Assembly (NCBI GenBank): GCA_009697815.1
Contig: WLRQ01000006.1
Location: 1-64,000 of the forward strand
DNA length: 64,000 nucleotides
Origin: Actinomycetota bacterium
Lineage (GTDB): Bacteria; Actinomycetota; Actinomycetes; S36-B12; CAIYMF01
Direction: 5' to 3'
Shown here in pieces: positions 1-64,000 of the stretch; positions within the stretch are counted from its first letter, which is position 1, and each line of letters opens with the position of its first letter. A model generated the notes under the pieces. The model was given only the letters and a program-made list of their open reading frames with translations. It had not been told where the DNA came from and searched no databases. The position numbers and the translations under genes were made by a program.

Positions 1-1113
1 CTACGTGTCGTGGAGGATGACTCCGCGGATGTTCTTGCCGTCCGCCAGATCCTGGTAGCCCTGCTCGACCTGGTCGAGCGTGTAGTGCGCGGTGATGAGT
101 TCGTCGAGCTTGAGCGCACCGGCCTCATAGAGATCAAGCATGTGGAGGATGTCGTAGTTGGGGTTGCCTGAGCCGTACAGACTTCCCTGGATGCGACGTT
201 CCATGCCGGTGAGTTCGATGCTGGAGATCTGGATGGTGTCCTTGTCGTGGTCCGCCCACGTGGTGATGACGAGAGTGCCACCCTTGCGCACGGTTGCCAG
301 CGCTTCGTTCACCAACCTGCCGCGGATCAGGTCCACCGTGATCAGGCTCTTGTCGGCCCCGACGCCTCTGGTGAGCGACATCGCAAGTTCCAGGGCCTCC
401 TGCGAATTCGACGCCACGTGCGTGGCCCCGAGCGCGCGCGCCGCTTCCCGCTTGTTTTCCAGGGGGTCGACGGCGATGACGTTCTTTGCTCCGGCGTATG
501 CCGCACCTTGGACGGCGTTGATGCCGATCCCACCGATGCCGAAGACCACGATCGTGTCGCCCGGGTGGGTGTCGGCGGCGTACACCGCGGAACCCCAGCC
601 CGTGGGCACACCGCAGGCGACGATCGCTGCGACCTCGAGTGGCACCTGGTGCGTGAAGGGAACCAGCGAGTACTCCGACACCGTCGCGATCTGGGAGAAG
701 GTGGCCACAGTTCCGAGGGCGCCGTAGTCCTCGCCGTCCTTGTGGAAGACGAATCGCCCGCCCGGGAGGCTTCCGGTCTGGACCGATGCGCCGAGATCGC
801 AGATGTTCGAGTGGCCCGTGGCGCACCAGCGGCAGTGGCCACATGCGGGGATGAACGAGGAGATGACCTGGTCGCCGACCTTGACGCGGGTCACGCCGTG
901 ACCGATCTCCTCGACGATCCCAGCGCCCTCGTGGCCACCGATGATGGGGAATCGCGGACGGACGTCACCGTGGCGCATGTGCTCGTCGGACTGGCACATG
1001 CCGGAGGCCACCCAGCGAACGAGTACCTCATTGGCCCCTGGGCGGTCGAGATCCAACTCGGTGACGTCCCATGGCTCGTGCTTTGCGTGCAACACGGCTG
1101 CCTTCGTCTTCAT
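1..1113 (-). CDS. NDMA-dependent alcohol dehydrogenase (zinc MDR family)
   Basis: 370-residue medium-chain zinc alcohol dehydrogenase. The catalytic zinc site is C40 with H61-E62 (GGHEG), the structural zinc site is C91, C94, C97, C105, and the Rossmann glycine motif FGIGGIGINA lies near 191-200. Overall sequence fits the actinobacterial NDMA-dependent class, whose members hold NAD tightly and are thought to pass electrons on through mycofactocin; that link is family knowledge, not visible here. It would oxidise an alcohol to an aldehyde in the cytoplasm. The ATG at 1113 is preceded by GGAGG at 6 nt. It lies behind the MaoC-like gene on the same strand (127-bp gap) and a mycofactocin-type SDR is divergent just beyond. 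Substrate unknown. Confidence 0.88.
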   Translation of the reverse strand: MKTKAAVLHAKHEPWDVTELDLDRPGANEVLVRWVASGMCQSDEHMRHGDVRPRFPIIGGHEGAGIVEEIGHGVTRVKVGDQVISSFIPACGHCRWCATGHSNICDLGASVQTGSLPGGRFVFHKDGEDYGALGTVATFSQIATVSEYSLVPFTHQVPLEVAAIVACGVPTGWGSAVYAADTHPGDTIVVFGIGGIGINAVQGAAYAGAKNVIAVDPLENKREAARALGATHVASNSQEALELAMSLTRGVGADKSLITVDLIRGRLVNEALATVRKGGTLVITTWADHDKDTIQISSIELTGMERRIQGSLYGSGNPNYDILHMLDLYEAGALKLDELITAHYTLDQVEQGYQDLADGKNIRGVILHDT

Positions 1114-1240
1114 CCTGAACCTCCGAGTTATGCAACCGGGCCCTCGTCAGCCGTGGTCGCCAGCGATAAAAATCCCGTGAAGACTACGCCCGCGCAATTC
1201 AAAAGTGAAGGGTTTGGTTCTACTAATGACAGGTGCGAAT

Positions 1241-1723
1241 TCAGGCGCCGTCGAGTTCGCTACGGGAGGCCAGGACGATGGTCCATTCCCCCTGCACGCA
1301 GACGTCACCGTTCTGGCGCACGATCTGGTAGCCGAACAGCACGATTCCGGCATGGCGCTTGGGTCGGGGTGTGCACTCGAGCACGGTGAGGCGCACCGAG
1401 ATCGTGTCGCCGATCAGCACGGGAGTCTTGTACTCGGCCGTCTGCTTGGTCATGGCAAGGCCGGTGCCCGACCACAGGCCCATCCGCTCGTTGAGCCCGG
1501 ATGCGATGGCCACGGCCATCAGCCCCGGGGGGAACCGGCCGCCGAAGATCCCGAAGTCACGGGCGAACTCGTTGTCGACATGCATGGGGTGCATGTCGCC
1601 GGTGAACATCGCCCACATGGTCACCTCGACATCGGTGATCGTGCGCCCCTGGGTGGTGAACTCGTCGCCGACGGAGAACTCCTCGAAGTACATCCCGGTG
1701 CGTGCGACTGCCTCTGGTGTCAT
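1241..1723 (-). CDS. MaoC-like hot-dog dehydratase
   Basis: 160-residue single hot-dog protein of the MaoC/R-hydratase family. The hydratase-like motif FTGDMHPMHVD is at about residues 40-50, supplying the Asp/His pair that adds water to enoyl-CoA in active members. The later His-Gly of the usual second half of the motif reads as a Pro-Gly here (GRFPPGLM), so full hydratase activity is uncertain. The start at 1723 has AAGGGA upstream. It is divergent from the SDR gene at 1892 and upstream of the alcohol dehydrogenase on the same strand. A binding-only or thioesterase role is possible. Confidence 0.8.
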   Translation of the reverse strand: MTPEAVARTGMYFEEFSVGDEFTTQGRTITDVEVTMWAMFTGDMHPMHVDNEFARDFGIFGGRFPPGLMAVAIASGLNERMGLWSGTGLAMTKQTAEYKTPVLIGDTISVRLTVLECTPRPKRHAGIVLFGYQIVRQNGDVCVQGEWTIVLASRSELDGA

Positions 1724-1778
1724 CGTGGCTGATCCCTTGTCTTAAGTTCTGCGTGTTGGCTAGTGTTCCGGGTGGCAA

Positions 1779-1796
1779 CATACAACCGTCTGTTTG
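1779..1796. promoter_or_regulatory. Candidate operator, 18-bp dyad between divergent genes
   Basis: CATACAACCGTCTGTTTG is an imperfect palindrome (CAnACA-N6-TGTnTG with a central C-G pair) in the 168-bp gap between the MaoC gene and the SDR gene. Size and symmetry resemble TetR-family operators. No regulator gene sits beside it, so the binder is unknown. Confidence 0.35.
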
Positions 1797-1891
1797 AATT
1801 TTGTGGGCGCTGACCGCGTCACTTGCTCAGTTCGTCCCCGCGTGCTTGGTCTCGTTCAGGCCGCCGAACCCGAGATCGGAAGGAAGAGCTC

Positions 1892-2809
1892 ATGGCCGGC
1901 AGGCTCGAGAACAAGGTCGCCTTCATCACCGGAGCCGCCCGCGGTCAAGGACGTGCACACGCAGTCGCGATGGCTCGTGAGGGCGCCGACATCATCGCCA
2001 CTGACATCTGTGCGCCGATCGCGGGCGTGTTGTACGACCTCGGCACCCAGGACGAGCTCGACGAGACGGTTCGCCTGGTCGAGAAGGAGGGCCGCCGCGG
2101 CATCGCGATCAAGGCCGACGCGCGCAGCAGCGAGCAGATGCGCGCCGCGACTGCTCAGGGTGCGGCCGAGTTTGGCGGTATCGATATTGCCGTCATCAAC
2201 CACGGCATCGTGATGTTCGGTACCTGGGAATCGATCACCGAGGCCGATTTCGACACCATGATCGAGACCGACCTCAGTTCTGTGTGGCGCGCCTCCGTCG
2301 CGGTGATTCCCTACCTGATCAAGCGCGGTGGCGGCTCCCTGATCCTCACCGCATCCTCGGCAGGCAAGGTGGCGTTCTACGGCATCCCGTCCTACGTCGT
2401 GGCCAAGCACGGAGTTGTCGGGATGACCAAGGCGCTCGCTGTCGAGCTCGCACCGCAGTGGATTCGGGTCAACGCGCTGTGCCCGGGCAACGTCGCCACT
2501 CCCATGTTCTTCAACTCCACCACCCTCGACGCCTATGCCGGTGGCCCGGGCGGCACGAAGGAACACGCGGTCTTCCCGGCGCAGGCGGCGAGTCTGCTGC
2601 CCCTTCCCTGGTTCGAGGCAGAGGCCGTCGCGAACTCCGCGGTCTTCCTCGCCTCCGACGAGGGTCGCTACATCACCGGCACCGACTTCTCGATCGACGC
2701 CGGCGTCGTCACCCAACCGCCGGGGATCCCGCCGATCGCCGCCACGAAGCTCGCCGAGCTGCAGGCCAGGATCGCCGAGCTCGAGTCGGCCCTCGGCTCT
2801 GCGGGCTAG
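1892..2809 (+). CDS. Mycofactocin-coupled-type SDR oxidoreductase
   Basis: 305-residue short-chain dehydrogenase. The N-terminal nucleotide motif TGAARGQGRAHA and the extended insertion before the NHGI segment are typical of actinobacterial SDRs predicted to use non-exchangeable NAD with mycofactocin. The catalytic Ser and Y-x3-K (YVVAK) are present, as is the C-terminal GTDFSIDAG. A short extra C-terminal tail ends in a Glu/Leu-rich helix. The ATG at 1892 has a GGAAGGAAG ribosome site; an in-frame upstream start has none. It opens a plus-strand run with the HMGL-like enzyme (50-bp gap). Likely oxidises a secondary alcohol; substrate not evident. Confidence 0.85.
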   Translation: MAGRLENKVAFITGAARGQGRAHAVAMAREGADIIATDICAPIAGVLYDLGTQDELDETVRLVEKEGRRGIAIKADARSSEQMRAATAQGAAEFGGIDIAVINHGIVMFGTWESITEADFDTMIETDLSSVWRASVAVIPYLIKRGGGSLILTASSAGKVAFYGIPSYVVAKHGVVGMTKALAVELAPQWIRVNALCPGNVATPMFFNSTTLDAYAGGPGGTKEHAVFPAQAASLLPLPWFEAEAVANSAVFLASDEGRYITGTDFSIDAGVVTQPPGIPPIAATKLAELQARIAELESALGSAG

Positions 2810-2859
2810 CGCTGCGTCGGTGGCGAATTCCCTGAGTGGCGCCCGGATATGAGCGCCAC

Positions 2860-4347
2860 ATGACCGATATCGAGTTCATCGATCAGACCCTGCGCGACGG
2901 CCAGCAGAGCCTGTGGGGTCTGCGCATGCGCGCCTATCACGCGGCGGGGGCCTTGCCCCATATCGACCGTACGGGCTTCCAGGTCGTCGACCTCACCGGC
3001 GCGGGCATGTTCACGGTCCTGCTGCGTCTCCTGGGTGACGACCCGTGGGCCACCACCGACTTCATGATCAAGAATCTTCCGCGCAGTACGACGCGGTCTG
3101 CCATCCGCACGCTGTGCATCATCGGTTTCGGTTTCACCCCCGATTCCGTCATCGACCTCTGGACCCAGACCCTGGCCAAGCACGGGATCGGCAGTTTTTG
3201 GCTCTTCGACTGCCTGTACGACATGGCGGTGATGGAACGTGCGGCGCGGGTGGTCCACGACGCCGGTGCGGTTCCCGTGCCCGCGATCATGTACGGGCTC
3301 ACCGGGGTCCACGACGATGCGTTCTTCGCCGAGCGGGCACGGCAGATGGCCACCTGGCCCGGGGTCACCTCGATCTACGTCGAGGACGCCGCGGGTGTTC
3401 TCAAGCCCGAACGTGCGCGCACTCTGCTACCCGCGATCCGTGCCGTCACGGGCACGATGCCCCTCGAGATCCACTGCCACAACACCACCGGCCTGGCCCA
3501 GCACAACTACATCGAGGCCATGAAGGCCGGTTTTACGGTGTTGCACACGGCATCGCGCCCGATGGCCAATGGGCCGTCGCTGCCCTCCACCGAGGCGATG
3601 GTCTCGATCGTCGAGCACATGGGGTTTCGCCACCGGCTCGACACCACGCAGTTCGCTCCGGTCGAAGAGAACTTCATCTGGGCCGCGAAGGATGCGGGCT
3701 ACCCGCTCGGACGCATGGTCGAGTACGACCCGAGGATCTACGACCACCAACTCCCCGGCGGCATGACCGGGACGTTGAAGAACCAGCTCGCACTCAATGG
3801 CCTGAGCCACCGCTGGGACGACGTGCTCGCGGAGATACCACGCGTGCGAGCCGAACTCGGCAGCCCGATCATGGCCACCCCGTTCTCGCAGTTCGTGGGC
3901 ATCCAGTCGGTGCTCAACATCGTCACCCCGGAGCGCTACTCGCTCGTGCCCGATGAGGTGATCCAGTACGCGATGGGCCACTTCGGGCCCGTGCCGAGTC
4001 CGATCCATCCCGATGTTCTCGACCGGATCATGGCCGCCCCGCGCGCCGCCGCTCTCGCCGGGTGGACCCGCCCTCAGCCCACCCTCAAGGAGATTCGCGC
4101 CCAGTTCCCCTCGGGGACGAGCGATGAAGAGCTGCTGCTGCGTTATATGACCTCCAACGAGGAGGTCGACACCATGCTGCGCGCCGGGCCGATCCGCACC
4201 GATCCTCGGCGGTCAAGCTCATCGATCCTGGCGAGCATCACGGAACTCGTGGCCGAGGCCAAGGGATCTCGTCCCGTGTCCGTCCGCAATGAGCACTTCG
4301 CCGTCCAGCTCGGGTCGCCGGTCAGCGCAGGACTAGGGGAAGGGTGA
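2860..4347 (+). CDS. HMGL/carboxyltransferase-like TIM-barrel enzyme
   Basis: 495-residue protein resembling the carboxyltransferase subunit of pyruvate carboxylase, oxaloacetate decarboxylase alpha and transcarboxylase 5S, without a biotin domain. It begins with the metal-site motif DQTLRDGQQS and has HCHNTTG for the second metal ligand pair. Where carboxyltransferases carry the carbamylated lysine (KDMAG motif), this protein reads E-D-A-A-G, so biotin-dependent carboxyl transfer looks unlikely and an aldolase or lyase role is possible. The gene for a 2-keto-4-pentenoate hydratase-like protein overlaps its stop (GTGA), which would fit a hydratase-aldolase pair. ATG 2860 is chosen because homology begins there; GTG 2836 is an alternative. 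Confidence 0.72.
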   Translation: MTDIEFIDQTLRDGQQSLWGLRMRAYHAAGALPHIDRTGFQVVDLTGAGMFTVLLRLLGDDPWATTDFMIKNLPRSTTRSAIRTLCIIGFGFTPDSVIDLWTQTLAKHGIGSFWLFDCLYDMAVMERAARVVHDAGAVPVPAIMYGLTGVHDDAFFAERARQMATWPGVTSIYVEDAAGVLKPERARTLLPAIRAVTGTMPLEIHCHNTTGLAQHNYIEAMKAGFTVLHTASRPMANGPSLPSTEAMVSIVEHMGFRHRLDTTQFAPVEENFIWAAKDAGYPLGRMVEYDPRIYDHQLPGGMTGTLKNQLALNGLSHRWDDVLAEIPRVRAELGSPIMATPFSQFVGIQSVLNIVTPERYSLVPDEVIQYAMGHFGPVPSPIHPDVLDRIMAAPRAAALAGWTRPQPTLKEIRAQFPSGTSDEELLLRYMTSNEEVDTMLRAGPIRTDPRRSSSSILASITELVAEAKGSRPVSVRNEHFAVQLGSPVSAGLGEG

Positions 4348-5123
4348 CCGGTATGGATGCCGCGTCCATGTTGTACGAGGCCGACCGCGACCTCGAGCCG
4401 ATTGCGGCCTTCGCGAGTTCGGCTCTGGTGAGCGACCCCTATGCGGTGCAAGCCGATTTCTTCTCGCGTCGCTCACAGCGCGTGGGCAGTGCCCCCGCGG
4501 GGTACAAGGTCGCACTCACCAGCCCGCAGGCCCAGGTAGCACTCGGGTCCACTGAGCCGGCTAGTGGGCGGTTCCTCGCTGTTGATGTCGTCCCCTCGGG
4601 TTCGACGATCGATCTCGCCGAGAGATTCTCGCCGATCCTGGAAGTCGAGCTCATCTTCCGTGTTCGCCAGGATCTGCCCCTGTTCGCGTCACTTGATCAG
4701 GTGGCCCAGGGGTGCGACGTGGCGGCGGGGCTCGAGTGCCCTGACAGCAGGTACCGCAACTGGTTCGGTGGTGAATTCGCCGCACTCGCCCTCAACGACC
4801 TCATCGCCGACAACTGCCTCGCGGGGTTCGTTGTCGTGGGCGAGACGTGGCTGCCTGCCTCGAGCCTCGACCTCCCCGCTGTCACCGCCTCCCTCGTTCA
4901 CGACGACCAGGTGATCGCCAGCGGAGTGGCCACGGCAGTGATGGGGAACCCGCTGCTCGCGGTGGTCTGGCTCAGTGATCAACTCGCCAGGAACGGCGAG
5001 ATCCTCACGGCCGGAACCGTCGTGTCCGCGGGCACCTTGACTGGGCCCGTGGTCGCCACTCGTGGCACCACCAGAAGTGAGTTCAGTGACGGGCTGGGCC
5101 AGGCATTGGTCCGATTCGTGTGA
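4344..5123 (+). CDS. 2-keto-4-pentenoate hydratase / FAH-family hydratase
   Basis: 259-residue protein of the MhpD/fumarylacetoacetate hydrolase superfamily. It has the GYKVALTS segment, the acidic metal-site stretch around EVELIF, the conserved LECPDSRY segment and G-NPLLAVVWLSDQLA near residue 210. Family members hydrate 2-hydroxypenta-2,4-dienoates or decarboxylate related oxo acids at a divalent metal after ring cleavage. The GTG start overlaps the stop of the upstream HMGL-like gene by 4 bp, so the two are translationally coupled. No extradiol dioxygenase or ring hydrolase is visible nearby, so the role in aromatic meta-cleavage is not assured. Confidence 0.82.
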   Translation: MTGMDAASMLYEADRDLEPIAAFASSALVSDPYAVQADFFSRRSQRVGSAPAGYKVALTSPQAQVALGSTEPASGRFLAVDVVPSGSTIDLAERFSPILEVELIFRVRQDLPLFASLDQVAQGCDVAAGLECPDSRYRNWFGGEFAALALNDLIADNCLAGFVVVGETWLPASSLDLPAVTASLVHDDQVIASGVATAVMGNPLLAVVWLSDQLARNGEILTAGTVVSAGTLTGPVVATRGTTRSEFSDGLGQALVRFV

Positions 5124-5175
5124 TCACCATGGAGCTTCCGCCGCTCGCGCAACCACGTTCGGGAGATGAGATCTG

Positions 5176-6348
5176 ATGGCAGGGCCTGCGCGACTTCGTA
5201 AGGTGCATTCGGTCGAGGAGATTCACGACATCGCCCGTCGTCGACTCCCGCGCACTGTGCACGACTTCATCGAGGGCGGCGCCGAGGATGAACTCACCAT
5301 CGGGCGCAACCGCAAGGCCTTGCAGGACTTGAGATTCGCACCTCGCACGTTGGTCGATGTCTCCACGCGGAGCCAGGAAACCACCCTGCTCGGCACCCCG
5401 GTGAGCTCGCCGATCGTTCTTGCACCCGTCGGGCTGGCCGGACTCGCCCATCCCAGTGGTGAGGTCGCGGCGGCGCGAGCCGCCTCCGCTATGGGAGTGA
5501 TCTCAACACTTAGTTCGTCAGCGTCGTGGAGTCTTGAGGATGTTGCTGGGTCGAGCACCGGCCCCAAGTGGTTCCAGCTCTACATCTGGCGCGACCGCGA
5601 CCTCACCCGGCAGGTCATTGAGCGAGCGCGCGCGGCGGGCTACCTCGCGCTGTGTGTCACGGTCGATGTGCCGGTCAGCGCGCGGCGCCAGCGCGACCTG
5701 CGCAACGGGTTCGTGATTCCGCCGCGGCCTCGGCTGCGGCAAGCCGGCGATCTCGTGCGCAATGCGGGTTGGTTCGCCCGCCTTGCCAAGAGCGAGCTAT
5801 CCGGTCACGGGCTGGGGATGGCCAATTTCACGGCAGAGCACCTCGGCGTGCGTGATCGACTCCACATGTTCGATCTTGTCAATGAACTCTTTGACCAGAG
5901 CGTCACCTGGGATGACGTCGCGTGGCTCAAGAGTGTGTGGGGCGGCCCCGTCGTGATCAAGGGCGTGATGACGTCCGAAGATGCCCGCCGGGCCGTCGAT
6001 TCAGGTGCCGACGCGGTGTGGGTGTCCAACCACGGGGGGCGCCAGCTCGACGGGCTCAGTGGCACAGCCGAGGTACTGCCCGGTGTCGTGGCCGAGGTGG
6101 CCGGCCAGGCCGAGGTCTATCTTGACGGCGGTGTGCGCCGCGGCAGCGATGTCGTGAAGGCGTTGGCCCTCGGGGCCCGTGCCTGCATGATCGGCCGACC
6201 TTATGTCTACGGCCTCGCTGCCGGAGGGCAAGCAGGTGTCGAACGGGTACTCAGCCTGATGCGGACCGAGATCGACGTCGCGATGGCACTGCTGGGCCGG
6301 CCCACGCTGGAGTCACTCGACGAGACGGCCCTCACCTCGCACCGTTGA
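5176..6348 (+). CDS. FMN-dependent alpha-hydroxyacid oxidase/dehydrogenase
   Basis: 390-residue TIM-barrel flavoprotein of the lactate dehydrogenase/glycolate oxidase family. The signature SNHGGRQLD (about 281-289) carries the active histidine and arginine, and FMN phosphate contacts are seen in DGGVRRGSDVVKALALGA and GRPYVYGLA. It would oxidise an L-2-hydroxy acid to the 2-oxo acid. A GGGAG ribosome site precedes ATG 5176. It lies 52 bp behind the hydratase gene, probably in the same operon, and ends 19 bp from a convergent gene. The paralogous mycofactocin maturase MftD is considered unlikely because the canonical hydroxyacid motif is kept and no other mft gene is here. Confidence 0.86.
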   Translation: MAGPARLRKVHSVEEIHDIARRRLPRTVHDFIEGGAEDELTIGRNRKALQDLRFAPRTLVDVSTRSQETTLLGTPVSSPIVLAPVGLAGLAHPSGEVAAARAASAMGVISTLSSSASWSLEDVAGSSTGPKWFQLYIWRDRDLTRQVIERARAAGYLALCVTVDVPVSARRQRDLRNGFVIPPRPRLRQAGDLVRNAGWFARLAKSELSGHGLGMANFTAEHLGVRDRLHMFDLVNELFDQSVTWDDVAWLKSVWGGPVVIKGVMTSEDARRAVDSGADAVWVSNHGGRQLDGLSGTAEVLPGVVAEVAGQAEVYLDGGVRRGSDVVKALALGARACMIGRPYVYGLAAGGQAGVERVLSLMRTEIDVAMALLGRPTLESLDETALTSHR

Positions 6349-6367
6349 CAGCGCCGATCGTGAGAAC

Positions 6368-6865
6368 TCAGGCGGGCGAGGCGAGCTCGAACCAGAAGTC
6401 CGTGACCTGACCGATCGGATTGTCCGAGAAGCGCACCTGGATCGGTGTGCCCGTGGTGATCAGCTGCGTCGCCTTCGTGACGTCGGTGAGGTCGAGGCCC
6501 TTGAGGTAGCCAACGACCGCGGTGTCGGCGCCGTCGAGCCGGGCATACGCCAGCACATATGGCGGGTCCACGAGCATGCCCGGGAACGCCTCGTAGACGA
6601 TCGTGAACATCTCCAGGACGCCGCGGTGACCCACCTCGACCCAGTCAGTGGTGGGCTCGTGGCAGCGATCGCAGAAGGATCGCGCGGGGAATAGGGCCCT
6701 CTCGCACGTCGGGCAGCGACGACCGAGCAGCTTCTTGTCCTTGAGCCCGGCCAGGAATGCGCCGACGGTCTGGCCGAGGGCGTGACGGTAGGACAAGTCC
6801 CAGGTCTGCTCGAAGAACGCCGGTGCGGACGAGGTCGCTGCGTTGTCGAACGGGGTCGTGGTCAC
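6368..6865 (-). CDS. Zn-ribbon OB-fold protein (DUF35), thiolase partner
   Basis: 165-residue DUF35 protein. The zinc ribbon is C51-x2-C54 and C65-x2-C68, followed by an OB-fold (about 75-160). Such proteins form complexes with thiolase-like enzymes, as in the BbsAB benzoylsuccinyl-CoA thiolase, the Ltp2-ChsH2 aldolase and PhlACB. The GTG start overlaps the stop of the upstream thiolase-like gene (GTGA), so co-translation with that partner is likely. An N-terminal extension of about 25 residues precedes the helix before the ribbon. It is last in a tight four-gene minus-strand unit. Confidence 0.86.
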   Translation of the reverse strand: MTTTPFDNAATSSAPAFFEQTWDLSYRHALGQTVGAFLAGLKDKKLLGRRCPTCERALFPARSFCDRCHEPTTDWVEVGHRGVLEMFTIVYEAFPGMLVDPPYVLAYARLDGADTAVVGYLKGLDLTDVTKATQLITTGTPIQVRFSDNPIGQVTDFWFELASPA

Positions 6866-8058
6866 GTTGCGATCTCCTCGAGATGATTGGCCAACACCAT
6901 AGATGCGTAGAACTGGTGGTCGCCGCCGATGGCTGTTGCCAGCCCGACGTTGGCGCCCTCGACCTGCCGCGCATCTGCGCGTCCGGTGACTTGGAGTGCG
7001 ACCTCGGCGGCTCTGACCAGGCCGGTGACGGCGATGGGATTGGTGCAGAGGGTGCCGCCGGAGGGGTTCACCACGGTCGTGCCGCTTCCCAGGGCGAACT
7101 CCCCGTCGGCGATGCGCCGGAATGACTCACCAGGCGCGCACAGCCCGGCCGCCTCGATGACGTGCATCTCGACGGAGGAGAACGGGGCGTAGAGCTCGGC
7201 CACGTCGAGCTGCGCCGAGGGGTCAGTGATCCCGGCCTGCGCGTAGGCACGCGAGATCGCGATCGCGAGGGCTTCTGCGTCGGCGTGGTCTCCGACGGCG
7301 CGGGGGCCGACTCGATCACCCATCCAGAATGTCTCGCTGTTCTGGCCGATTCCGCGGATCCATGCGACGGGTCGGCCTGAGCGTTTCGCGCGTTCCTCGC
7401 TCATCAACACGACCGCGGCCGCGCCCGTGGAGGAGGGACACAGATCGCCCAGCTTGAGGGGCCAGGAGATGAGTCGGGTGGCGAGAACGTCGTCTTCGGT
7501 GATCTCCGCTCGCAGGTGCGCGTTGGGGTTTCGTGATGCGTGCCTGCGGTTCTTGACGGTGATGCGTGCCATGTCACGTTCGTCGGCCCCGTACTTCGCG
7601 TTGTAGCGCTGGGCCGACATCGCGAGCATCGTGATTGTGTTCAGCGGGTAGAGACGTTCGTAGGCCACGTCCCACATCTTGTTCAGGACCGACTGTGCGG
7701 AGTTCGACTCCGACACCCGGTCGGCTCCGGCCACCAGGACCACGTCGAACATGCCCGAGGCCACGTGCATGTAGCCCGCCTGCACTGCACTGAGCCCGGT
7801 GGCTCCGCCGGTGTTCACGCGCATGAATGGCTTGCCGTGTGCGCCCAGGGCCTCGACGCACCAACGCTCGCCATTGCCCACGCCGATCAGCGCATCAGGT
7901 GCGAGCGGGAAGACCACGGCGTCGATGTCGGCCATCGTGACCCCGGCGTCGGCGAGGGCGAGTGTTGCGCCCTCGCGAACGAGTTCGGGGTACACGACAT
8001 CGGTTCGTGTCTTGACGAACGGTGTCTGGCCGGTACCGACGATGCCGACGTTGCGCAT
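6862..8058 (-). CDS. Thiolase-like protein, catalytic residues degenerate
   Basis: 398-residue thiolase-fold protein of the SCP2/acetyl-CoA acetyltransferase type. The loop that normally carries the nucleophilic cysteine reads VNTGGATG (81-88) with Gly where Cys is expected. The C-terminal NPSGG motif is kept but the usual GHP histidine region reads TNP, and the final C-x-G is absent. Classical thiolysis is therefore unlikely; aldolase, acyltransferase or complex-forming roles are possible. It overlaps the next thiolase-like gene by 1 bp (TGATG) and the DUF35 gene by 4 bp, suggesting a three-protein complex. Confidence 0.82.
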   Translation of the reverse strand: MRNVGIVGTGQTPFVKTRTDVVYPELVREGATLALADAGVTMADIDAVVFPLAPDALIGVGNGERWCVEALGAHGKPFMRVNTGGATGLSAVQAGYMHVASGMFDVVLVAGADRVSESNSAQSVLNKMWDVAYERLYPLNTITMLAMSAQRYNAKYGADERDMARITVKNRRHASRNPNAHLRAEITEDDVLATRLISWPLKLGDLCPSSTGAAAVVLMSEERAKRSGRPVAWIRGIGQNSETFWMGDRVGPRAVGDHADAEALAIAISRAYAQAGITDPSAQLDVAELYAPFSSVEMHVIEAAGLCAPGESFRRIADGEFALGSGTTVVNPSGGTLCTNPIAVTGLVRAAEVALQVTGRADARQVEGANVGLATAIGGDHQFYASMVLANHLEEIAT

Positions 8059-9191
8059 CAGGACACTCCCTCGGGGTCGGAGGTGAACAGGACCACGGTC
8101 GCGGATTGACCCGCGAACCCGTTGAGCGCGGCGCCCACGGCACTGCGCGGACGGGGAGTGAGCTGGACGGCCCCTGCATTGCCACGGATCTGCTGCGCGG
8201 CGGACAGCAGGCGCATGAACCCGGCGGCATTGCCGGGGTTGGCGGGAAGGTTGCCTCCCGAAGGATTGACCACAGGTGCTCCGTCGGGCGTAGCAGAACC
8301 GCGGGCTGCCACGGTGGCGCCAAGGCCGGGGCCGGCCAGGCCTAGCGCCTCACATGCGGCGAAACTACCGATGGAACTGATCTCTTGGACTTCGACGAGA
8401 TCGACGTTGTGCGCTCGACCGTCACCGAGCGCCATCACCGCGGCCTCCTCGAGTGCCGCGAACGTGGAGAGGTCGCGGTCAGCAAGCTCATAGGACGAAC
8501 TGATCCAGCCGACGCCGTTGACCCACGCGGGAGTGTGGGCGTTGGTGACCTCGCCTGGGGCGGCAAGGACGACCGCGGCCGCGAGATCGCAGCCGCGCGG
8601 CAAATCATGCACGGCGAGCGGCCACGCGACCATCGCGTCTCCGTCGCTCACCGGGGTGGTACCGACCGCCGCGGTGGCGGCACTCTCGCGTGCCGCGCGC
8701 ACGGCGGCTACGTCGGCGGGGTCGAGCGCGTACTTCGCGCAGTAGGCGCTGGCCTGCAGCCCGGCGGCCGCGGGGGTTGTCATACCCAACGGGCGCAGCA
8801 GGAATGGCTCGGCCGAAAGCCTGTCGGCGTGGGATGGGTCGGTGCCTTCGGACTCTTTGCTCCAGACCACCACGAGGATCCGGCGAGCCTGCCCCGCGAG
8901 GATCCTCAGACATGCGTAGGCGAAGGCGTGCTCGCCCGCGGACGCGATCGTGGTGACATCGCGACCGACTCCGCCTGCGGCGCCGTTGGTCACCATGCTC
9001 TCGATGACACGGCCTTCGACCTGGTCGGACGTCGACAGCACGACGGCATCGATGTCCTCAATCGTGAGGTTCGCATCGAGAAGTGCGCCCCGCGCAGCCT
9101 CGAAGATCATCTCTTCGAGGCTCTGGTCGAAGACCTGGCGACGCACGGGTGTGTGGAAGGCGCCGATGACGGCTGGTCCTCCGTCGAGCAT
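8058..9191 (-). CDS. Second thiolase-like protein, more divergent
   Basis: 377-residue thiolase-fold protein with the NPSGG landmark (VVNPSGGNLPANP) near the C-terminus. The nucleophile loop reads TTIASAGEHAF, without the expected cysteine, and the GHP motif is ANP. It probably acts with the adjacent thiolase-like and DUF35 proteins as a heteromer. Stop-start overlaps of 1 bp on both sides (with the CoA ligase and the other thiolase-like gene) show one translationally coupled unit. Function is inferred from fold and context only. Confidence 0.78.
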   Translation of the reverse strand: MLDGGPAVIGAFHTPVRRQVFDQSLEEMIFEAARGALLDANLTIEDIDAVVLSTSDQVEGRVIESMVTNGAAGGVGRDVTTIASAGEHAFAYACLRILAGQARRILVVVWSKESEGTDPSHADRLSAEPFLLRPLGMTTPAAAGLQASAYCAKYALDPADVAAVRAARESAATAAVGTTPVSDGDAMVAWPLAVHDLPRGCDLAAAVVLAAPGEVTNAHTPAWVNGVGWISSSYELADRDLSTFAALEEAAVMALGDGRAHNVDLVEVQEISSIGSFAACEALGLAGPGLGATVAARGSATPDGAPVVNPSGGNLPANPGNAAGFMRLLSAAQQIRGNAGAVQLTPRPRSAVGAALNGFAGQSATVVLFTSDPEGVS

Positions 9192-10852
9192 CAGGTGCCC
9201 TTCTTGGTAGTGGTGTTCTCCGCCGAATCCCGAAGGGCGCGTCGGCTGAGCTTGCCGGTATCAGTCTTTGCCAACTCGTCCACGACGATGATTCTCGCAG
9301 GGACCTTGTAACTGGCCAGACCAGTGCGGCAGTAGGTAATCAACGCGTCAGCATCGATTGTGGCGCCCGGGCGGGGAACGACGAAGGCCACGACGATCTC
9401 GCCCTTGAGTCGATCAGTGGCACCCACCACGGCAACCTGGTCGACGCTGTCATGGGTGACCAGGAACTCCTCGACGTCGGCGGGTGCGACATTAATGCCC
9501 GAAGTCTTGATGATATCCGAGGCTCGGGCGGCGAAATGTATCCAGCCGTGGTCGTCGAGGTATCCGAGGTCGCCCGTCTTGTAGTAGCCGTCCGCAGTGA
9601 ACGAAGTGCGGGCGTGATCGCCGAGGTATCCGGGCGTGACGTAGCCGGTCACCTCGATCTCGCCCACATCCCCGGTGCTGAGCGGGGTGCGCGTCTCGGG
9701 ATCGACGATCCTCACCGTGACACCCGGAAGCGGAGGCCCCTGGCCGTGGCTGCGGTGCTCCAGCGCCATGTCGTGGGGTGTGACGCAGCAGTTGCCGTAC
9801 ACCTCGGTGGCGCCGTAGACATTGCAGATGCCCTCGATGCCCAGATCCTGCGCGGCCATGAGGAGATCGTCGGCGGATCCGATCATGGCCCCGGTGCGCA
9901 ACGATCGAATCCGGGAGGAGTCCGACCCCAACTTCTCGTGGAGCGCGTAGATCAAGGTCGGCAGCAGATACGCAGCGGTGCAGGCCTCGCGTTCGATGAC
10001 GTCGATGGCCGCCGTCACGTCGAACTGCTCCTGGAGCACGAGAGTTGCTCCGTGCGTGAACGTGGCCATCAGTGCATTGGCACATCCGAAGCTCCAGAAC
10101 AGCGGTGAGCTCAGCCACACGCGGTCCTGCTCGGTGAGGCCGAGGCGTCCGCCGATATTGAATCCGTTCTCGATCATCCCGTGATGAAGAAGCGGAACGG
10201 CTTTCGGGCGCGCGGTCGAACCGGAGGTGTACAGCACCACCGCGGCTGCTGCGGCCGACTCGAGTCCTTCGTCGCCTGGCACCGGACCGTCGGCGAGGCC
10301 TTGTGTCACCCAGTCCGGGTAGGGGATCACCCCCCGCGGTCGCGCATCGGGGGAGTCCAGCCCGTCATCAAGCATGACGACCGCGCGCAGTGACGGGAAG
10401 CGCGCGCTCTGCCAGGAACCGGGTGCAGCGGAGGCGATGTCGGGGACTGTTGCGAGAAGGTCATCGACGAAACGTCGACGCCCGTGCGAGGCCATGAGCA
10501 CCAGCACTGCGCAGTCGGCTTCCTCGACGAGAAGTTCGAACTCGCGCGGCGCAACCCAGGTATTGATGGCATGGACGGTCGCCCCCACCTCGGCAGCGCC
10601 GAAGAGGGTCTCGAGCCATTCGATCCGATTGCTCATGAGCAGCCCGACGCGGTCGCCGCGTCGCACTCCGAGCGAGCGGAGAGCGGTGGCGACGGCAAGC
10701 GCCCTTGTGTGCAGTGCGCCGAACGTCGTGGCACCGTCCGCATGCACGACCGCGGTGGCGTCGCCGCGACGCTCGGCGAGCTCGCCGAGAAGATCACTGA
10801 GGGTGCGGCTGCGCGGTCGAATGAACGGCGCCCTGGTGACGTCGTTGCTCAC
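9191..10852 (-). CDS. Acyl/aryl-CoA ligase (AMP-forming)
   Basis: 553-residue adenylate-forming ligase with complete motifs: phosphate loop LYTSGSTARPKAV (about 210-222), VYGATE, the YKTGDLGYLD hinge region and C-terminal KTDTGKLSRRAL with the catalytic lysine. It should activate a carboxylic acid to its CoA thioester at the head of the operon with two thiolase-like proteins and DUF35. Overall similarity is to the benzoate/cyclohexanecarboxylate/fatty-acid ligase group; substrate cannot be assigned. GTG 10852 has GGGAGG about 9 nt upstream. Confidence 0.88.
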   Translation of the reverse strand: MSNDVTRAPFIRPRSRTLSDLLGELAERRGDATAVVHADGATTFGALHTRALAVATALRSLGVRRGDRVGLLMSNRIEWLETLFGAAEVGATVHAINTWVAPREFELLVEEADCAVLVLMASHGRRRFVDDLLATVPDIASAAPGSWQSARFPSLRAVVMLDDGLDSPDARPRGVIPYPDWVTQGLADGPVPGDEGLESAAAAAVVLYTSGSTARPKAVPLLHHGMIENGFNIGGRLGLTEQDRVWLSSPLFWSFGCANALMATFTHGATLVLQEQFDVTAAIDVIEREACTAAYLLPTLIYALHEKLGSDSSRIRSLRTGAMIGSADDLLMAAQDLGIEGICNVYGATEVYGNCCVTPHDMALEHRSHGQGPPLPGVTVRIVDPETRTPLSTGDVGEIEVTGYVTPGYLGDHARTSFTADGYYKTGDLGYLDDHGWIHFAARASDIIKTSGINVAPADVEEFLVTHDSVDQVAVVGATDRLKGEIVVAFVVPRPGATIDADALITYCRTGLASYKVPARIIVVDELAKTDTGKLSRRALRDSAENTTTKKGT

Positions 10853-10932
10853 GCGCAGTGCCTCCCAATCCTCTGGAGATCGATCGCTTTCACCACGTCC
10901 ACGGCGAATGCGCGGACACCCACACTATTTAC

Positions 10933-10945
10933 TCCCACAGTGGGA
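10933..10945. promoter_or_regulatory. Candidate operator, TCCCAC-A-GTGGGA
   Basis: A perfect 6-1-6 palindrome lies in the 112-bp gap upstream of the CoA ligase gene, about 80 bp before its start, next to an AT-rich stretch (TAAATAGT on the minus strand). It is well placed for a regulator of the ligase-thiolase operon. No promoter hexamers are certain. Confidence 0.35.
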
Positions 10946-10964
10946 AGCGAGGTTCCTGTGAGAC

Positions 10965-11930
10965 TCACCCGAATGTCACACCGAACTTCACGTGGCCGGG
11001 TGTTGCCGAGCGCGCCGCCTCGATCGCCGAGGTGAGCTCGGCCAGCGGCCACAACTTCGTCGTGATCAGCCCGGTGTCGAAGGCTCCGGTGCGAATCGCC
11101 TCCAATGCCTCGCGGAAGGACGCGTGACCGGGCTCGGCCTGCGCATCCCAGCAGAAGTCGACCTGGGGCTTGCGGCGGAAGAGCACCTCGAAGGGGATCG
11201 TCATCTCGGCGCCTTCGGGCATCCCGAACATGCCGATTCGCCCCTCGATCTGGACGCAGTGGATTGCCTGGACGCGGGTGACGTCCTTGCCCGCCGCGTC
11301 GATGACCAGGGCCGCGCCGCCGTCGGTGATCTCGTTCACCACATCGATGACAGCGTCGCCCTCGGCAATCACCGTGACCGTGGCGCCCATACGCGTCGCG
11401 ATTTCGAGACGCTCCGGGTGAGGGTCGGAGACGATGATGGTGTCGAATCCGGCGCGAGCACACAGCCAGGTGAAGTACAGCCCCACCGGGCCAGATCCGA
11501 GGATCACCGCGGCACCCGTGCCGGGCCCACTCCAGAATCGCTTCATGCCGAAGATCACGGTGCCCAATTGCTGGGCGATGATCGCAACGGCGGGTTCGGT
11601 GCCGGGGGGCAGCAAGATCACCAGTGAGCTCGGGAGGAGTTGGTACTCGGCGAACCCGGCGGCGTAGATCATGTTGGGCACGGCGAGGACTAGGTCGCCC
11701 ACGGCGAACGCGGGGTCCGAGCTCTCGGTGACAACGGACACCGACTCGTGTCCGGGGTATCCGGGCCGTTGGGGTTCGGACAGGCCGAGGTCGTACACGG
11801 CGTGAACATCGCTGCCGCACACGGTCGATACCAGGTTGCGGATCAGGACGAATCCCGGTTCGGTCACCGACGGAATCTCGATTTCGGTGGTGACGAACTC
11901 TCCTGAGCGCATCAGCAGCCCAGCCTCCAC
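10965..11930 (-). CDS. Zinc-type alcohol dehydrogenase (MDR), short form
   Basis: 321-residue MDR protein. The catalytic zinc region is visible as STVCGSDVHA (about 35-44) and PGHES; the four-cysteine structural zinc lobe is missing, which explains the short length (about 350 is usual). The Rossmann motif is VILGSGPVGLYF and the adenine-ribose acidic residue follows in VSDPHPERLE. It probably oxidises an alcohol or polyol with NAD(P). GTG 11930 follows AAGGAG at 5 nt. Its stop is 112 bp from the ligase operon; its start is 50 bp after the ThDP enzyme stop on the same strand. Confidence 0.82.
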   Translation of the reverse strand: MEAGLLMRSGEFVTTEIEIPSVTEPGFVLIRNLVSTVCGSDVHAVYDLGLSEPQRPGYPGHESVSVVTESSDPAFAVGDLVLAVPNMIYAAGFAEYQLLPSSLVILLPPGTEPAVAIIAQQLGTVIFGMKRFWSGPGTGAAVILGSGPVGLYFTWLCARAGFDTIIVSDPHPERLEIATRMGATVTVIAEGDAVIDVVNEITDGGAALVIDAAGKDVTRVQAIHCVQIEGRIGMFGMPEGAEMTIPFEVLFRRKPQVDFCWDAQAEPGHASFREALEAIRTGAFDTGLITTKLWPLAELTSAIEAARSATPGHVKFGVTFG

Positions 11931-11980
11931 GGCATCTCCTTAGTCAGTTAGAACGACGTGCGGACCACGCGAGGGATCTC

Positions 11981-13636
11981 TCAGCGCTCAAAGGCTCCGG
12001 CGAGCCAGGAGGCGAGGACGTTCTGGGTGATGTGGCAGTCGACGAGGAGGGGGCCCTCGCACGCGGCGAACCGGTCGCTGATCGCGGCGAGCCCAGCCAC
12101 ATCGAGCACGGTCATCGACGGGATCCCGAACGTCTCGCCGAGGGTCTCGAATGAGGGATTGTCGAAGGTGGCTGCCACTATCGGCAGGTTCCACTGGCGC
12201 AGCATCTGCAACTCGGAGCCGTAGGCCCCGTCGTTCATCACGATGATGATCATTCGCGGCTGAAGGCGCGCCACCGTGTCGAGATCGGGCAGGCTCATCA
12301 TGAGCCCGCCGTCACCGACGAAGAACACGGTGGTGAGATCGGGTCGCGCGAGCGAGGCGCCGATCGCGACGCCGATTCCGCTTCCGACGGCGCCGAAGTC
12401 GACCACGGGGAAATACCGGGCTTCCGCGCCCGTCGCCAGGAACGTGCTGGAGAAGCCGAAGAAGTGGCCCACATCAGTGACGATCTGACGATTGTGGGGG
12501 AGTACATCGCCCAGCGTGACCATCACCGAGCGAGGGTCCATCGCCTCAGGCTCACTGTTGTCGGTGAACTCCTGCTCGACGGAGAACTCCCGCAGCAACG
12601 TGGTGATCGCCTCGGTGCGGAAGGCTTCTCTACTCTCGCCGAGCGCGGTCACTGCCTCGAGGAGTTGGGCCGCGATCGCCGTCGCATCGCCCTCGAGGTC
12701 GACGTCGGCTCGGCGCCGGTTGGCGCCGGGTGCCACATCGACATCACAGCGAATAAGAGTGACGCGGTCGGAGAACAGCGAGCCCTTGAGGGTCGTGAAG
12801 TCATTGAGACTGGCACCAAGTGTCAGGACGACGTCGGCGGTGTTGATAAGCGAGATCCCTTGGTTGGTACCGAGGGAGCCCGCGATGCCGATGTCGTAGG
12901 GATCGTCCCGGAAAAGGCCCTTGGCCGGCAGGGTGGTGGCCATGAGTGCGCCGACATGCTCGCCTAGCCGCCGCAGAGTCTCGCCAGCGCCCGATCGCAT
13001 GGCGCCTCGACCGGCGACGATGAGAGGTCGGTGCGCGCCCATGAGAAGTGCAGCAACCGCGGCGATGCCCTCGGCCGAGGCGCCGCGCGGCTCGGGCGCG
13101 GAGTCGTCGGTGTCTTCGCGCTCGACGTCGACATCCCAGGGCTCCCATTCACGGGTCTGGTGGTCGAGCGGGAAGTTAACCGCGACCGGGGCCGACAGCG
13201 CGCGTGCCATGGCGAAGGCCTTGCGCACGTCGGTGTGGATGGTCGTCGGATCGTTCGCCCAGATCACTGGCACACCGGCCGCACCGAGCATGGCGTCGTG
13301 GTCGATGTCCTGCGGCCAACCGCGTTGAACTTCGGCGACATCGCCGAGGAGGAGGACTAGGGGAGAACGTGCCTTGCGCGCGGTCACGAGGGCCGTCATG
13401 GCGTTGGTGAGGCCGGGCCCTTGGGTGACTGTGCAGACACCGACGTTGCCGGTGGCGCGTGCGTAGCCATCGGCCATGCCGATACCGCCCGCTTCGTGGC
13501 GGGAGGTGTGGAAGGGGATGTCGAGCTCGCTCGTGAGGTAGGTGATGAGCGTCATGTTGCCATCGCCCATAAGCCCGAAGACGCGATCGACGCCTTCCTC
13601 AGCAACGATGTTGCATGCGACCTCGGTAAGTCTCAT
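11981..13636 (-). CDS. ThDP-dependent enzyme (acetolactate synthase-like)
   Basis: 551-residue thiamine-diphosphate enzyme with the full three-domain layout: N-terminal pyrimidine-binding domain with the activating glutamate E48 (RHEAG), a central domain, and a C-terminal domain with the GDGG-to-N magnesium motif. Relatives include acetolactate synthase, benzoylformate decarboxylase and oxalyl-CoA decarboxylase. It lacks the length and context of IolD. ATG 13636 has AAGGG upstream; a 19-residue in-frame extension has no ribosome site. It is divergent from a 2-hydroxyacid dehydrogenase, suggesting chemistry on a 2-oxo acid. Substrate unknown. Confidence 0.82.
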   Translation of the reverse strand: MRLTEVACNIVAEEGVDRVFGLMGDGNMTLITYLTSELDIPFHTSRHEAGGIGMADGYARATGNVGVCTVTQGPGLTNAMTALVTARKARSPLVLLLGDVAEVQRGWPQDIDHDAMLGAAGVPVIWANDPTTIHTDVRKAFAMARALSAPVAVNFPLDHQTREWEPWDVDVEREDTDDSAPEPRGASAEGIAAVAALLMGAHRPLIVAGRGAMRSGAGETLRRLGEHVGALMATTLPAKGLFRDDPYDIGIAGSLGTNQGISLINTADVVLTLGASLNDFTTLKGSLFSDRVTLIRCDVDVAPGANRRRADVDLEGDATAIAAQLLEAVTALGESREAFRTEAITTLLREFSVEQEFTDNSEPEAMDPRSVMVTLGDVLPHNRQIVTDVGHFFGFSSTFLATGAEARYFPVVDFGAVGSGIGVAIGASLARPDLTTVFFVGDGGLMMSLPDLDTVARLQPRMIIIVMNDGAYGSELQMLRQWNLPIVAATFDNPSFETLGETFGIPSMTVLDVAGLAAISDRFAACEGPLLVDCHITQNVLASWLAGAFER

Positions 13637-13732
13637 CACGCACCCTTTTACGACGAAGTAGCAGCCCTGTGAACCTACTGACAGGCTCCTCAATCGTCAA
13701 GGACCAGAGGGGGTTTTGGCCACTCCGCGTTG

Positions 13733-13761
13733 TTGTCGTGCGGGCGTGCGAACACTAGCCT
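13733..13761 (+). promoter_or_regulatory. Promoter, likely leaderless
   Basis: TTGTCG (13733-13738), a 17-bp spacer and TAGCCT (13756-13761) stand 7 nt before ATG 13769. That spacing puts the transcription start at or next to the start codon, as in many actinobacterial leaderless genes. Confidence 0.5.
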
Positions 13762-13768
13762 GGGGTCC

Positions 13769-14701
13769 ATGTCACTCGGTGTCGAACGTCCGATGATCTG
13801 GCTACCTGAATCGTTAGATTCCTATGGCCTCGTAGACATCGCGGATGTGGTCGAGTCCGACGTCTTCGATGGCATCACGAGCGCACCGAGTTCGCTCGAG
13901 CAGGTGAGTTTCTACGTCATTCCGCTGCTTCGGGGCGCCGAGCCGTTGAGGTTGATGGCTCGCATGCCGGCTTTGGAGGTCGTGCAGGCGCAGTCGTCCG
14001 GCGTAGATGCGATCGTGCCCCTCCTGCCAGCCGGAGTGACCCTGTGCAATGCGCGCAGCGTCCACGACTCGGCGACCGCGGAGATGGCCGTCACCTTGGT
14101 GCTCGCGCAGTTGCGCGGTATCCCCGACTACGTGCTGGATCCGGGATTCTGGCCAGCACCTGACGACCTCCGACCCACCCTTGCCGACGCCACTGTGCTC
14201 ATACTGGGATATGGGGCGATTGGCGTCGCTGTTGCTCGGCGCCTCTCCGGATTCGAGTGCGAGGTGATCGCGGTGGGTCGTACCGAGCGACCAGGGGTTG
14301 AGCCTGTCTCGGCTCTTGCGAGGCTCCTGCCGCGTGCTGATGTCGTGATCGTGACCGTGCCACTGACCTCCGAGACCGACGCCATGGTCGACGCTGCTTT
14401 CCTAGCCCAGATGCGCGATGGGGCCCTGCTGGTGAATGTGGGGCGCGGGCCCGTCGTCCGCACCGACGACTTGCTCGCCGAGGTTGCCAGCGGCCGGCTA
14501 TGTGCCGCACTCGATGTCACAGACCCCGAGCCGCTTGCGGCCGACCACCCGATGCGGTCTATGGCCAACGTGCTGATCACCCCCCATGCTGCAGGACGTA
14601 CCACTGTGCTGGCACCACGACTAAAATCCCTTGTGGCAGAGCAGGTTCGGCGATACGTCCGCGGTGATTCTCTGCTCAATATTGTGGCAGGTGACTATTA
14701 G
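13769..14701 (+). CDS. D-2-hydroxyacid dehydrogenase family protein
   Basis: 310-residue NAD(P)-dependent D-isomer 2-hydroxyacid dehydrogenase. The Rossmann motif LGYGAIGVAVARR is at about 148-160, and the catalytic Arg-Glu-His set is in VGRGPVV, TDPEPLAADHP and ITPHAAG. It would interconvert a 2-oxo acid and a D-2-hydroxy acid. The nearest RNA signal is a leaderless-type promoter; the ATG is preceded only by a G-rich stretch. It overlaps the next gene by 11 bp, so the pair is co-transcribed, and it is divergent from the ThDP enzyme. Confidence 0.86.
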   Translation: MSLGVERPMIWLPESLDSYGLVDIADVVESDVFDGITSAPSSLEQVSFYVIPLLRGAEPLRLMARMPALEVVQAQSSGVDAIVPLLPAGVTLCNARSVHDSATAEMAVTLVLAQLRGIPDYVLDPGFWPAPDDLRPTLADATVLILGYGAIGVAVARRLSGFECEVIAVGRTERPGVEPVSALARLLPRADVVIVTVPLTSETDAMVDAAFLAQMRDGALLVNVGRGPVVRTDDLLAEVASGRLCAALDVTDPEPLAADHPMRSMANVLITPHAAGRTTVLAPRLKSLVAEQVRRYVRGDSLLNIVAGDY

Positions 14702-15644
14702 CATCCGGGGCAGCGCGGCGGACGTGAACGTGCCGCGAGCCCGGTTCAGCATCATCCACCCCCAGGCATTTCCCGGCGCAGACCCACGCGAGCTGCTCTC
14801 CACCGTGCACCGGCTCATCGGCGACTACCCGCTTGCGGTCCTCGAGATCACGAGCATCCCCGAGGCCGCCACTCGACATGCGGTGCGCCGCGCTATGGAG
14901 GCATCGTCGACAGGATGCGTCTTCCTGTCCGGGTTACCGATCATGCGGGCCGGGGCGAGCCTGTGCGCCGAGGGCGAGGCGCGCGAGCGGGCGGTGACAC
15001 TCGCCGCATCCCTCGTGCGCGAGGCTGCCGACCTCGGCGCCGAAGCCTTCGTGATGGTCAGTGGCGCCGATCCCGGTGCCGCAGGCCGCGGGCGTGCCAT
15101 CGCCAATCTGCTTGAGTCGCTCGCGCAGATTCACGAGCACGTCGCGCGCACGGGGCACCCCATGACATTGCGGCTGGAGCCAACCGATCGCGAGATGCAC
15201 TGGCGCCAGCTACTGGGGCCCACATCTGATGCGCTGGGCGTGGTGAGTGCCATGGCCGCGCGCGGGCTGGTGGTCGATCTCAATATCGACGTCAGTCATA
15301 TTTTGCAGTTAGGCGAAGATATCGGTGGCACTCTGGGCATTGCCGCGTCGAATTCGCGCCATGTGCATCTGTCCAACTGCGTCATCGGATCCGGAGAGGA
15401 TCCGCTCTTTGGTGATCACCATCCCCCGTTCGGACACCCGGGGTCGGAGACAGGGCCCAGTGAACTCGTGAGGATCCTGCACGCCCTTCACTATCACGGG
15501 TTCCTGAGTGCGGATGATCCCTCGGTGATAGGGATAGAGGTCGTCCCCCTTGCGGGGGACGACCCCTGGGCCACCCTCGACCAAGCCACATCCGATGTTG
15601 CACTCGCGTGGCACTCGGCGTTCGCCGTTGCGCTTCAGCGCTGA
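14691..15644 (+). CDS. Sugar isomerase/epimerase-like TIM-barrel protein
   Basis: 317-residue xylose-isomerase-like TIM barrel (AP endonuclease 2 superfamily). Putative metal ligands occur on successive strands: the Glu of LRLEPTD, the Asp/His of NIDVSHI, the His of HVHLSNC and the Glu of GIEVVP. Relatives isomerise or dehydrate sugars and polyols. GTG 14691 overlaps the upstream hydroxyacid dehydrogenase by 11 bp. It converges on a ribose-type ABC importer, supporting a role in use of a sugar-like or polyol compound. Function is not assigned further. Confidence 0.75.
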   Translation: MTISIRGSAADVNVPRARFSIIHPQAFPGADPRELLSTVHRLIGDYPLAVLEITSIPEAATRHAVRRAMEASSTGCVFLSGLPIMRAGASLCAEGEARERAVTLAASLVREAADLGAEAFVMVSGADPGAAGRGRAIANLLESLAQIHEHVARTGHPMTLRLEPTDREMHWRQLLGPTSDALGVVSAMAARGLVVDLNIDVSHILQLGEDIGGTLGIAASNSRHVHLSNCVIGSGEDPLFGDHHPPFGHPGSETGPSELVRILHALHYHGFLSADDPSVIGIEVVPLAGDDPWATLDQATSDVALAWHSAFAVALQR

Positions 15645-15672
15645 CGACCTCGCCCCGGGCGGCGATCAGCGC
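15638..15672. terminator. Candidate bidirectional terminator stem
   Basis: Arms GCGCTGA (15638-15644) and TCAGCGC (15666-15672) pair perfectly, with an inner TCGCC/GGCGA stem. It spans the stop codon of the TIM-barrel gene and the 33-bp gap to the convergent permease gene. No T run follows, so termination is an inference from position. Confidence 0.4.
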
Positions 15673-15677
15673 GTGCC

Positions 15678-16709
15678 TTATCCGACCTTCGCCGGCTCGG
15701 CGGCGCCAGCATCAGCGGAACCCTCCGAGATTTGCTTCTTCAACGCGCGCTTCCCACCGCGTCCGCCATGGGTCAGCGCGACGGCGAGGATGAGCAGCGC
15801 ACCGGAGAAGATGTTCGGGGTCCACGTCGGCGCACCGATGAGGATGAGCCCGACATTTCCGGTTCCGAGCAGCAGGACCGCAACCGCCGCTCCCCACGGG
15901 TTGAAGCGCCCGTTGCGGAACTGCGTGGCACCCAAGAACACAGCGGCGAACGCGGGTAGAAGATATTCGGGACCGACTGTGGGGTCGCCAGCGCCGACAG
16001 CCGCCGCCGCTAGCGTGCCGGCCAGCCCAGCCAGGGCTGAGGAGGCCAGCAGGCTGCCAGCTCGCATCCGATCTACTCGGATTCCGCTGAGCCGGGCAAC
16101 CTCTTCCTCGTAGCCGATGGCGTAAAGACGACGCCCGTAGCCCGTGCGCTCCAGTAGATAGGCGATCACCAGTATGGCGATCAGGAGCAGCCCGACCGGC
16201 ATGGTCAGACCGATAATGTTGTGGATCCCCAACCATGTGCCGTAGTCGCCGAACACCTCGAACGCGATCACATTGTCACCCGAGAGCGCGACGACGGCGG
16301 CGGTGACGATACTGCTGGTGGCCAAGGTCCCGATGAAGGAGTCGACCCTCAACACCAGCAGGACGACGCTGTTCAGCACACCTACGATGAGCGCGGCTGC
16401 GACCCCGGCGAGGACCGCGACGAAGACGTTAGTGGTGACATTTACTAGGACCCATGCGGCCGTCATGCTGGAGAGACCAAGGACCGCGCCGACCGAGAGG
16501 TCGTACAGGCCTGCCGCAAGGGGGAGGAGTAGACCCATCGCCACCAGGCCAGTGATGGCGTACTGGTTGAGCACTTGGGTGAACGTGGCGTACTCGTAGA
16601 AGGTGGAATTCACGAGGGAGAAGAATGCAATCAGGACGATCCAGACATAGATCGCTCCGATTTTACGAACCCCCAGCGATCCCTTCACGCGCGCAGCAAC
16701 ACTCGACAT
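15678..16709 (-). CDS. Ribose-type ABC transporter permease
   Basis: 343-residue membrane protein of the BPD_transp_2 family (RbsC type) with roughly eight to ten hydrophobic segments, a cytoplasmic N-terminus and the loop A-x5-G-x4-R-x-YAIG (about 215-230) that docks the ATPase. It forms the channel of the importer with the upstream ATPase and binding protein. Start and ATPase stop overlap by 1 bp (TAATG). The C-terminal tail is Ala/Glu-rich and soluble. Confidence 0.9.
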   Translation of the reverse strand: MSSVAARVKGSLGVRKIGAIYVWIVLIAFFSLVNSTFYEYATFTQVLNQYAITGLVAMGLLLPLAAGLYDLSVGAVLGLSSMTAAWVLVNVTTNVFVAVLAGVAAALIVGVLNSVVLLVLRVDSFIGTLATSSIVTAAVVALSGDNVIAFEVFGDYGTWLGIHNIIGLTMPVGLLLIAILVIAYLLERTGYGRRLYAIGYEEEVARLSGIRVDRMRAGSLLASSALAGLAGTLAAAAVGAGDPTVGPEYLLPAFAAVFLGATQFRNGRFNPWGAAVAVLLLGTGNVGLILIGAPTWTPNIFSGALLILAVALTHGGRGGKRALKKQISEGSADAGAAEPAKVG

Positions 16710-18292
16710 TACTTCGTGCCTCCAGTGCTAGACGTCATGGTCGTGGCCTCTCCTATGTTCTGGTTCATGGCGAGCAACAGAGATGATTCGGTGAATTCGT
16801 CGCGGCCTCGCACCAGTTCCTGCGACACACGGCCTTCGTGAAGGATGAGTACACGGTCAGCGACGGCGAGCACATCGCCGACCTCCGAGGTGGTCACCAG
16901 CAAGGTTCGTCCTTCACCCACGATCTGACGCAATTCGGTGAGCAGCTTGTGTGCTGCTCCCACGTCGACGCCGGCGGTGGGCTCATCGATGAACAAGGTG
17001 GTGGGATCAGCCTGCAGCCACTTGGCGAGGATGACCTTCTGCCGGTTTCCGCCGCTGAGGTTGCGCGTGCCGTACTCAGGGTCGGCCGGCAGGATCTCGA
17101 GCCGCGACGCCCACCGTTCGACCATCGAGGTCTCGGCCTTGCGATCCAATTGGCGGAACCCGAGTCGCAGCTGGTCGAGCGACACCAGTGAGAGGTTCTC
17201 CCTCATGGTGAACTCTTTCACCGAACTGCCCGGCATGCGGTTGCCGGGCACCAGCGCGATCTTCTGCTCGTGCCAGGTCAGCGGCGAGAGAGCATCGATG
17301 GCCGCGCCGTTCAACGTCATGGAGGTTGAGAGTGACGGGGTACTGCCCGCCAGGGCGTAGATCAGTTCCTCGCGACCTGAGCCCGACAGGCCCATGACAC
17401 AGACGCACTCGCCGGGGTAGAGGTCGAGGTCGACACCGCGTAGCAGGCTCGAGCGCAGCCCTCGCACAGTGAGTCGGGCCGAGCTTGCCCCGCCTTGGGC
17501 CTGGAGTCGTGATACCGCGAACGCGTCGAGGTTCGGGGTCTCGTCGCTGACGAGGTGCTCGCCGAGCATGGCGGTGAGCAGGGATTCGTATGACGCCTTG
17601 CGGTCGAAGAAGGTGTTGACGAGTTCACCGTTGCGCAGCACCGAGATGGACGTCGCGAGCTCAATGACATCGCGCAGGTTGTGCGAGACGTAGATGACGC
17701 CGATCCCGGATTCGGCGAGAGCGCGGATGACTCCGAAGAGCACCTCGACCTCGGGGCCCTCGAGCGCCGTGGTCGGCTCGTCAAGGACGAGGAAACGCGC
17801 GGGGCTGCCGCCGCCATCGCCGACCTCGACTGCGCGGGCGATCGCGATCAGGCTGCGCTGCACCGCCGAGAGCTTTCCCACCGCGACATCGAGCGGTACC
17901 TCACTGCCGAAGCCGTCGATCACAGACTGAAGGCGCAGCGCCTGCTTCTTCCAATCGATGGATCGACCGGACTGTTGGGAGAAGACCCCGCCGATGCCGA
18001 GGTTCTCCATCGCGGTGAACTCGGAGATCAGGCCGAGGTCCTGGTGGACGAAGCGGATGCCAAGATCGCGGATCGCGGCCGGGCCCGCGTTGTTGATAGG
18101 CCGACCGTCGAGTGTGACTTCTCCCGCGCTGGCGTCGTGGTACCCGGCGAGGATCTTGATCAGGGTGGATTTGCCGGACCCGTTGTGCCCCACGAGACCG
18201 TGGATGCGTCCGGGCTCGAAGGTGATCGAGACATCCTCGAGAACCCATTTCCCGTCGAATTGCTTGCCGAGCCCGTTCACGGCCAGAACCAT
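16709..18292 (-). CDS. Ribose-type ABC transporter ATPase (two domains)
   Basis: 527-residue fused double ATPase of the RbsA/MglA class. Domain 1 has a normal Walker A (GHNGSGKS, about 35-42), an unusual signature (LSAVQ in place of LSGGQ) and Walker B LVLDEPT. Domain 2 has the degenerate Walker A (GLSGSGRE) typical of this class, signature LSGGN and Walker B LFIDEPT. It energises uptake through the adjacent permease. A hairpin with T run lies in the gap before it, so expression may be lower than that of the binding protein. Confidence 0.9.
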   Translation of the reverse strand: MVLAVNGLGKQFDGKWVLEDVSITFEPGRIHGLVGHNGSGKSTLIKILAGYHDASAGEVTLDGRPINNAGPAAIRDLGIRFVHQDLGLISEFTAMENLGIGGVFSQQSGRSIDWKKQALRLQSVIDGFGSEVPLDVAVGKLSAVQRSLIAIARAVEVGDGGGSPARFLVLDEPTTALEGPEVEVLFGVIRALAESGIGVIYVSHNLRDVIELATSISVLRNGELVNTFFDRKASYESLLTAMLGEHLVSDETPNLDAFAVSRLQAQGGASSARLTVRGLRSSLLRGVDLDLYPGECVCVMGLSGSGREELIYALAGSTPSLSTSMTLNGAAIDALSPLTWHEQKIALVPGNRMPGSSVKEFTMRENLSLVSLDQLRLGFRQLDRKAETSMVERWASRLEILPADPEYGTRNLSGGNRQKVILAKWLQADPTTLFIDEPTAGVDVGAAHKLLTELRQIVGEGRTLLVTTSEVGDVLAVADRVLILHEGRVSQELVRGRDEFTESSLLLAMNQNIGEATTMTSSTGGTK

Positions 18293-18330
18293 CGGTGCTC
18301 CTTGGGGCTTTGCTCACATGAGCATCAAAC

Positions 18331-18373
18331 AGAAAACTGGCCGGTGTCCGATCTGCACCGAACACCGGCCAGT
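18331..18373 (-). terminator. Intra-operon terminator/attenuator after binding-protein gene
   Basis: Perfect 12-bp stem: arms 18336-18347 (ACTGGCCGGTGT) and 18362-18373, loop 14 nt. On the minus strand the stem is followed by TTTTCTGTTT. It sits about 57 nt after the binding-protein stop and before the ATPase gene, a usual place for partial termination or 3'-end stabilisation. Confidence 0.75.
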
Positions 18374-18429
18374 CACTACTGCCTCACGAACAATGTCGTG
18401 AGTTCGAACGAGCTAGCCTCGATGGCTAG

Positions 18430-19674
18430 TTACATCTTCCAGGCTGCGTTGAACAGGGCCTGGTAGTCCTTCACCATCGGCAGGTATCCGTTCGCCGGGG
18501 GAAGTTCGACGTTCTTGGGCGTGATGATCCAGCTCGGGAAGTCGACAGCCTGGTAGTTGTCGCCGATGAGGGCGTCAGCACCCTGAAGCGTCGCGAACAG
18601 GATGGTGGTGTCCATCAACATGATCTCGATGTTGGGGTCGTAGGTGGCCGCGAACATCTCGCCATCCTTGAGGTACTGAGCCTGGACGGCGCCAACACCT
18701 GCGGCCATAACCTTGACCTTGCCGTCGAGACCGGCCTGCTTGAGAGCCTGCGGGAAGCCATCGATGACGTCGGCGAAGTCTCCCACCACGTAGTTGATCT
18801 CAGGGTGCGACCGGAGGAACGAGACGAAAAGACCAGGAGTGGCGGTGCCCAGCTGGGCCAGGGTCATGTCGAAGTCGAAGTTGGTGCATGAGTTACATGC
18901 CCCGGGGGCGTCGAGGATGTCCTTGATGCCAGCGCGGGCGTACTTGTACAGCATCGACACCTCCTTGGTGCCGACGTACGCGACGTGAGCGTCCTTGCCG
19001 CCTGCGTCGGCAAGGATGATGCTGCCGAGCACGTGGCCGTTGGAGATCGCGGCACTCTTACCGAACACGAATGCCGTGATGCCGTCGATGGTGCCGTCGA
19101 CGCCCGCGTACTGCATGACGACGGGGATCTTGAGGTCCTTGAGCGCCTTGAGCTGCTTGGTGACCAGAGTCGGGTCCCAGCCACCGGTGCCGATGACGGC
19201 GGACGGCTTGTCACGGATCGCCTGGTCGTAGGCGGCGGTGAGCGTCTTGACGCTGCCGCCGGCGTCGAGGAGCTTGACCTTCCAGCCGAGGGGCGCGACG
19301 CCGACCTCGACGATGTGGGCGAACTCCTGGCAGGAGGGAACGCCGCAGGCGATGACGTCGATGGTGCCGCCCGGTGCGGGCTTGGTGTTGAGCTGCGGGA
19401 TGGTCAGCGTGGTCGGCTGAACCGAATTATCGGCGACCACTTTCTGAGCCGCGGCGAGGGCCGCGGCGAAGGTGTCGGTGGAGGGTGCGGCGCTGGAGGT
19501 CTCGGGTGCGGCGCTGGAGGTCTCGGGTGCGGCGCTGGAGGTCTCGGGAGCCGCCGGTGTGGAGGAACTACAGGCCGCGAGCGCGAGGGCAGCCGCTCCG
19601 ATGATCGCGGGAAGCGCCACTCGTGAGTAGGCCCTCCGCTTACTTGTCTTGTCGTCCGACTTCAGGAATGCCAT
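18430..19674 (-). CDS. Sugar-type ABC substrate-binding lipoprotein
   Basis: 414-residue periplasmic-binding-protein-1-like lipoprotein. The signal peptide has a basic start, a hydrophobic core and lipobox LAAC with the acylated cysteine at about 35. A Ser/Pro/Thr/Ala linker of three identical APETSSA-type units precedes the ligand-binding fold. Two cysteine pairs (ACGVPSC and ACNSC) could form disulfides outside the membrane. It delivers ligand to the downstream permease-ATPase. GGAGAG precedes ATG 19674; a longer in-frame start is less likely. Ligand unknown; neighbours suggest a polyol, sugar acid or related small molecule. Confidence 0.88.
   Translation of the reverse strand: MAFLKSDDKTSKRRAYSRVALPAIIGAAALALAACSSSTPAAPETSSAAPETSSAAPETSSAAPSTDTFAAALAAAQKVVADNSVQPTTLTIPQLNTKPAPGGTIDVIACGVPSCQEFAHIVEVGVAPLGWKVKLLDAGGSVKTLTAAYDQAIRDKPSAVIGTGGWDPTLVTKQLKALKDLKIPVVMQYAGVDGTIDGITAFVFGKSAAISNGHVLGSIILADAGGKDAHVAYVGTKEVSMLYKYARAGIKDILDAPGACNSCTNFDFDMTLAQLGTATPGLFVSFLRSHPEINYVVGDFADVIDGFPQALKQAGLDGKVKVMAAGVGAVQAQYLKDGEMFAATYDPNIEIMLMDTTILFATLQGADALIGDNYQAVDFPSWIITPKNVELPPANGYLPMVKDYQALFNAAWKM
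19484..19546 (-). repeat. Three perfect 21-bp tandem repeats in lipoprotein linker
   Basis: The 21-bp unit occurs three times without mismatch (19484-19504, 19505-19525, 19526-19546) and keeps frame. It encodes repeated A-P-E-T-S-S-A segments in the linker behind the lipid anchor. Copy number could vary between strains. Confidence 0.9.
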
Positions 19675-20039
19675 GACTTCTCTCCTCATGCAGGGGTATC
19701 TGGACATCGATCAGTGGTGCACGCACGCAGATGAAGACCCGGTGAGGTTCTGGTGAGGTGGAGGATCCCGACGTGATCTCACCGGACAGACCGGAGGCTC
19801 CCGGTCCTAGCACGTGGTCGACGAAAGCTTCGAGCGTCACGCCCGCACTCCAAGAAGTGAAGACGCTGATGTTCGCGAACGATAGGAAAGTTACGGAATG
19901 GACCTATCATTAGTCAAGGGTTGCAATCCAACCGTTACCAAGCCTGTATCTGCCCCGTGTCGGCGCGAGAACGCACCCGATCGGGGCGGCTCCGATGACG
20001 TCGTCCGCCACGCCAGGTGTGCATGCGAAGGGACCCCTC
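19675..20039. promoter_or_regulatory. Divergent regulatory region with several dyads
   Basis: This 365-bp gap separates the ABC importer (minus) from an SDR gene (plus) and holds no convincing gene. It contains a perfect 10-bp palindrome GTTCGCGAAC (19871-19880), an inverted pair GATAGG/CCTATC (19881-19886 and 19903-19908) and GGTTG/CAACC (19919-19933). The first resembles a LacI-type half-site pair. No regulator gene is adjacent. Confidence 0.4.
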
Positions 20040-20792
20040 ATGAACGGTGAGTTTCACGGCCGGACCGCCATCGTCACCGGAGCAGCCTCCGGAATCGGAC
20101 GTGCGGCATCCCTCGCGTTGGCGGCCCAAGGAGCCAACGTCGTCCTCACCGATGTCAACGCCGATGCCCTCGACGCGGTCGCAACGTCGATCTCCGAATC
20201 TGGTGGTGCCGCACTTGCCGTTGTTGCGAACGTCGCCAAACACGAGGATGTCAAGAACGTCGTCGACCAGGCCATGGGACGATTCGGGGCGCTGCACCTC
20301 GCCTTCAACAATGCGGGCATCGGTGGCCCGCTCGGCCCCACCCATGAGATCGACATCGAGGCCTACCTCACCCTCATGGATATCAACCTCCATTCGGTCT
20401 TCTACGGCATGCGCTACCAGGTGCCGGCGATCATTGCCTCGGGTGGCGGTGCGATCGTGAACACGTCCTCGATCCTGGGCACCGTCGGCGACGCGAATGC
20501 AGTGGCATACGTCGCGGCCAAGCACGGCGTCGCCGGAATGACCAAGGCTGCAGCCCTGGACTACGCAGCCCAGGGGGTGCGCATCAACTCGGTTCACCCG
20601 GGTTACGTCGACACGCCCCTGCTGAAGAATCTTCCGGATGGCGCTTACGAAGGTCTCGTCGGACTCCATCCGATGGGTCGGCTCGGGACACCCAGTGACA
20701 TAGCCGAGACGGTGCTCTTCCTGCTCTCCGACCGTGCGGCATTCATCACTGGAGCCCAGTTCAGCGTGGACGGCGGCTACACCGCGCACTAG
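20040..20792 (+). CDS. SDR family oxidoreductase
   Basis: 250-residue classical SDR with TGAASGIGR (about 13-21), NNAG, catalytic Ser plus Y-x3-K (YVAAK), and the C-terminal SVDGGYTAH. An Asp after strand 2 (LTDVN) predicts NAD preference. GAAGGGA precedes ATG 20040; an upstream in-frame start lacks a site. It is the first of a plus-strand run with the AtuA pair, but a 190-bp gap separates them. Substrate unknown. Confidence 0.87.
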   Translation: MNGEFHGRTAIVTGAASGIGRAASLALAAQGANVVLTDVNADALDAVATSISESGGAALAVVANVAKHEDVKNVVDQAMGRFGALHLAFNNAGIGGPLGPTHEIDIEAYLTLMDINLHSVFYGMRYQVPAIIASGGGAIVNTSSILGTVGDANAVAYVAAKHGVAGMTKAAALDYAAQGVRINSVHPGYVDTPLLKNLPDGAYEGLVGLHPMGRLGTPSDIAETVLFLLSDRAAFITGAQFSVDGGYTAH

Positions 20793-20982
20793 CGGTCACA
20801 TCCCGATATGTCGGCGAGCGTGCGTCGATCCCGCGGACGTCCCGGGCGCTGACTGATTCGTTTGGCCGAACTGTTGACCATTGCCGCGCGAGGCTGGAAA
20901 CATGACGGATCACCCGCCGCGCGATGGCGGCTAGCGGGCGCGATCGTCGCGACCCTCGCCAAGGCCGGAGGCCCAGTTTCAG

Positions 20983-22302
20983 ATGTCTTCGACAGTCACA
21001 GTTGCGTGCGGTGCGGGATTCGCTGGCGATCGGATGGAGCCTGCGGTCGACTTCGCAACCGCTGAGGGCATCGACGCCATCGTGCTCGAGTGTCTCGCGG
21101 AGCGCACGATGATCGCGGGTCTCCTTGAGCGCGAAAAGAACCCGAGCCTCGGTTACGACGCCCGGTTGCGCCCTCGTCTTTCCCCCATCCTTCCGCTCAC
21201 TTTCCCGCGTCGACGCGCTGTGATCACCAACCTCGGGTCGGCGAACCCGTCGGCGGCCGCGGCTGAGGTCGCCCGTCTGGCAGGTGAGATGGGCCTCGCG
21301 GGATTGCGCGTAGCCGCCGTACTCGGTGATGACATCGTCGATCGGGAGTCACACGTCGAGTGGCAGGACGACTCGGTGCTCGAGGACGGTGGCCGATGGC
21401 TCGGGGTACATGCTTATCTCGGTGTCGACCCGATCGCAGAGGCTCTTCGCCAAGGTGCGGACGTCGTCATCACCGGGCGCACCACGGATTCCTCGCTGTT
21501 CGCGGCTCCGGTCGTGGCCGCGTTCGGTGAGGGCGCACTCGCTGGCGCTCTCACCGTGGGGCACCTGCTCGAGTGCAGTGGTCAACTCACCGGAGGAAAT
21601 GTCGCCGATTCACGAGAGTCGGGGCTGACCGCGGCCGAGTATGCCGATCTGGGGTTCCCCTGGGCTCGGGTCAGCGCAGACGGCTCCGCTGAGTTCGGCG
21701 TGCTCGACGGCAAGCCAGCACGGCTCGACCCGCTCGGGGCCACATTGCAGTTGTTCTACGAGGTACACGATCCGCACGCCTATCTGACGCCCGATGCCAT
21801 CCTTGATTTCACCGGTATCGCCTTTGATCCGCTGGCTCCCAACCGGATCCGCATGTCAGGGGCGCGCTCCTCCGGCATTCCCGAACGGCTGAAGGCAGTG
21901 GGCTTCCGGCAGGCCCCCGGCTGCATCGCCGACCTCGAGATCTCCTACGCGGGCCATGGGTGCCGGGAGCGGGTACTCATTGCTGCCGAGACGATGAGGA
22001 TCAGGCTCGAGGCGATCCCCGGGGTCAGCCGATTCAATCTTGACTTCGTCGGTATCAACTCGGTTCTGGGCCTCGGGGTCGACATCCCGTGGGAGGGATC
22101 TGAGGTGCGGCTCCACGTCGGTGCCGTATGCGACTCCGACGCCACCGCCCGATCGGTCGAGGACGAGATCTACGCGCTGACCCTCAGCGGGCCAGCCGGA
22201 GGTTGCGGGATTCGCTCCGAGCGACGAGCGCACCTCTCGGTCGAGAGCGGGCTCATTGCTCGCGATCAGGTCACGACCTCGTTGGGCTGGTACACCGCAT
22301 GA
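20983..22302 (+). CDS. AtuA family protein (acyclic terpene utilization, DUF1446)
   Basis: 439-residue AtuA-family protein. It shows the family's N-terminal glycine-rich segment (GAGFAGDRMEPA), the VITGRTTDSSL stretch and TGGNVAD near residue 200. AtuA is needed for citronellol/geraniol catabolism in Pseudomonas, but its reaction is not established. GGAGG precedes the ATG by 10 nt. Its stop overlaps (ATGA) a small gene that encodes what is often the C-terminal domain of longer AtuA proteins, so the two likely form one complex. Confidence 0.85.
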   Translation: MSSTVTVACGAGFAGDRMEPAVDFATAEGIDAIVLECLAERTMIAGLLEREKNPSLGYDARLRPRLSPILPLTFPRRRAVITNLGSANPSAAAAEVARLAGEMGLAGLRVAAVLGDDIVDRESHVEWQDDSVLEDGGRWLGVHAYLGVDPIAEALRQGADVVITGRTTDSSLFAAPVVAAFGEGALAGALTVGHLLECSGQLTGGNVADSRESGLTAAEYADLGFPWARVSADGSAEFGVLDGKPARLDPLGATLQLFYEVHDPHAYLTPDAILDFTGIAFDPLAPNRIRMSGARSSGIPERLKAVGFRQAPGCIADLEISYAGHGCRERVLIAAETMRIRLEAIPGVSRFNLDFVGINSVLGLGVDIPWEGSEVRLHVGAVCDSDATARSVEDEIYALTLSGPAGGCGIRSERRAHLSVESGLIARDQVTTSLGWYTA

Positions 22303-22607
22303 AGATTCGAGAATTGGCCGCGGCCCGAGCCGGCGACAAGGGGAGCACCCTCGACATCACCCTCGTGGCTTTCAACCAGCAGGCGTACGACACCCTGGTC
22401 GAGGCACTCACTGAGGAGTACGTGGGGCAATTGATGCGCCGATCGGTGCCCGGGCCTGTCACCCGCCATCTCGTGCCCGGCCTGCTGGCGATCAAGTACG
22501 TGATGCCTGAGGCGCTCGAAGGCGGCATTTACGCCTCCGTGCGGGCGGGGATTCACTGGCAGAAGGCAGCAATTTGGCTGCTGCTCGATGAGGAAGTACC
22601 GCAGTGA
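22299..22607 (+). CDS. AtuA-related small protein
   Basis: 102-residue protein equal to the C-terminal domain found fused in longer AtuA proteins: it has the ARAGDKGSTLDI start, a VPGPVTRHLVPGLLAIKYV core and an alanine/glycine-rich middle. The ATG overlaps the AtuA stop by 4 bp and its own stop overlaps the next gene's GTG by 4 bp. It is short but clearly real because of overlap, codon use and family match. Role: partner of AtuA, reaction unknown. Confidence 0.82.
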   Translation: MKIRELAAARAGDKGSTLDITLVAFNQQAYDTLVEALTEEYVGQLMRRSVPGPVTRHLVPGLLAIKYVMPEALEGGIYASVRAGIHWQKAAIWLLLDEEVPQ

Positions 22608-23632
22608 GCGGCCAGACGCCCATCGTCTGCGTCCGTCCGCCGTCGTGGATCACCCCAGGTGTCAGTCCGCTCATGGACCTGCTCGCCTGGGTACGAATGG
22701 CAGAGGAACTCGGCCTCGACGGAATTTTCGTCGGAGATCGCATGCTCTCCGAAGCCGCCCAGGACGGTAAGAAGGTCTACGGCGCCTCGATGCTCGACCC
22801 GATCGTCGTGCTCTCGGCCATCGCAGCCAGCACCAGCCGCGTGCTACTCGGCCCGCTGGTGATGGTGCTTCCCTTCCGCCACCCGGTACAGCTCGCAAAG
22901 TCGATTGCCTCGCTCGATGCGGCCTCCGGTGGTCGCGTCATCCTCGGCGCAGGCCTGGGCTGGTTGGCGAAGGAGTTCACCACTCTGGGCATCCCGATGG
23001 TCGAGCGGGCGGCGAGGTTCGAAGAAATGATCACGATCATGCGCCAGCTGTGGAAGGGATCCAACGTGAGCTACGAGGGGCGGTTCTGGACACTCGAGGA
23101 TGTCGCGATCTCCCCTGTCCCGGTGAACGGGCCGCCCCCGATCTGGATGGCTTCCTTCGCCCCGAGCCAGTCCTTGGAGTGGCCCGATGGATGGCCCAAG
23201 CCTGCGCTCACCCAGTTCGACCGGGTCGGCCGTCTGGCAGATGCGTGGGTGCCACTGGTCTACTCAGCCTCGTCCAAGCGACGGATCGCCCCTACGGTGC
23301 TGGGGGATGCCTGGAATATCGTGCTCGACCGTGCAGCCATCGCCGAGCGAGGCCGCGACGACATTGACTTCGTACTCTCGGACTGGTGCTACGTCCTAGA
23401 AGGCCCCGATGCAAAGGCCAGGTGCCAGCAGGCCCTCGGAAGGTTCTTCGAGGGTGATTGGGACGACGCTCTGCGCACCTACACCATCGGAACCTGCGAC
23501 GAAGTAGTTGAGAAGGTGCGGGCCCAAACCCGTCACATCGATCATGTCGACGGTTACGTCCTGACCCCTCTCAGTGATGAGAGGGATCAGGTCGCCCACC
23601 TCGCCGAGGTCGCCGCGCAGTTGCGTTCGTGA
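22604..23632 (+). CDS. Luciferase-like (LLM) flavin/F420 oxidoreductase
   Basis: 342-residue bacterial-luciferase-like TIM barrel with EELGLDGIFVGDR near the N-terminus and the LGAGLGWLAKEF cofactor-phosphate segment near residue 115. Members use FMNH2 or F420. The GTG start overlaps the AtuA-related gene, so it is co-translated and likely acts in the same pathway, perhaps as oxygenase or dehydrogenase on a terpenoid-like substrate. It converges on the aldehyde dehydrogenase gene 22 bp away. Confidence 0.84.
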   Translation: MSGQTPIVCVRPPSWITPGVSPLMDLLAWVRMAEELGLDGIFVGDRMLSEAAQDGKKVYGASMLDPIVVLSAIAASTSRVLLGPLVMVLPFRHPVQLAKSIASLDAASGGRVILGAGLGWLAKEFTTLGIPMVERAARFEEMITIMRQLWKGSNVSYEGRFWTLEDVAISPVPVNGPPPIWMASFAPSQSLEWPDGWPKPALTQFDRVGRLADAWVPLVYSASSKRRIAPTVLGDAWNIVLDRAAIAERGRDDIDFVLSDWCYVLEGPDAKARCQQALGRFFEGDWDDALRTYTIGTCDEVVEKVRAQTRHIDHVDGYVLTPLSDERDQVAHLAEVAAQLRS

Positions 23633-23654
23633 GCGGCCACTCCTGCGGTCGACT

Positions 23655-25088
23655 TCAGTTCAGCAGTGCCTTCATCTCGAGGTACTCCTCCACCGCGTGA
23701 CGGCCGAGCTCACGGCCATGGCCGGACTGCTTGTAGCCGCCGAACGGAGCGATGGGGTTGAACGCTCCGGCGTTGACCTCCACCTGGCCCGCACGGATGC
23801 GTCGGGCGACGGCATTGGCGCGAGCGACGTCGGCGCCCATCACCGCTGCAGCGAGGCCGTAGACGGTGGCGTTGGCGATCCTGACGGCCTCGTCGTCGCC
23901 GAGTGCATCGTCATAGGGCTGGATCGACATGACGGGGCCGAAGATCTCCTCTTGGGCAATGGTCATATCGATGGTGACGTCGGAGAACACGGTGGGCTGG
24001 ACGTAGTACCCCTTCGTCAGCCCCTCCGGAAGGCCCGACCCACCCGTGAGTAGACGTGCTCCTTCGGCGATGCCCTTGTCGATCAGCGCGCGCACCCGCC
24101 CGAGCTGACGCTCGGAGACCAGTGGGCCCATGGCGGTGTCCTCGGACATCGGATCGCCGACCTTGATGGTGGCGACGGCGGCGAGGATGGCGCTCTCGAC
24201 CTCTGCGAGACGTGACTGCGGCACGACGATGCGCGTGAGTGCCGAACAGGCCTGGCCTGAGTTCAGGGTGATGGCGCCGACGACGCGCTGGGCAACCATG
24301 TTGACGTCGGCATCCGGCAGCACGACCAGCGGAGACTTGCCGCCGAGCTCGAGTGCCACTCGCTTGACCTTGTCGGCCGCGAGCGCGCAGATCCGCTTGC
24401 CCACGGCAGTGGAGCCGGTGAAACTGACCATGTCGATGTCGGGGTGGGTCACGATCGCCTCGCCCACGGTCGGCCCGTCGCCGAACACGACATTGAGAAC
24501 TCCAGCCGGGAGGCCGGCCGCCTCGAGGATCTCGATGAGCGCGTAGGTGGTGAGGGGCGCAAACTCGCTGGGCTTGAGGACGATCGTGCATCCGGCCGCG
24601 AGTGCGGGTGCCACCTTGGCGACGACCTGCTGCAGGGGGAAGTTCCATGGTGCGATCAGACCGACGACACCGATGGCTTCCTTCACGATGGTGGCGTTGC
24701 CAATGATCTCCGGGTCGAAGGCGTGGCCCACGAAGTCATTCTGGGAGCCCACGGTGACCGAGGGCAGGCCCACGTGCATGGCACGCGAGAGCGCGAGTGG
24801 AGTGCCTACCTCGCGGCTCTGGATCACGGCGAGTTCCTCGGTGCGCGCCAGGATCGCCTCACTCGCTGCCTTGAGGAGGTTGCCGCGGAACTCAGGGGTC
24901 GTGGTGCTCCAGGAATCGAAGGCCGCCCGAGCAGCCTTCACCGCGGTGTCGACCTCCTTGGCCGTACCGGCGGGGATGCGGCCGATGACTTCCTCTGTCG
25001 CTGCGTCGATCACCTCGATGCGCTCGGAGGACTCTGCCTGAACCCAGGCACCGTTGATGTGGTGGACATCGAAGTTGTAGTCAGACAT
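23655..25088 (-). CDS. NAD(P)-dependent aldehyde dehydrogenase
   Basis: 477-residue aldehyde dehydrogenase with every hallmark: PWNFP (N149), the phosphate loop FTGSTAVGK, the general base E247 in LELGGKSP and the nucleophile C281 in GQACSA. It oxidises an aldehyde to its acid. The start at 25088 fits the family N-terminus and has GAGAGGG upstream. It lies 128 bp downstream of a butanediol-type dehydrogenase gene on the same strand and could take acetaldehyde or another aldehyde from that pathway. Confidence 0.92.
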   Translation of the reverse strand: MSDYNFDVHHINGAWVQAESSERIEVIDAATEEVIGRIPAGTAKEVDTAVKAARAAFDSWSTTTPEFRGNLLKAASEAILARTEELAVIQSREVGTPLALSRAMHVGLPSVTVGSQNDFVGHAFDPEIIGNATIVKEAIGVVGLIAPWNFPLQQVVAKVAPALAAGCTIVLKPSEFAPLTTYALIEILEAAGLPAGVLNVVFGDGPTVGEAIVTHPDIDMVSFTGSTAVGKRICALAADKVKRVALELGGKSPLVVLPDADVNMVAQRVVGAITLNSGQACSALTRIVVPQSRLAEVESAILAAVATIKVGDPMSEDTAMGPLVSERQLGRVRALIDKGIAEGARLLTGGSGLPEGLTKGYYVQPTVFSDVTIDMTIAQEEIFGPVMSIQPYDDALGDDEAVRIANATVYGLAAAVMGADVARANAVARRIRAGQVEVNAGAFNPIAPFGGYKQSGHGRELGRHAVEEYLEMKALLN

Positions 25089-25216
25089 GTGAGTTGCCCT
25101 CTCGGCAGGTGTGGCCACCATGTGCTGGCAGCCCTGATAGGACGCTAACTAGTTGACGTGCGATCGGGAATGCTCCCCGAGGAATCGTTATGAAATCGGA
25201 CGCGAGCACGTGGTGC

Positions 25217-26278
25217 TCAGGGACTGACCAGAACCTTGACGTGCTGACTGCGGTCGTTCAGAAGGGTTCCGAAGGCATCGGTGAGGACGTCGTCGAGCTT
25301 TACGCGTTTGGTGATCATATTTTCGGCGCCTCGGATTCGTCCTTCGTCGAGTGCCTTGATGACCGGCTGGAAGTCGTTCGAGTAGCACATGCTCCCGATC
25401 AGGGTGGCTTCCTTGAGCAGCAAGGTCATGTAGTCGCACTGTCCGGGTTTTGCCCAGACGGCCAGGCTGGCGATCGTTCCTCCGACGGCAACCGACGCAA
25501 TGGCAGTGTCCATGGCCTCCTGTGACCCAGAGGTCTCGAATACGACGTCGACGCCCCGCCCGTTGGTCAGGGCCATAATCTCTTCGGCGACGTTGGTCTG
25601 GCTGGAGTCCAGGACGGCGTGCGCACCGAGGACGTGCGCGGTATCGGCGCGGGCGCCTGGGCGACGTACGCCCATGATGGTGAGCTCTGCCCCGGCTGCC
25701 TGAACGCAGAGCAGGGTGGCGAGCCCGATGGGCCCGGCACCGAGCACAAGAGCCGTCTGGCCGGCGCGGAAGTGTGCGATGCGCATCGCGTGCCAACCCA
25801 CCGCGAGGGGTTCGATAAGAGCGCCGACATCGGTCGGCACTGACTCGGGCAACTTGTGCACGGTGTAGGCCGGCACCACCGCATGGGGGGAGTAGCCCCC
25901 GGCGACACCGTGAATGCCGATGATGGCCAGGCTCTTGCACAGGTGGTAGTCGCCCGCCCGGCACGCAGCACAGGTCTTGCAGTACATCAACGGTTCGACG
26001 ACGACGCGGTCGCCGACGCGGACTCCCTCGGAACCCGCCCCGACGGCCGACACGACTCCAGCGAACTCGTGCCCGAGGATGACAGGGACGGTCTCGCCGG
26101 TGACGGCGTTGGGGCCGGACTCGGGTACCTGGATCGGGCCTTCCTCGAACTCGTGCAGCTCGGATCCGCAGACACCGCACCAGTCGACATCGACCATGAC
26201 TGTGCCAGGGCGCACCTCGGGATCCGGGACGTCGTCGATCCGGAAATCACCGCGAGCGTGGTAGCGCAATGCCTTCAT
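25217..26278 (-). CDS. 2,3-butanediol dehydrogenase-type zinc MDR enzyme
   Basis: 353-residue zinc dehydrogenase of the (R,R)-butanediol/sorbitol type. Catalytic ligands are C37, H70 and E71 (ILGHEFAG) and the structural zinc set is C100, C103, C106, C114. The Rossmann motif is LGAGPIGLA and the EPLAVGWHA segment is typical of this group. It would oxidise a vicinal diol to a hydroxyketone, which suits the acetoin dehydrogenase-like genes upstream. A perfect GAGCAC/GTGCTC hairpin overlaps its stop. A paralogue is at 48129-49187. Confidence 0.88.
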   Translation of the reverse strand: MKALRYHARGDFRIDDVPDPEVRPGTVMVDVDWCGVCGSELHEFEEGPIQVPESGPNAVTGETVPVILGHEFAGVVSAVGAGSEGVRVGDRVVVEPLMYCKTCAACRAGDYHLCKSLAIIGIHGVAGGYSPHAVVPAYTVHKLPESVPTDVGALIEPLAVGWHAMRIAHFRAGQTALVLGAGPIGLATLLCVQAAGAELTIMGVRRPGARADTAHVLGAHAVLDSSQTNVAEEIMALTNGRGVDVVFETSGSQEAMDTAIASVAVGGTIASLAVWAKPGQCDYMTLLLKEATLIGSMCYSNDFQPVIKALDEGRIRGAENMITKRVKLDDVLTDAFGTLLNDRSQHVKVLVSP

Positions 26279-26316
26279 GGGTCGTCCTATTCTCGGTTGC
26301 CGCGATCGGTGCCGGG

Positions 26317-27081
26317 CTAGCTGGCCGTCTGTCCGCCATCGGCCATGAACAGCGCCCCGGTGGAGTACGAGGAATCTTCTGAGAGCAGGAAGGCCACCAT
26401 GGCGGCGATTTCCTCATGCTCTGCATACCTGCCCATGGGTGTGCGGCCGATGACCACCTCGCGAGAACCGGCGCCGAAGCCATCTTCGAGAGACTCCATC
26501 ATGCGGCCTTTCACAGCGCCGGGACAGACGGCGTTGACGCGGATGCCGAGCGGTGCCTGCTCGAGGGCGACGGTTCGCGTGATGCCGATGACGGCATGCT
26601 TGGACGCGATGTAGGCCACGCATCCCGCTGCGCCGACGACCCCGGCCATGCTGCCGGTGTTGACGATGGTGCCGCCAGCGCGCATGTACGGGATCACGTG
26701 CTTGAGTCCGAGGAACACACCCTTGACGTTGACCGCGATGACCTTGTCGAACTCGTCATCTGGATGCTCGGTGACGGGCGCCACCACACCCTCGATGCCC
26801 GCGTTGTTGTAGAACATATCGACGACGCCACCCCCGAGCGCTGCGCCGGCCTTGGCATAGGCGGCGACCTGGGCGCTGTCGGTCACATCGGCGACGAACC
26901 CCTCGGCAGTCCCGCCTTGGGCGCGGATCCGCTCGATCGTTGCGTTGACCGATGCGTTGGAGATGTCGACGACCAGCACAGTCGCGCCTTCCGCGGCGAG
27001 GCGGACGCAGGTTGCCGCGCCGATCTGCCCGCCGCCGCCGGTGACGATCGCCGTCTTACCCTCGAATCGCATGGCACTCAC
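26317..27081 (-). CDS. SDR family oxidoreductase
   Basis: 254-residue SDR with TGGGGQIG nucleotide loop, an Asp at the end of strand 2 (VVDISN, NAD type), NNAG, catalytic Ser and Y-x3-K (YIASK) and the C-terminal ADGG. GTG 27081 has AAGGAG at 7 nt and is preferred to the later ATG. It sits between the butanediol-type dehydrogenase and the 2-oxoacid dehydrogenase genes, consistent with diacetyl/acetoin or a similar hydroxyketone interconversion, though the substrate is an inference. Confidence 0.85.
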   Translation of the reverse strand: MSAMRFEGKTAIVTGGGGQIGAATCVRLAAEGATVLVVDISNASVNATIERIRAQGGTAEGFVADVTDSAQVAAYAKAGAALGGGVVDMFYNNAGIEGVVAPVTEHPDDEFDKVIAVNVKGVFLGLKHVIPYMRAGGTIVNTGSMAGVVGAAGCVAYIASKHAVIGITRTVALEQAPLGIRVNAVCPGAVKGRMMESLEDGFGAGSREVVIGRTPMGRYAEHEEIAAMVAFLLSEDSSYSTGALFMADGGQTAS

Positions 27082-27137
27082 GCTCAGGCTCCTTCGTGAC
27101 GTTGGGCTTGTGATCAACGCGCGGGCAGCCAGCTGAA

Positions 27138-28313
27138 CTACTGCGCGATCGTCTGGGGGTCGGCGAGCAGGGCGACGACGGTCTCGAGGAACGCCGCCCC
27201 CGGCGCGCCATCGACCACTTGGTGATCGATCGTGAGGCTCAAGGTGATGACCTTGCGCCAGGCGATGCCGTCGCCGTCGCGGGCGGGCTGGTCGACGATC
27301 CGCCCCACGCCGAGGATCGCTGCCTCGGGTGGGTTGATGATCGGGGTGAAGGCATCGATGCCCTGACCGCCAAGGGAGGTCACCGTGAAGGTGCTGCCCG
27401 AGACGTCATCGGTGCTGAAGGTGCCCGCGCGCACCCGCTCGACGACCGAGGCCGAATCGAGTGCGATCTGGGCCAAAGACTTGGTGTCGGCGTCACGGAC
27501 CACCGAGACGATGAGCCCGCTCTCGGCCGCGGTCGCCACTCCGATGTGGACATCGGGCAGAAGGCGAATGCGGTCGGGCTCGAGCGTCGCGTTGAGGCCG
27601 GGGTGCTGCCGCAGGGCGAGCGACACCGCCTTGACGATGTAGTCGGTGTAGGTGGGCCTTGGCCGTTCCGACATGGCGTCGCGGTGTGCGACGAGATCGG
27701 TGACATCGGCAGTGGAGACGAGGGTCAACTGAGCCATCGACTGGAGAGAGGCCACCATTCGCCGGGCGATCGTTCCCCGGATCCCCTTGAGCGGGATGGT
27801 GATGCCCGGCGCCTCGGGCTGTGCGGCGCTGGAGGAGGATGCGGCATTGCGAACATCGTCTTCGCCGATGCGTCCACCCGGGCCGGTACCGACGACGAGG
27901 GCGAGGTCGACGCCGAGTTCCTTGGCGAGCATCCGTGCACGCGGAACGATATTGCGCGAACCCCCGCCTGCCGGACTCGTGGCCGGCCCCGCCACTGAGG
28001 CGGCAGCACCCGCGGTGGCGGGGGCTGCCGCTGCAGAGGCGGCAGAATCAACGAGGACCGCGTTCGGGTCGTCGCCGTCGCCGAGCATGTACGCGAGAAG
28101 TTCGTTCACCGGCACGAGCTTGCCCTCGTGCACCACGATCTTGTGAAGTACGCCCGCCTGAGGTGCGACGACATCGGCGGTGACCTTGGCCGCCTCGATC
28201 TCGGCGAGTGGCTCACCCTCCGCGACCGTGTCGCCTTCCTTTTTGTACCACTGGAGGATTTCGCCCTCCAGCATGCCCATGCCCCACTGGGGCAGGCGAA
28301 TTTCGATGGCCAC
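27138..28313 (-). CDS. 2-oxoacid/acetoin dehydrogenase E2 acyltransferase
   Basis: 391-residue dihydrolipoamide acyltransferase: one N-terminal lipoyl domain (about 1-78, lipoyl lysine in EAAKVT at about 44), an Ala/Pro/Gly linker, a peripheral-subunit-binding domain (about 122-158, VPRARMLAKELGVDL), and the catalytic domain ending with DHQVVDG. It transfers the acyl group from lipoamide to CoA. It is downstream of E1beta and E1alpha in one minus-strand operon. No lipoamide dehydrogenase is in the window, so E3 must come from elsewhere. The acetoin assignment rests on neighbours. Confidence 0.88.
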   Translation of the reverse strand: MAIEIRLPQWGMGMLEGEILQWYKKEGDTVAEGEPLAEIEAAKVTADVVAPQAGVLHKIVVHEGKLVPVNELLAYMLGDGDDPNAVLVDSAASAAAAPATAGAAASVAGPATSPAGGGSRNIVPRARMLAKELGVDLALVVGTGPGGRIGEDDVRNAASSSSAAQPEAPGITIPLKGIRGTIARRMVASLQSMAQLTLVSTADVTDLVAHRDAMSERPRPTYTDYIVKAVSLALRQHPGLNATLEPDRIRLLPDVHIGVATAAESGLIVSVVRDADTKSLAQIALDSASVVERVRAGTFSTDDVSGSTFTVTSLGGQGIDAFTPIINPPEAAILGVGRIVDQPARDGDGIAWRKVITLSLTIDHQVVDGAPGAAFLETVVALLADPQTIAQ

Positions 28314-28347
28314 GGTGTGCTTCTCTCGGTCTCTCGGATTCTCGGCG

Positions 28348-29316
28348 TTATGCCATGGCGCGCTTGGCGGCGTTCACGATCTTCTCGGTCGTGGGGTACA
28401 GCGGACGCTCGAGGGTGGCACTGAACGGGATGTGCGTGTGAGGTGTGGCGACCCGAATGATCGGTGCGCGCAGACTCCAGAAGCCCTCCTGCGCCACGAT
28501 GGCCGAGATCTCTGAGGCCACCGAGCCCATGATGTGCGCAGGGTCAGCCACCACGAGCCGGCCGGTCTTCTCGACCGAAGCCAGGATCGTGTCGCGGTCC
28601 AAGGGAACGATCGAGCGAAGGTCGATGACCTCCGCCGAGATGCCCTCGCCCGCGAGCTGCTCGCCAGCGGCGAGTGCGTGAGGGACCGCGCCGGCTAGCG
28701 CGACGATCGTGATGTCGGAGCCCTCGCGCTTGACGGCGGCCTTGCCGAGTTCGATGACGTAGTCCTCATCGGGGATCTCGTTGCGGAGTCCGGTGAGGGT
28801 CCAGTCCTCGAAGCAGATGACCGGATCGTCGTCGCGGATGGCGGCCTTGAGCATGCCCTTGGCGTCATAGGGCGATGCCGGGGCGATGAGCTTGAGACCA
28901 GGGATGGTCATGAAGGTCGGGTAGGGGCGGTCGGAGTGCTGTGCGGCGTTGCCGGCTCCGTAGAGCATCGGCGCCCGCAGCACGATCGGCATCTTCGCCT
29001 GGCCGCCGTAGAGGTAGGTGGACTTGGCGATGATGGAGACGATCTGGTCGAACGCCGGGTAGACGAACGGCGCGATGAGCATGTCGACGACGGGTCGCAT
29101 ACCGACCATCGCGGCGCCAGCGCCAGCGCCGACGAAACCGGCTTCGGCGATGGGGGTGTTGCGGACCCGCTCGGTACCGAAGCGGTCCTTGAGTCCGCCG
29201 GTGGCGCCGAGGAGGTTCCAACCAACGTCCTCTCCCATGATGAAGACCCGCTCGTCGCGGTCCATCTCCTCACGGAGTGCCTCGTTGATGGCCTGAAGAT
29301 AGGTGACCGTGTGCAC
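28348..29316 (-). CDS. 2-oxoacid/acetoin dehydrogenase E1 beta subunit
   Basis: 322-residue transketolase-like beta subunit, with N-terminal EEMDRDERVFIMGEDVG and the C-terminal domain that holds cofactor with E1alpha. With E1alpha it cleaves a 2-oxo acid or acetoin using ThDP. GTG 29316 follows AAGGA at 7 nt and lies 29 bp after the E1alpha stop. Length and motifs fit AcoB/PdhB; branched-chain 2-oxoacid dehydrogenase is the main alternative. Confidence 0.9.
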   Translation of the reverse strand: MHTVTYLQAINEALREEMDRDERVFIMGEDVGWNLLGATGGLKDRFGTERVRNTPIAEAGFVGAGAGAAMVGMRPVVDMLIAPFVYPAFDQIVSIIAKSTYLYGGQAKMPIVLRAPMLYGAGNAAQHSDRPYPTFMTIPGLKLIAPASPYDAKGMLKAAIRDDDPVICFEDWTLTGLRNEIPDEDYVIELGKAAVKREGSDITIVALAGAVPHALAAGEQLAGEGISAEVIDLRSIVPLDRDTILASVEKTGRLVVADPAHIMGSVASEISAIVAQEGFWSLRAPIIRVATPHTHIPFSATLERPLYPTTEKIVNAAKRAMA

Positions 29317-29345
29317 GTGAGTTCCTTCTCTCTGGCGATCGAGGT

Positions 29346-30335
29346 TCAGCTGTCGATGCGGATCGGGTTGGTGTACAGGTGGGTGAAGGCGGCCTCGGGC
29401 GGGGGCTCGGGGCTGGTACGACCGAACTCGACAGCTGCCGAGACCTCGTCGGCGACCTGGGCGTCGATCTCCCGGAGGGTGACCTCGTCGCAGCCAAATT
29501 CCTTCAAGGCCCTATCGAAGAGATCGATGGGGCACCGGTTACCCCTCCAGTGCACGAGCATCTCGGCGTGGCCGGGAGTCTCGACGGGCATGCCGATCGA
29601 GTGATTGTCGAAGCGGAAGGTCTTGGTCTCGACCAAGGTCGGGCCTTCACCAGCGCGTGCGCGACGGACGGCCTCGGAGACAACTTCATACACCGCGAGC
29701 ACGTCCTGGCCGTCGACCACGATGCCCGGCATGCCATACCCCGCTGCCCGGGAGGCGATGTCGGGCACGGAGACGGCCTCGTGGGTGGGCGTGAGCTCAC
29801 CGAAGCCGTTGTTCTCGCAGACATAGATCACCGGCAGGTTCCACAGCGACGCCATGTTGAGCGATTCGTGGAAGGTGCCTTGGCTTGAGGCGCCGTCACC
29901 GAAGAAGCACAGGGTCACGCGGTCGTTGCCCTGCATCTTTGAGCCGAGTGCGGCACCGGTTGCGACGGGAAGGCCTGATCCCACGATCGAGGTTTCACCG
30001 AGTGAGCCAACCCCGAAGTCGGACAGGTGCATCGAACCACCCTTGCCCTGGTTGATGCCGGTCTCCTTGCCCATCAACTCCGCGAGAAGGCGGTCGATCT
30101 TGGCACCCTTGCCGATCGGGTGGCCGTGTGAGCGGTGAGTACCCACCATGTAGTCATCCGTGCGCAGGGCCATGCACGATCCGACGATCGAGGCCTCCTG
30201 CCCGGAGGAGGTGTGAAAGGAACCGTAGAGCTCACCCTTGAGCAGGAGTGCCTGGGTGGTCTCCTCGAACTGCCGGATGCGCGTCATACGACGGTACATC
30301 TCGAGCATGTCGGTTTCGCTGACGGTGATTGCCAT
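29346..30335 (-). CDS. 2-oxoacid/acetoin dehydrogenase E1 alpha subunit
   Basis: 329-residue ThDP-binding alpha subunit. The magnesium-ThDP motif starts GDGASSQG and ends in CENN near residue 195; the substrate-loop HRSHGHPIGKG is at about 65-75. It begins the E1alpha-E1beta-E2 operon. ATG 30335 fits the family N-terminus and has GAGGGG upstream; a 31-residue extension has no support. AcoA is favoured by the butanediol-type dehydrogenase nearby, but pyruvate or branched-chain activity cannot be excluded. Confidence 0.9.
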   Translation of the reverse strand: MAITVSETDMLEMYRRMTRIRQFEETTQALLLKGELYGSFHTSSGQEASIVGSCMALRTDDYMVGTHRSHGHPIGKGAKIDRLLAELMGKETGINQGKGGSMHLSDFGVGSLGETSIVGSGLPVATGAALGSKMQGNDRVTLCFFGDGASSQGTFHESLNMASLWNLPVIYVCENNGFGELTPTHEAVSVPDIASRAAGYGMPGIVVDGQDVLAVYEVVSEAVRRARAGEGPTLVETKTFRFDNHSIGMPVETPGHAEMLVHWRGNRCPIDLFDRALKEFGCDEVTLREIDAQVADEVSAAVEFGRTSPEPPPEAAFTHLYTNPIRIDS

Positions 30336-30823
30336 GACACCCCTCGCCTTGGTCGCGGGCGCGCACTGAGTTGACGGTGTTGGCCGACGTACTCGAAGCC
30401 CCGGAACGACCGGATCGGTAACGGACACATTGCTAAACGGGCATCACGTCAGGCTGCCCTGCGGTGATGACGTGGGGAAACTTACAGCACGCGGTGCGAT
30501 CTGAATAGACCCTTGCGGAACATTCGACCAAAGTTCCATCATGGCCCCGCGCACACGTTCGCCGTGCGGCGAGACGGTCCCCGTCGGCATGCTGGTGCGC
30601 ACCGATATCAGGCTGCGTGCGAGACGGTTCGGCATCGTGGTCGAGGTGCCACATGCTTGACGGATCGCTCTCGTCACGGCAGGTTTCTCGTTGAGACCTG
30701 GCAAGGCCCGCGGGCCATCATGCGAGGGTGCGGCGGCCGTTCCTTGGCCACATCGACCACCACAGTGGACATGTGCGTGTGATCGCCATGTCCAACGAAC
30801 GATTCCCAACGAGAGGCACGCGC
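30336..30823. promoter_or_regulatory. Long divergent intergenic region
   Basis: 488 bp between the E1alpha gene (minus) and the phosphotriesterase-like gene (plus). No convincing gene is seen; short open frames lack ribosome sites and family character. It contains CACGTCA/TGACGTG (30445-30451 and 30468-30474, spacer 16) and a GGAAC/GTTCC pair around 30520-30540. It should hold both promoters, but no hexamer pair is certain. Confidence 0.4.
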
Positions 30824-31798
30824 ATGACGAATGTCGAGACGATGCACGGTCCCCTGAGCACCGACAAGCTCGGGATGACCTTGATGCACGAGCACATCTT
30901 CGTGAAGAACCCAGAACTCGAGCACAACTTCCCGGCCCCGGAGTGGGACGAAGAAGGAATGCTCGCGGCCGCCCGTCAAGGGATGCAGAGCCTCGCCGAC
31001 CGGGGAATCTCCACTCTCGTCGACCTCACGGTGATGGGCCTAGGTCGCTCGATCGAGCGGATCAAGCGCGTCGCGGAGGGCAGCCCCGTGAACATCCTCG
31101 TGGCGACGGGTTATTACACCCAGCGTGATCTGCCCTCGTACTTCCACAACCACGGCCCCGAGCGCCTCGCGGGCGGCACTGAGCCCCTGGTGGAGATGTT
31201 CGTGCGCGATATCCGTGAGGGCATCGCGGGCACGGGAATCAAGGCCGCGATGATCAAGGTTGTGACGGACAAGTGGGGAATCACCCCCGATGTCGAGCGC
31301 GTGCTCGAGGCGGCTGCACTGGCCCACCTCGAGACCGGCACGCCCATCACCACGCACACGAACGCCGAGCACCGTGGCGGCCTCGAGCAGCAGGAGTACT
31401 TCCGTCAGCGTGGGGTCGATCTCCAGCATGTTGTCATCGGTCACTGCGGAGACAGCACCGACATTGATTACCTGCGCCAGCTCATGGATGCCGGATCCTC
31501 CCTCGGGCTCGATCGCTTCGGGATGGACATCATGGCGACCGAAGAGGATCGCATCGCCACCGTGGTGCGACTGTGCGAGCTCGGGTACTCCTCGCAACTG
31601 ACGCTGTCACATGATGCGTCGTTCTTCAGCGTGAACCTCGAGCCGTCGGTGCGTAACCGCATCATGCCCAACTGGCACCACCGCTACATCTCGGACGGCG
31701 TGCTCCCCGAACTGCAGCGCAGGGGTGTGTCCGACAAGGACATCCACCAGATCATGGTGCTCAACCCGGCGCGGATCCTGGCCGGTCGCGCATCCTGA
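30824..31798 (+). CDS. Phosphotriesterase-family metal hydrolase (lactonase-like)
   Basis: 324-residue binuclear-metal amidohydrolase of the PTE/PLL family. The metal ligands are visible: HEH (MHEHIF), the carbamylated lysine in MIKVVTD, His of TTHTNAE, His of VIGHCGD and Asp of LSHDASF. Relatives hydrolyse lactones or organophosphate esters. GAGAGG precedes ATG 30824; an in-frame start 32 codons earlier is weaker. It is a single-gene unit followed by a strong hairpin. A lactonase would fit after a Baeyer-Villiger-type step, but the substrate is unknown. Confidence 0.86.
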   Translation: MTNVETMHGPLSTDKLGMTLMHEHIFVKNPELEHNFPAPEWDEEGMLAAARQGMQSLADRGISTLVDLTVMGLGRSIERIKRVAEGSPVNILVATGYYTQRDLPSYFHNHGPERLAGGTEPLVEMFVRDIREGIAGTGIKAAMIKVVTDKWGITPDVERVLEAAALAHLETGTPITTHTNAEHRGGLEQQEYFRQRGVDLQHVVIGHCGDSTDIDYLRQLMDAGSSLGLDRFGMDIMATEEDRIATVVRLCELGYSSQLTLSHDASFFSVNLEPSVRNRIMPNWHHRYISDGVLPELQRRGVSDKDIHQIMVLNPARILAGRAS

Positions 31799-31815
31799 GG
31801 ATGTCCTCAACCCTG

Positions 31816-31851
31816 TGATCGACGGGCGTCCCCATGGACGCCCGTCGATCA
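31816..31851. terminator. Perfect 16-bp stem between convergent genes
   Basis: Arms 31816-31831 (TGATCGACGGGCGTCC) and 31836-31851 pair without mismatch around a CCAT loop. It lies in the 73-bp gap between the phosphotriesterase-like gene and the convergent quinone oxidoreductase gene, so it can serve both strands. There is no T run. Confidence 0.7.
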
Positions 31852-31871
31852 GGTAGGTCGGGTCGAGTTGA

Positions 31872-32852
31872 TCATGCCGAGGTCTCGAGGGTGATGACCG
31901 CCTTACCCCGGATTCCTCCGCGGCTGAGCAGATGCAACGCCTCGGGGATGTTCTCGAATTCGAACTTCGCTGACACCAGGGGACGCAACAGGCCGGCACC
32001 GTGCATCGCCGCGATCTCCCGACTTGCATGGGACATCAGGTCACGGTCGATATCGAGGAAGGCGCCCCAGGCGACGCCCACTGCCGACACGTTCTTGAGC
32101 AGCAACCGGTTGATCCCGAGCTGGGGAATCGCACCTGCCGCGAATCCGACGACGAGGATTCTGCCCTCGGGGGCGAGTGCGCGAATCGCCTCACCGAAGA
32201 TCCAGTCGCCCAGCGGGTCTAGGACGACATCGACACCACGGCCACCGGTGAGATCCCGGACCTGCGCGGAGAAGCCCTCGGTGAGCACGATCACCTCATC
32301 GGCACCGGCCTCGAGGGCCGCCTCGCGCTGCTCTTCGTTCGCGACGCCTCCGATCACCCGTGCGCCGAGTGCCTTCCCGATCTGCACCGCGGCAGAGCCG
32401 ATTCCGCCTGCGGCCCCGAGCACCAGCAGGCCTTCACCTGCCGTGAGCTTCCCTCGGCGTGAGAGCGCGAAGTGGACCGTGTGGTAATTGATGATCGTGG
32501 CGGCACCAGTGCTGAAGTCCATGGTGTCGGGGAGGCGCAATACCGCGTTCAAGGGCGCCAGTGCCTTCTCGGCGTAGCCGCCCGACCACACGAATGCCGC
32601 GACGCGGTCGCCGACAGCCCAGCCGGAGCCCTCCGGTGCCTGAGAGATCACACCGGCTATCTCGCTTCCGGGCACGAAGGGCAGTGGAGGCTTGACCTGG
32701 TAGGAGCCCTTGGTCATCAGCAGGTCGGGGTAGTTGATCCCGATGGCCCGCACGTCGATCAGAACCTCGTCCGGCTTGGCGACCGGGTCGGAGACCTCGG
32801 TCATGAGCAGGCCGTCCGGTCCCTCGTATGCCTGAAGTTGCAGCGCTCGCAC
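31872..32852 (-). CDS. NADPH:quinone oxidoreductase-type MDR protein
   Basis: 326-residue zinc-free MDR of the quinone reductase group, with no structural-zinc cysteines and the Rossmann motif LGAAGGIGSAAVQ (about 145-157). The zeta-crystallin-like N-terminus (LQAYEGPDGL) supports it. It would reduce a quinone or an enone with NADPH. GAGGAG precedes GTG 32852. It is last in a minus-strand run behind a phosphotransferase-like gene and a CoA ligase gene. Confidence 0.86.
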   Translation of the reverse strand: MRALQLQAYEGPDGLLMTEVSDPVAKPDEVLIDVRAIGINYPDLLMTKGSYQVKPPLPFVPGSEIAGVISQAPEGSGWAVGDRVAAFVWSGGYAEKALAPLNAVLRLPDTMDFSTGAATIINYHTVHFALSRRGKLTAGEGLLVLGAAGGIGSAAVQIGKALGARVIGGVANEEQREAALEAGADEVIVLTEGFSAQVRDLTGGRGVDVVLDPLGDWIFGEAIRALAPEGRILVVGFAAGAIPQLGINRLLLKNVSAVGVAWGAFLDIDRDLMSHASREIAAMHGAGLLRPLVSAKFEFENIPEALHLLSRGGIRGKAVITLETSA

Positions 32853-32915
32853 GGTGGTCTCCTCGTGTCGTGGTCGGTTACGCGATGACAGGGCAGCTCG
32901 TCGTTGCCGGAGCCG

Positions 32916-33959
32916 TTAGCGCGAGGCTCCGCGAAGCACGTCGTGCCCGCGGGCAGCGAGCGCGGGGGCGAGCCCGGCGAGTTGGTCGAATCCGCTGCCC
33001 ACCGTCAGACCCTGGGTCTGGCGGAAGTACATGCCCTCGAAGATGCACGCTAGTTTCAGACACGCGAAACCCAAGTACCAGGGGAATTCGTCGAGATCGG
33101 CGCCGGTGATCTGTGCGTAGCGTTGGATGAGGTGGTCACGTCCGGGGAATGCCGGGACGAGGCCCGGTGCCGCGGCGAAGGATCGCCCGTTGATGTCGTA
33201 GATGCCCTCCCACCACATGACGAGGTTGGCCAAGTCGAGCAGCGGGTCACCGAGCGTGGCCATCTCCCAGTCGAGGACGCAGACGATCTCGCTGTCGTGG
33301 TTGGGTTCAACGACGACATTGTCGAGTTTGAAGTCGCCGTGGACGATCGAGCTGCGGGCGCTCACTGGGATCGACTCGGCCAGACGCTCACTCAGGGTGT
33401 CGAGTTCGGGAATGTCGCGGGAGTGCGAGGCGGCGATCTGCTTGCCCCAGCGCCGGATCTGCCGCTCCAGGAACCCGGCGGGACGTCCGAGGTCGGCCAA
33501 CCCGACGCGCGCGGGGTCCACCCGGTGCAGACGTGTCAGGACCTCGACGAGGTTCTCGGCCAAGGCGCCGGCCTCGGTGTCGCCGAGGGCGTCGAGCTGC
33601 TCCTGAGTGCGATAGATGGTTCCGTTCACGAATGACATGACGTAGAAGGGTGCGCCGATGACCTCAAGGTCCTCGCACATCGCGACCATGACTGGCACGG
33701 GGACGTCGGTTCCGTTGAGCGCGTGCATGACTTTGTACTCGCGGCTCATGTCATGCGCCGTCTCGAGTACGTGACCCAGCGGTGGGCGCCGCAGGACCCA
33801 CTCAGTTCGTCCGTCCGTCAGGGCGTAGGTCAAGTTGGACTTGCCCCCCGCGAAGAGTTGTGCGCTCAGCTGACCCCGGGCGACCCCAGGGATTTCGCGA
33901 TGGAAGAAACGCTCCAGCGATTCGATATCCAGACCAGGCAGGCTCACGGGCTCGACCAT
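32916..33959 (-). CDS. Phosphotransferase family protein (ACAD10-like kinase domain)
   Basis: 347-residue aminoglycoside-phosphotransferase-like kinase. The catalytic loop VHGDFKLDN and the metal-site VLDWEMATLGDPLLDLA are intact. Proteins of this subgroup often neighbour acyl-CoA dehydrogenases and are related to the kinase domain of ACAD10, which phosphorylates 4-hydroxyacyl-CoA so that the oxygen can leave. Its start overlaps the CoA ligase stop by 1 bp, so it probably acts on the CoA ester. Divergent acyl-CoA dehydrogenase supports this reading. Confidence 0.84.
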   Translation of the reverse strand: MVEPVSLPGLDIESLERFFHREIPGVARGQLSAQLFAGGKSNLTYALTDGRTEWVLRRPPLGHVLETAHDMSREYKVMHALNGTDVPVPVMVAMCEDLEVIGAPFYVMSFVNGTIYRTQEQLDALGDTEAGALAENLVEVLTRLHRVDPARVGLADLGRPAGFLERQIRRWGKQIAASHSRDIPELDTLSERLAESIPVSARSSIVHGDFKLDNVVVEPNHDSEIVCVLDWEMATLGDPLLDLANLVMWWEGIYDINGRSFAAAPGLVPAFPGRDHLIQRYAQITGADLDEFPWYLGFACLKLACIFEGMYFRQTQGLTVGSGFDQLAGLAPALAARGHDVLRGASR

Positions 33960-35614
33960 CAGTGGCTCCGAGGAAGTTCGCGACGCAACGTCTTACCGGT
34001 CGTTGTCTTTGGTAGGACGTCCATGAACTCGATGCTCCGCGGGTACTTGTAGGCCGACATGCGCTCCTTGCAATGCGCGATCAGCTCATCTTCCGTGACG
34101 GCCATGCCGGGCCGCAGTGTGACGTAGGCCTTGACCGTCTCGCCTCGGTACTCGTCGGGCACGCCGACGACCGCGGCCTCACTGACGGCATCATGTTCGC
34201 ACAGGACGTCCTCGACCTCGCGCGGCCAGACTTTGAATCCGGATGCGTTGATCATGTCCTTCTTGCGGTCCACGACGTAGAACCAACCGTCGGCGTCCAT
34301 GAATCCGACGTCGCCGGTGAGCAGCCTTCGGCCGCCCATCGCGTGTTCGGTCTCTTCGGGCTGGTGCCAGTAGCCGGCGACAAGCTGAGGTCCGGAGATC
34401 ACGATTTCGCCGACCTCACCTGGAGGGAGATCGGCGCCGGAGTCGTCAACGATCCGCGACATCGTGCTCGGCACCGGGATGCCGACGGACAGGGCGCCGC
34501 TCGTGGGGTCGGTGGGCGCCTGCGCCCCGAGCGGAACCATGTGCGAGGGGGAGGTCGTCTCCGTGAGGCCGTAGATGCCGTGGATCCGGGTGCCGAACTG
34601 TTCGATGAATCGGTTGGCCCATGCCGGCGACACCGGCGCTCCGCCGGAGTAAGCCGCCCGCAAAGACGCCATGTCCTCGCGCGTTGCTTCGGGTGCGCTG
34701 GCGAGGGCGATGAAGACCGGGATCGCTGCGACCGTAAACGTCGGGCGACGTTCGCGCAGGGTGTCGAGCAGGACACCGACGTCGAAGCGGTAGTGAAGTA
34801 CGAGTTCTGCGGGTAGCAGCATTGACAAGGCGATGTTGGCGATCAGCCCAGTGATGTGGAATAGCGGCGCGACGCCGAGCACGATGTCGTCGGATGTGAG
34901 GCCACACCAGTCGCGCAATGTTTGGGCGCTGAAGGTGACGTTCCCGTGGGTATTCATCGCCCCCTTCGGCGCGCCGGTGGTGCCTGAGGTGTAGGTCAGG
35001 AGCGCGACGTCGGAGGGGGCAAAGCTGATCTCGGGCGGCCGCTGGCCGGCGTACTGCGCCACAAGCTCGGCCAAGTCCATGGTGCCCTCGTGGCGCACCT
35101 TGGCCAGGCCTGCGAAAAGTCGCGGATCGTTGCGAGTCTGGTGCTCGAGCGCGCTGGTGGTGATCACGAGAGTGACTTGGCTCGAGGGCACCACCTCGCG
35201 CGCGATGTCGTCGTAGAGATCCTCGAGGCAGATCAGGACTCTGGCTCCGGAGTCGGCGAGCAGATGGCCTAGTTCGCGCTGGCGACTCATGGGGTTGATC
35301 GAGACCAGGATGGCGCCGGCCTTCCAGGTGGCCACCAGGGCAACGATGAACTGCGGCACGTTCTGCAGGTACAGAGCCACGCGGTCGCCGCGCTGCACGC
35401 CAGCGGCGAGAAGCGCGCACGCGAGGGCGTCGGACATGTCGTCGATCTCGCGCAGACTGAGCTGGCCGTCGAAGTAGGTGATGGCCCGGTTGTCGGGTGC
35501 GCGCGTGAGGGCCGCCCGGAACATCGAGAGTGCATCGGTGAACTCGGGTAGAAGCTCCGCGGCTATGCCGGGCGGATACTGGGAAAGCCACGGGCGCTCG
35601 TCGTAGGTGGTCAC
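33959..35614 (-). CDS. Long/medium-chain acyl-CoA ligase (AMP-forming)
   Basis: 551-residue adenylate-forming ligase: phosphate loop TYTSGTTGAPKG (about 205-216), YGLTETT, the LLTGDVGFMD region, the linker VDRKKDMI and C-terminal KTTTGKTLRREL with the catalytic lysine. It activates the substrate acid for the divergent beta-oxidation genes. GTG 35614 has GGGAG close upstream. It begins the minus-strand arm, with the phosphotransferase-like gene directly downstream. Confidence 0.9.
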   Translation of the reverse strand: MTTYDERPWLSQYPPGIAAELLPEFTDALSMFRAALTRAPDNRAITYFDGQLSLREIDDMSDALACALLAAGVQRGDRVALYLQNVPQFIVALVATWKAGAILVSINPMSRQRELGHLLADSGARVLICLEDLYDDIAREVVPSSQVTLVITTSALEHQTRNDPRLFAGLAKVRHEGTMDLAELVAQYAGQRPPEISFAPSDVALLTYTSGTTGAPKGAMNTHGNVTFSAQTLRDWCGLTSDDIVLGVAPLFHITGLIANIALSMLLPAELVLHYRFDVGVLLDTLRERRPTFTVAAIPVFIALASAPEATREDMASLRAAYSGGAPVSPAWANRFIEQFGTRIHGIYGLTETTSPSHMVPLGAQAPTDPTSGALSVGIPVPSTMSRIVDDSGADLPPGEVGEIVISGPQLVAGYWHQPEETEHAMGGRRLLTGDVGFMDADGWFYVVDRKKDMINASGFKVWPREVEDVLCEHDAVSEAAVVGVPDEYRGETVKAYVTLRPGMAVTEDELIAHCKERMSAYKYPRSIEFMDVLPKTTTGKTLRRELPRSH

Positions 35615-35952
35615 GCGTCTCCCTATGTCGGAGATGGAATGGCGGGCCGCGGCTGGTGCGCCTGCGCCCTCACGGGGGATTGTGCCGACCGCACGGACGG
35701 GCGATGACCCCGGCCTAGGTTGTCGGCCACTTTGGCCGATGTCAATCGCGCGGGAGGGGTCGTGATGCCTCCCTCGAGGGCTTCGGTCCTAACATTGACG
35801 ACGGCGCAGTGAAGACCTATTCTGGCGCGGACTCCCGACACGCGGTGACCACCCGACCGGTCGCACCGTGCGATGGACCCCCATAGGATTTTCAGAGTCC
35901 GTGAACCATCGAGCATTCCACGGGCGGACGGCCACTCACGAGGAGATTGATT
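35615..35952. promoter_or_regulatory. Divergent promoter region of the acyl-CoA locus
   Basis: 338 bp between the ligase (minus) and acyl-CoA dehydrogenase (plus). No gene is supported. Near its centre is the perfect 17-bp palindrome listed separately. It must drive both arms of the locus and is a natural target for the FadR-type regulator at 42040. Confidence 0.5.
35723..35739. promoter_or_regulatory. Perfect palindrome TCGGCCA-CTT-TGGCCGA
   Basis: A 7-3-7 perfect inverted repeat in the divergent region between ligase and acyl-CoA dehydrogenase genes. The three-base centre is typical of GntR/FadR-type operators. Part of it (TTTGGCCGA) recurs upstream of the AtuA gene around 20858-20868. Confidence 0.45.
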
Positions 35953-37125
35953 ATGAACGCCCACGGCGGCTGGGAACTTTCCGAAGAACTGCAGAGCCTT
36001 CGGGCCGTAACGCGGGAGTTCGTCCAGAAGGAGATCAGGCCCGTCGAAGAGACGTTGGAGTTTGACGCCTACCAGCTGCCCACCGAAGCCCTTGAGGCTG
36101 CCCGGGCCAAGGCGCGCCAGGCTGGCCTGTGGTGTGTTGGATCACCGGCGCAGTACGGCGGCAGTGAGATGAGCCTGCTCGAGCAGGTCATCGTCGCCGA
36201 AGAAGCGTCACAGTGCCGGATGGGCGCCTATGTCCCCGCCGGTGGTGCGTTCGGATGGGACCCGCCGAATGTGATCTTCCGCGGCACCGAGGAGCAGATC
36301 CAGAAGTACGCGGTGCCCACGATCGCGTCCGGTGGCAAGACATTCGTGGCCATCAGCGAGCCCTCTGGTGGCGCCGACCCCGCGCGCAGCATCAGCACCA
36401 CGGCAGTCCGCGATGGTGACAGCTATGTCCTCAACGGCACCAAGACCTGGATTTCGGCGGCCGACTACTCCGACTGGGGAGTGGTCTTCGCGCGCACAAG
36501 CCCGGGCCGCAATGGAGTTAGTTCCTTCATCGTTGACGCGGACACTCCGGGGCTCACGATGAAGCCGATTCCTGTGATCCGCTCGTGGTACCCGTGCGAG
36601 CTTTCCTTCACCGATTGCCGCGTGCCCGTGGAGAACCTCCTGGGTGAGGAAGGCAAGGGATTCGACCTCGCCCAGAAGTGGCTCGTCCATGCCCGGGTTC
36701 CCTACGCGGCCGCCACACTCGGAATCGCCAGCGCTGCGTTGCAGATGGCGATCGAGTGGGCCCGCAACCGAGAGACGTTCGGCAGCAGGCTCGCCGACAA
36801 GCAGGCCATCCAGTGGATGATCGCCGACTCCGAGATCGAGATCCGCGCCGCGAGGGGCTTGGTCTACCAGGCTGCATGGAAGGCCGACCTCGGCCAGGAC
36901 TTCAAGTTCGAGGCGTCCGCCGCGAAGGTCTACGCGACAGAGACGGCGGGCCGCGTCGTCGACCGCTGCATCCAGATCCACGGTGGCCTCGGCGTTGCCA
37001 AGGAGCTCCCGCTGGAGCGTTGGTACCGCGAGATGCGCATCAAGCGCATCGGTGAGGGCCCGTCCGAGGTTCACCGCATGGTGGTGGCCCGCCAGCTCCT
37101 CTCCGGTCGCGGCGGCCCCAGTTGA
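35953..37125 (+). CDS. Acyl-CoA dehydrogenase
   Basis: 390-residue FAD acyl-CoA dehydrogenase with the expected three domains; FAD/substrate motif FVAISEPSGGADPA (about 133-146) and C-terminal IGEGPSEVHR, where the Glu of GEG matches the usual catalytic base. It introduces the 2,3-double bond and passes electrons to ETF. AGGAG stands 8 nt before ATG 35953. It heads the plus-strand operon; the enoyl-CoA hydratase overlaps its stop. Confidence 0.92.
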   Translation: MNAHGGWELSEELQSLRAVTREFVQKEIRPVEETLEFDAYQLPTEALEAARAKARQAGLWCVGSPAQYGGSEMSLLEQVIVAEEASQCRMGAYVPAGGAFGWDPPNVIFRGTEEQIQKYAVPTIASGGKTFVAISEPSGGADPARSISTTAVRDGDSYVLNGTKTWISAADYSDWGVVFARTSPGRNGVSSFIVDADTPGLTMKPIPVIRSWYPCELSFTDCRVPVENLLGEEGKGFDLAQKWLVHARVPYAAATLGIASAALQMAIEWARNRETFGSRLADKQAIQWMIADSEIEIRAARGLVYQAAWKADLGQDFKFEASAAKVYATETAGRVVDRCIQIHGGLGVAKELPLERWYREMRIKRIGEGPSEVHRMVVARQLLSGRGGPS

Positions 37126-37898
37126 GCATCGACTTCGAGGTCGACGGCGAGGGCATCGCCCTCATCACGATCAACCGTCCTGAGCGGATGAACGCGATGG
37201 ATGCCGATGCCTACCGCGATCTTTCTGCGGCATGGTGCCGGGTCCGTGACGACTCTGACATCAGGGTCGCCGTCATTACCGGTGCGGGCGATCGAGCGTT
37301 CACTACGGGCGCCGACTTGAAGAGCTACGTGAACTCCCCGATGGATATGTCGCAGTTCTGGAAGACCCAGCAAGACCAGCTCCTCAACCGAGGGCTCGAG
37401 GTCTGGAAGCCGGTCATCGCCGCGGTGAACGGCTACTGCCTCGGGGGCGGGATGACACTGCTGATGGCCACCGACATCCGCGTTGCTACCCCGACGGCGA
37501 CCTTCGGGCTGAGCGAAGTAGCCCGCGGGGTCGTCGCCGGCAACGGCGGAACCCAGCGAATCCTTGAACAGCTTCCATATGCGATCGCGATGGAGATGAC
37601 CCTCACCGGAAGGCGGGTCGACGCGGCAAGCGCCGAGCGCTGGGGCCTGGTCAACAAGGTGGTACCCCAGGAAGACCTGATGAGCACTGCCTTCGACTAC
37701 GCGCGGGAGATCTCCGCGAACGCACCGTTGGCGGTGCAGGCCGCCAAGGAACTCGCACTTCGTTCTCGCGACGTCGACCGGGCTACGGGTCTTCGGATGG
37801 AGCAGGCGATGAACCGCCTTCTCGGCTTCACCAATGATGCTAAGGAGGGCCCGGCGGCATTCGCCGAGCGCCGTCCCGCCAAGTTCACCGGGAGCTGA
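37122..37898 (+). CDS. Enoyl-CoA hydratase/isomerase family protein
   Basis: 258-residue crotonase-fold protein: oxyanion-hole segments AFTTGADLKS and YCLGGGMTLLMATDIRVA, and FGLSEVARGVVAGNGG with one acidic catalytic position. It hydrates or isomerises an enoyl-CoA in step two. The TTG start overlaps the acyl-CoA dehydrogenase stop (TTGA), an uncommon start codon that couples translation. Confidence 0.9.
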   Translation: MSIDFEVDGEGIALITINRPERMNAMDADAYRDLSAAWCRVRDDSDIRVAVITGAGDRAFTTGADLKSYVNSPMDMSQFWKTQQDQLLNRGLEVWKPVIAAVNGYCLGGGMTLLMATDIRVATPTATFGLSEVARGVVAGNGGTQRILEQLPYAIAMEMTLTGRRVDAASAERWGLVNKVVPQEDLMSTAFDYAREISANAPLAVQAAKELALRSRDVDRATGLRMEQAMNRLLGFTNDAKEGPAAFAERRPAKFTGS

Positions 37899-37902
37899 TC
37901 GC

Positions 37903-39093
37903 ATGGACCCTGCACCCTTTGCCGGCGTCACCGTCGTCGATCTAGGGCAGATCTACAACGCGCCTTATGCGACGTTGCTGCTGGCCCTCGGTGGAGCCAA
38001 TGTCATCAAGGTTGAGCCGCTCACGGGCGAGAACCTCCGAGGCAGGGGCCGGGTCAAGGGAGCCGGGGCCCCCTTCGCGATGCTCAATTCCAATAAGAAG
38101 GCTGTCACTCTCAACCTCAAGGACCCCGAAGGTGTGGCCCTCCTCGAGCGCATGATCGTCAAGGCTGATGTGTTCGTGGAGAACTTCCGGCCCGGCGTCA
38201 CCGAGAAGTTGGGCATTGGAGCCGATCACCTGCACGCGATCAACCCTCGGCTGATCTACGCCTCGGGCTCGGGTTACGGCTCGACCGGCCCCTATCGCGA
38301 CCTGCCGGCCATGGACATCACGATCCAGGCGATGTCAGGCATCATGTCGGTCACCGGCTACCCCGACCGTCCGCCCGTCAAGGCTGGCCCGGCCATGAGC
38401 GATTTCATGGGGGGTATCCACCTCTTCGGTGCGATCACCTCGGCCCTCTACCAGCGTGAGCGGACCGGGCACGGCACCACCGTTGAGGCCGCGATGCTCG
38501 ATGCGGTCTACCCGAGCCTGATGTCGAGCCTGGGGCTCTACTTCGGAAGTACGGGAGAGGTTCCCAGCCGCACCGGCAATAGGCACTCCGGGCTCGCCGA
38601 GTCGCCGTACAACGTCTACCCCGCCAGCGACGGTTTCGTCGCGCTGATCTGTGTGAGCGAAAGCCACTGGCGCGCGTTGACCTCCCTCATGGGGGTGCCC
38701 GAACTCGCGACGGATCCTCGCTACATCGATCGCGTCGCACGTGTCACGCGGATGGACGAGGTCGACGCGATGGTCGGTGAGTGGACTGTGCGTTACACCA
38801 AGGACGAGGTCGTGGAGATCCTCAGCGAGGCTGGTGTGCCGAGCGCACCCGTTCGGGAGATCTCCGAGGTCGTGGCCGACCCTCACTTGCGGCAGCGGGG
38901 AATGCTCACCGAGATCGACCACCCCGAGCTCGGCCCGCTGGTCGTCCCCCACAGCCCCATCCGGGTCGGCGACTTCTATGCCCCGCTCGCCCCGAGCCCC
39001 ACCCTTGGTCAGCACAATGCCGAGATCTACGGGGACTGGCTTGGGCTCGACGTCGACACCATGGCCGAGCTGAAGAGCAAGGGCGTGATCTAG
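37903..39093 (+). CDS. CaiB/BaiF family CoA transferase (class III)
   Basis: 396-residue family III CoA transferase. The N-terminal VVDLGQIYNAPYA, the KVEPLTG segment, GYGSTGPY and the acidic residue of MDITIQAMSG (about 137-146), the usual acyl-anhydride Asp, are present. It can move CoA between acids, giving a second activation route beside the ligase, or act as a racemase relative. GGGAG precedes ATG 37903, 4 bp after the hydratase stop. Confidence 0.9.
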   Translation: MDPAPFAGVTVVDLGQIYNAPYATLLLALGGANVIKVEPLTGENLRGRGRVKGAGAPFAMLNSNKKAVTLNLKDPEGVALLERMIVKADVFVENFRPGVTEKLGIGADHLHAINPRLIYASGSGYGSTGPYRDLPAMDITIQAMSGIMSVTGYPDRPPVKAGPAMSDFMGGIHLFGAITSALYQRERTGHGTTVEAAMLDAVYPSLMSSLGLYFGSTGEVPSRTGNRHSGLAESPYNVYPASDGFVALICVSESHWRALTSLMGVPELATDPRYIDRVARVTRMDEVDAMVGEWTVRYTKDEVVEILSEAGVPSAPVREISEVVADPHLRQRGMLTEIDHPELGPLVVPHSPIRVGDFYAPLAPSPTLGQHNAEIYGDWLGLDVDTMAELKSKGVI

Positions 39094-40220
39094 TGCGCGG
39101 CACTGCGGTGATCGCGGGTATCGGCCAGACTGCCCAGGGCAAGATGCCCGGTCGCACGACCACCTCCCTCAACGTCGAGGCGTGCCGCAAGGCCCTCGAC
39201 GATGCGGGCATCGAGAAGTCGATGGTCGATGGCCTGTTCGTGAAGTACCCGACCTCCGAGCATCGCTCGATGTACGCGCAGACGATGGCCGAGGCGCTTG
39301 GGATTCAGCCTCGTATCGGCGGTGTCTGGGACCAAGGCGGCGCGGCGCCCTCCTCGATGATCTCGTTCGCGGCCATGGCGATCGAGCAGGGTCAGTGCGA
39401 GGTAGCCCTCGTGACCATCGCCGACAACCCGCGAACCGGGACTCGGCAGGCCTACGAGCGAGGCTGGGGCGATGACGCCGTCTTCGGGTGGTTTGGCACC
39501 CCAGCGGGCTACGCCATGGTCGCGCGACGACACATGGAGCAGTACGGCACCAAGCATGAGCAACTTGGTGCGGTCGCGCGTGCGTGTCGTCGCCATGGGG
39601 CCAACAACCCCGACGCGCAGCTGCGTCGACCCCTGACGGCCGAGGCCTATGAGGCCTCAAGCTTTGTCGTCGATCCGCTCAGGCGCGACGACTGCTGCCT
39701 GATCTCAGACGGTGGCGCGGCGGTGGTCGTCATGAGCGCCGAGCGCGCGCGCCAGCTCGGGGTCGGCGCTCCGGTCCCGATCCTGGGGTTTGGTCAGGGA
39801 CAGACCTCATGGGAGGTGGCGCAGCGGCCCGATCTCACCTCGACGGCTGCGGCCGTGTCGGCTCGCACCGCCTTCGCGATGGCCGGGCTCGCGCCCAAGG
39901 ACATTGATGTGGCCCAGCTCTACGACTGCTTCACCATCACGGTGATTCTCACGCTCGAGGATTACGGCTTCTGCGCCAAGGGCCAGGGCGGCCCCTTCGT
40001 CGAGGATGGGCGCATTGAGATCGGGGGCGACCTTCCGATCAACACCAGCGGCGGTCTCCTCTCAGAGTCGGGAATGCCGGGGATGCAGTTGGTCACCGAG
40101 GCAGTCCGCCAGATCCGGGGAACATCCACGAACCAGGTGGCGGGCGCGACGACCAGTCTTGTCAGCAATCAGGGGGGGATCATGCACACCCATTCGACGT
40201 TGATCCTGGGATCGTCATGA
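39093..40220 (+). CDS. Thiolase-fold protein, Ltp2-like aldolase candidate
   Basis: 375-residue thiolase superfamily protein of the lipid-transfer/SCP2 type. The nucleophile loop reads WDQGGAAPSS (79-88) without cysteine, the GHP histidine region reads SGM (326-328) and the last C-x-G reads SNQGG. It keeps LYDCFTITV (276-284), a landmark of steroid side-chain aldolases such as Ltp2. With the DUF35 protein next door, retro-aldol cleavage of a 3-hydroxyacyl-CoA is the best guess, though the tyrosine-containing segment usual near the C-terminus is altered. GTG 39093 overlaps the CoA transferase stop by 1 bp. Confidence 0.8.
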   Translation: MRGTAVIAGIGQTAQGKMPGRTTTSLNVEACRKALDDAGIEKSMVDGLFVKYPTSEHRSMYAQTMAEALGIQPRIGGVWDQGGAAPSSMISFAAMAIEQGQCEVALVTIADNPRTGTRQAYERGWGDDAVFGWFGTPAGYAMVARRHMEQYGTKHEQLGAVARACRRHGANNPDAQLRRPLTAEAYEASSFVVDPLRRDDCCLISDGGAAVVVMSAERARQLGVGAPVPILGFGQGQTSWEVAQRPDLTSTAAAVSARTAFAMAGLAPKDIDVAQLYDCFTITVILTLEDYGFCAKGQGGPFVEDGRIEIGGDLPINTSGGLLSESGMPGMQLVTEAVRQIRGTSTNQVAGATTSLVSNQGGIMHTHSTLILGSS

Positions 40221-40612
40221 GCGAGTTGCCATTGCCGGTCGTGACACCACTCACCGAGCCCTACTGGAAGGGCCTCGAGGAGGGTGAGCTCAGACATCAG
40301 AAGTGCCGTGGCTGCGGACACGTCTGGCTGCCGGCCCGCGAGGAGTGCCCCCGATGTCTCACCGCGGACATCACCTGGGAGGCCTCGAGCGGTCGTGGGC
40401 GCCTTATCAGCTGGGTCATCTACCACCACTCGTCCGACCCTGTGTTCGCCGAGCGGGTGCCCTACAACGTCGCGGTGGTCGAACTCGACGAGGGCGCGCG
40501 CCTGATCACGAACATTCTGGCGCCGAGCGAAGATCTTGCCATCGAGCTTCCGGTGGTAGTGCAGATCGAGCAGGAGTCAGGGTTCTCGCTGCCCCGGTTC
40601 CGACTGGCCTAA
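40217..40612 (+). CDS. Zn-ribbon OB-fold protein (DUF35), partner of the thiolase-fold gene
   Basis: 131-residue DUF35 protein: zinc ribbon C30-x2-C33 and C44-x2-C47, then an OB-fold with the YHHSSDPVFAERVPYNVAVVEL strands. Its ATG overlaps the thiolase-fold stop (ATGA), so it should form a heteromer as in Ltp2-ChsH2. It lacks the N-terminal extension of the DUF35 protein at 6368-6865. Confidence 0.87.
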   Translation: MSELPLPVVTPLTEPYWKGLEEGELRHQKCRGCGHVWLPAREECPRCLTADITWEASSGRGRLISWVIYHHSSDPVFAERVPYNVAVVELDEGARLITNILAPSEDLAIELPVVVQIEQESGFSLPRFRLA

Positions 40613-40622
40613 TCTCTCGAAC

Positions 40623-40641
40623 CGTCCCGGCACGCGGGACG
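40623..40641 (+). repeat. Small hairpin between DUF35 and MaoC genes
   Basis: CGTCCC (40623-40628) and GGGACG (40636-40641) form a 6-bp stem with a 7-nt loop in the 52-bp gap. It may mark an RNA processing or partial stop point inside the operon; there is no T run. Confidence 0.4.
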
Positions 40642-40664
40642 ACAGCGGCGAACAGGAGTGCGGC

Positions 40665-41132
40665 ATGGCTTCTCTCTCGGTGACGTGCGAGGAACTGCGC
40701 TCACTCGCGGGAACCTCGTTGGGGACAAGTGACTGGCTGGTCGTTGAGCAGTCGCGTATCGATCTGTTCGCTGACGCGACCGATGACCACCAGTGGATCC
40801 ATGTCGACCCGGTGCGCTCTGCCGAGGGCCCTTTCGGTGCGACGATCGCCCACGGATATCTGACGTTGTCGATCGTGCCGAAACTGCTTGAGCAGATGCT
40901 GGTGGTCACCGACAAGGCCAGGGGCACCAACTACGGCATCGACCGCGCCCGCTTCACCAGCCCCGTGCCGGTCGGATCGCAGGTGCGGCTGAGCGGCCGG
41001 ATCATCGATGTTCTCTCCCGCGACGATGGCGGGCTGCAGTACAAGATGGGTGTTGAGATGCATATCCGCGACCACGACCGCCCGGCGCTGATTGCCGAGA
41101 TCATCTATCTGGCGTATCCCGCCGGATCGTGA
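40665..41132 (+). CDS. MaoC family dehydratase
   Basis: 155-residue hot-dog hydratase. The motif DATDDHQWIHVDP (about 37-49) gives the Asp/His pair and the following GATIAHGYL supplies the second conserved His-Gly, so it looks catalytically competent, unlike the MaoC protein at 1241. It would hydrate a 2-enoyl-CoA to the (R)-3-hydroxyacyl-CoA that a DUF35-thiolase-fold complex could cleave. ATG 40665 follows a CAGGAG site. Confidence 0.88.
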   Translation: MASLSVTCEELRSLAGTSLGTSDWLVVEQSRIDLFADATDDHQWIHVDPVRSAEGPFGATIAHGYLTLSIVPKLLEQMLVVTDKARGTNYGIDRARFTSPVPVGSQVRLSGRIIDVLSRDDGGLQYKMGVEMHIRDHDRPALIAEIIYLAYPAGS

Positions 41133-41191
41133 CTGCCTAGCTCCCCTTTTCTCTCTCCTCCGCCGTCCGCGTCTACCACTGGAGGCACGTC

Positions 41192-41971
41192 GTGCTGCTC
41201 GAGGGCAAGGTTGTCATCGTCACCGGCGCAGGTCGCGGGCTTGGCCGTGCGATCGCCCTGAGGTGTGGCCAGGAGGGTGCGCACCTTGTCCTGGCGGGGC
41301 GCACCGTTGCCGAACTCGAGCAGGTGGCGACCGAACTGCGTGAGTTCGGTGCGCGTGCCGTGGTCGTCGCCGCCGATGTACGCGATGTTGAGAGCACCGA
41401 GGCCATGGCCGCACGGGCGGTGGCTGAGTTCGGTGGCGTCGACGTCCTCGTCGCTAACAGCGGAATCGCAGGACCCACCGCCCCGCTTTGGGAGGTCGAC
41501 CCTGCCGACTGGGAGGAGACCTTTGCGGTCAACGTCCGCGGGGTCTTCCTCGCGTGTCGCGCAGTTCTCCCTGACATGGTGCAGCGCGGTTCCGGCAGCA
41601 TCGTGGTCGTGGGGTCGATGAGCGGCAAGCGGCCGCTCGCCAATCGCACCCCCTATGCCTCGAGCAAGATGGCGCTCGTCGGACTGACCCGAACCCTCGC
41701 CGCGGAAACCGGCCCATTCGGTGTCAGGGTTAACCTCGTGTCCCCAGGCCCGGTGAACGGTCCGCGATTGGAGAACGTCCTCCGCGAACAGGCCCGGCTC
41801 TCCGGGCGTACGGTCGAGGATGTCCGCGTCGACTTCTCGCGCGATTCGCCGCTGCGTCGCCTCGTCGAGCCCGAGCAGGTGGCCGCGACCGTGGTGTTCT
41901 TGGCCTCCGACGAGGCGGCCGCGATCACAGGGGACGATCTCAACGTCAACACCGGCATCGCGATGTACTGA
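41192..41971 (+). CDS. SDR family oxidoreductase
   Basis: 259-residue SDR with TGAGRGLGRA loop, an Arg after strand 2 (LAGRTV, NADP type), NSG in place of NAG, catalytic Ser and Y-x3-K (YASSK), and the C-terminal TGDDLNVNTG. GGAGG stands 6 nt before GTG 41192. It is the last enzyme of the plus-strand operon and may act as a 3-hydroxyacyl-CoA or ketone dehydrogenase. Confidence 0.86.
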   Translation: MLLEGKVVIVTGAGRGLGRAIALRCGQEGAHLVLAGRTVAELEQVATELREFGARAVVVAADVRDVESTEAMAARAVAEFGGVDVLVANSGIAGPTAPLWEVDPADWEETFAVNVRGVFLACRAVLPDMVQRGSGSIVVVGSMSGKRPLANRTPYASSKMALVGLTRTLAAETGPFGVRVNLVSPGPVNGPRLENVLREQARLSGRTVEDVRVDFSRDSPLRRLVEPEQVAATVVFLASDEAAAITGDDLNVNTGIAMY

Positions 41972-42015
41972 GGCTCGCCCACAATCTTGGTGCCCTGCGG
42001 CCACTAGCGCTTTCG

Positions 42016-42039
42016 GGCCAAATATCGCACCATTTGACC
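42016..42039. promoter_or_regulatory. Inverted repeat at regulator start, likely autoregulatory operator
   Basis: GGCCAAAT-N8-ATTTGACC ends directly before ATG 42040 of the FadR-type regulator; seven of eight arm positions pair. A bound regulator here would block its own transcription or translation start. Confidence 0.45.
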
Positions 42040-42831
42040 ATGACCCCGAGCACCGGACCTCGACGTGCCGCCAAGACGCCCGTCCTCTCAGCAGCGCCTC
42101 CGGTCATGGAAGACCTCGGCCTGGTGAAGGTGCCCAAGGCCTCGGACGTTCTGGCCAACCGTCTGCGCAAGCAAATCCTCGAGTCCGATATGCCCGAAGG
42201 CACGGCGCTGCCAGTCGAACGCGAGCTCGCGGCGTCGGTCGGCTTGGGCCGGCAGACCGTGAGAGATGCACTCCGGGTCCTGGAGATCGAAGGGCTGGTG
42301 GTCACTCGGCCCGGCCGTGCTGGGGGTTCGTTCGTTCGTCGTCCGGACACCTCGACATTCCAGCGGAGCCTGCAGAGTTTGGTCACCGGCCGGGGTATCC
42401 GTTTCCGTTCGCTGCTCGAGGCGCGTGAAGGACTTGAGCCCACCGCTGCCCGTCTCGCTGCACTCCACCGGACTGACGCCGACCTTGCGGCACTCGAGGA
42501 GACGGCTGCGCGCATGGCCGATTCGACCCAGGACATCGATCAATTCCTCCAGGCGAACGTTGACTGGCACGTGGCGGTGGGTGCGGCCAGTCATAACGAG
42601 ATCGTTGAGGCGATCGTGAACTCTCTCTCGCTGGTGATCCTGCGAAGCACCGACGTCAAGGAGTTCAACTCCGAGATCACGATGGCGGACACCATCAAGG
42701 CGCACGATCGGATCTTGGCAGCGATCCGCGCAGGCGATGGCGACAAGGCCGCTCTCGCCATGAGCCGGCACGTGCATACCTATCGCGAGTTGATCGAGGA
42801 CTTCGCTTTGCCGGAGGAAGTCAGCGTCTGA
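42040..42831 (+). CDS. FadR/GntR (FCD) transcriptional regulator
   Basis: 263-residue regulator: N-terminal winged helix-turn-helix (about 28-95; PVERELAASVGLGRQTVRDALRVLEIEGLV) and C-terminal all-helical FCD ligand domain (about 110-250) with Asp/His positions suited to a metal (NVDWHVAVG, RHVHTY). Such proteins sense organic acids or acyl-CoAs. It stands 68 bp after the SDR and likely controls the locus at 33.9-42 kb. Start ATG 42040 is chosen by the inverted repeat and lack of a better site; TTG 42034 is possible. Confidence 0.88.
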   Translation: MTPSTGPRRAAKTPVLSAAPPVMEDLGLVKVPKASDVLANRLRKQILESDMPEGTALPVERELAASVGLGRQTVRDALRVLEIEGLVVTRPGRAGGSFVRRPDTSTFQRSLQSLVTGRGIRFRSLLEAREGLEPTAARLAALHRTDADLAALEETAARMADSTQDIDQFLQANVDWHVAVGAASHNEIVEAIVNSLSLVILRSTDVKEFNSEITMADTIKAHDRILAAIRAGDGDKAALAMSRHVHTYRELIEDFALPEEVSV

Positions 42832-42840
42832 CCGCGAGGG

Positions 42841-43572
42841 TCAGTCGAACTTCTCAGCACGACGTGCCGGTCCAGCCAACGGCCACGCGCCATCGACGGA
42901 CTCCCAGTCGCCGCCCTGGCGGCGGATCCAGTCGGCGAGCCCGCTGGCCCATGCCTCATTCCATTGCCGTTGCTGCTCAAGGGCAATCGGGGGTGTCCAG
43001 GTGGCCCATGACACGAGAGAGTCAAGGCCGCGTAGAACCCCGACGGCAGCCTGTGCGTCGGCGGCCGATTCATGTGCGGTGCCCATCTCGACACCGAATC
43101 GGGTGACGGCATCTCCGAGAGTCTTCTTGCCCTTGCGGTACTTCTCCGCATGTCTCCAGAGCACGAGGGGATCGAGTACCGGCCCGATCGAGAGTGGGCC
43201 CAGATCATGGCGTCGCATCTCCTCGGTGAGAACCCGTAGGTCATACGGCGCGTTGTAGATCACGATGGCGGAACCGGATTGCCACTGGGCATTGAGACTC
43301 TGCGCTACCTCGGCGACCACGTCGCGCGCGGAGCGGCCATGGGATTGCGCATGTGCGGTCGTGATGCCGTGGACCGCGGCCGCCCCGTCTGGAATCGGCA
43401 CGCCTGGATCGGCCAGCCACGTGGTGCCGACCTGCCCCTCCGGCTCGATCGACGCGGTGACGATGCGCGCATCCCACGGGTCCGCGGACGTGGTCTCGAG
43501 ATCGAACCCGATCAACGGGTGGGCGCCGAGTGTGAGGCCCGACGAGGGAGATGGCCGAGATGGTGCAGACAC
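42841..43572 (-). CDS. DEDDh 3'-5' exonuclease (DnaQ-like)
   Basis: 243-residue exonuclease with the three DEDDh motifs: FDLETT (ExoI), YNAPYD (ExoII) and HESAADA (ExoIII). It resembles actinobacterial stand-alone epsilon-like exonucleases for DNA or RNA ends. GTG 43572 has GGAGG at 6 nt and is preferred to a start nine codons upstream. It converges on the regulator gene (9-bp gap) and is divergent from the ATP-grasp gene. This looks like housekeeping sequence between catabolic loci. Confidence 0.88.
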   Translation of the reverse strand: MSAPSRPSPSSGLTLGAHPLIGFDLETTSADPWDARIVTASIEPEGQVGTTWLADPGVPIPDGAAAVHGITTAHAQSHGRSARDVVAEVAQSLNAQWQSGSAIVIYNAPYDLRVLTEEMRRHDLGPLSIGPVLDPLVLWRHAEKYRKGKKTLGDAVTRFGVEMGTAHESAADAQAAVGVLRGLDSLVSWATWTPPIALEQQRQWNEAWASGLADWIRRQGGDWESVDGAWPLAGPARRAEKFD

Positions 43573-43725
43573 GGGGTGCCTCCGTTCACACGGCCGCACC
43601 GTCGGTGAGGCTCTTCATGGGCAGCATAGAGAAGGGGTCTGACACCTCCGCCGCGACCGAGCGGTCGCGGCGGATCGACGGGGTTGCGTTCTGGCAATGC
43701 CACGTCGTGGGCGGGCACGCACTGT

Positions 43726-43731
43726 TATTTT
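43726..43731 (+). promoter_or_regulatory. -10 element, likely leaderless
   Basis: TATTTT ends 6 nt before GTG 43738 of the ATP-grasp gene and no ribosome site is present, so the transcript probably starts at the start codon. No clear -35 is seen. Confidence 0.45.
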
Positions 43732-43737
43732 CAGCAT

Positions 43738-44907
43738 GTGGGGGATCACAACAAGGTCATTTTCTTGGACAGTGGCACGTGGCAGGGGTTCCTCGACCTT
43801 GCGGGGGCCTTGCGCGTGCACGGTGTCAAGGTCGCGCGCGTGGGGCTGCGCACTAGTTCACCGCGTCTGCGCGCCATGCAGCGCCTTGAGTCGTGGGTTC
43901 TGGGTCCGCTCTCGCGTGAGGTCGACGGTGGCAGGGAGGCCGGGAGGCCTGCATCGATCAGCCCAGCCGCCCTCGCGGAAGTGACCGGCGTCCATGTCTT
44001 AGACATGCAGATCCAGGACGATCTGGCGATCTCTGCCCTCGAAGCGGAAGGCGGCGTGGCCGACCCGCGGCGCCGCGTTGCTGCCGGAGTTGATCCCATG
44101 GTGCTCGTGGACAAGCGGGTGCAGCAGTTGTGGGCTCAGAAGGCCGACGTGCCCACGCCTCGCACGTGGGACACCGCGTGCAGCGACAGTTTCCCCGTCG
44201 TGGTCAAGGCCAACGTGGGGTTCGGCGGCCGGGGGGTCAGAATTGCCCACGACGCCGAGGAACTCGCTCAGGCGTGGGCTGAGCTCACCACGCTGTTCGG
44301 CCAAGCCCCCTACGCGCAGGAGTACCTCGGCTGGGCTCCCTCCACGGGAGGTGTGGCGATGGACGGCGAAGCCCTGGTCTGCGTGGCGTACGAGGGCCGT
44401 CCATCACCCGGTGATCCGACCGGCCCTCCCCAGACCGTCGTCGCCATTGACGACCCGGTTGCGGTGGAGTTGACCGCGCGATTCCTCCGGACGCTGGGCT
44501 ACACCGGGTTCTTCTGCCTGGACTGGGTGGTCGATGCCCAGGGGTCGCCGCGGCTGATCGACTTCAACGCACGAGTCTTCGGGTCGTGGGTTGCCTTGCA
44601 GGCGCAGGGTTTTGACCTGATCTCCGCCTATCTCCACACCCTCGGACTCGGGCCGGGACCTGAAGGACGACGCGGGCAGTTCGGGGTCGCTGAGCAGACC
44701 ATGCGTTACCCGTGCCCGACCGCGGACTCGGTGAAGGATGTCTGGCGTTGGCGCGCCGACTCCCTCGGCGTCGTTCGAGCGCGCAAGCCCTGGTTGGGCC
44801 AACGGTGGAGTACGGCCATGCGAGTACGTACCGAAATCGGCGCGCTGCGCGCCTTACCGGTGGCGATCCGACGACGGGCGCCGAGAGCGGCCGATCAGGA
44901 CACCTGA
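43738..44907 (+). CDS. ATP-grasp domain protein
   Basis: 389-residue ATP-grasp enzyme. The ATP-binding strands are visible as VVVKANVGFGGRGVR (about 153-167) and the magnesium site near the end of the domain as DWVVDAQGSPRLIDFNAR (about 263-280). Family members join a carboxylate to an amine, thiol or other nucleophile via an acylphosphate. No peptide or cofactor genes are beside it, so the substrate is open. The start is set by a leaderless-type promoter. Its last 13 bp overlap the convergent monooxygenase gene. Confidence 0.78.
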   Translation: MGDHNKVIFLDSGTWQGFLDLAGALRVHGVKVARVGLRTSSPRLRAMQRLESWVLGPLSREVDGGREAGRPASISPAALAEVTGVHVLDMQIQDDLAISALEAEGGVADPRRRVAAGVDPMVLVDKRVQQLWAQKADVPTPRTWDTACSDSFPVVVKANVGFGGRGVRIAHDAEELAQAWAELTTLFGQAPYAQEYLGWAPSTGGVAMDGEALVCVAYEGRPSPGDPTGPPQTVVAIDDPVAVELTARFLRTLGYTGFFCLDWVVDAQGSPRLIDFNARVFGSWVALQAQGFDLISAYLHTLGLGPGPEGRRGQFGVAEQTMRYPCPTADSVKDVWRWRADSLGVVRARKPWLGQRWSTAMRVRTEIGALRALPVAIRRRAPRAADQDT

Positions 44908-46655
44908 GCGGTCTCCATCCCCAGGATTTGCAGGGCAAGGTACTTCGAGTGCACGCGCGCGGCAAGTAGCGATCCGCCCATGAACCAGAACCTCGGGTGC
45001 CCGGACTGGCGCCAGATGGTCTTGAGCTCGCCTTCGTCGTCGAGATCCCAGACATCCCCGCATCGGTCGGCGACCGCGTCACCGAAGAGGTCGCGGGCCG
45101 TCTCGCGCATATTCGCGAATCCGGTCGCGAGAACGACCACGTCGGCGTCGAGGGTGGTGCCGTCCTCGAGCACGACGCCGGTGGTGGTGAACTCGCGCAC
45201 ACCGGACCCGGACCTGATCTTGATCTTGCCGTCGATGATCAGCTGTGAGCAGCCGACGTCGATGTAGTAGCCACCCGCCCGCCGAAGCGCGCGTCCCATG
45301 AGGCCGTCGTCCTCACCGGCAGGGCCGATGCCGAGGTTGAACCCTGCGGCCTCAAGGCCCGCGATCAGGTCAGCATCCATCTTGGCGATGGCGACGGTCT
45401 GGGGCTTGGCGAACTCCAGAAGTAGTGGGTACGGGTAGGAGGAGTTGATGAGATCGGCCTTCCACAGGGGCGGGCCACCCTCGCTGTAGACAGATCCAAA
45501 CAGGGCGGGGATCCCGTGCTTCTGGCTCATGACATAAGTGGCCGAACGCTGCACCATCGTGACGTCGGCGCCGGCAAGGCAGTACGCCTGGGCGATGTCG
45601 TGCCCGCTGTTGCAGGCTCCGACCACCACGATGCGCGTGCCGGGGGCCACGTCGACCGTGGTCTCGGTGCTCGAGTGGTGCACCTGCCCGGCGAAGGTAT
45701 CCATGCCGGGGATCTTCGGAATCATCGGGCCGCCCACCGCGCCCGTCGCGAGCACCACGTGACGCGGTCGCAGGGTGCGGACGGTGCCGTCGGCCTCGGT
45801 GACCTCAACGGTCCAGGTGTCGGTTGCCGCGTCGAAGGAAGATGGGCCCAGGGTCGTACCCGTCCACACGTTGAGATCCAGGGCCGAGACGTAGCCCTCG
45901 AGCCAGTCGGCCAGCTTGTTCTTCGGTGAGTAGATCGGCCAGGACTCGGGAAATTCGACGAACGGAAGGTGGTCGGCCCACACCGGGTCGTGGAGGACGA
46001 GGGACTCGTAGCGGTTGCGCCAGTTGTCGCCGATGCGCGGGTTCTTCTCGATCACGAGAGTGCTGACTCCGCGAGTCTCGAGTTGGGCCGCGATCGATAG
46101 GCCGCCCTGACCTCCACCGACAACCAGGACGGTGGGGTCGGACGAGGTGAACGCGCGGCGATCCTCACGCTGAATGTGCCAGGGCAGCGCACCACTTTCA
46201 TGGACGTCGTTGCCCAGCGGTCGGCGGGTCAGAGTCGTGGTCTCGTGGCCCTTGATCTCATCCATCGCGGTGAGGAAGGTCCACGCCTTCCAGCCATCGG
46301 CGCCGGTGTCGCGCAGTCGCAGCACGGCCGTGCCGGACCAGGTGTCGGACAGCAGCCGAAGGAATGCCTCGACCATGTCCCCGCCGGGAACGCTGGAGTC
46401 GATCACCGGACGTTCGTCCTCGCGGGCTTCGAAGCGCAGTGCCGGGCTCCCCGCACTGGCGGCAATGAGTCCGGAGGCGATGGGTCGTGCGCCGTGGAAG
46501 GTGCGCAAGTCCCAGGTGACGCTGAGCAGATCGCGCCACCAGGAGTCCTCGACGAAGAGGGCGGCCACCGCCTGCTCATTCTGTGTGGCCAAGGCTGCCA
46601 GCAGAGCCGTGGTCCATTCGTCGACGATCTCTACTGCGTCCTGCGACTTGACCAT
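44895..46655 (-). CDS. Flavin monooxygenase with N-terminal NTF2-like domain
   Basis: 586-residue fusion: an NTF2/SnoaL-like domain (about 1-145) followed by an FAD/NADP monooxygenase (about 170-586). It has the FAD motif VGGGQGG (179-185), an F-x-G-x3-H fingerprint (321-327; the last residue of the FMO/BVMO motif is not Trp/Tyr) and the NADP motif VGACNSG (345-351). It could hydroxylate or carry out Baeyer-Villiger oxidation. ATG 46655 follows AGGAG; the open frame extends far upstream without support. Its 3' end overlaps the ATP-grasp gene by 13 bp. Confidence 0.85.
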   Translation of the reverse strand: MVKSQDAVEIVDEWTTALLAALATQNEQAVAALFVEDSWWRDLLSVTWDLRTFHGARPIASGLIAASAGSPALRFEAREDERPVIDSSVPGGDMVEAFLRLLSDTWSGTAVLRLRDTGADGWKAWTFLTAMDEIKGHETTTLTRRPLGNDVHESGALPWHIQREDRRAFTSSDPTVLVVGGGQGGLSIAAQLETRGVSTLVIEKNPRIGDNWRNRYESLVLHDPVWADHLPFVEFPESWPIYSPKNKLADWLEGYVSALDLNVWTGTTLGPSSFDAATDTWTVEVTEADGTVRTLRPRHVVLATGAVGGPMIPKIPGMDTFAGQVHHSSTETTVDVAPGTRIVVVGACNSGHDIAQAYCLAGADVTMVQRSATYVMSQKHGIPALFGSVYSEGGPPLWKADLINSSYPYPLLLEFAKPQTVAIAKMDADLIAGLEAAGFNLGIGPAGEDDGLMGRALRRAGGYYIDVGCSQLIIDGKIKIRSGSGVREFTTTGVVLEDGTTLDADVVVLATGFANMRETARDLFGDAVADRCGDVWDLDDEGELKTIWRQSGHPRFWFMGGSLLAARVHSKYLALQILGMETAQVS

Positions 46656-46900
46656 GGTGCCTGGACTCCTCATCACACGGGGGCACGAGCCTGCCCTGGA
46701 CCCAGGCCGACACGGGGTCTTGGTGGGTGGGTGGCTCGCTGGTGTCATGGGGATCCTAGAACAGCGTCCCAGGCCATGGACGATCGTGGTCGCGATTGCC
46801 CGCCGGGGGTTCGATCTGGTCGGGCGGCTGCGGGTCGAGTGTGCGGATGTGACACCGAGCGAGGGGGACGGCCCCGCGGCGCGTAGGCGCGGCGGCTCGA

Positions 46901-46906
46901 TACTCT
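46901..46906 (+). promoter_or_regulatory. -10 element, likely leaderless
   Basis: TACTCT ends 7 nt before ATG 46914, matching the TANNNT leaderless pattern. No ribosome site precedes this start. A -35 is not recognisable. Confidence 0.4.
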
Positions 46907-46913
46907 TGCGGTC

Positions 46914-47801
46914 ATGGTTCCTGAGATGGGCACGGCGATCGGTCCGATCGGGATCTGGGCGTCGGGAATGTGGTGCGACGGAGCACGCGCGGCTGAGGCC
47001 GCCGATGTCGCCTCCGAGCTCGATGACCTCGGCTTTGCCGCCCTGTGGGTCTCGGCTGGTTTTGGCGATGGCATCCCCGCTGCTTTCGCAGGGTTGCTCG
47101 ACGCCACCAGGCGCATGTCGATAGCGACGGGGATCCTCAGCATCTGGCACTCGACTCCTGTGCAGTCGGCCGAGGGTTTCGCGGCTCTAGAGAAGGCTCA
47201 CCCGGGCAGGTTCCTGCTGGGCCTCGGCGCCAGCCACGCGGTGGTGGTCGACTCTCCCGAGCGCAACTACGAACGCCCCTTCAGTCGCATGGTGGGCTAC
47301 CTCGACGACCTCGCGGTGGTGCAGCCGGCGGTGCCGCCATCGGGGATGGTGCTCGCTGCCCTCGGGCCACGGATGCTCGCACTCGCCGCTGACCGCACGG
47401 CCGGTGCCCATCCCTACTTCGTCCCTGTCGAGCACACCGAGCAGGCTCGGTCGGTGCTCGGGGTGGGGCCCATGTTGGCCCCTGAGCTCGCGGTCGTTGT
47501 CGAAGTAGATCCTGAGAAGGCCCGGGCCGCCGCACGTGAGCACATGAGTGTGTACCTCGGGCTTCCCAACTACACCAACAACTTGCGCCGTTTCGGCTAC
47601 GGCGATGATGACCTCGGTGGCGGTGGCAGCGACCGGCTCGTCGATGCCATCGTGGCGTGGGGCGATCTCGATCAGATTGCGTCCCGGGTGCGCGCCCATC
47701 GCGATGCCGGTGCCGACCATGTCAGCCTGCAGGTGCTCACCGCTGACCCGCAGCAATTCCCGCGCGAGCAATACCGCGCGTTGGCCGAGGCGCTGATCTA
47801 G
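46914..47801 (+). CDS. LLM class F420-dependent oxidoreductase (TIGR03620-like)
   Basis: 295-residue luciferase-like TIM barrel. The sequence GFAALWVSAGFGD, RFLLGLGASHA and the short C-terminus resemble the F420-dependent TIGR03620 group common in actinobacteria. It would use reduced or oxidised F420 for hydride transfer; substrate unknown. It is followed after 59 bp by a small isomerase-like gene on the same strand, and is divergent from the flavin monooxygenase. Confidence 0.83.
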   Translation: MVPEMGTAIGPIGIWASGMWCDGARAAEAADVASELDDLGFAALWVSAGFGDGIPAAFAGLLDATRRMSIATGILSIWHSTPVQSAEGFAALEKAHPGRFLLGLGASHAVVVDSPERNYERPFSRMVGYLDDLAVVQPAVPPSGMVLAALGPRMLALAADRTAGAHPYFVPVEHTEQARSVLGVGPMLAPELAVVVEVDPEKARAAAREHMSVYLGLPNYTNNLRRFGYGDDDLGGGGSDRLVDAIVAWGDLDQIASRVRAHRDAGADHVSLQVLTADPQQFPREQYRALAEALI

Positions 47802-47860
47802 TTCCCGGCACGATCACCATGAGTTCGCCGCAGTAGTCATCGCCAACCAGGAGGCCAGCA

Positions 47861-48115
47861 GTGCTCTTTCACGTAGATGCCAGAATCCCCGAAGGGGTCG
47901 ACATCACTCCCCTTCTCGCTGACGAGGTCGCCGCGGTGGCAGAGCTCCGCCGTATCGGATTCATCGAGCAGCTCTTCCGCCGGCCCGACGGGTCAGGTGC
48001 CTACCTGATCGTCGAGAGCGAATCCGAGGCCACAGCCCAGGACACACTCGACGCACTGCCGTTCCCACGTGCTGGACTCATGGTCATGTACGTCACCGCG
48101 ATCGAGCGCATGTAA
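47861..48115 (+). CDS. Small muconolactone-isomerase-like/dimeric barrel protein
   Basis: 84-residue protein starting MLFHVD and ending with an LPFPRAG-MVMYVTAI segment, as in muconolactone delta-isomerase and related ferredoxin-like dimeric barrels. GGAGG precedes GTG 47861 by 7 nt. Muconolactone isomerases are about 90 residues, but no beta-ketoadipate genes are nearby, so a lactone or other isomerase role is only suggested. Confidence 0.7.
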   Translation: MLFHVDARIPEGVDITPLLADEVAAVAELRRIGFIEQLFRRPDGSGAYLIVESESEATAQDTLDALPFPRAGLMVMYVTAIERM

Positions 48116-48128
48116 CTCAACCCGTTGC

Positions 48129-49187
48129 TCAGTCCTCGCCTATCGTGACGAGGGCCTTGACCCCCTGGCCCGAGTGCAGGGCCACGATCGTCGATTCGAC
48201 GTCATTGAATGCGACGTCGGCCACCCAACCGGTGGGGTCGTAGACCCCGCGGCTCATGGCCTCGATGACCTCGGCGAAGTCCTGTCGGTCGTAGGCACAG
48301 GAGCCACCGATGGTGATCTCGCGCAGAAGAAGTGTGAGCGGGTCAACAATCATCGTCGTGCTGTGGACCCCGATGATCACTGCCGATCCGCCGGGGGCGA
48401 GCAGCGAGATGCCCTGGTCGAGCGCGGCGACGATGCCGGCGGCGTCGAAGACGAAGTCGACACCTGCCCCGCCGGTGAGATCAGCGATGGCTTTGGCCAG
48501 ATCGGTCGACATGGGGTCGATCACGTGTGTGGCGCCCACGCCGGCGATGGCCGCGCGCCGCATGGCGCTCGGCTCGCTGACGAAGATGGCCTCGACGCCG
48601 TGCTCACGGAGCGCGATGAAGACGCTGATGCCGATGGGCCCGGCACCGATCACCAGTGCACGGGAACCCTTCCCCGCACCGCTGCGACGAACTGCGCGCC
48701 AGCCGACAGACATCGGCTCGACCAGTGCCCCGAGGCGCAGGTCGACGGAGTCCGGCAACTTGAAGCACTGGGTGGCCTTGAGGGTGGTGTAGGTCGCGAG
48801 CCCGCCGCCGTGTGAGGTTAGGCCGTGAAACCCCGCGGTGGTGCAGCCGGCAGGGCGTCCGGTCAGGCACGGGTGGCATGTGCCGCAGTGGTAGATCGGC
48901 CAGGCCGCCACGCGGTCGCCCACCTTGAGGTCCTCGACCCCGTCGCCCACCTCGACGACCGTGCCGGAGAACTCGTGCCCCAGGATCTGCGGGGGCTGTG
49001 CTCCCGTGATGGGGTGCGGCTTGGAGAAATCCGAGCCGCAGGTGTCGGGGTCGTAGTACACGTGCAGATCGGTTCCGCAGATGCCCACGTGCGCATTCTT
49101 GAGCTTGACCTGGCCGGGCAGGGGTGTCGGCTCTGCGACATCTTCGATCCTGAGGTCCTGCTTGGCATGGAAGACGACGGCCTTCAT
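48129..49187 (-). CDS. 2,3-butanediol dehydrogenase-type zinc MDR enzyme
   Basis: 352-residue zinc dehydrogenase, paralogue of the gene at 25217. Catalytic ligands are C37, H71, E72 (ILGHEFSG); structural cysteines are 101, 104, 107, 115. The Rossmann motif is IGAGPIGISV. GGAG stands 7-8 nt before ATG 49187, which is why this start is preferred to the ATG 6 bp upstream. It converges on the small isomerase-like gene (13-bp gap). Substrate likely a diol or secondary alcohol. Confidence 0.87.
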   Translation of the reverse strand: MKAVVFHAKQDLRIEDVAEPTPLPGQVKLKNAHVGICGTDLHVYYDPDTCGSDFSKPHPITGAQPPQILGHEFSGTVVEVGDGVEDLKVGDRVAAWPIYHCGTCHPCLTGRPAGCTTAGFHGLTSHGGGLATYTTLKATQCFKLPDSVDLRLGALVEPMSVGWRAVRRSGAGKGSRALVIGAGPIGISVFIALREHGVEAIFVSEPSAMRRAAIAGVGATHVIDPMSTDLAKAIADLTGGAGVDFVFDAAGIVAALDQGISLLAPGGSAVIIGVHSTTMIVDPLTLLLREITIGGSCAYDRQDFAEVIEAMSRGVYDPTGWVADVAFNDVESTIVALHSGQGVKALVTIGED

Positions 49188-49356
49188 GGTCATGCTCCGA
49201 TCGTGAGGGCGCGGGCGCGGTTTGTCGTGGGGGTCAGAGCCATGGCCGATTACCGACAATCAACCGGTTGTTCGGTGGTTGGACATTAGGTCCGCGGGAC
49301 TTCCACGTCAACGATCATCGATCCTCCCGGTGCGTCTCAGGTTGGGATCGGCTGCG

Positions 49357-50718
49357 TTAGATCAGCATTTCCCTCATCGGCGGCGATCCTTGGTGGGCGT
49401 GTCGGAGGTGCGATCTCAGGCCGCCGGACCAGTCGACCAGACGGACCCGGATCAGCTCTCCGCGGGTGCCGCCGACCCCGTCGCCGGGAATCTCCGCGAG
49501 ACCATCGGCTGAGAGCAGTGAGCTGAGTGCACCCGATCGATGGAGTCCGACGGACGTGGCAGCGAAGATCTCGCCTGTCCACTGGAGCGAGACGCGGACA
49601 TAGGACACGCGGTCGCCATGGTGGCTGAAGTCCTCCTCGGCGATGGCGGTCACCGTGGGTGCGTCGAGGTCTGCGATCCCGCGCAGCCGAAGGATCGTCG
49701 GACGAGCGAAGAGTTCGAAGGCGACCATGGCGGCGACCGGGTTCCCCGGAAGTCCGATGAACGGCACTCCCTGCCCGCTCGTGGGTGATCGTGGAGGCCG
49801 GTTCAGCCAGCCGATCGCCAATGGCTTGCCCGGCTTCATGCGGACGGCGAGGGACTCGACCATGCCCTCCCGTGAGGCAAGTTGCCCGACGATGTCGTAG
49901 GCCCCGCCTGATGCTCCGCCGGAGGTGACGACGAGGTCGGCAACCTCGAGCAGTTCGGCCATCCGCGCACGAAGCTCCGGCAGCGAGTCCGGTACGGCGA
50001 CCCCTGTCAGCAACTCGCCACCCGCACGTGCCACCAGAGCGCCGAGCGCGAAGCCGTTGGAGTTGAAGATCTGACCGGGGCCGAGTGAGAGCCCGGGCTC
50101 GACGAGTTCGTCGCCGGTCGAGAGCACGGCGATCACCGGGCGTGGCACGACCCGCACATGGGAACGGCCTATCGCGGCGAGCACCGCCACCTCGGACGGT
50201 CCGACCTGCTGGCCGCGCGTCATGAGCAGTGAGCCGGAACGGATGTCTTCGCCAGCACGCCGGATGTTGGTGCCGGGCTCGATTCTGCTCTCGATTCGGA
50301 TCGACGTTGGCGGCATGATCGACAGCGGCCCGGATTGGTCGTCGTCGGCGCCGCACGCCCGAGTCTTCTCGTACTGGATGACAGCGTCGGCGCCCCTGGG
50401 GATCGCCGCACCCGTCATGATCCTGATCGCCGTGCCGGGACGGACCTCCTCATGTGCCACGTAGCCGGCGCGGACATCGCCGACGACGATCAGCTCGCGC
50501 GGTCCGGTGAGGTCGGCGGATCTCACCGCGTATCCGTCCATCGCCGAGTTGTCATAGGAGGGAAGGTGTATGGGCGCAGTTACATCCTCGGCGAGCACGT
50601 GATCGAGTGCGTCACGGATCGGTCGGTCGACTACGTCGAGCGCATCCACGTTGCGCAGGATTCGGGCCAGTGCCTCGTCAGGAGTCACGGTGACCGAGAC
50701 CGCGGCTCCTGGTCTCAC
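49357..50718 (-). CDS. moeA: Molybdopterin molybdenumtransferase MoeA
   Basis: 453-residue MoeA/gephyrin-E-type protein. Conserved landmarks are LPSYDNSAMDGYAVR (about 53-67), GTAIRIMTGAAIPRGAD, GDELVEPG and SGGASGGAYD. It inserts Mo or W into the pterin dithiolene, giving the cofactor used by AOR-type enzymes. Its GTG start overlaps the AOR stop by 4 bp (GTGA), so it is co-translated with the tungstoenzyme operon, which points to a dedicated cofactor-loading copy rather than a general one. Metal choice cannot be read from sequence. Confidence 0.92.
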   Translation of the reverse strand: MRPGAAVSVTVTPDEALARILRNVDALDVVDRPIRDALDHVLAEDVTAPIHLPSYDNSAMDGYAVRSADLTGPRELIVVGDVRAGYVAHEEVRPGTAIRIMTGAAIPRGADAVIQYEKTRACGADDDQSGPLSIMPPTSIRIESRIEPGTNIRRAGEDIRSGSLLMTRGQQVGPSEVAVLAAIGRSHVRVVPRPVIAVLSTGDELVEPGLSLGPGQIFNSNGFALGALVARAGGELLTGVAVPDSLPELRARMAELLEVADLVVTSGGASGGAYDIVGQLASREGMVESLAVRMKPGKPLAIGWLNRPPRSPTSGQGVPFIGLPGNPVAAMVAFELFARPTILRLRGIADLDAPTVTAIAEEDFSHHGDRVSYVRVSLQWTGEIFAATSVGLHRSGALSSLLSADGLAEIPGDGVGGTRGELIRVRLVDWSGGLRSHLRHAHQGSPPMREMLI

Positions 50719-52598
50719 GTGTTGCCCCCCACGACGGCCCCCACGTGGATGTCGTGGAGTCCGAGGCGCGCGAGGGTCTCGTCCGTGGGGGCACCCGTCA
50801 GTAACGACCAGCCCTGGAACTCGTAGAACTCATCGCGGATGCGCACGAAGTCGTCACGTGTCAAACCGTTCCCGGCCACGGGCCCACTGGGGATCGGCTC
50901 AAAGAGTCTCTCGGCGATGTCGAAATCATCCGCGGGTGTGTACCCCAGGTAGATGTTGATCAGTCGCTGCAGCGTGAGCACCCGATCCCCGATGGCTAAC
51001 AACTCATCAGGGGAGATGTGTACCCCGGCGGCGGCATCGAGGGACTCCGAGATGTATCCCAAGATCCCGCGGACTCCGATGAAGGAGAAGTAGCAAGCCC
51101 CCAGTGAGTCATAGAGAAGCTTGGCCTTCTGAGTCACATGGGAGGCCTCGGCGATGCGGTCGATGTCCTTCGCGGTGAGCGACTCCTCATACCCGAGATC
51201 GGGCTCGGGGCGTCCCATCATCATCTCCACCAAGGTCTGCCAGTTGGGTCCGGCTCCCGAGGCCACCTGCATCTGGAACATCACCATCGGGGTCGCGCGC
51301 GGGTCATGGTCGTTGAAGCCCACACCGTGCATGTGCATCGCACGGTCTTCGATCCCGAAGGCCTTCGCTGTGGCCATGAGCCCTTGCGCGATGAGCTCGC
51401 CGACGCCTTCGCGAGTGACTGTCTTCTCGAGGAGGGCCATCACTGAGGTGTAGTTGCCCCAGGTGAGGTCGAGCCCATCAATCTGCTCGGATGTGATCAG
51501 CTTGTCGTTGAAGGCCTCCATGAGCATCGCGATGGTGCGCGGTGCACCCTTGGCGGCCATGCCGTATCCGTCGACGAGGCCGCTGAGCATGAAGGCGACC
51601 CCGGGGTCTTCGATTCCCAGATTCGGTCCGAGTTCCTCCATGATCTCGCCGCCATAGCCGGTGAACTCGAGCCCCGCCATCGGCCCGGTTGTGCACTTGG
51701 CCTTGTAGTGGCAGGCGGCCTGGCAGTTCCATCCGCCCACCGCCTCGAACTTCCATTTCGCGGAGTCCTTCGCGAGTCTGGCCGACCACGCCACTCCGAC
51801 CTCGGGGTCCGTGAAGTTCTTGCCCATGATCCAGCCAAGGTCGGCCAGCGGCCCGGTCATGTACTTGAAGCCGTCGTAGTTCTTCGACTCCGGGAATCCG
51901 GGATTGGCAGTCGCGATCGCCGCCTGCCATCGTGCGCCGATCTCCTCGAGTCGGGTCGCGTCCCTCACGGGAACGGTCCCGGTCTCAACGACGGCCATGG
52001 CCTTGAAGTTCTTCGCCCCGAACGCGACTCCGGATCCGCCTTGGTTGGCGCCGTAGGCCCAGTCGCCGCGAACTGAGGAGCCTTCGATCAGGCTCTCGCC
52101 GGCTTGACCGATGCAGTAGACGCTGATGTCTGGCCCTGCTTCGGAGTTCGCGTCGATGATCCTGCGCTGCGTCTCGAAGGTGTCCTGCCCCCACAGGTGG
52201 TCAGCCGGGCGCAGTTCGACGTTGTCGCCGTCGATCCATAGGTACACGGGCTTGGCAGCGCGGCCTCGCAGGATGATGCCGTCCCAGCCCGCGTGACGAA
52301 GGCGCGCAGCGAAGAATCCGTGCGCGTGGCTGGCGCAGACGTTGCGCGAGAACTCCGCGTTGACGGTGACGATCACCATGTCCGTGCTCTGGGGCACGGC
52401 GGTTCCACCGAGCGGCCCGGTGAGGATGAACACCGGGCAATCCGGGTCGGTCACCTTCATCCCGCGCCGGATCTCCTTGCTCAATAGGTAGAGACCAAGC
52501 CCAGTGCCTCCGAGCCATCGTTCGCGTACCTCGCGCGGGAGCTCGAGCGGGGTCATCGTCCCGGTGGTCAGATCGATCTCGAGAAGGGGCTGGTACAT
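50715..52598 (-). CDS. Tungsten aldehyde ferredoxin oxidoreductase family protein (paralogue 1)
   Basis: 627-residue AOR-family protein, matching the usual about 605-residue length. N-terminal domain has GGTGLGLYLLSKE and GPLGGTAVPQS; GSGVAFGAKNFKA (188-200) is the pterin-binding landmark. Iron-sulfur cysteines read C292-x3-C296-x5-C302 plus C502 (DSLGAC), while the family rule is C-x2-C-x3-C plus a late Cys; the first Cys position is Gly. It likely oxidises an aldehyde or related thioester using W-bis-pterin. It lies 37 bp after ETF alpha and overlaps moeA. GAGG precedes ATG 52598. Confidence 0.88.
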   Translation of the reverse strand: MYQPLLEIDLTTGTMTPLELPREVRERWLGGTGLGLYLLSKEIRRGMKVTDPDCPVFILTGPLGGTAVPQSTDMVIVTVNAEFSRNVCASHAHGFFAARLRHAGWDGIILRGRAAKPVYLWIDGDNVELRPADHLWGQDTFETQRRIIDANSEAGPDISVYCIGQAGESLIEGSSVRGDWAYGANQGGSGVAFGAKNFKAMAVVETGTVPVRDATRLEEIGARWQAAIATANPGFPESKNYDGFKYMTGPLADLGWIMGKNFTDPEVGVAWSARLAKDSAKWKFEAVGGWNCQAACHYKAKCTTGPMAGLEFTGYGGEIMEELGPNLGIEDPGVAFMLSGLVDGYGMAAKGAPRTIAMLMEAFNDKLITSEQIDGLDLTWGNYTSVMALLEKTVTREGVGELIAQGLMATAKAFGIEDRAMHMHGVGFNDHDPRATPMVMFQMQVASGAGPNWQTLVEMMMGRPEPDLGYEESLTAKDIDRIAEASHVTQKAKLLYDSLGACYFSFIGVRGILGYISESLDAAAGVHISPDELLAIGDRVLTLQRLINIYLGYTPADDFDIAERLFEPIPSGPVAGNGLTRDDFVRIRDEFYEFQGWSLLTGAPTDETLARLGLHDIHVGAVVGGNT

Positions 52599-52635
52599 CT
52601 GGCTGGCCTCATTTCGACGAGGGGCTGGAGGGTTC

Positions 52636-53580
52636 TTAGGTGGCCAGGAGTTCGGTGAGAGCTTCGGCGACGTCGAAAAGATCGGCGACAGCTCCGTAGT
52701 GGGCGATGTTGAAGATTGCGGCGCCTGGATCCTTGTTGACGGCGATGATCAATTCCGAGTCGCGCATTCCCTCTTGGTGCTCCGGCGCTCCTGAGACTCC
52801 GAGAGTGAGGTAGAGGCGAGGCTTCACCGTCAGACCTGACTTCCCGACCTGACGCGCCTTAGGAAGCCAGCCGGAATCGACCACGGGGCGAGAAGCGGCG
52901 ATCTCAGCCCCTAGCGCGGCCGCGAGATCCTCGGCTGTCGACAAGTTGTCGGCGCCCCCGATCCCACGTCCGACGCACACGAGCAGTTGGGCCTTGGTGA
53001 TGTCGATCCCTGTGTCGGCTGGCAGGCGAGTCTCGACGAATGTTGTTCTGAGATGGTCGAGAGCGACGGGCGGAGCGAGAGTGGCGCGTTCGCCCCTCCC
53101 GAGGGAGGCCGGCTCGTCCGGCAGTGCCCCGGAGTTCATGGCCACGACAGCTGGCAACGTTGTTCGTGCGGAGGCGAGGAGTTGGCCGCCGTAAATCTCA
53201 CTCGTTGTTGTCATCTGGGTGCCGTCGCTCTCAAGTGCTACGCAGTAGCTGACGAGCGGAAGGTTGCTCGCCGCGGCGGCCCATGCGGCGAGGTCTATAC
53301 CCACAGTCGTGTTCTCGAAAAGAACGAGAGATGGTGAGCGCGAAGCGATCGCGGCGAGGACGACGTGCTGGTGCGCCTCAGGAACATACGAGATGAGCGC
53401 AGGGTGGGCGATCTCCAGCACCACGTCTGCGACGCCGATCGCGACGGCCCCCGAACCCTCTCCCACCACGAGGGCGACGAGGTCCCCCCCTAGCGCGTCG
53501 GCGAGAGGACGGGCGAAGGCGAGCATCCGTGCACCGTCGTCCTTGGCCAAGGGCTCGATGTAGACCAAAACGTCGCCCAT
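52636..53580 (-). CDS. Electron transfer flavoprotein alpha subunit
   Basis: 314-residue ETF alpha. The C-terminal FAD domain carries GRGIGGADNLS (about 206-216), the KSGLTVKPRLYL segment and INK-type AVNKDPGAAIFNIAHYG. It pairs with the upstream beta subunit and carries single electrons to a membrane quinone oxidoreductase. Its ATG overlaps the beta stop by 1 bp (TGATG). The open frame could extend 119 codons upstream but lacks any signal. Placement between two AOR genes is unusual. Confidence 0.92.
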   Translation of the reverse strand: MGDVLVYIEPLAKDDGARMLAFARPLADALGGDLVALVVGEGSGAVAIGVADVVLEIAHPALISYVPEAHQHVVLAAIASRSPSLVLFENTTVGIDLAAWAAAASNLPLVSYCVALESDGTQMTTTSEIYGGQLLASARTTLPAVVAMNSGALPDEPASLGRGERATLAPPVALDHLRTTFVETRLPADTGIDITKAQLLVCVGRGIGGADNLSTAEDLAAALGAEIAASRPVVDSGWLPKARQVGKSGLTVKPRLYLTLGVSGAPEHQEGMRDSELIIAVNKDPGAAIFNIAHYGAVADLFDVAEALTELLAT

Positions 53581-54347
53581 CAGGTCAGCACTCCTCGTTC
53601 GCGTAGCAGGGCTGCGATCTGTTCTGCAAGTGAGTCGGCGTCGCCCTGGAGCATCGTGACTCCTCCGTCGTGTGCGGGGGGAGCGAGCGAAACCATGGTT
53701 GACCCGGCGCCTCGCGTGTCGATCTCCACCTTGACCGACTCTGCGGGAGCCGCCGTCATTGCTTGACGTAGCCGGCTCATTGACACGTAGCGCGGCGGCG
53801 ATGCTGCAGCCTGGATTCCCAGTACCGCGGGCAGAGTCACGTCGAAGACCGTCATGCGGCCGGCCGCATGCTCCTGGACGACCCGGGCCGTGCGCTCGCC
53901 GAGAGTCACTCCGTTGACGACGCTCACGAGCGGCCATCCCAGTGACGCGGCCAGGAAGGGCGCAGTCTGGCCGAACACGTCATAGGGCGTCTGTACGCCG
54001 GTGAGGACGAGGTCGGGGGCAAGGCCGCGAATTGCCTGTGCAAGAGCGGACGCAGCTGTCCGTGAGTCGTAGGGATCAACGTCGGCGGCATCGACCATCA
54101 CCACCTGATCGGCCCCCCGCGCGAAGGCCACTCGGAGAACCTGCTCGATACCCTCGGTGCGCAGTCCCACCGCAGTGACCGTGGCACCCGTGCTCTCTTT
54201 GAGCAGGACGGCCTCTTCCAGGGCCTGGTCGTCAAGTTCGTTGATCACCATGCCGACCTCGTCGCGGTCGATGTCGGTGCCGTTCGCATCCAATTCAGGC
54301 TCGTCGCCTAGATTCGGCATCAGCCGGAGGACGACGACGATGTTCAT
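53580..54347 (-). CDS. Electron transfer flavoprotein beta subunit
   Basis: 255-residue ETF beta: N-terminal NIVVVLRLMPNLGDEP, the nucleotide segment in DQVVMVDAADVDPYDS and the family signature region LPAVLGIQAAASPPRYVSMSRL. ATG 54347 overlaps the AOR paralogue 2 stop by 4 bp (ATGA). It is the electron carrier of the module. Whether it is bifurcating cannot be told by eye; nothing here shows the features of bifurcating FixA-type subunits. Confidence 0.9.
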   Translation of the reverse strand: MNIVVVLRLMPNLGDEPELDANGTDIDRDEVGMVINELDDQALEEAVLLKESTGATVTAVGLRTEGIEQVLRVAFARGADQVVMVDAADVDPYDSRTAASALAQAIRGLAPDLVLTGVQTPYDVFGQTAPFLAASLGWPLVSVVNGVTLGERTARVVQEHAAGRMTVFDVTLPAVLGIQAAASPPRYVSMSRLRQAMTAAPAESVKVEIDTRGAGSTMVSLAPPAHDGGVTMLQGDADSLAEQIAALLRERGVLT

Positions 54348-56275
54348 GGCCGACCTACGGTGACCTTGTCGAGCCCGAGCCACTCAAGGGATTCCTGCGA
54401 AGGCGCGCCGGTGACGGTGGAGAAGCCGACGATGGCGTAGTACCTGTCGCGGGCGTCGCGCAATTCCTCAGCCGTGATGCCCAAGCCCTTCGCGGGGCCG
54501 TCGGGAATCTTCTCGACGAGACGTTCGGCGATGACGAGGTCTTCGTCGGGCGTGAACCCGAGGTACATCTGGATCTGTCGCTGCAGAACAAGGAGCCGTT
54601 CACCCGTCCGCAACGCTTCGGCGTAGGTGTACTCATGGCCGGTGGCAGCGGAGACCGCCTCGACGTGGGTGACCTCATGCAGGTGTCTGACGAGGAAGTG
54701 GCACATGCCTGCGCTGTTCTCCCACATGGTCCATCGCGCGCTCTTGAAGGCGACGTCGGGGATGTAGCTCAGATCCTCGGGATCGAGGACTTCGTCCACG
54801 CCGCTCTCGGGCTTGATCGCCACCCCGAATGCGAGCTCGGCGTCGATCGCCGACGACAGATCAGCACCCGAGACGACCTGGCTCTGAAACAGGAAGAGTG
54901 GCGCGGCTCTTTGGTCGTAGTCCTGGAAGCCGTTCCACTTCATATGCATCGCGCGATGTTCGATACCGAGGGTCACGGCTGTGGTCTTGAACCCCTGTGC
55001 GATGAGGGCGCCCAGACCCTCGCGTCGCACGGTGAGGTCGAGAAGGGCCAACACGCTCTGGTAGTTGCCCCAGCTCAGGTCGAGCCCTCCGGTTTGCTCG
55101 AGGCTGATCTCGTCGTTCTCGAAGGCCTCCATCAGCATCGCGATGATGCGCGGAGCGCTGGCCGCCTTCAGCCCGTAGCCATCGACCACTCCCGAGAGGA
55201 GAAGCGCGATTGCGGGGTCCTCGATGCCCAGGTTCGGGCCGAGTTCCTCCATCGCTTCTCCGCCGAAACCGGTGAACGTTGCACCGGCCATCGGTCCGGT
55301 GGTGCAGGTCGTCCGGTGGTGACAGGCAATCTCGCAGTTCCATCCGCCTGCAGATTCGACCTTCCACTTGCGCAGGTCTTTGCCGAGTCGACGTCCGAAG
55401 CGGACCCCGATCTCAGTGTCGGAGAAGTTCTTGCCGTTCATCAGTGCGAGCTCGCCGACCATGGGGATCGCGGTGAGACCGGAGGCGCCGCCGCCATAGG
55501 ACTCAACGCGGGCAGGCTGGCCTGCGAGGAACCGCCGCCCGAACGGCCACGGCGGCGTGACGGCCTCACTCTCGGCCATCTCGAGCGCCATCTGCTCGAT
55601 GAGCCCGGCCAGCCGCTGTGGATCGTGAATGGGAACCGTTCCGGTACCTCGAATGGCGATCGCCTTGAAGTTCTTTGCCCCCCACACCACGCCAGGGCCC
55701 CCGGTGTTCCATCCGCTGAAGTCATCAACCCGAACTGAGGACCCCCAGACGAGGTTCTCGCCCGCCGGACCGATGCACGCGGTGCTCATATCGCTGCCGT
55801 CGCTCTGGGCTAGTTCACGCAAGCGCTGGGGTGTCTCGAACGTGTCCGCCCCCCACATGTCGACTGCGGGCCGAAGCTCGCCACGGCCGTCCTCGATCCA
55901 GAGGTAGACCGGTTGCTCGGATCTGCCTCGGATGATGATTCCGTCCCATCCCGTCTGCCGCAGGCGCGAGCCGAAGAACCCATGGGCATGCGCGCTGCAG
56001 ACGTGATGCTCGATGTCGGGATTGAGGGTCGTGAGGGCGCAGTCCGAACTCGAGAGCACGTCACTGCCGGTGAGTGGTCCGCAGAAGATGTAGATGGGGC
56101 AGTCGGGATCCGTCGCTTTCATCCCCGGGCGAAGCTCTTGGCTCAGCAGGTAGAGCCCGAGCCCGGTGCCACCGACCCAGGCGCGGCGTACCTCGTCCGA
56201 CAGCACGAGGGGTCCGACCGTCCCGGCTGTCAGATCGACCTCGAGTAAGGGCTGGAAGCTGATACTGGGCTGCAT
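54344..56275 (-). CDS. Tungsten aldehyde ferredoxin oxidoreductase family protein (paralogue 2)
   Basis: 643-residue AOR-family protein, clearly paralogous to the one at 50715. Landmarks: GGTGLGLYLLSQE, GPLTGSDVLSS, GPGVVWGAKNFKA (193-205). The cysteine motif is again C314-x3-C318-x5-C324, with a late C525 in an altered context (SAGMC). It has a longer stretch around residue 245-275 than paralogue 1. GAGGGG precedes ATG 56275. An iron-box-like palindrome is about 95 bp upstream, marking this as the first gene of the AOR-ETF-AOR-moeA unit. Confidence 0.87.
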   Translation of the reverse strand: MQPSISFQPLLEVDLTAGTVGPLVLSDEVRRAWVGGTGLGLYLLSQELRPGMKATDPDCPIYIFCGPLTGSDVLSSSDCALTTLNPDIEHHVCSAHAHGFFGSRLRQTGWDGIIIRGRSEQPVYLWIEDGRGELRPAVDMWGADTFETPQRLRELAQSDGSDMSTACIGPAGENLVWGSSVRVDDFSGWNTGGPGVVWGAKNFKAIAIRGTGTVPIHDPQRLAGLIEQMALEMAESEAVTPPWPFGRRFLAGQPARVESYGGGASGLTAIPMVGELALMNGKNFSDTEIGVRFGRRLGKDLRKWKVESAGGWNCEIACHHRTTCTTGPMAGATFTGFGGEAMEELGPNLGIEDPAIALLLSGVVDGYGLKAASAPRIIAMLMEAFENDEISLEQTGGLDLSWGNYQSVLALLDLTVRREGLGALIAQGFKTTAVTLGIEHRAMHMKWNGFQDYDQRAAPLFLFQSQVVSGADLSSAIDAELAFGVAIKPESGVDEVLDPEDLSYIPDVAFKSARWTMWENSAGMCHFLVRHLHEVTHVEAVSAATGHEYTYAEALRTGERLLVLQRQIQMYLGFTPDEDLVIAERLVEKIPDGPAKGLGITAEELRDARDRYYAIVGFSTVTGAPSQESLEWLGLDKVTVGRP

Positions 56276-56370
56276 GCCGGTTCCCCTCGGTGGGCGCTGT
56301 TGCGATCAGTGAACTGTCGCGCGAAACCCCATGCAACTCAGGGAGCGAACTTCTCAGCACTCGCTCAGAG

Positions 56371-56389
56371 TCAGGTTTGCCTAGCCTTA
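56371..56389. promoter_or_regulatory. IdeR/DtxR-like iron box
   Basis: TCAGGTTTGCCTAGCCTTA matches the 19-bp consensus TTAGGTTAGSCTAACCTAA at 15 positions. It lies in the 178-bp gap upstream of AOR paralogue 2 and is palindromic in its core. It would let an iron-dependent regulator control this Fe-S enzyme operon; whether it represses or activates depends on promoter position, which is not resolved. Confidence 0.6.
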
Positions 56390-56453
56390 CCAAGGGTTTT
56401 CGACAGATGCCCGAACCTCAATACGTGGCATCGTGGCAGCGTCGGCGAAGAGG

Positions 56454-58472
56454 TCACACGTCGCAGGCATCCAGCGTGAGCTGGGAGATCTCCTTCAATG
56501 TGATGTCCTCGCGACCAGAGGTGCGGATTGCGTCGTCGTACATCACGACATCCTTGGGGCACGCCACGATGAAGTACTCGAGCCCGGGGATCTCACCCGC
56601 CTCGGAGATGCGCTGGTCGCTGGGCCGCGCGCTGCCGGGCGCAGCGGTGTCCGCCATCCAGATGCGCCCGCCTCCCGCGCCACAGCAGAAGCTGTTGCTG
56701 CGGTTCCGTGGCATCTCCACGAGTTCGACCCCTAGCCGCTCGATGAGCTCGCGGGGCTGGTCGAAGATGCCGTTGAGCCGCCCGAGCGTGCACGGGTCGT
56801 GGTAGGTGCCCCGTCCGCCGAGTGGCTTCGTGACGGTCAGACGCCCCGCGCGTAGCAGATCGACGAGTAGCACGCTGTGATGGACGACCTGCTCTGGGGC
56901 CCAGGACGCTCCGAGCCGCGGGTACTCGTTGCGAAGGGTGTTGTAGGTGTGCGGATCGCTCGTGAGTATTCTCGAGTAATCGCACTCGCCTAGAGTGGCT
57001 ATGTTGTCGGCGACGAGGCTGCGGAACAGCCCCTCCTCGCCAGCGCGCCGGATGTCGTTGCCCGCGGTGCGTTCTCCCTCGTACAGGACTCCGACATCGA
57101 CGCCGGCACGGTGAAGCAGGCGGGCCAACGCCTGCGAGTTGAGCTGGTTCCGCGCATCTAGGCTGGCGAAATCCCCTAAGTACCAAAGGATATCGACGGG
57201 TGTCGCGCGTGCGTCGGGCAGTTCGATATCGAGTTCTTTGATCCACCTTGTGCGCTTGCGGGCGCTATGTCCGAAACTGTTCCCGGTGTTCTGGACCATC
57301 TGGAACACCGACTGCAGGCTCGGGTCAACGTCTCCAGTCTCGACGAGCGCGCGACGAAGCGCGTTGATGATCGGCACGTGCTCGACGCCGACCGGACATA
57401 CGTCCACACACGCATTGCACTGCATGCACGACCAGAGCGCCTCGGGTGCAACGAGATCAGGGCTGAGAGCACCTGAGACCCCAGCGCTCTGCGCCTCCCT
57501 GAGATCTAGGACGAGGTCGCGAGGTGACAGCGGCATACCGGAGGCTCGAGCCGGACACACCTCGTGGCATCGTCCGCACTTAGCACAGGCGTCGAGGTCG
57601 AGGCGATGTGTCGCGGTGAGATCTGACAGCGACGCGTATCCCGACTCCGGCTCATCGGGCAGGCGTCGACTCACGTCCTTGTCGCGGGCGGCGACCCCCG
57701 CAGGACCGGTGAGCATGTGCATCGCCTTTGTCCAGGGGATCGCGGCGATGAACGCGAACGCTGCGAGGGCGTGGACCCACCACGCGCCGTGACGCAGGAC
57801 GTCGGCCACTACACCCTGGATGCCGAGCGCCTGAATCGCCGTGCCCGCTGAGAACCCGATCGGCGACCAGACCTCAAAGCTGGGCCGGTCGATGGCGATC
57901 CTCAGTGCCTCGAGTAGGAACCCGGTTGCGCCGATGATCATGAGTGACCACAGGAAGACCCAGTCGTCAGCGGAGTACCGAGTTCGAGCGGTCGATTCTT
58001 CGCGACCATCGACCCGCGTGTAGTCGAGGCGGATCCCACCGCGGAATCTCCTGACGCCGAGTACGGCCAGACCGATCAGCATCGCGAAGCCGAACAGGTC
58101 AAGGAACAGGGAGTATCCGCGGTAGAAGCCGTCGTGCCAGAACGACCACCCCATGGGTTGAGCCACGTGCTCGTCGACGGTGAGGATCGATGTTCCCAGG
58201 AACAGAACGAGGAACCCGTAAAAGACGCCCGCATGTGCGAGGCCGACGACACCGGATCGGCGGCCAATCCACGAGTGGGTCAGCACGACTCGGAGCATCC
58301 GTCCGACGTGAAGCCGTCGTAAACCGCGGACGTTGAATTGGTAGCGGGCGAAGAGGCGATAGGCGCCCCAGAGGAACACGGCCACGGACACCAGGCTGAT
58401 GGCGTAGAAAAGCCCGACCTCCCAGCCCGCCATCGACTGGAACAACGTGCGCGTCGGCGTGGCCTGGTTCAC
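56454..58472 (-). CDS. Membrane cytochrome b/HdrD-type ETF:quinone oxidoreductase (EMO-like)
   Basis: 672-residue membrane fusion. The N-terminal NarI-like cytochrome b part has about five membrane spans (near 20-40, 75-97, 125-145, 170-192, 230-252) with haem-ligand candidates H80, H102, H234, H252. Then come two [4Fe-4S] motifs (C296/299/302/306 and C349/352/355/359) and an HdrD-like part with one CCG motif (C596-C597). The first CCG repeat is degenerate. This architecture matches the membrane ETF:methylmenaquinone oxidoreductases of fatty-acid oxidisers. It can pass electrons from the adjacent ETF to menaquinone. GTG 58472 follows AGAGGA. Confidence 0.87.
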   Translation of the reverse strand: MNQATPTRTLFQSMAGWEVGLFYAISLVSVAVFLWGAYRLFARYQFNVRGLRRLHVGRMLRVVLTHSWIGRRSGVVGLAHAGVFYGFLVLFLGTSILTVDEHVAQPMGWSFWHDGFYRGYSLFLDLFGFAMLIGLAVLGVRRFRGGIRLDYTRVDGREESTARTRYSADDWVFLWSLMIIGATGFLLEALRIAIDRPSFEVWSPIGFSAGTAIQALGIQGVVADVLRHGAWWVHALAAFAFIAAIPWTKAMHMLTGPAGVAARDKDVSRRLPDEPESGYASLSDLTATHRLDLDACAKCGRCHEVCPARASGMPLSPRDLVLDLREAQSAGVSGALSPDLVAPEALWSCMQCNACVDVCPVGVEHVPIINALRRALVETGDVDPSLQSVFQMVQNTGNSFGHSARKRTRWIKELDIELPDARATPVDILWYLGDFASLDARNQLNSQALARLLHRAGVDVGVLYEGERTAGNDIRRAGEEGLFRSLVADNIATLGECDYSRILTSDPHTYNTLRNEYPRLGASWAPEQVVHHSVLLVDLLRAGRLTVTKPLGGRGTYHDPCTLGRLNGIFDQPRELIERLGVELVEMPRNRSNSFCCGAGGGRIWMADTAAPGSARPSDQRISEAGEIPGLEYFIVACPKDVVMYDDAIRTSGREDITLKEISQLTLDACDV

Positions 58473-58532
58473 GGGAGTCCTCTCGCGTCACCCGGAGCGC
58501 TGGTGCTCTCCGGTGGTGGTCGGCCGCGAGGA

Positions 58533-59078
58533 TCAGCTCTGGGGTGTGCTCGGTCCGCCCAAGAGGTGGCTGATATCCGCGTCGACGGGCACGAGTTCGA
58601 CGACGGGTAGCAGACGCGTCGTGCGGCTCTGGTAGTCGGAAAAGACTTCGGCCTTCGCGCAGATCGCGGCGAAGACTCGCTCTCGATCTTCACCCGTTGT
58701 CGGAACGGCAGTGGCGGAGAACTCCTCGCCCAGTAGTTCAACGGTGACGTCAGCGTTGGCGACAATGTTGTGGTACCACTGCGGGTTGATATCGGCCCCG
58801 CCCATCGAGGCGATAATCAACAGGCGCCCCTCGACGACGAAGTAGCCGATCGGTGCGGGGCGGCGGATCCCGGACTTGCGTCCCGTGGAAGTCATGATGA
58901 GCAGGTCGATGGCTCCGAGTTCGCCCTCGATGCGTCCCTTACCTTCGCGCAGTGCCGCGATCATGACGTCGTTGAACGCCTTGGTGTGCGGAGCGTCGCC
59001 GGGGCCCTCGGGGCGGCGAACCTCTTCGGTCAGCATTCCCAGTTGCGCCACGGTGAGTTCGATGGGGCCTTGCGTCAT
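58533..59078 (-). CDS. Ddn-like deazaflavin (F420)-dependent nitroreductase family protein
   Basis: 181-residue protein of the Ddn/FDOR split-barrel family, with the characteristic LLIMTSTGRKSGIRRPAPIGYF and IASMGGADINPQWYHNIVAN segments. Family members use reduced F420 for quinone or nitro reduction. GGAGGAAA precedes ATG 59078. It is upstream of the EMO-like gene on the same strand with a 60-bp gap that holds an imperfect hairpin, so it may begin the long minus-strand unit or be separate. Confidence 0.86.
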   Translation of the reverse strand: MTQGPIELTVAQLGMLTEEVRRPEGPGDAPHTKAFNDVMIAALREGKGRIEGELGAIDLLIMTSTGRKSGIRRPAPIGYFVVEGRLLIIASMGGADINPQWYHNIVANADVTVELLGEEFSATAVPTTGEDRERVFAAICAKAEVFSDYQSRTTRLLPVVELVPVDADISHLLGGPSTPQS

Positions 59079-59363
59079 GGGTTTCCTCCGTCTATTGATC
59101 TTGATAAGCGTACCGGGTGGCCGTACATCGGCGACGTCGGTGTCGTTAGGCCCCATCCGGCCTGGACCCTCGGTCACGAGTGGATCACATCGTTGCACAG
59201 CCACCAATCAGTCGGTAGATTTCGTCGCAGAGGCCGTGATCCACCGCGACGTCGTCCGACACCACAGTGTGCGCACCATCACGCTCCTGGGGTCGGAATC
59301 GAGAATGTGCACCGCCAGGCCTCGCGCCGTAGGGCGATGTCCGACACCGATCGGAGCCAGACG

Positions 59364-60149
59364 ATGATCGTCGTCATTGGAGAGTTCACGCGAGCGCCGG
59401 GTTCGGCTTCGGCGTCGCTCCACGAGTACCTCGCGGGAGATTTCCCGAACGTGGTGCGTGCGGTCGCGGATCAGTTTCTGATCCAGCGACTGGTTGTCAC
59501 CACCCGCGTACCAGACGAGGGTATCGATTCCTTCGGCGCTGAACGCGGCTGGTCCGAGGCTCCAGATGCAGTGGTCCAGTGGGCGTTCAGCGATGAGGCG
59601 GATGCGCTTCGGGCCATGTCGGCCGGCCGTTCCGATGGGCCCTTCTCGACGCCCCAGCTCGATGCCCTGGCGGACCCGGCGCGCAGGAGTTTGTTCGCGG
59701 CTCGCGAGGTCCTGGTCTCAGATGCGATGCCTGATGACGAGCGATGGAGCGGTCGTCTGGGCGGCGAGGCTCCGGTCAAGCTGGTCGTCCAGAACTGGAA
59801 GCGGCCCGATCTCACGTTCGACCAGTTCACCGATCATTGGCGCGATGTGCACGGCGTGATGGTCGACCAACTCGGGGCGGCGATGGGTTACCGGCGCTAT
59901 GTCCAGAGCCATCGCGTGGTGTCAACGTCGATCGACGAGGCCGCGCGTCGCGCCAGCACCCGACCTTCGCCTGACGGCGGCCTCACCGAGGTGTGGTTCA
60001 CCAACCAGGCGACGATGCACAGTGAGATGGCGAGTGAGGCCGGCCGGGCTGCCAGCGTCCATTTCGCGAACGACGAGGGTAACTTCATCAACCCACCGTC
60101 GATGACCGTCTTCCTCGCCCGCGAAAGGCTTGAGTTCGATCGTTCGTAG
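59364..60149 (+). CDS. EthD-domain protein (tandem dimeric barrel)
   Basis: 261-residue protein with two ferredoxin-like halves; the second contains VVQNWKRPDLTFDQFTDHWRDVHG, typical of EthD domains. EthD proteins accompany monooxygenase and ether/aromatic degradation systems, with unclear reaction. GGAG stands 8 nt before ATG 59364; the ATG at 59337 has a poor site. It is first in a plus-strand run with a luciferase-like enzyme, thioesterase and acyl-CoA dehydrogenase. Confidence 0.8.
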   Translation: MIVVIGEFTRAPGSASASLHEYLAGDFPNVVRAVADQFLIQRLVVTTRVPDEGIDSFGAERGWSEAPDAVVQWAFSDEADALRAMSAGRSDGPFSTPQLDALADPARRSLFAAREVLVSDAMPDDERWSGRLGGEAPVKLVVQNWKRPDLTFDQFTDHWRDVHGVMVDQLGAAMGYRRYVQSHRVVSTSIDEAARRASTRPSPDGGLTEVWFTNQATMHSEMASEAGRAASVHFANDEGNFINPPSMTVFLARERLEFDRS

Positions 60150-60187
60150 GTCGCGGTCGTTATCCATATTTGTTGAGGAGTCTGAAC

Positions 60188-61345
60188 GTGAGTAGTACCT
60201 ATCCGCCCGTGAAGTTCGGCGCCTTCTTCGGTCCGTTCCACAAGGTCGGACTCGACCCGACCTTGGCGCTGAAGCAGGATCTCGAACTCATCGAGCACAT
60301 GGACCGCCTCGGTTTTGCTGAGGCGTGGGTTGGTGAGCACCACTCTGGAGGGGTCGAGATCGTCGCGTCTCCCGAGATCATGGTTGCCGCCGCTGCTGCG
60401 CGGACCTCGCGGATCAAACTGGGTCTCGGGGTGATCTCGCTGCCGTACCACCATCCGTTCATGGTGGCCGACCGCGTCGTACTGCTCGACCACCTCACCG
60501 AAGGCCGAGTGATCTTCGGCGCCGGCCCGGGTCAGCTCACGGATGACTGCCGCATCATCGGGATCAACCCGATGGACAACAGGCGCAAGCTCGAGCAGGC
60601 CCTCGATGTGATCATCCGACTCTTCGACGGCCAGACGGTGCAAGAGACAACGGACTGGTACACGGTCGATGGGTACCTCCAGTTGGCGCCGTTCTCCGAC
60701 ATCGAGATCGCGGTCACGGGCGCCTGGTCGCCAACGGGCCCGAGCCTTGCTGGCCGCTACGGCACTGGCCTCCTCTCGCTCGGCGCGACCACTCCCGCGG
60801 GTCTTGAGTTGCTCGCGAGCCACTGGAAGGTCGTCGAAGAACAGGCGGCGATCAGTGGTCGTCCGGTGTCGCGCGACTCGTGGCGCCTCCTCCAACTCAC
60901 CCATATCGCCGAGACCGAGGAACAGGCTCTCGCCGACGTCGCGGACCGTCTGCTCACAATGAACAACTACATGGCACAGATCAGCCCGGCGGCCGTCGAA
61001 TACGAGAGCGTGGAGTCCCTCGTACGCGACACGAACGCGAGTGGCGGTGGCCTGATCGGCACGCCCGAGATGCTCGTGGCCCACATCAAGCGGCTCCAGG
61101 AGAAGTCCGGAGGCTTCGGGCGCTACCTGATGCTGCAGGGAGATTGGGCCACCCAGGAAGCAACTAAGCGCAGTTACCAGCTCATCGCCGAAGAGGTGGT
61201 TCCGTATTTCAATGGCTCGCTTCGATCGCGTGAGCGTGGCTACTCCGAGGTCTTGTCGAGCAACCTTGCTGGGGCTCAGGCCACCACCGCTGCAGTGAAC
61301 GCGGCACGCGAACAGTTCGACGCTAAGCATGCGTCGACCTCCTAG
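60188..61345 (+). CDS. Luciferase-like monooxygenase (limonene monooxygenase LimB-like)
   Basis: 385-residue luciferase-like flavin enzyme with the N-terminal GEHHSGGVEIVASPE, the VIFGAGPGQL phosphate-binding segment and a C-terminal extension usual for the roughly 380-residue LimB/alkanal monooxygenase-like group. It probably uses FMNH2 and O2 for epoxidation or Baeyer-Villiger oxidation. GAGGAG precedes GTG 60188 by 8 nt. Neighbouring EthD, thioesterase and acyl-CoA genes suggest one pathway; the terpene link is an inference. Confidence 0.82.
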   Translation: MSSTYPPVKFGAFFGPFHKVGLDPTLALKQDLELIEHMDRLGFAEAWVGEHHSGGVEIVASPEIMVAAAAARTSRIKLGLGVISLPYHHPFMVADRVVLLDHLTEGRVIFGAGPGQLTDDCRIIGINPMDNRRKLEQALDVIIRLFDGQTVQETTDWYTVDGYLQLAPFSDIEIAVTGAWSPTGPSLAGRYGTGLLSLGATTPAGLELLASHWKVVEEQAAISGRPVSRDSWRLLQLTHIAETEEQALADVADRLLTMNNYMAQISPAAVEYESVESLVRDTNASGGGLIGTPEMLVAHIKRLQEKSGGFGRYLMLQGDWATQEATKRSYQLIAEEVVPYFNGSLRSRERGYSEVLSSNLAGAQATTAAVNAAREQFDAKHASTS

Positions 61346-61360
61346 TCCTCGGGTGCACAG

Positions 61361-62173
61361 GTGACGTTGGGCCGTCATCTCTCCGTGGCTACCGAAAGTG
61401 AGGGCTCCTTCCTCGGTGTGGTGGTGGCCGGGGGAGAAGGTGTGGCTTTCGGAGGTCACCTTGTCGCGCATTCGATCACCTCGGCCGCGCATGCCGTGTC
61501 GACCGGACGTCATCCCGACAGCGTGCACACGCGCTTCTTGCGCCCGGCTTCGCCGGATCTCGACGTCAGATATGACGTCGAGATCACTAAGTCCGGGCGA
61601 TCTTTCGACAACCTTCGAGTCGACGCGTGGCAGTCCGGGCTGCTCGTCGCGGCGACGACCATTTCGTTCACGACGTTCGAGGAGGGCTTCGACTACCAGG
61701 AGGCGATGCCCGAGGTTGCGGGTCCGGATGACATTGAGCCGAGCACCTTCGTCCCACCGGGAACCGAGGCGAGTGTGCGTGCTCACTTCGATATTCGCTA
61801 TGCCGAAAAGTCTTCCGGTACATCGACATCCGGGCCAACCCAGATCATGTGGCTTCGTGCGCGCGAGCCCCTGGGCGACGATCCGTCGGCCCATGCGGCG
61901 GCAGTCGCATGGTTCTCAGATCTGAGCCTGCCCTGGACCGCGGAGCTTCCCTACGAAGGTGCCGCACTCGCGCGTGCCGGGGCCTCGCTCGACCATGTGA
62001 TGTGGTTCCATCGGCCATTCAGGGCTGACGGATGGCTGCTGTTCACTCAGCGAAACCCTGTCTACGCTCACTCGCGCGCTCTCACCTACGGGCACTTCTA
62101 CTCCGCTGACGGCCTACTCGTGGCCACGGCGGCTCAGGAGACGCTGCTCCGCCGCACTCCCATCGGCCCTTGA
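61361..62173 (+). CDS. Acyl-CoA thioesterase II-like (double hot-dog) protein
   Basis: 270-residue TesB-like thioesterase with two hot-dog halves. The N-terminal half has FGGHLVAHSITSAAHAV and HSVHTRFLRPASPDL-type segments, the C-terminal half LDHVMWFHRPFRADGWLLF, which resembles the TesB core. It would hydrolyse acyl-CoA, releasing product or preventing CoA trapping. GTG 61361 is 15 bp after the luciferase-like stop, with a weak ribosome site. Confidence 0.83.
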   Translation: MTLGRHLSVATESEGSFLGVVVAGGEGVAFGGHLVAHSITSAAHAVSTGRHPDSVHTRFLRPASPDLDVRYDVEITKSGRSFDNLRVDAWQSGLLVAATTISFTTFEEGFDYQEAMPEVAGPDDIEPSTFVPPGTEASVRAHFDIRYAEKSSGTSTSGPTQIMWLRAREPLGDDPSAHAAAVAWFSDLSLPWTAELPYEGAALARAGASLDHVMWFHRPFRADGWLLFTQRNPVYAHSRALTYGHFYSADGLLVATAAQETLLRRTPIGP

Positions 62174-62185
62174 AAGGACAGTCAC

Positions 62186-63349
62186 ATGGACTTCGCCCTG
62201 ACACCCGAGCAGCAGACGTTCACCGACGATCTGCGTCGCTGGGTCGACTCCGAGATCCCGAAGGACTACCTGCGCGAGATCGAGGCGCGGGAGGACGAGT
62301 ATCCGATCGAATTGTTCGACAAGCTCGGCGCGGCTGGCTATCACGCCGTCAGCGTTCCGGTGGAGTACGGCGGCCAGGGCGGCAGCCTCATGACCCAGTT
62401 GATGCTGGCCAGGGGGCTCTCGCGCTCGATGGCGGGGATGATCTGGGTTTGGGGCTCGACCTCGTTCGCCGGCGCGAACTCGGTGGGCCTCTATGGAACC
62501 GATGAGCAGAAGGCGAGCATCCTGCCCCGGATCGCAGCCGGGAAGGTGCGCGTCACGATCGGCTTCACCGAGCCTGGTGGCGGCACCGACCTCCTGGGTG
62601 CCCTGTCGACCAAGGCACGCAAGGTCGACGGTGGCTGGGTGATCAACGGAGCGAAGACGTGGTGTACCTCCGCTCACGTGTCCGACTACGTTCTCCTGCT
62701 CGCCCGCACGGACGACAGGGTCGATCGCAAGAGCAAGGGTGTCACCCTGTTCTTGATGCCAACAGACGCCGAGGGCATCACGCTCAAGCCCATACCCACA
62801 TTGGGGATGCGTGCGCTCGGCACTTTCGACATGGCGCTCGATGATGTGTTCGTCCCCGACGATCTTGTCTTGGGAGAGCCGGGCGAGGCCTGGAAGATGC
62901 TGCTTCCCACACTCGCCAACGAGCGGATCATGCTCATGGGGACATGCTTGGGCATCCTCGACGGTGTGCTCGAGGACGCTCTCGCATACATGAATGAGCG
63001 CACCGCGTTCGGCAAGCACATTGGCGAATTCCAGGCCCTCCAGCACTTCGTGGCCGACATCGCGATGTGGCGCTACCAAACCGAGCTCGCGGCCCACCAT
63101 GCGGCTTGGCTTGGCGATACGGGCCAGGACGTCTTCCTCGCGGTGACGATGGGCAAGGTAATCGCGTCAGAACACGCGGTGCGGGCCGCCGACCTCGGAA
63201 TCCAGATCCTCGGAGGCCAGGGCTACTCGGGGCGCACCGACATGCAGCGGTATTGGCGAGACGCTCGGCTTATGCGCTTCAGTCCGGTCACCAATGAGAT
63301 GGCGCGCAATCTCATCGCTGAACGACACGGGCTCCCTCGTTCGTTCTAG
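62186..63349 (+). CDS. Acyl-CoA dehydrogenase, isovaleryl-type base position
   Basis: 387-residue FAD acyl-CoA dehydrogenase with VTIGFTEPGGGTD near residue 123-135. The usual EGTSE catalytic-glutamate motif reads S-P-V-T-N-E (366-371), but E246 (LANERIM) aligns with the base of isovaleryl/long-chain type enzymes. That suggests a branched or long-chain substrate. GAAAGGA precedes ATG 62186, 12 bp after the thioesterase stop. A CoA ligase follows. Confidence 0.9.
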   Translation: MDFALTPEQQTFTDDLRRWVDSEIPKDYLREIEAREDEYPIELFDKLGAAGYHAVSVPVEYGGQGGSLMTQLMLARGLSRSMAGMIWVWGSTSFAGANSVGLYGTDEQKASILPRIAAGKVRVTIGFTEPGGGTDLLGALSTKARKVDGGWVINGAKTWCTSAHVSDYVLLLARTDDRVDRKSKGVTLFLMPTDAEGITLKPIPTLGMRALGTFDMALDDVFVPDDLVLGEPGEAWKMLLPTLANERIMLMGTCLGILDGVLEDALAYMNERTAFGKHIGEFQALQHFVADIAMWRYQTELAAHHAAWLGDTGQDVFLAVTMGKVIASEHAVRAADLGIQILGGQGYSGRTDMQRYWRDARLMRFSPVTNEMARNLIAERHGLPRSF

Positions 63350-63409
63350 CAGCAGATATGCCATGCGACGTCCCGATCAAGCAGTCACGATGTGCGAGGT
63401 GAACGCCCG

Positions 63410-64000
63410 ATGTTGATTACCGCGTGGGTCGACGTCAACGCGGCTCGAGATCCTGACGGCATCGCGCTTGCGCTGCCGACATCCGCTGTCACCCATGCTG
63501 AATTCCTCGAATCGACCATCCTCGCGGCGAGGCGGCTGAGGGCGGCCGGCGTCGGCGCGGGTGACCACGTCGGAATTCTTCTCGGTGCCGAGATCCCCGA
63601 GTACCTCGCGTACGCCTACGGCGCGGCAAGGCTTGGTGCTGTTGCCGTATGCCTCAACGCACGATTTCGGTCGCGCGAGTTGGAGTTCGCCGTCACGAAT
63701 TCCGGGCTACGACTTCTGCTGACCTCTGAGTGGTTCGACTCCGTCCTGGCCACCACCCGCCTGCCCGCGACGTGTCGTGTGGTCGACATCGTCCATGATT
63801 CAGGGTTCCTCGACGGATCGACTTCGGTCACCGTCGACGAGGTATACGAGCAGACCGAGCGCGTGAGCGGCAGCGACGCCGTTCGGGTCGTCTACACCTC
63901 AGGCACCACGTCGATGCCCAAGGCCTGTCTTCACACGCATGACGCACTTGTTGCTCAGGGCGAGGCTGTTGCGACCGTCCTTGCCCTCACGGGCACCGAC
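63410..64000 (+). CDS. Acyl-CoA ligase, partial (cut by window end)
   Basis: The first about 197 codons of an AMP-forming ligase; the gene runs past the window. The reading frame is open from ATG 63410 with a GAGG site upstream. It shows an N-terminal DPDGIALALPTS-type domain, LGAVAVCLNARFRSRELEF and the phosphate loop VYTSGTTSMPKA. It is 60 bp downstream of the acyl-CoA dehydrogenase gene and likely activates the substrate of this plus-strand operon. Confidence 0.85.
   Translation, partial: MLITAWVDVNAARDPDGIALALPTSAVTHAEFLESTILAARRLRAAGVGAGDHVGILLGAEIPEYLAYAYGAARLGAVAVCLNARFRSRELEFAVTNSGLRLLLTSEWFDSVLATTRLPATCRVVDIVHDSGFLDGSTSVTVDEVYEQTERVSGSDAVRVVYTSGTTSMPKACLHTHDALVAQGEAVATVLALTGTD

Follow-up and report, generated by a model that had tools for sequence, protein, structure and literature searches.

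Two thiolase-like proteins encoded side by side, neither with the residues expected of a thiolase, raise the question of what reaction such a pair, with the DUF35 protein and CoA ligase that accompany it, could carry out. The genes occupy positions 6368–10852 of the window (the whole stretch of actinomycete DNA analyzed here, 64,000 nucleotides long) and are listed with two upstream neighbors.

Gene run and active-site residues

9191–10852, minus strand: LIG, acyl-CoA ligase (AMP-forming), 553 aa, AMP-binding and AMP-binding_C (Pfam)
8058–9191, minus strand: T2, predicted thiolase-fold partner subunit, 377 aa, Ltp4-side clade, Thiolase_C_1 only (Pfam)
6862–8058, minus strand: T1, thiolase-fold, probable catalytic subunit, 398 aa, Ltp3-side clade, Thiolase_N and Thiolase_C_1 (Pfam)
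6368–6865, minus strand: DUF35, 165 aa, GTG start, zf-ChsH2 and OB_ChsH2_C (Pfam)
10965–11930, minus strand: Zn-dependent MDR dehydrogenase, possible operon member by position (112-bp gap to LIG)
11981–13693, minus strand: ThDP-dependent enzyme, acetolactate synthase/2-hydroxyacyl-CoA lyase superfamily, possible operon member by position only

The four genes had been described as overlapping by 1–4 bp, and the ORF listing and raw sequence bear this out, with overlaps of 1 bp (LIG/T2), 1 bp (T2/T1) and 4 bp (T1/DUF35); they would form one co-translated unit, which we hold to be moderately likely together with the overall explanation to which it belongs. LIG retains both the SGSTARPK motif and the C-terminal TGK lysine. 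Directly upstream of it lies the MDR dehydrogenase gene, with the ThDP gene next, and a distantly similar MDR/ThDP pair is found near the module in locus L087. A functional link to the plus-strand block on the other side (carboxyltransferase-like, 2836–4347; HpaH-like, 4344–5123; FMN dehydrogenase, 5176–6348) was rejected, this block being convergent and absent beside the closest orthologs. Its first protein combines HMGL-like and PYC_OADA regions without a biotin domain and has Glu at the position where pyruvate carboxylases have a carbamylated Lys; strong homologs were found in only 7 of 395 genomes of the class, several of them adjoining BC/BCCP genes and some with thiolase-like neighbors.

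Structurally, the AF2 models of T1 (pLDDT 80, pTM 0.87) and T2 (pLDDT 72, pTM 0.79) had thiolase-fold PDB chains throughout the top 50 matches listed. In an alignment with the SCP2-thiolase 6hsj, archaeal thiolases and Ltp2, T1 has Gly85 at the nucleophile column, which is Cys in thiolases, Tyr290 (YAPF) at the column of the HDCF His, and Asn340 (TNP) at that of the GHP His; Ltp2 likewise has Gly at the nucleophile column, and its Tyr294 aligns with Tyr290. In T2, the nucleophile motif is deleted or altered (IASAGEH), HDCF has become QEIS (Gln at the HDCF column) and GHP has become ANP; the KNR...NPxAH stretch of T1 is missing, and a DxxxGR signature (D56, G60, R61) is conserved in the T2 family. 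The first-pass annotation was therefore right that both folds lack the nucleophile and the GHP histidine. It had also allowed that proper alignment might restore catalytic residues; the thiolase residues stay absent, and an Ltp2-like Tyr was revealed in T1.

These features extend across the family: each of the 26 T1 sequences examined has Gly in the nucleophile position, the thiolase Cys being lost throughout. Position 290 is mostly Tyr, with His in three sequences, Gln in two and Phe in two; in the Gln and Phe cases a Tyr stands three residues on, at 293, so that every T1 has either Tyr/His290 or Tyr293. The second catalytic group of Ltp2 (Tyr344) or Sal (Cys304) has no equivalent in T1, which has Asn340 and Pro292, respectively.

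An acyl-CoA C–C lyase or an acyltransferase complex had initially been suggested as a possibility. A PhlACB/MucABC-like acyltransferase or a retro-Claisen thiolase would fit the PhlC, MucABC and BbsB chains among the fold matches listed, and DUF35-type partners occur in those systems too, but such chemistry runs through a Cys in the active site (PhlC Cys88, cf. the C88S entry 9skm; the Cys of SCP2 thiolase), and T1 and T2 both lack Cys at this column, as do all 26 T1 sequences, which makes this reading very unlikely. The lyase half of the proposal is the part that stands, through Gly for Cys and Tyr for His as in Ltp2 and through the grouping of T1 and T2 with Ltp3 and Ltp4; the acyltransferase half does not, as no subunit has a nucleophilic Cys.

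Relatives and divergence of the subunits

Evolutionarily, the T1 clade (22 rows; 96/96) and the T2 clade (20 rows; 100/99) are sister clades (98/99) in a tree of 51 rows, with actinobacterial Ltp3 inside the former, actinobacterial Ltp4 inside the latter, and Ltp2 and true thiolases outside; the inner branching of T2 is uncertain, with long branches on some of its rows. A second tree placed betaproteobacterial and haloarchaeal pairs in the same two groups, and plasmid-borne pairs occur in Simplicispira suum (a betaproteobacterium), Rhodococcus qingshengii (pLP1) and Haloterrigena turkmenica (a haloarchaeon). One scan of 84,980 species genomes returned ten close T1 relatives (52–78% identical), in Pseudonocardia dioxanivorans, Pseudonocardia sp. 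KRD291, Compostimonas suwonensis, Nocardiopsis sp. ATB16-24 and MAGs, with Ltp3 of Nocardia and Mycolicibacterium at 38–39%. Among the close relatives, T2 lies directly upstream of T1 and DUF35 directly downstream wherever the sequence covers that side, and mycobacterial loci pair T2 and T1 with a double DUF35 and have genes resembling FadD19 and EchA19 close by. Calling the window T2 an Ltp4 by the PRK07937 model was rejected (75–78 bits against a 419-bit cut-off). Ltp3–Ltp4 is the closest known system; the first-pass annotation did not name it and overstated the case in suggesting a new complex, since ltp3, ltp4, DUF35 and fadD19 already occur together in mycobacteria and rhodococci.

Judged from the sequences, the loss of the thiolase residues is old and fixed, since it is common to all T1 sequences and the paired genes are found in actinomycetes, a betaproteobacterium and a haloarchaeon. 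Decaying, non-functional remnants of thiolases would account for the divergence of T2, which is only 27–44% identical to its own relatives and has lost every thiolase motif, but the open frames, the translational coupling, the low dN/dS across species and the ~70% identity of T1 across genera make decay extremely improbable. Moreover, the T2/T1 junction overlaps by 1–17 bp in 14 of the 15 loci measured and Cys is lost in all T1 relatives, so the arrangement is due to neither chance nor decay. By these substitution estimates (dN 0.24 and dS 0.51 for T2; dN 0.10 and dS 0.47 for T1), the rate for T2 is about double that for T1, yet T2 is under purifying selection. T1 and T2 also co-evolve, with distance correlations of 0.96 for T1–T2, 0.96 for T1–DUF35 and 0.55 for T1–LIG (seven loci, pairs not independent). 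The conserved T1 is probably the catalytic subunit, and the fast-evolving T2, its thiolase active site lost, is probably non-catalytic.

The DUF35 partner varies in another way. The window copy has a single C4 zinc ribbon (C-x2-C-x10-C-x2-C, residues 51–68) plus an OB fold; all four zinc Cys are present in it, three are left in loci L086, L087 and L093, and none in L088, L089, L091 and L094. It is single-domain in the window and double in mycobacteria and at a second locus of the same genome, on contig C29.

Two plasmid loci surround the pair with further genes. In Rhodococcus (L124), two acyl-CoA dehydrogenases, two MaoC proteins, T2, T1, DUF35, CaiB and a CoA ligase follow in a row, a gene set as would be expected for a dehydrogenation–hydration–retro-aldol route. 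In Simplicispira, T2-T1-DUF35 is directly followed (L123:9140-10770) by an Ltp2-type thiolase-like protein (YDHF) with its own OB-fold partner, both aldolase types thus standing in one gene run.

Proposed reaction and substrate

In Ltp2 and Sal, the Tyr of YDHF/YDCY is the base (Tyr294 in Ltp2, with Tyr344 as acid; Tyr302 in Sal, with Cys304), and DUF35 forms part of the cleft and shapes it (PMC12329534). Ltp3–Ltp4 has been described as a heteromeric aldol-lyase whose step comes once the C24 branch is carboxylated and hydrated (PMC6678751), an activity that rests on mutants and reviews in the literature consulted for comparison; neither on the biochemistry of Rv3521–Rv3523 nor on thiolases of P. 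dioxanivorans did literature searches yield direct reports. By analogy with Ltp2/Sal and Ltp3–Ltp4, we propose T1 as an aldolase with Tyr290 as its base and T2 as a non-catalytic partner; the best reading, a heteromeric T1/T2/DUF35 retro-aldolase whose substrate is supplied by LIG as a CoA ester, is held with somewhat better than even confidence. Mechanistically, LIG would turn a carboxylic acid into its CoA ester, the T1–T2 pair would replace the usual thiolase homodimer, and DUF35 would dock on T1 and line its substrate cleft. No acyl-enzyme would form on T1; Tyr290, at the position of the Ltp2 base, would deprotonate a β-hydroxyl and so break the Cα–Cβ bond in a retro-aldol step, with the thioester enolate perhaps held by Asn340 and main-chain groups of the Gly84–Gly85 loop, releasing an aldehyde or ketone and leaving a shortened acyl-CoA. 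The part of T2 would lie in structure or specificity, and its conserved DxxxGR loop might extend to the T1 site.

Several points tell against this retro-aldolase: position 290 is not universally Tyr, the second catalytic residue of Ltp2 and Sal is missing, and the closest orthologous operons lack a consistent acyl-CoA dehydrogenase or hydratase to supply the β-hydroxyl. The same site might serve aldol-type C–C formation or another enolate reaction, such as decarboxylation or isomerization, as the upstream ThDP enzyme and the varied operons allow another direction or exact reaction; however, the transporter and ligase context is catabolic, and the characterized DUF35-bound homologs without the thiolase Cys (Ltp2, Sal) are retro-aldolases, so we regard this as unlikely.

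With regard to substrate, membership of the same clades as Ltp3/Ltp4 and the same pairing with DUF35 and CoA ligase would suit the organism's own Ltp3–Ltp4, acting on sterol side chains. Against this, KshA (PF19298), the sole steroid marker tested, had no match in the 93%-complete genome, and no steroid genes were seen beside the orthologs. Orthologous operons hold IclR regulators, a Zn-dehydrogenase, a CoA ligase, a PF04199 cyclase, a CaiB CoA-transferase and transporters of Liv or MFS type; in Nocardiopsis the locus further has the aromatic-ring enzymes LigXa-like Rieske oxygenase and LigB dioxygenase, and members of the Amidohydro_2, HpcH/HpaI aldolase and carboxymuconolactone decarboxylase families occur at other loci. 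Since KshA was not found and steroid genes were not seen beside orthologs, the substrate is probably no steroid; this circumstantial evidence favors a small acid, aromatic-derived or otherwise environmental.

A separate locus in the same genome also argues against the sterol reading, which we consider quite unlikely. Contig C29 carries T2′-T1′-double DUF35-EchA-FadA-cyclase-BCCP, with the double DUF35 as in mycobacteria; its T1′ is ~42% identical to mycobacterial Ltp3, and its pair groups nearer Ltp3/4 than the window pair does. An exact match of 129 bp inside the BCCP gene links the end of contig C77 to the start region of C29 (BCCP 98% identical over 108 residues), and genes for biotin carboxylase, a carboxyltransferase-like protein and subunits of a CoA-transferase come next on C77. 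The two (L010, L113) are likely one long operon for an Ltp3/Ltp4-like pair, a double DUF35, a biotin-dependent carboxylase set and a CoA-transferase, a gene set that fits the published idea of carboxylation, hydration and aldol cleavage and lends support to aldolase chemistry in this family. A third T2-T1 pair lies at the end of contig C13.

Elsewhere in the window, a second thiolase-like/DUF35 pair (39093–40612, plus strand) carries Gly in the nucleophile position, and its YDCF motif resembles those of Sal and TbSLP; with ACAD (35947), ECH (37122), CaiB (37903) and MaoC (40665) as neighbors, the region looks like a single-chain Sal/Ltp2-type aldolase operon. The plus strand also encodes, at 20983–22607, AtuA (acyclic terpene utilization) and a separate AtuA ferredoxin-like protein; a gene for an LLM flavin monooxygenase comes after them. 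On the minus strand, 49357–56275 holds, in an actinomycete, an AFOR-family aldehyde:ferredoxin oxidoreductase (50715–52598), a second protein with a similar start (54344–56275) and MoeA.

Comparison with known systems

Existing annotations call proteins like T1 and T2 acetyl-CoA acetyltransferases, lipid-transfer proteins or thiolases, against which their active-site residues argue. The PhlACB and MucABC acyltransferases share the multi-component logic of thiolase fold plus DUF35, but acyl transfer there is Cys-dependent. Benzoylsuccinyl-CoA thiolase BbsAB and the archaeal thiolase/HMG-CoA synthase/DUF35 complex resemble the window proteins in fold and DUF35 partnership, whereas the archaeal thiolase keeps the Cys and GHP His that T1 and T2 lack. 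Nearer in residues are the steroid aldolases Ltp2–ChsH2(DUF35) and Sal–Shy(DUF35) (6ok1, 9myr), with thiolase fold, DUF35, the Tyr base position and, in Ltp2, Gly at the nucleophile column; unlike T1/T2, they use one thiolase-like protein as a homodimer, T1 lacks their second catalytic residue, and its clade is separate from Ltp2.

The closest comparison is with Ltp3–Ltp4 and its DUF35, described as acting on C24-branched sterol side chains (M. tuberculosis Rv3523-Rv3522-Rv3521; Rhodococcus rhodochrous ltp3/ltp4). Likenesses are the same sister clades, the adjacent pair with DUF35 beside it, a CoA ligase (FadD19) nearby (fadD19 Rv3515c, echA19 Rv3516, Rv3521, ltp4 Rv3522, ltp3 Rv3523; PMC6429209), and an Ltp3-side protein with Gly for the nucleophile Cys and Asn for the GHP His (xNP motif). 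The window system differs in identity (~38–41%), in its single rather than double DUF35, in having its ligase within the overlapping gene run, in its non-steroid surroundings, and in the loss from T2 of the YAPF that mycobacterial Ltp4 keeps. More tentatively, and as a possibility to which we give well under even weight, an ancient duplication may have split the thiolase dimer into a catalytic and a fast-evolving non-catalytic subunit, giving a heteromeric aldolase class widespread in actinomycetes, betaproteobacteria and haloarchaea, here for non-steroid, possibly aromatic-derived acyl-CoAs and with a DUF35 partner able to lose its zinc site. The family offers a compact, non-pathogen system for the poorly characterized Ltp3–Ltp4 aldol-lyase, for the need for two thiolase folds and for the role of DUF35 once its zinc is gone. 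Set beside Ltp3–Ltp4, the genes are conserved and probably encode a heteromeric aldolase, which would be a new non-steroid branch of that kind and not a new kind.
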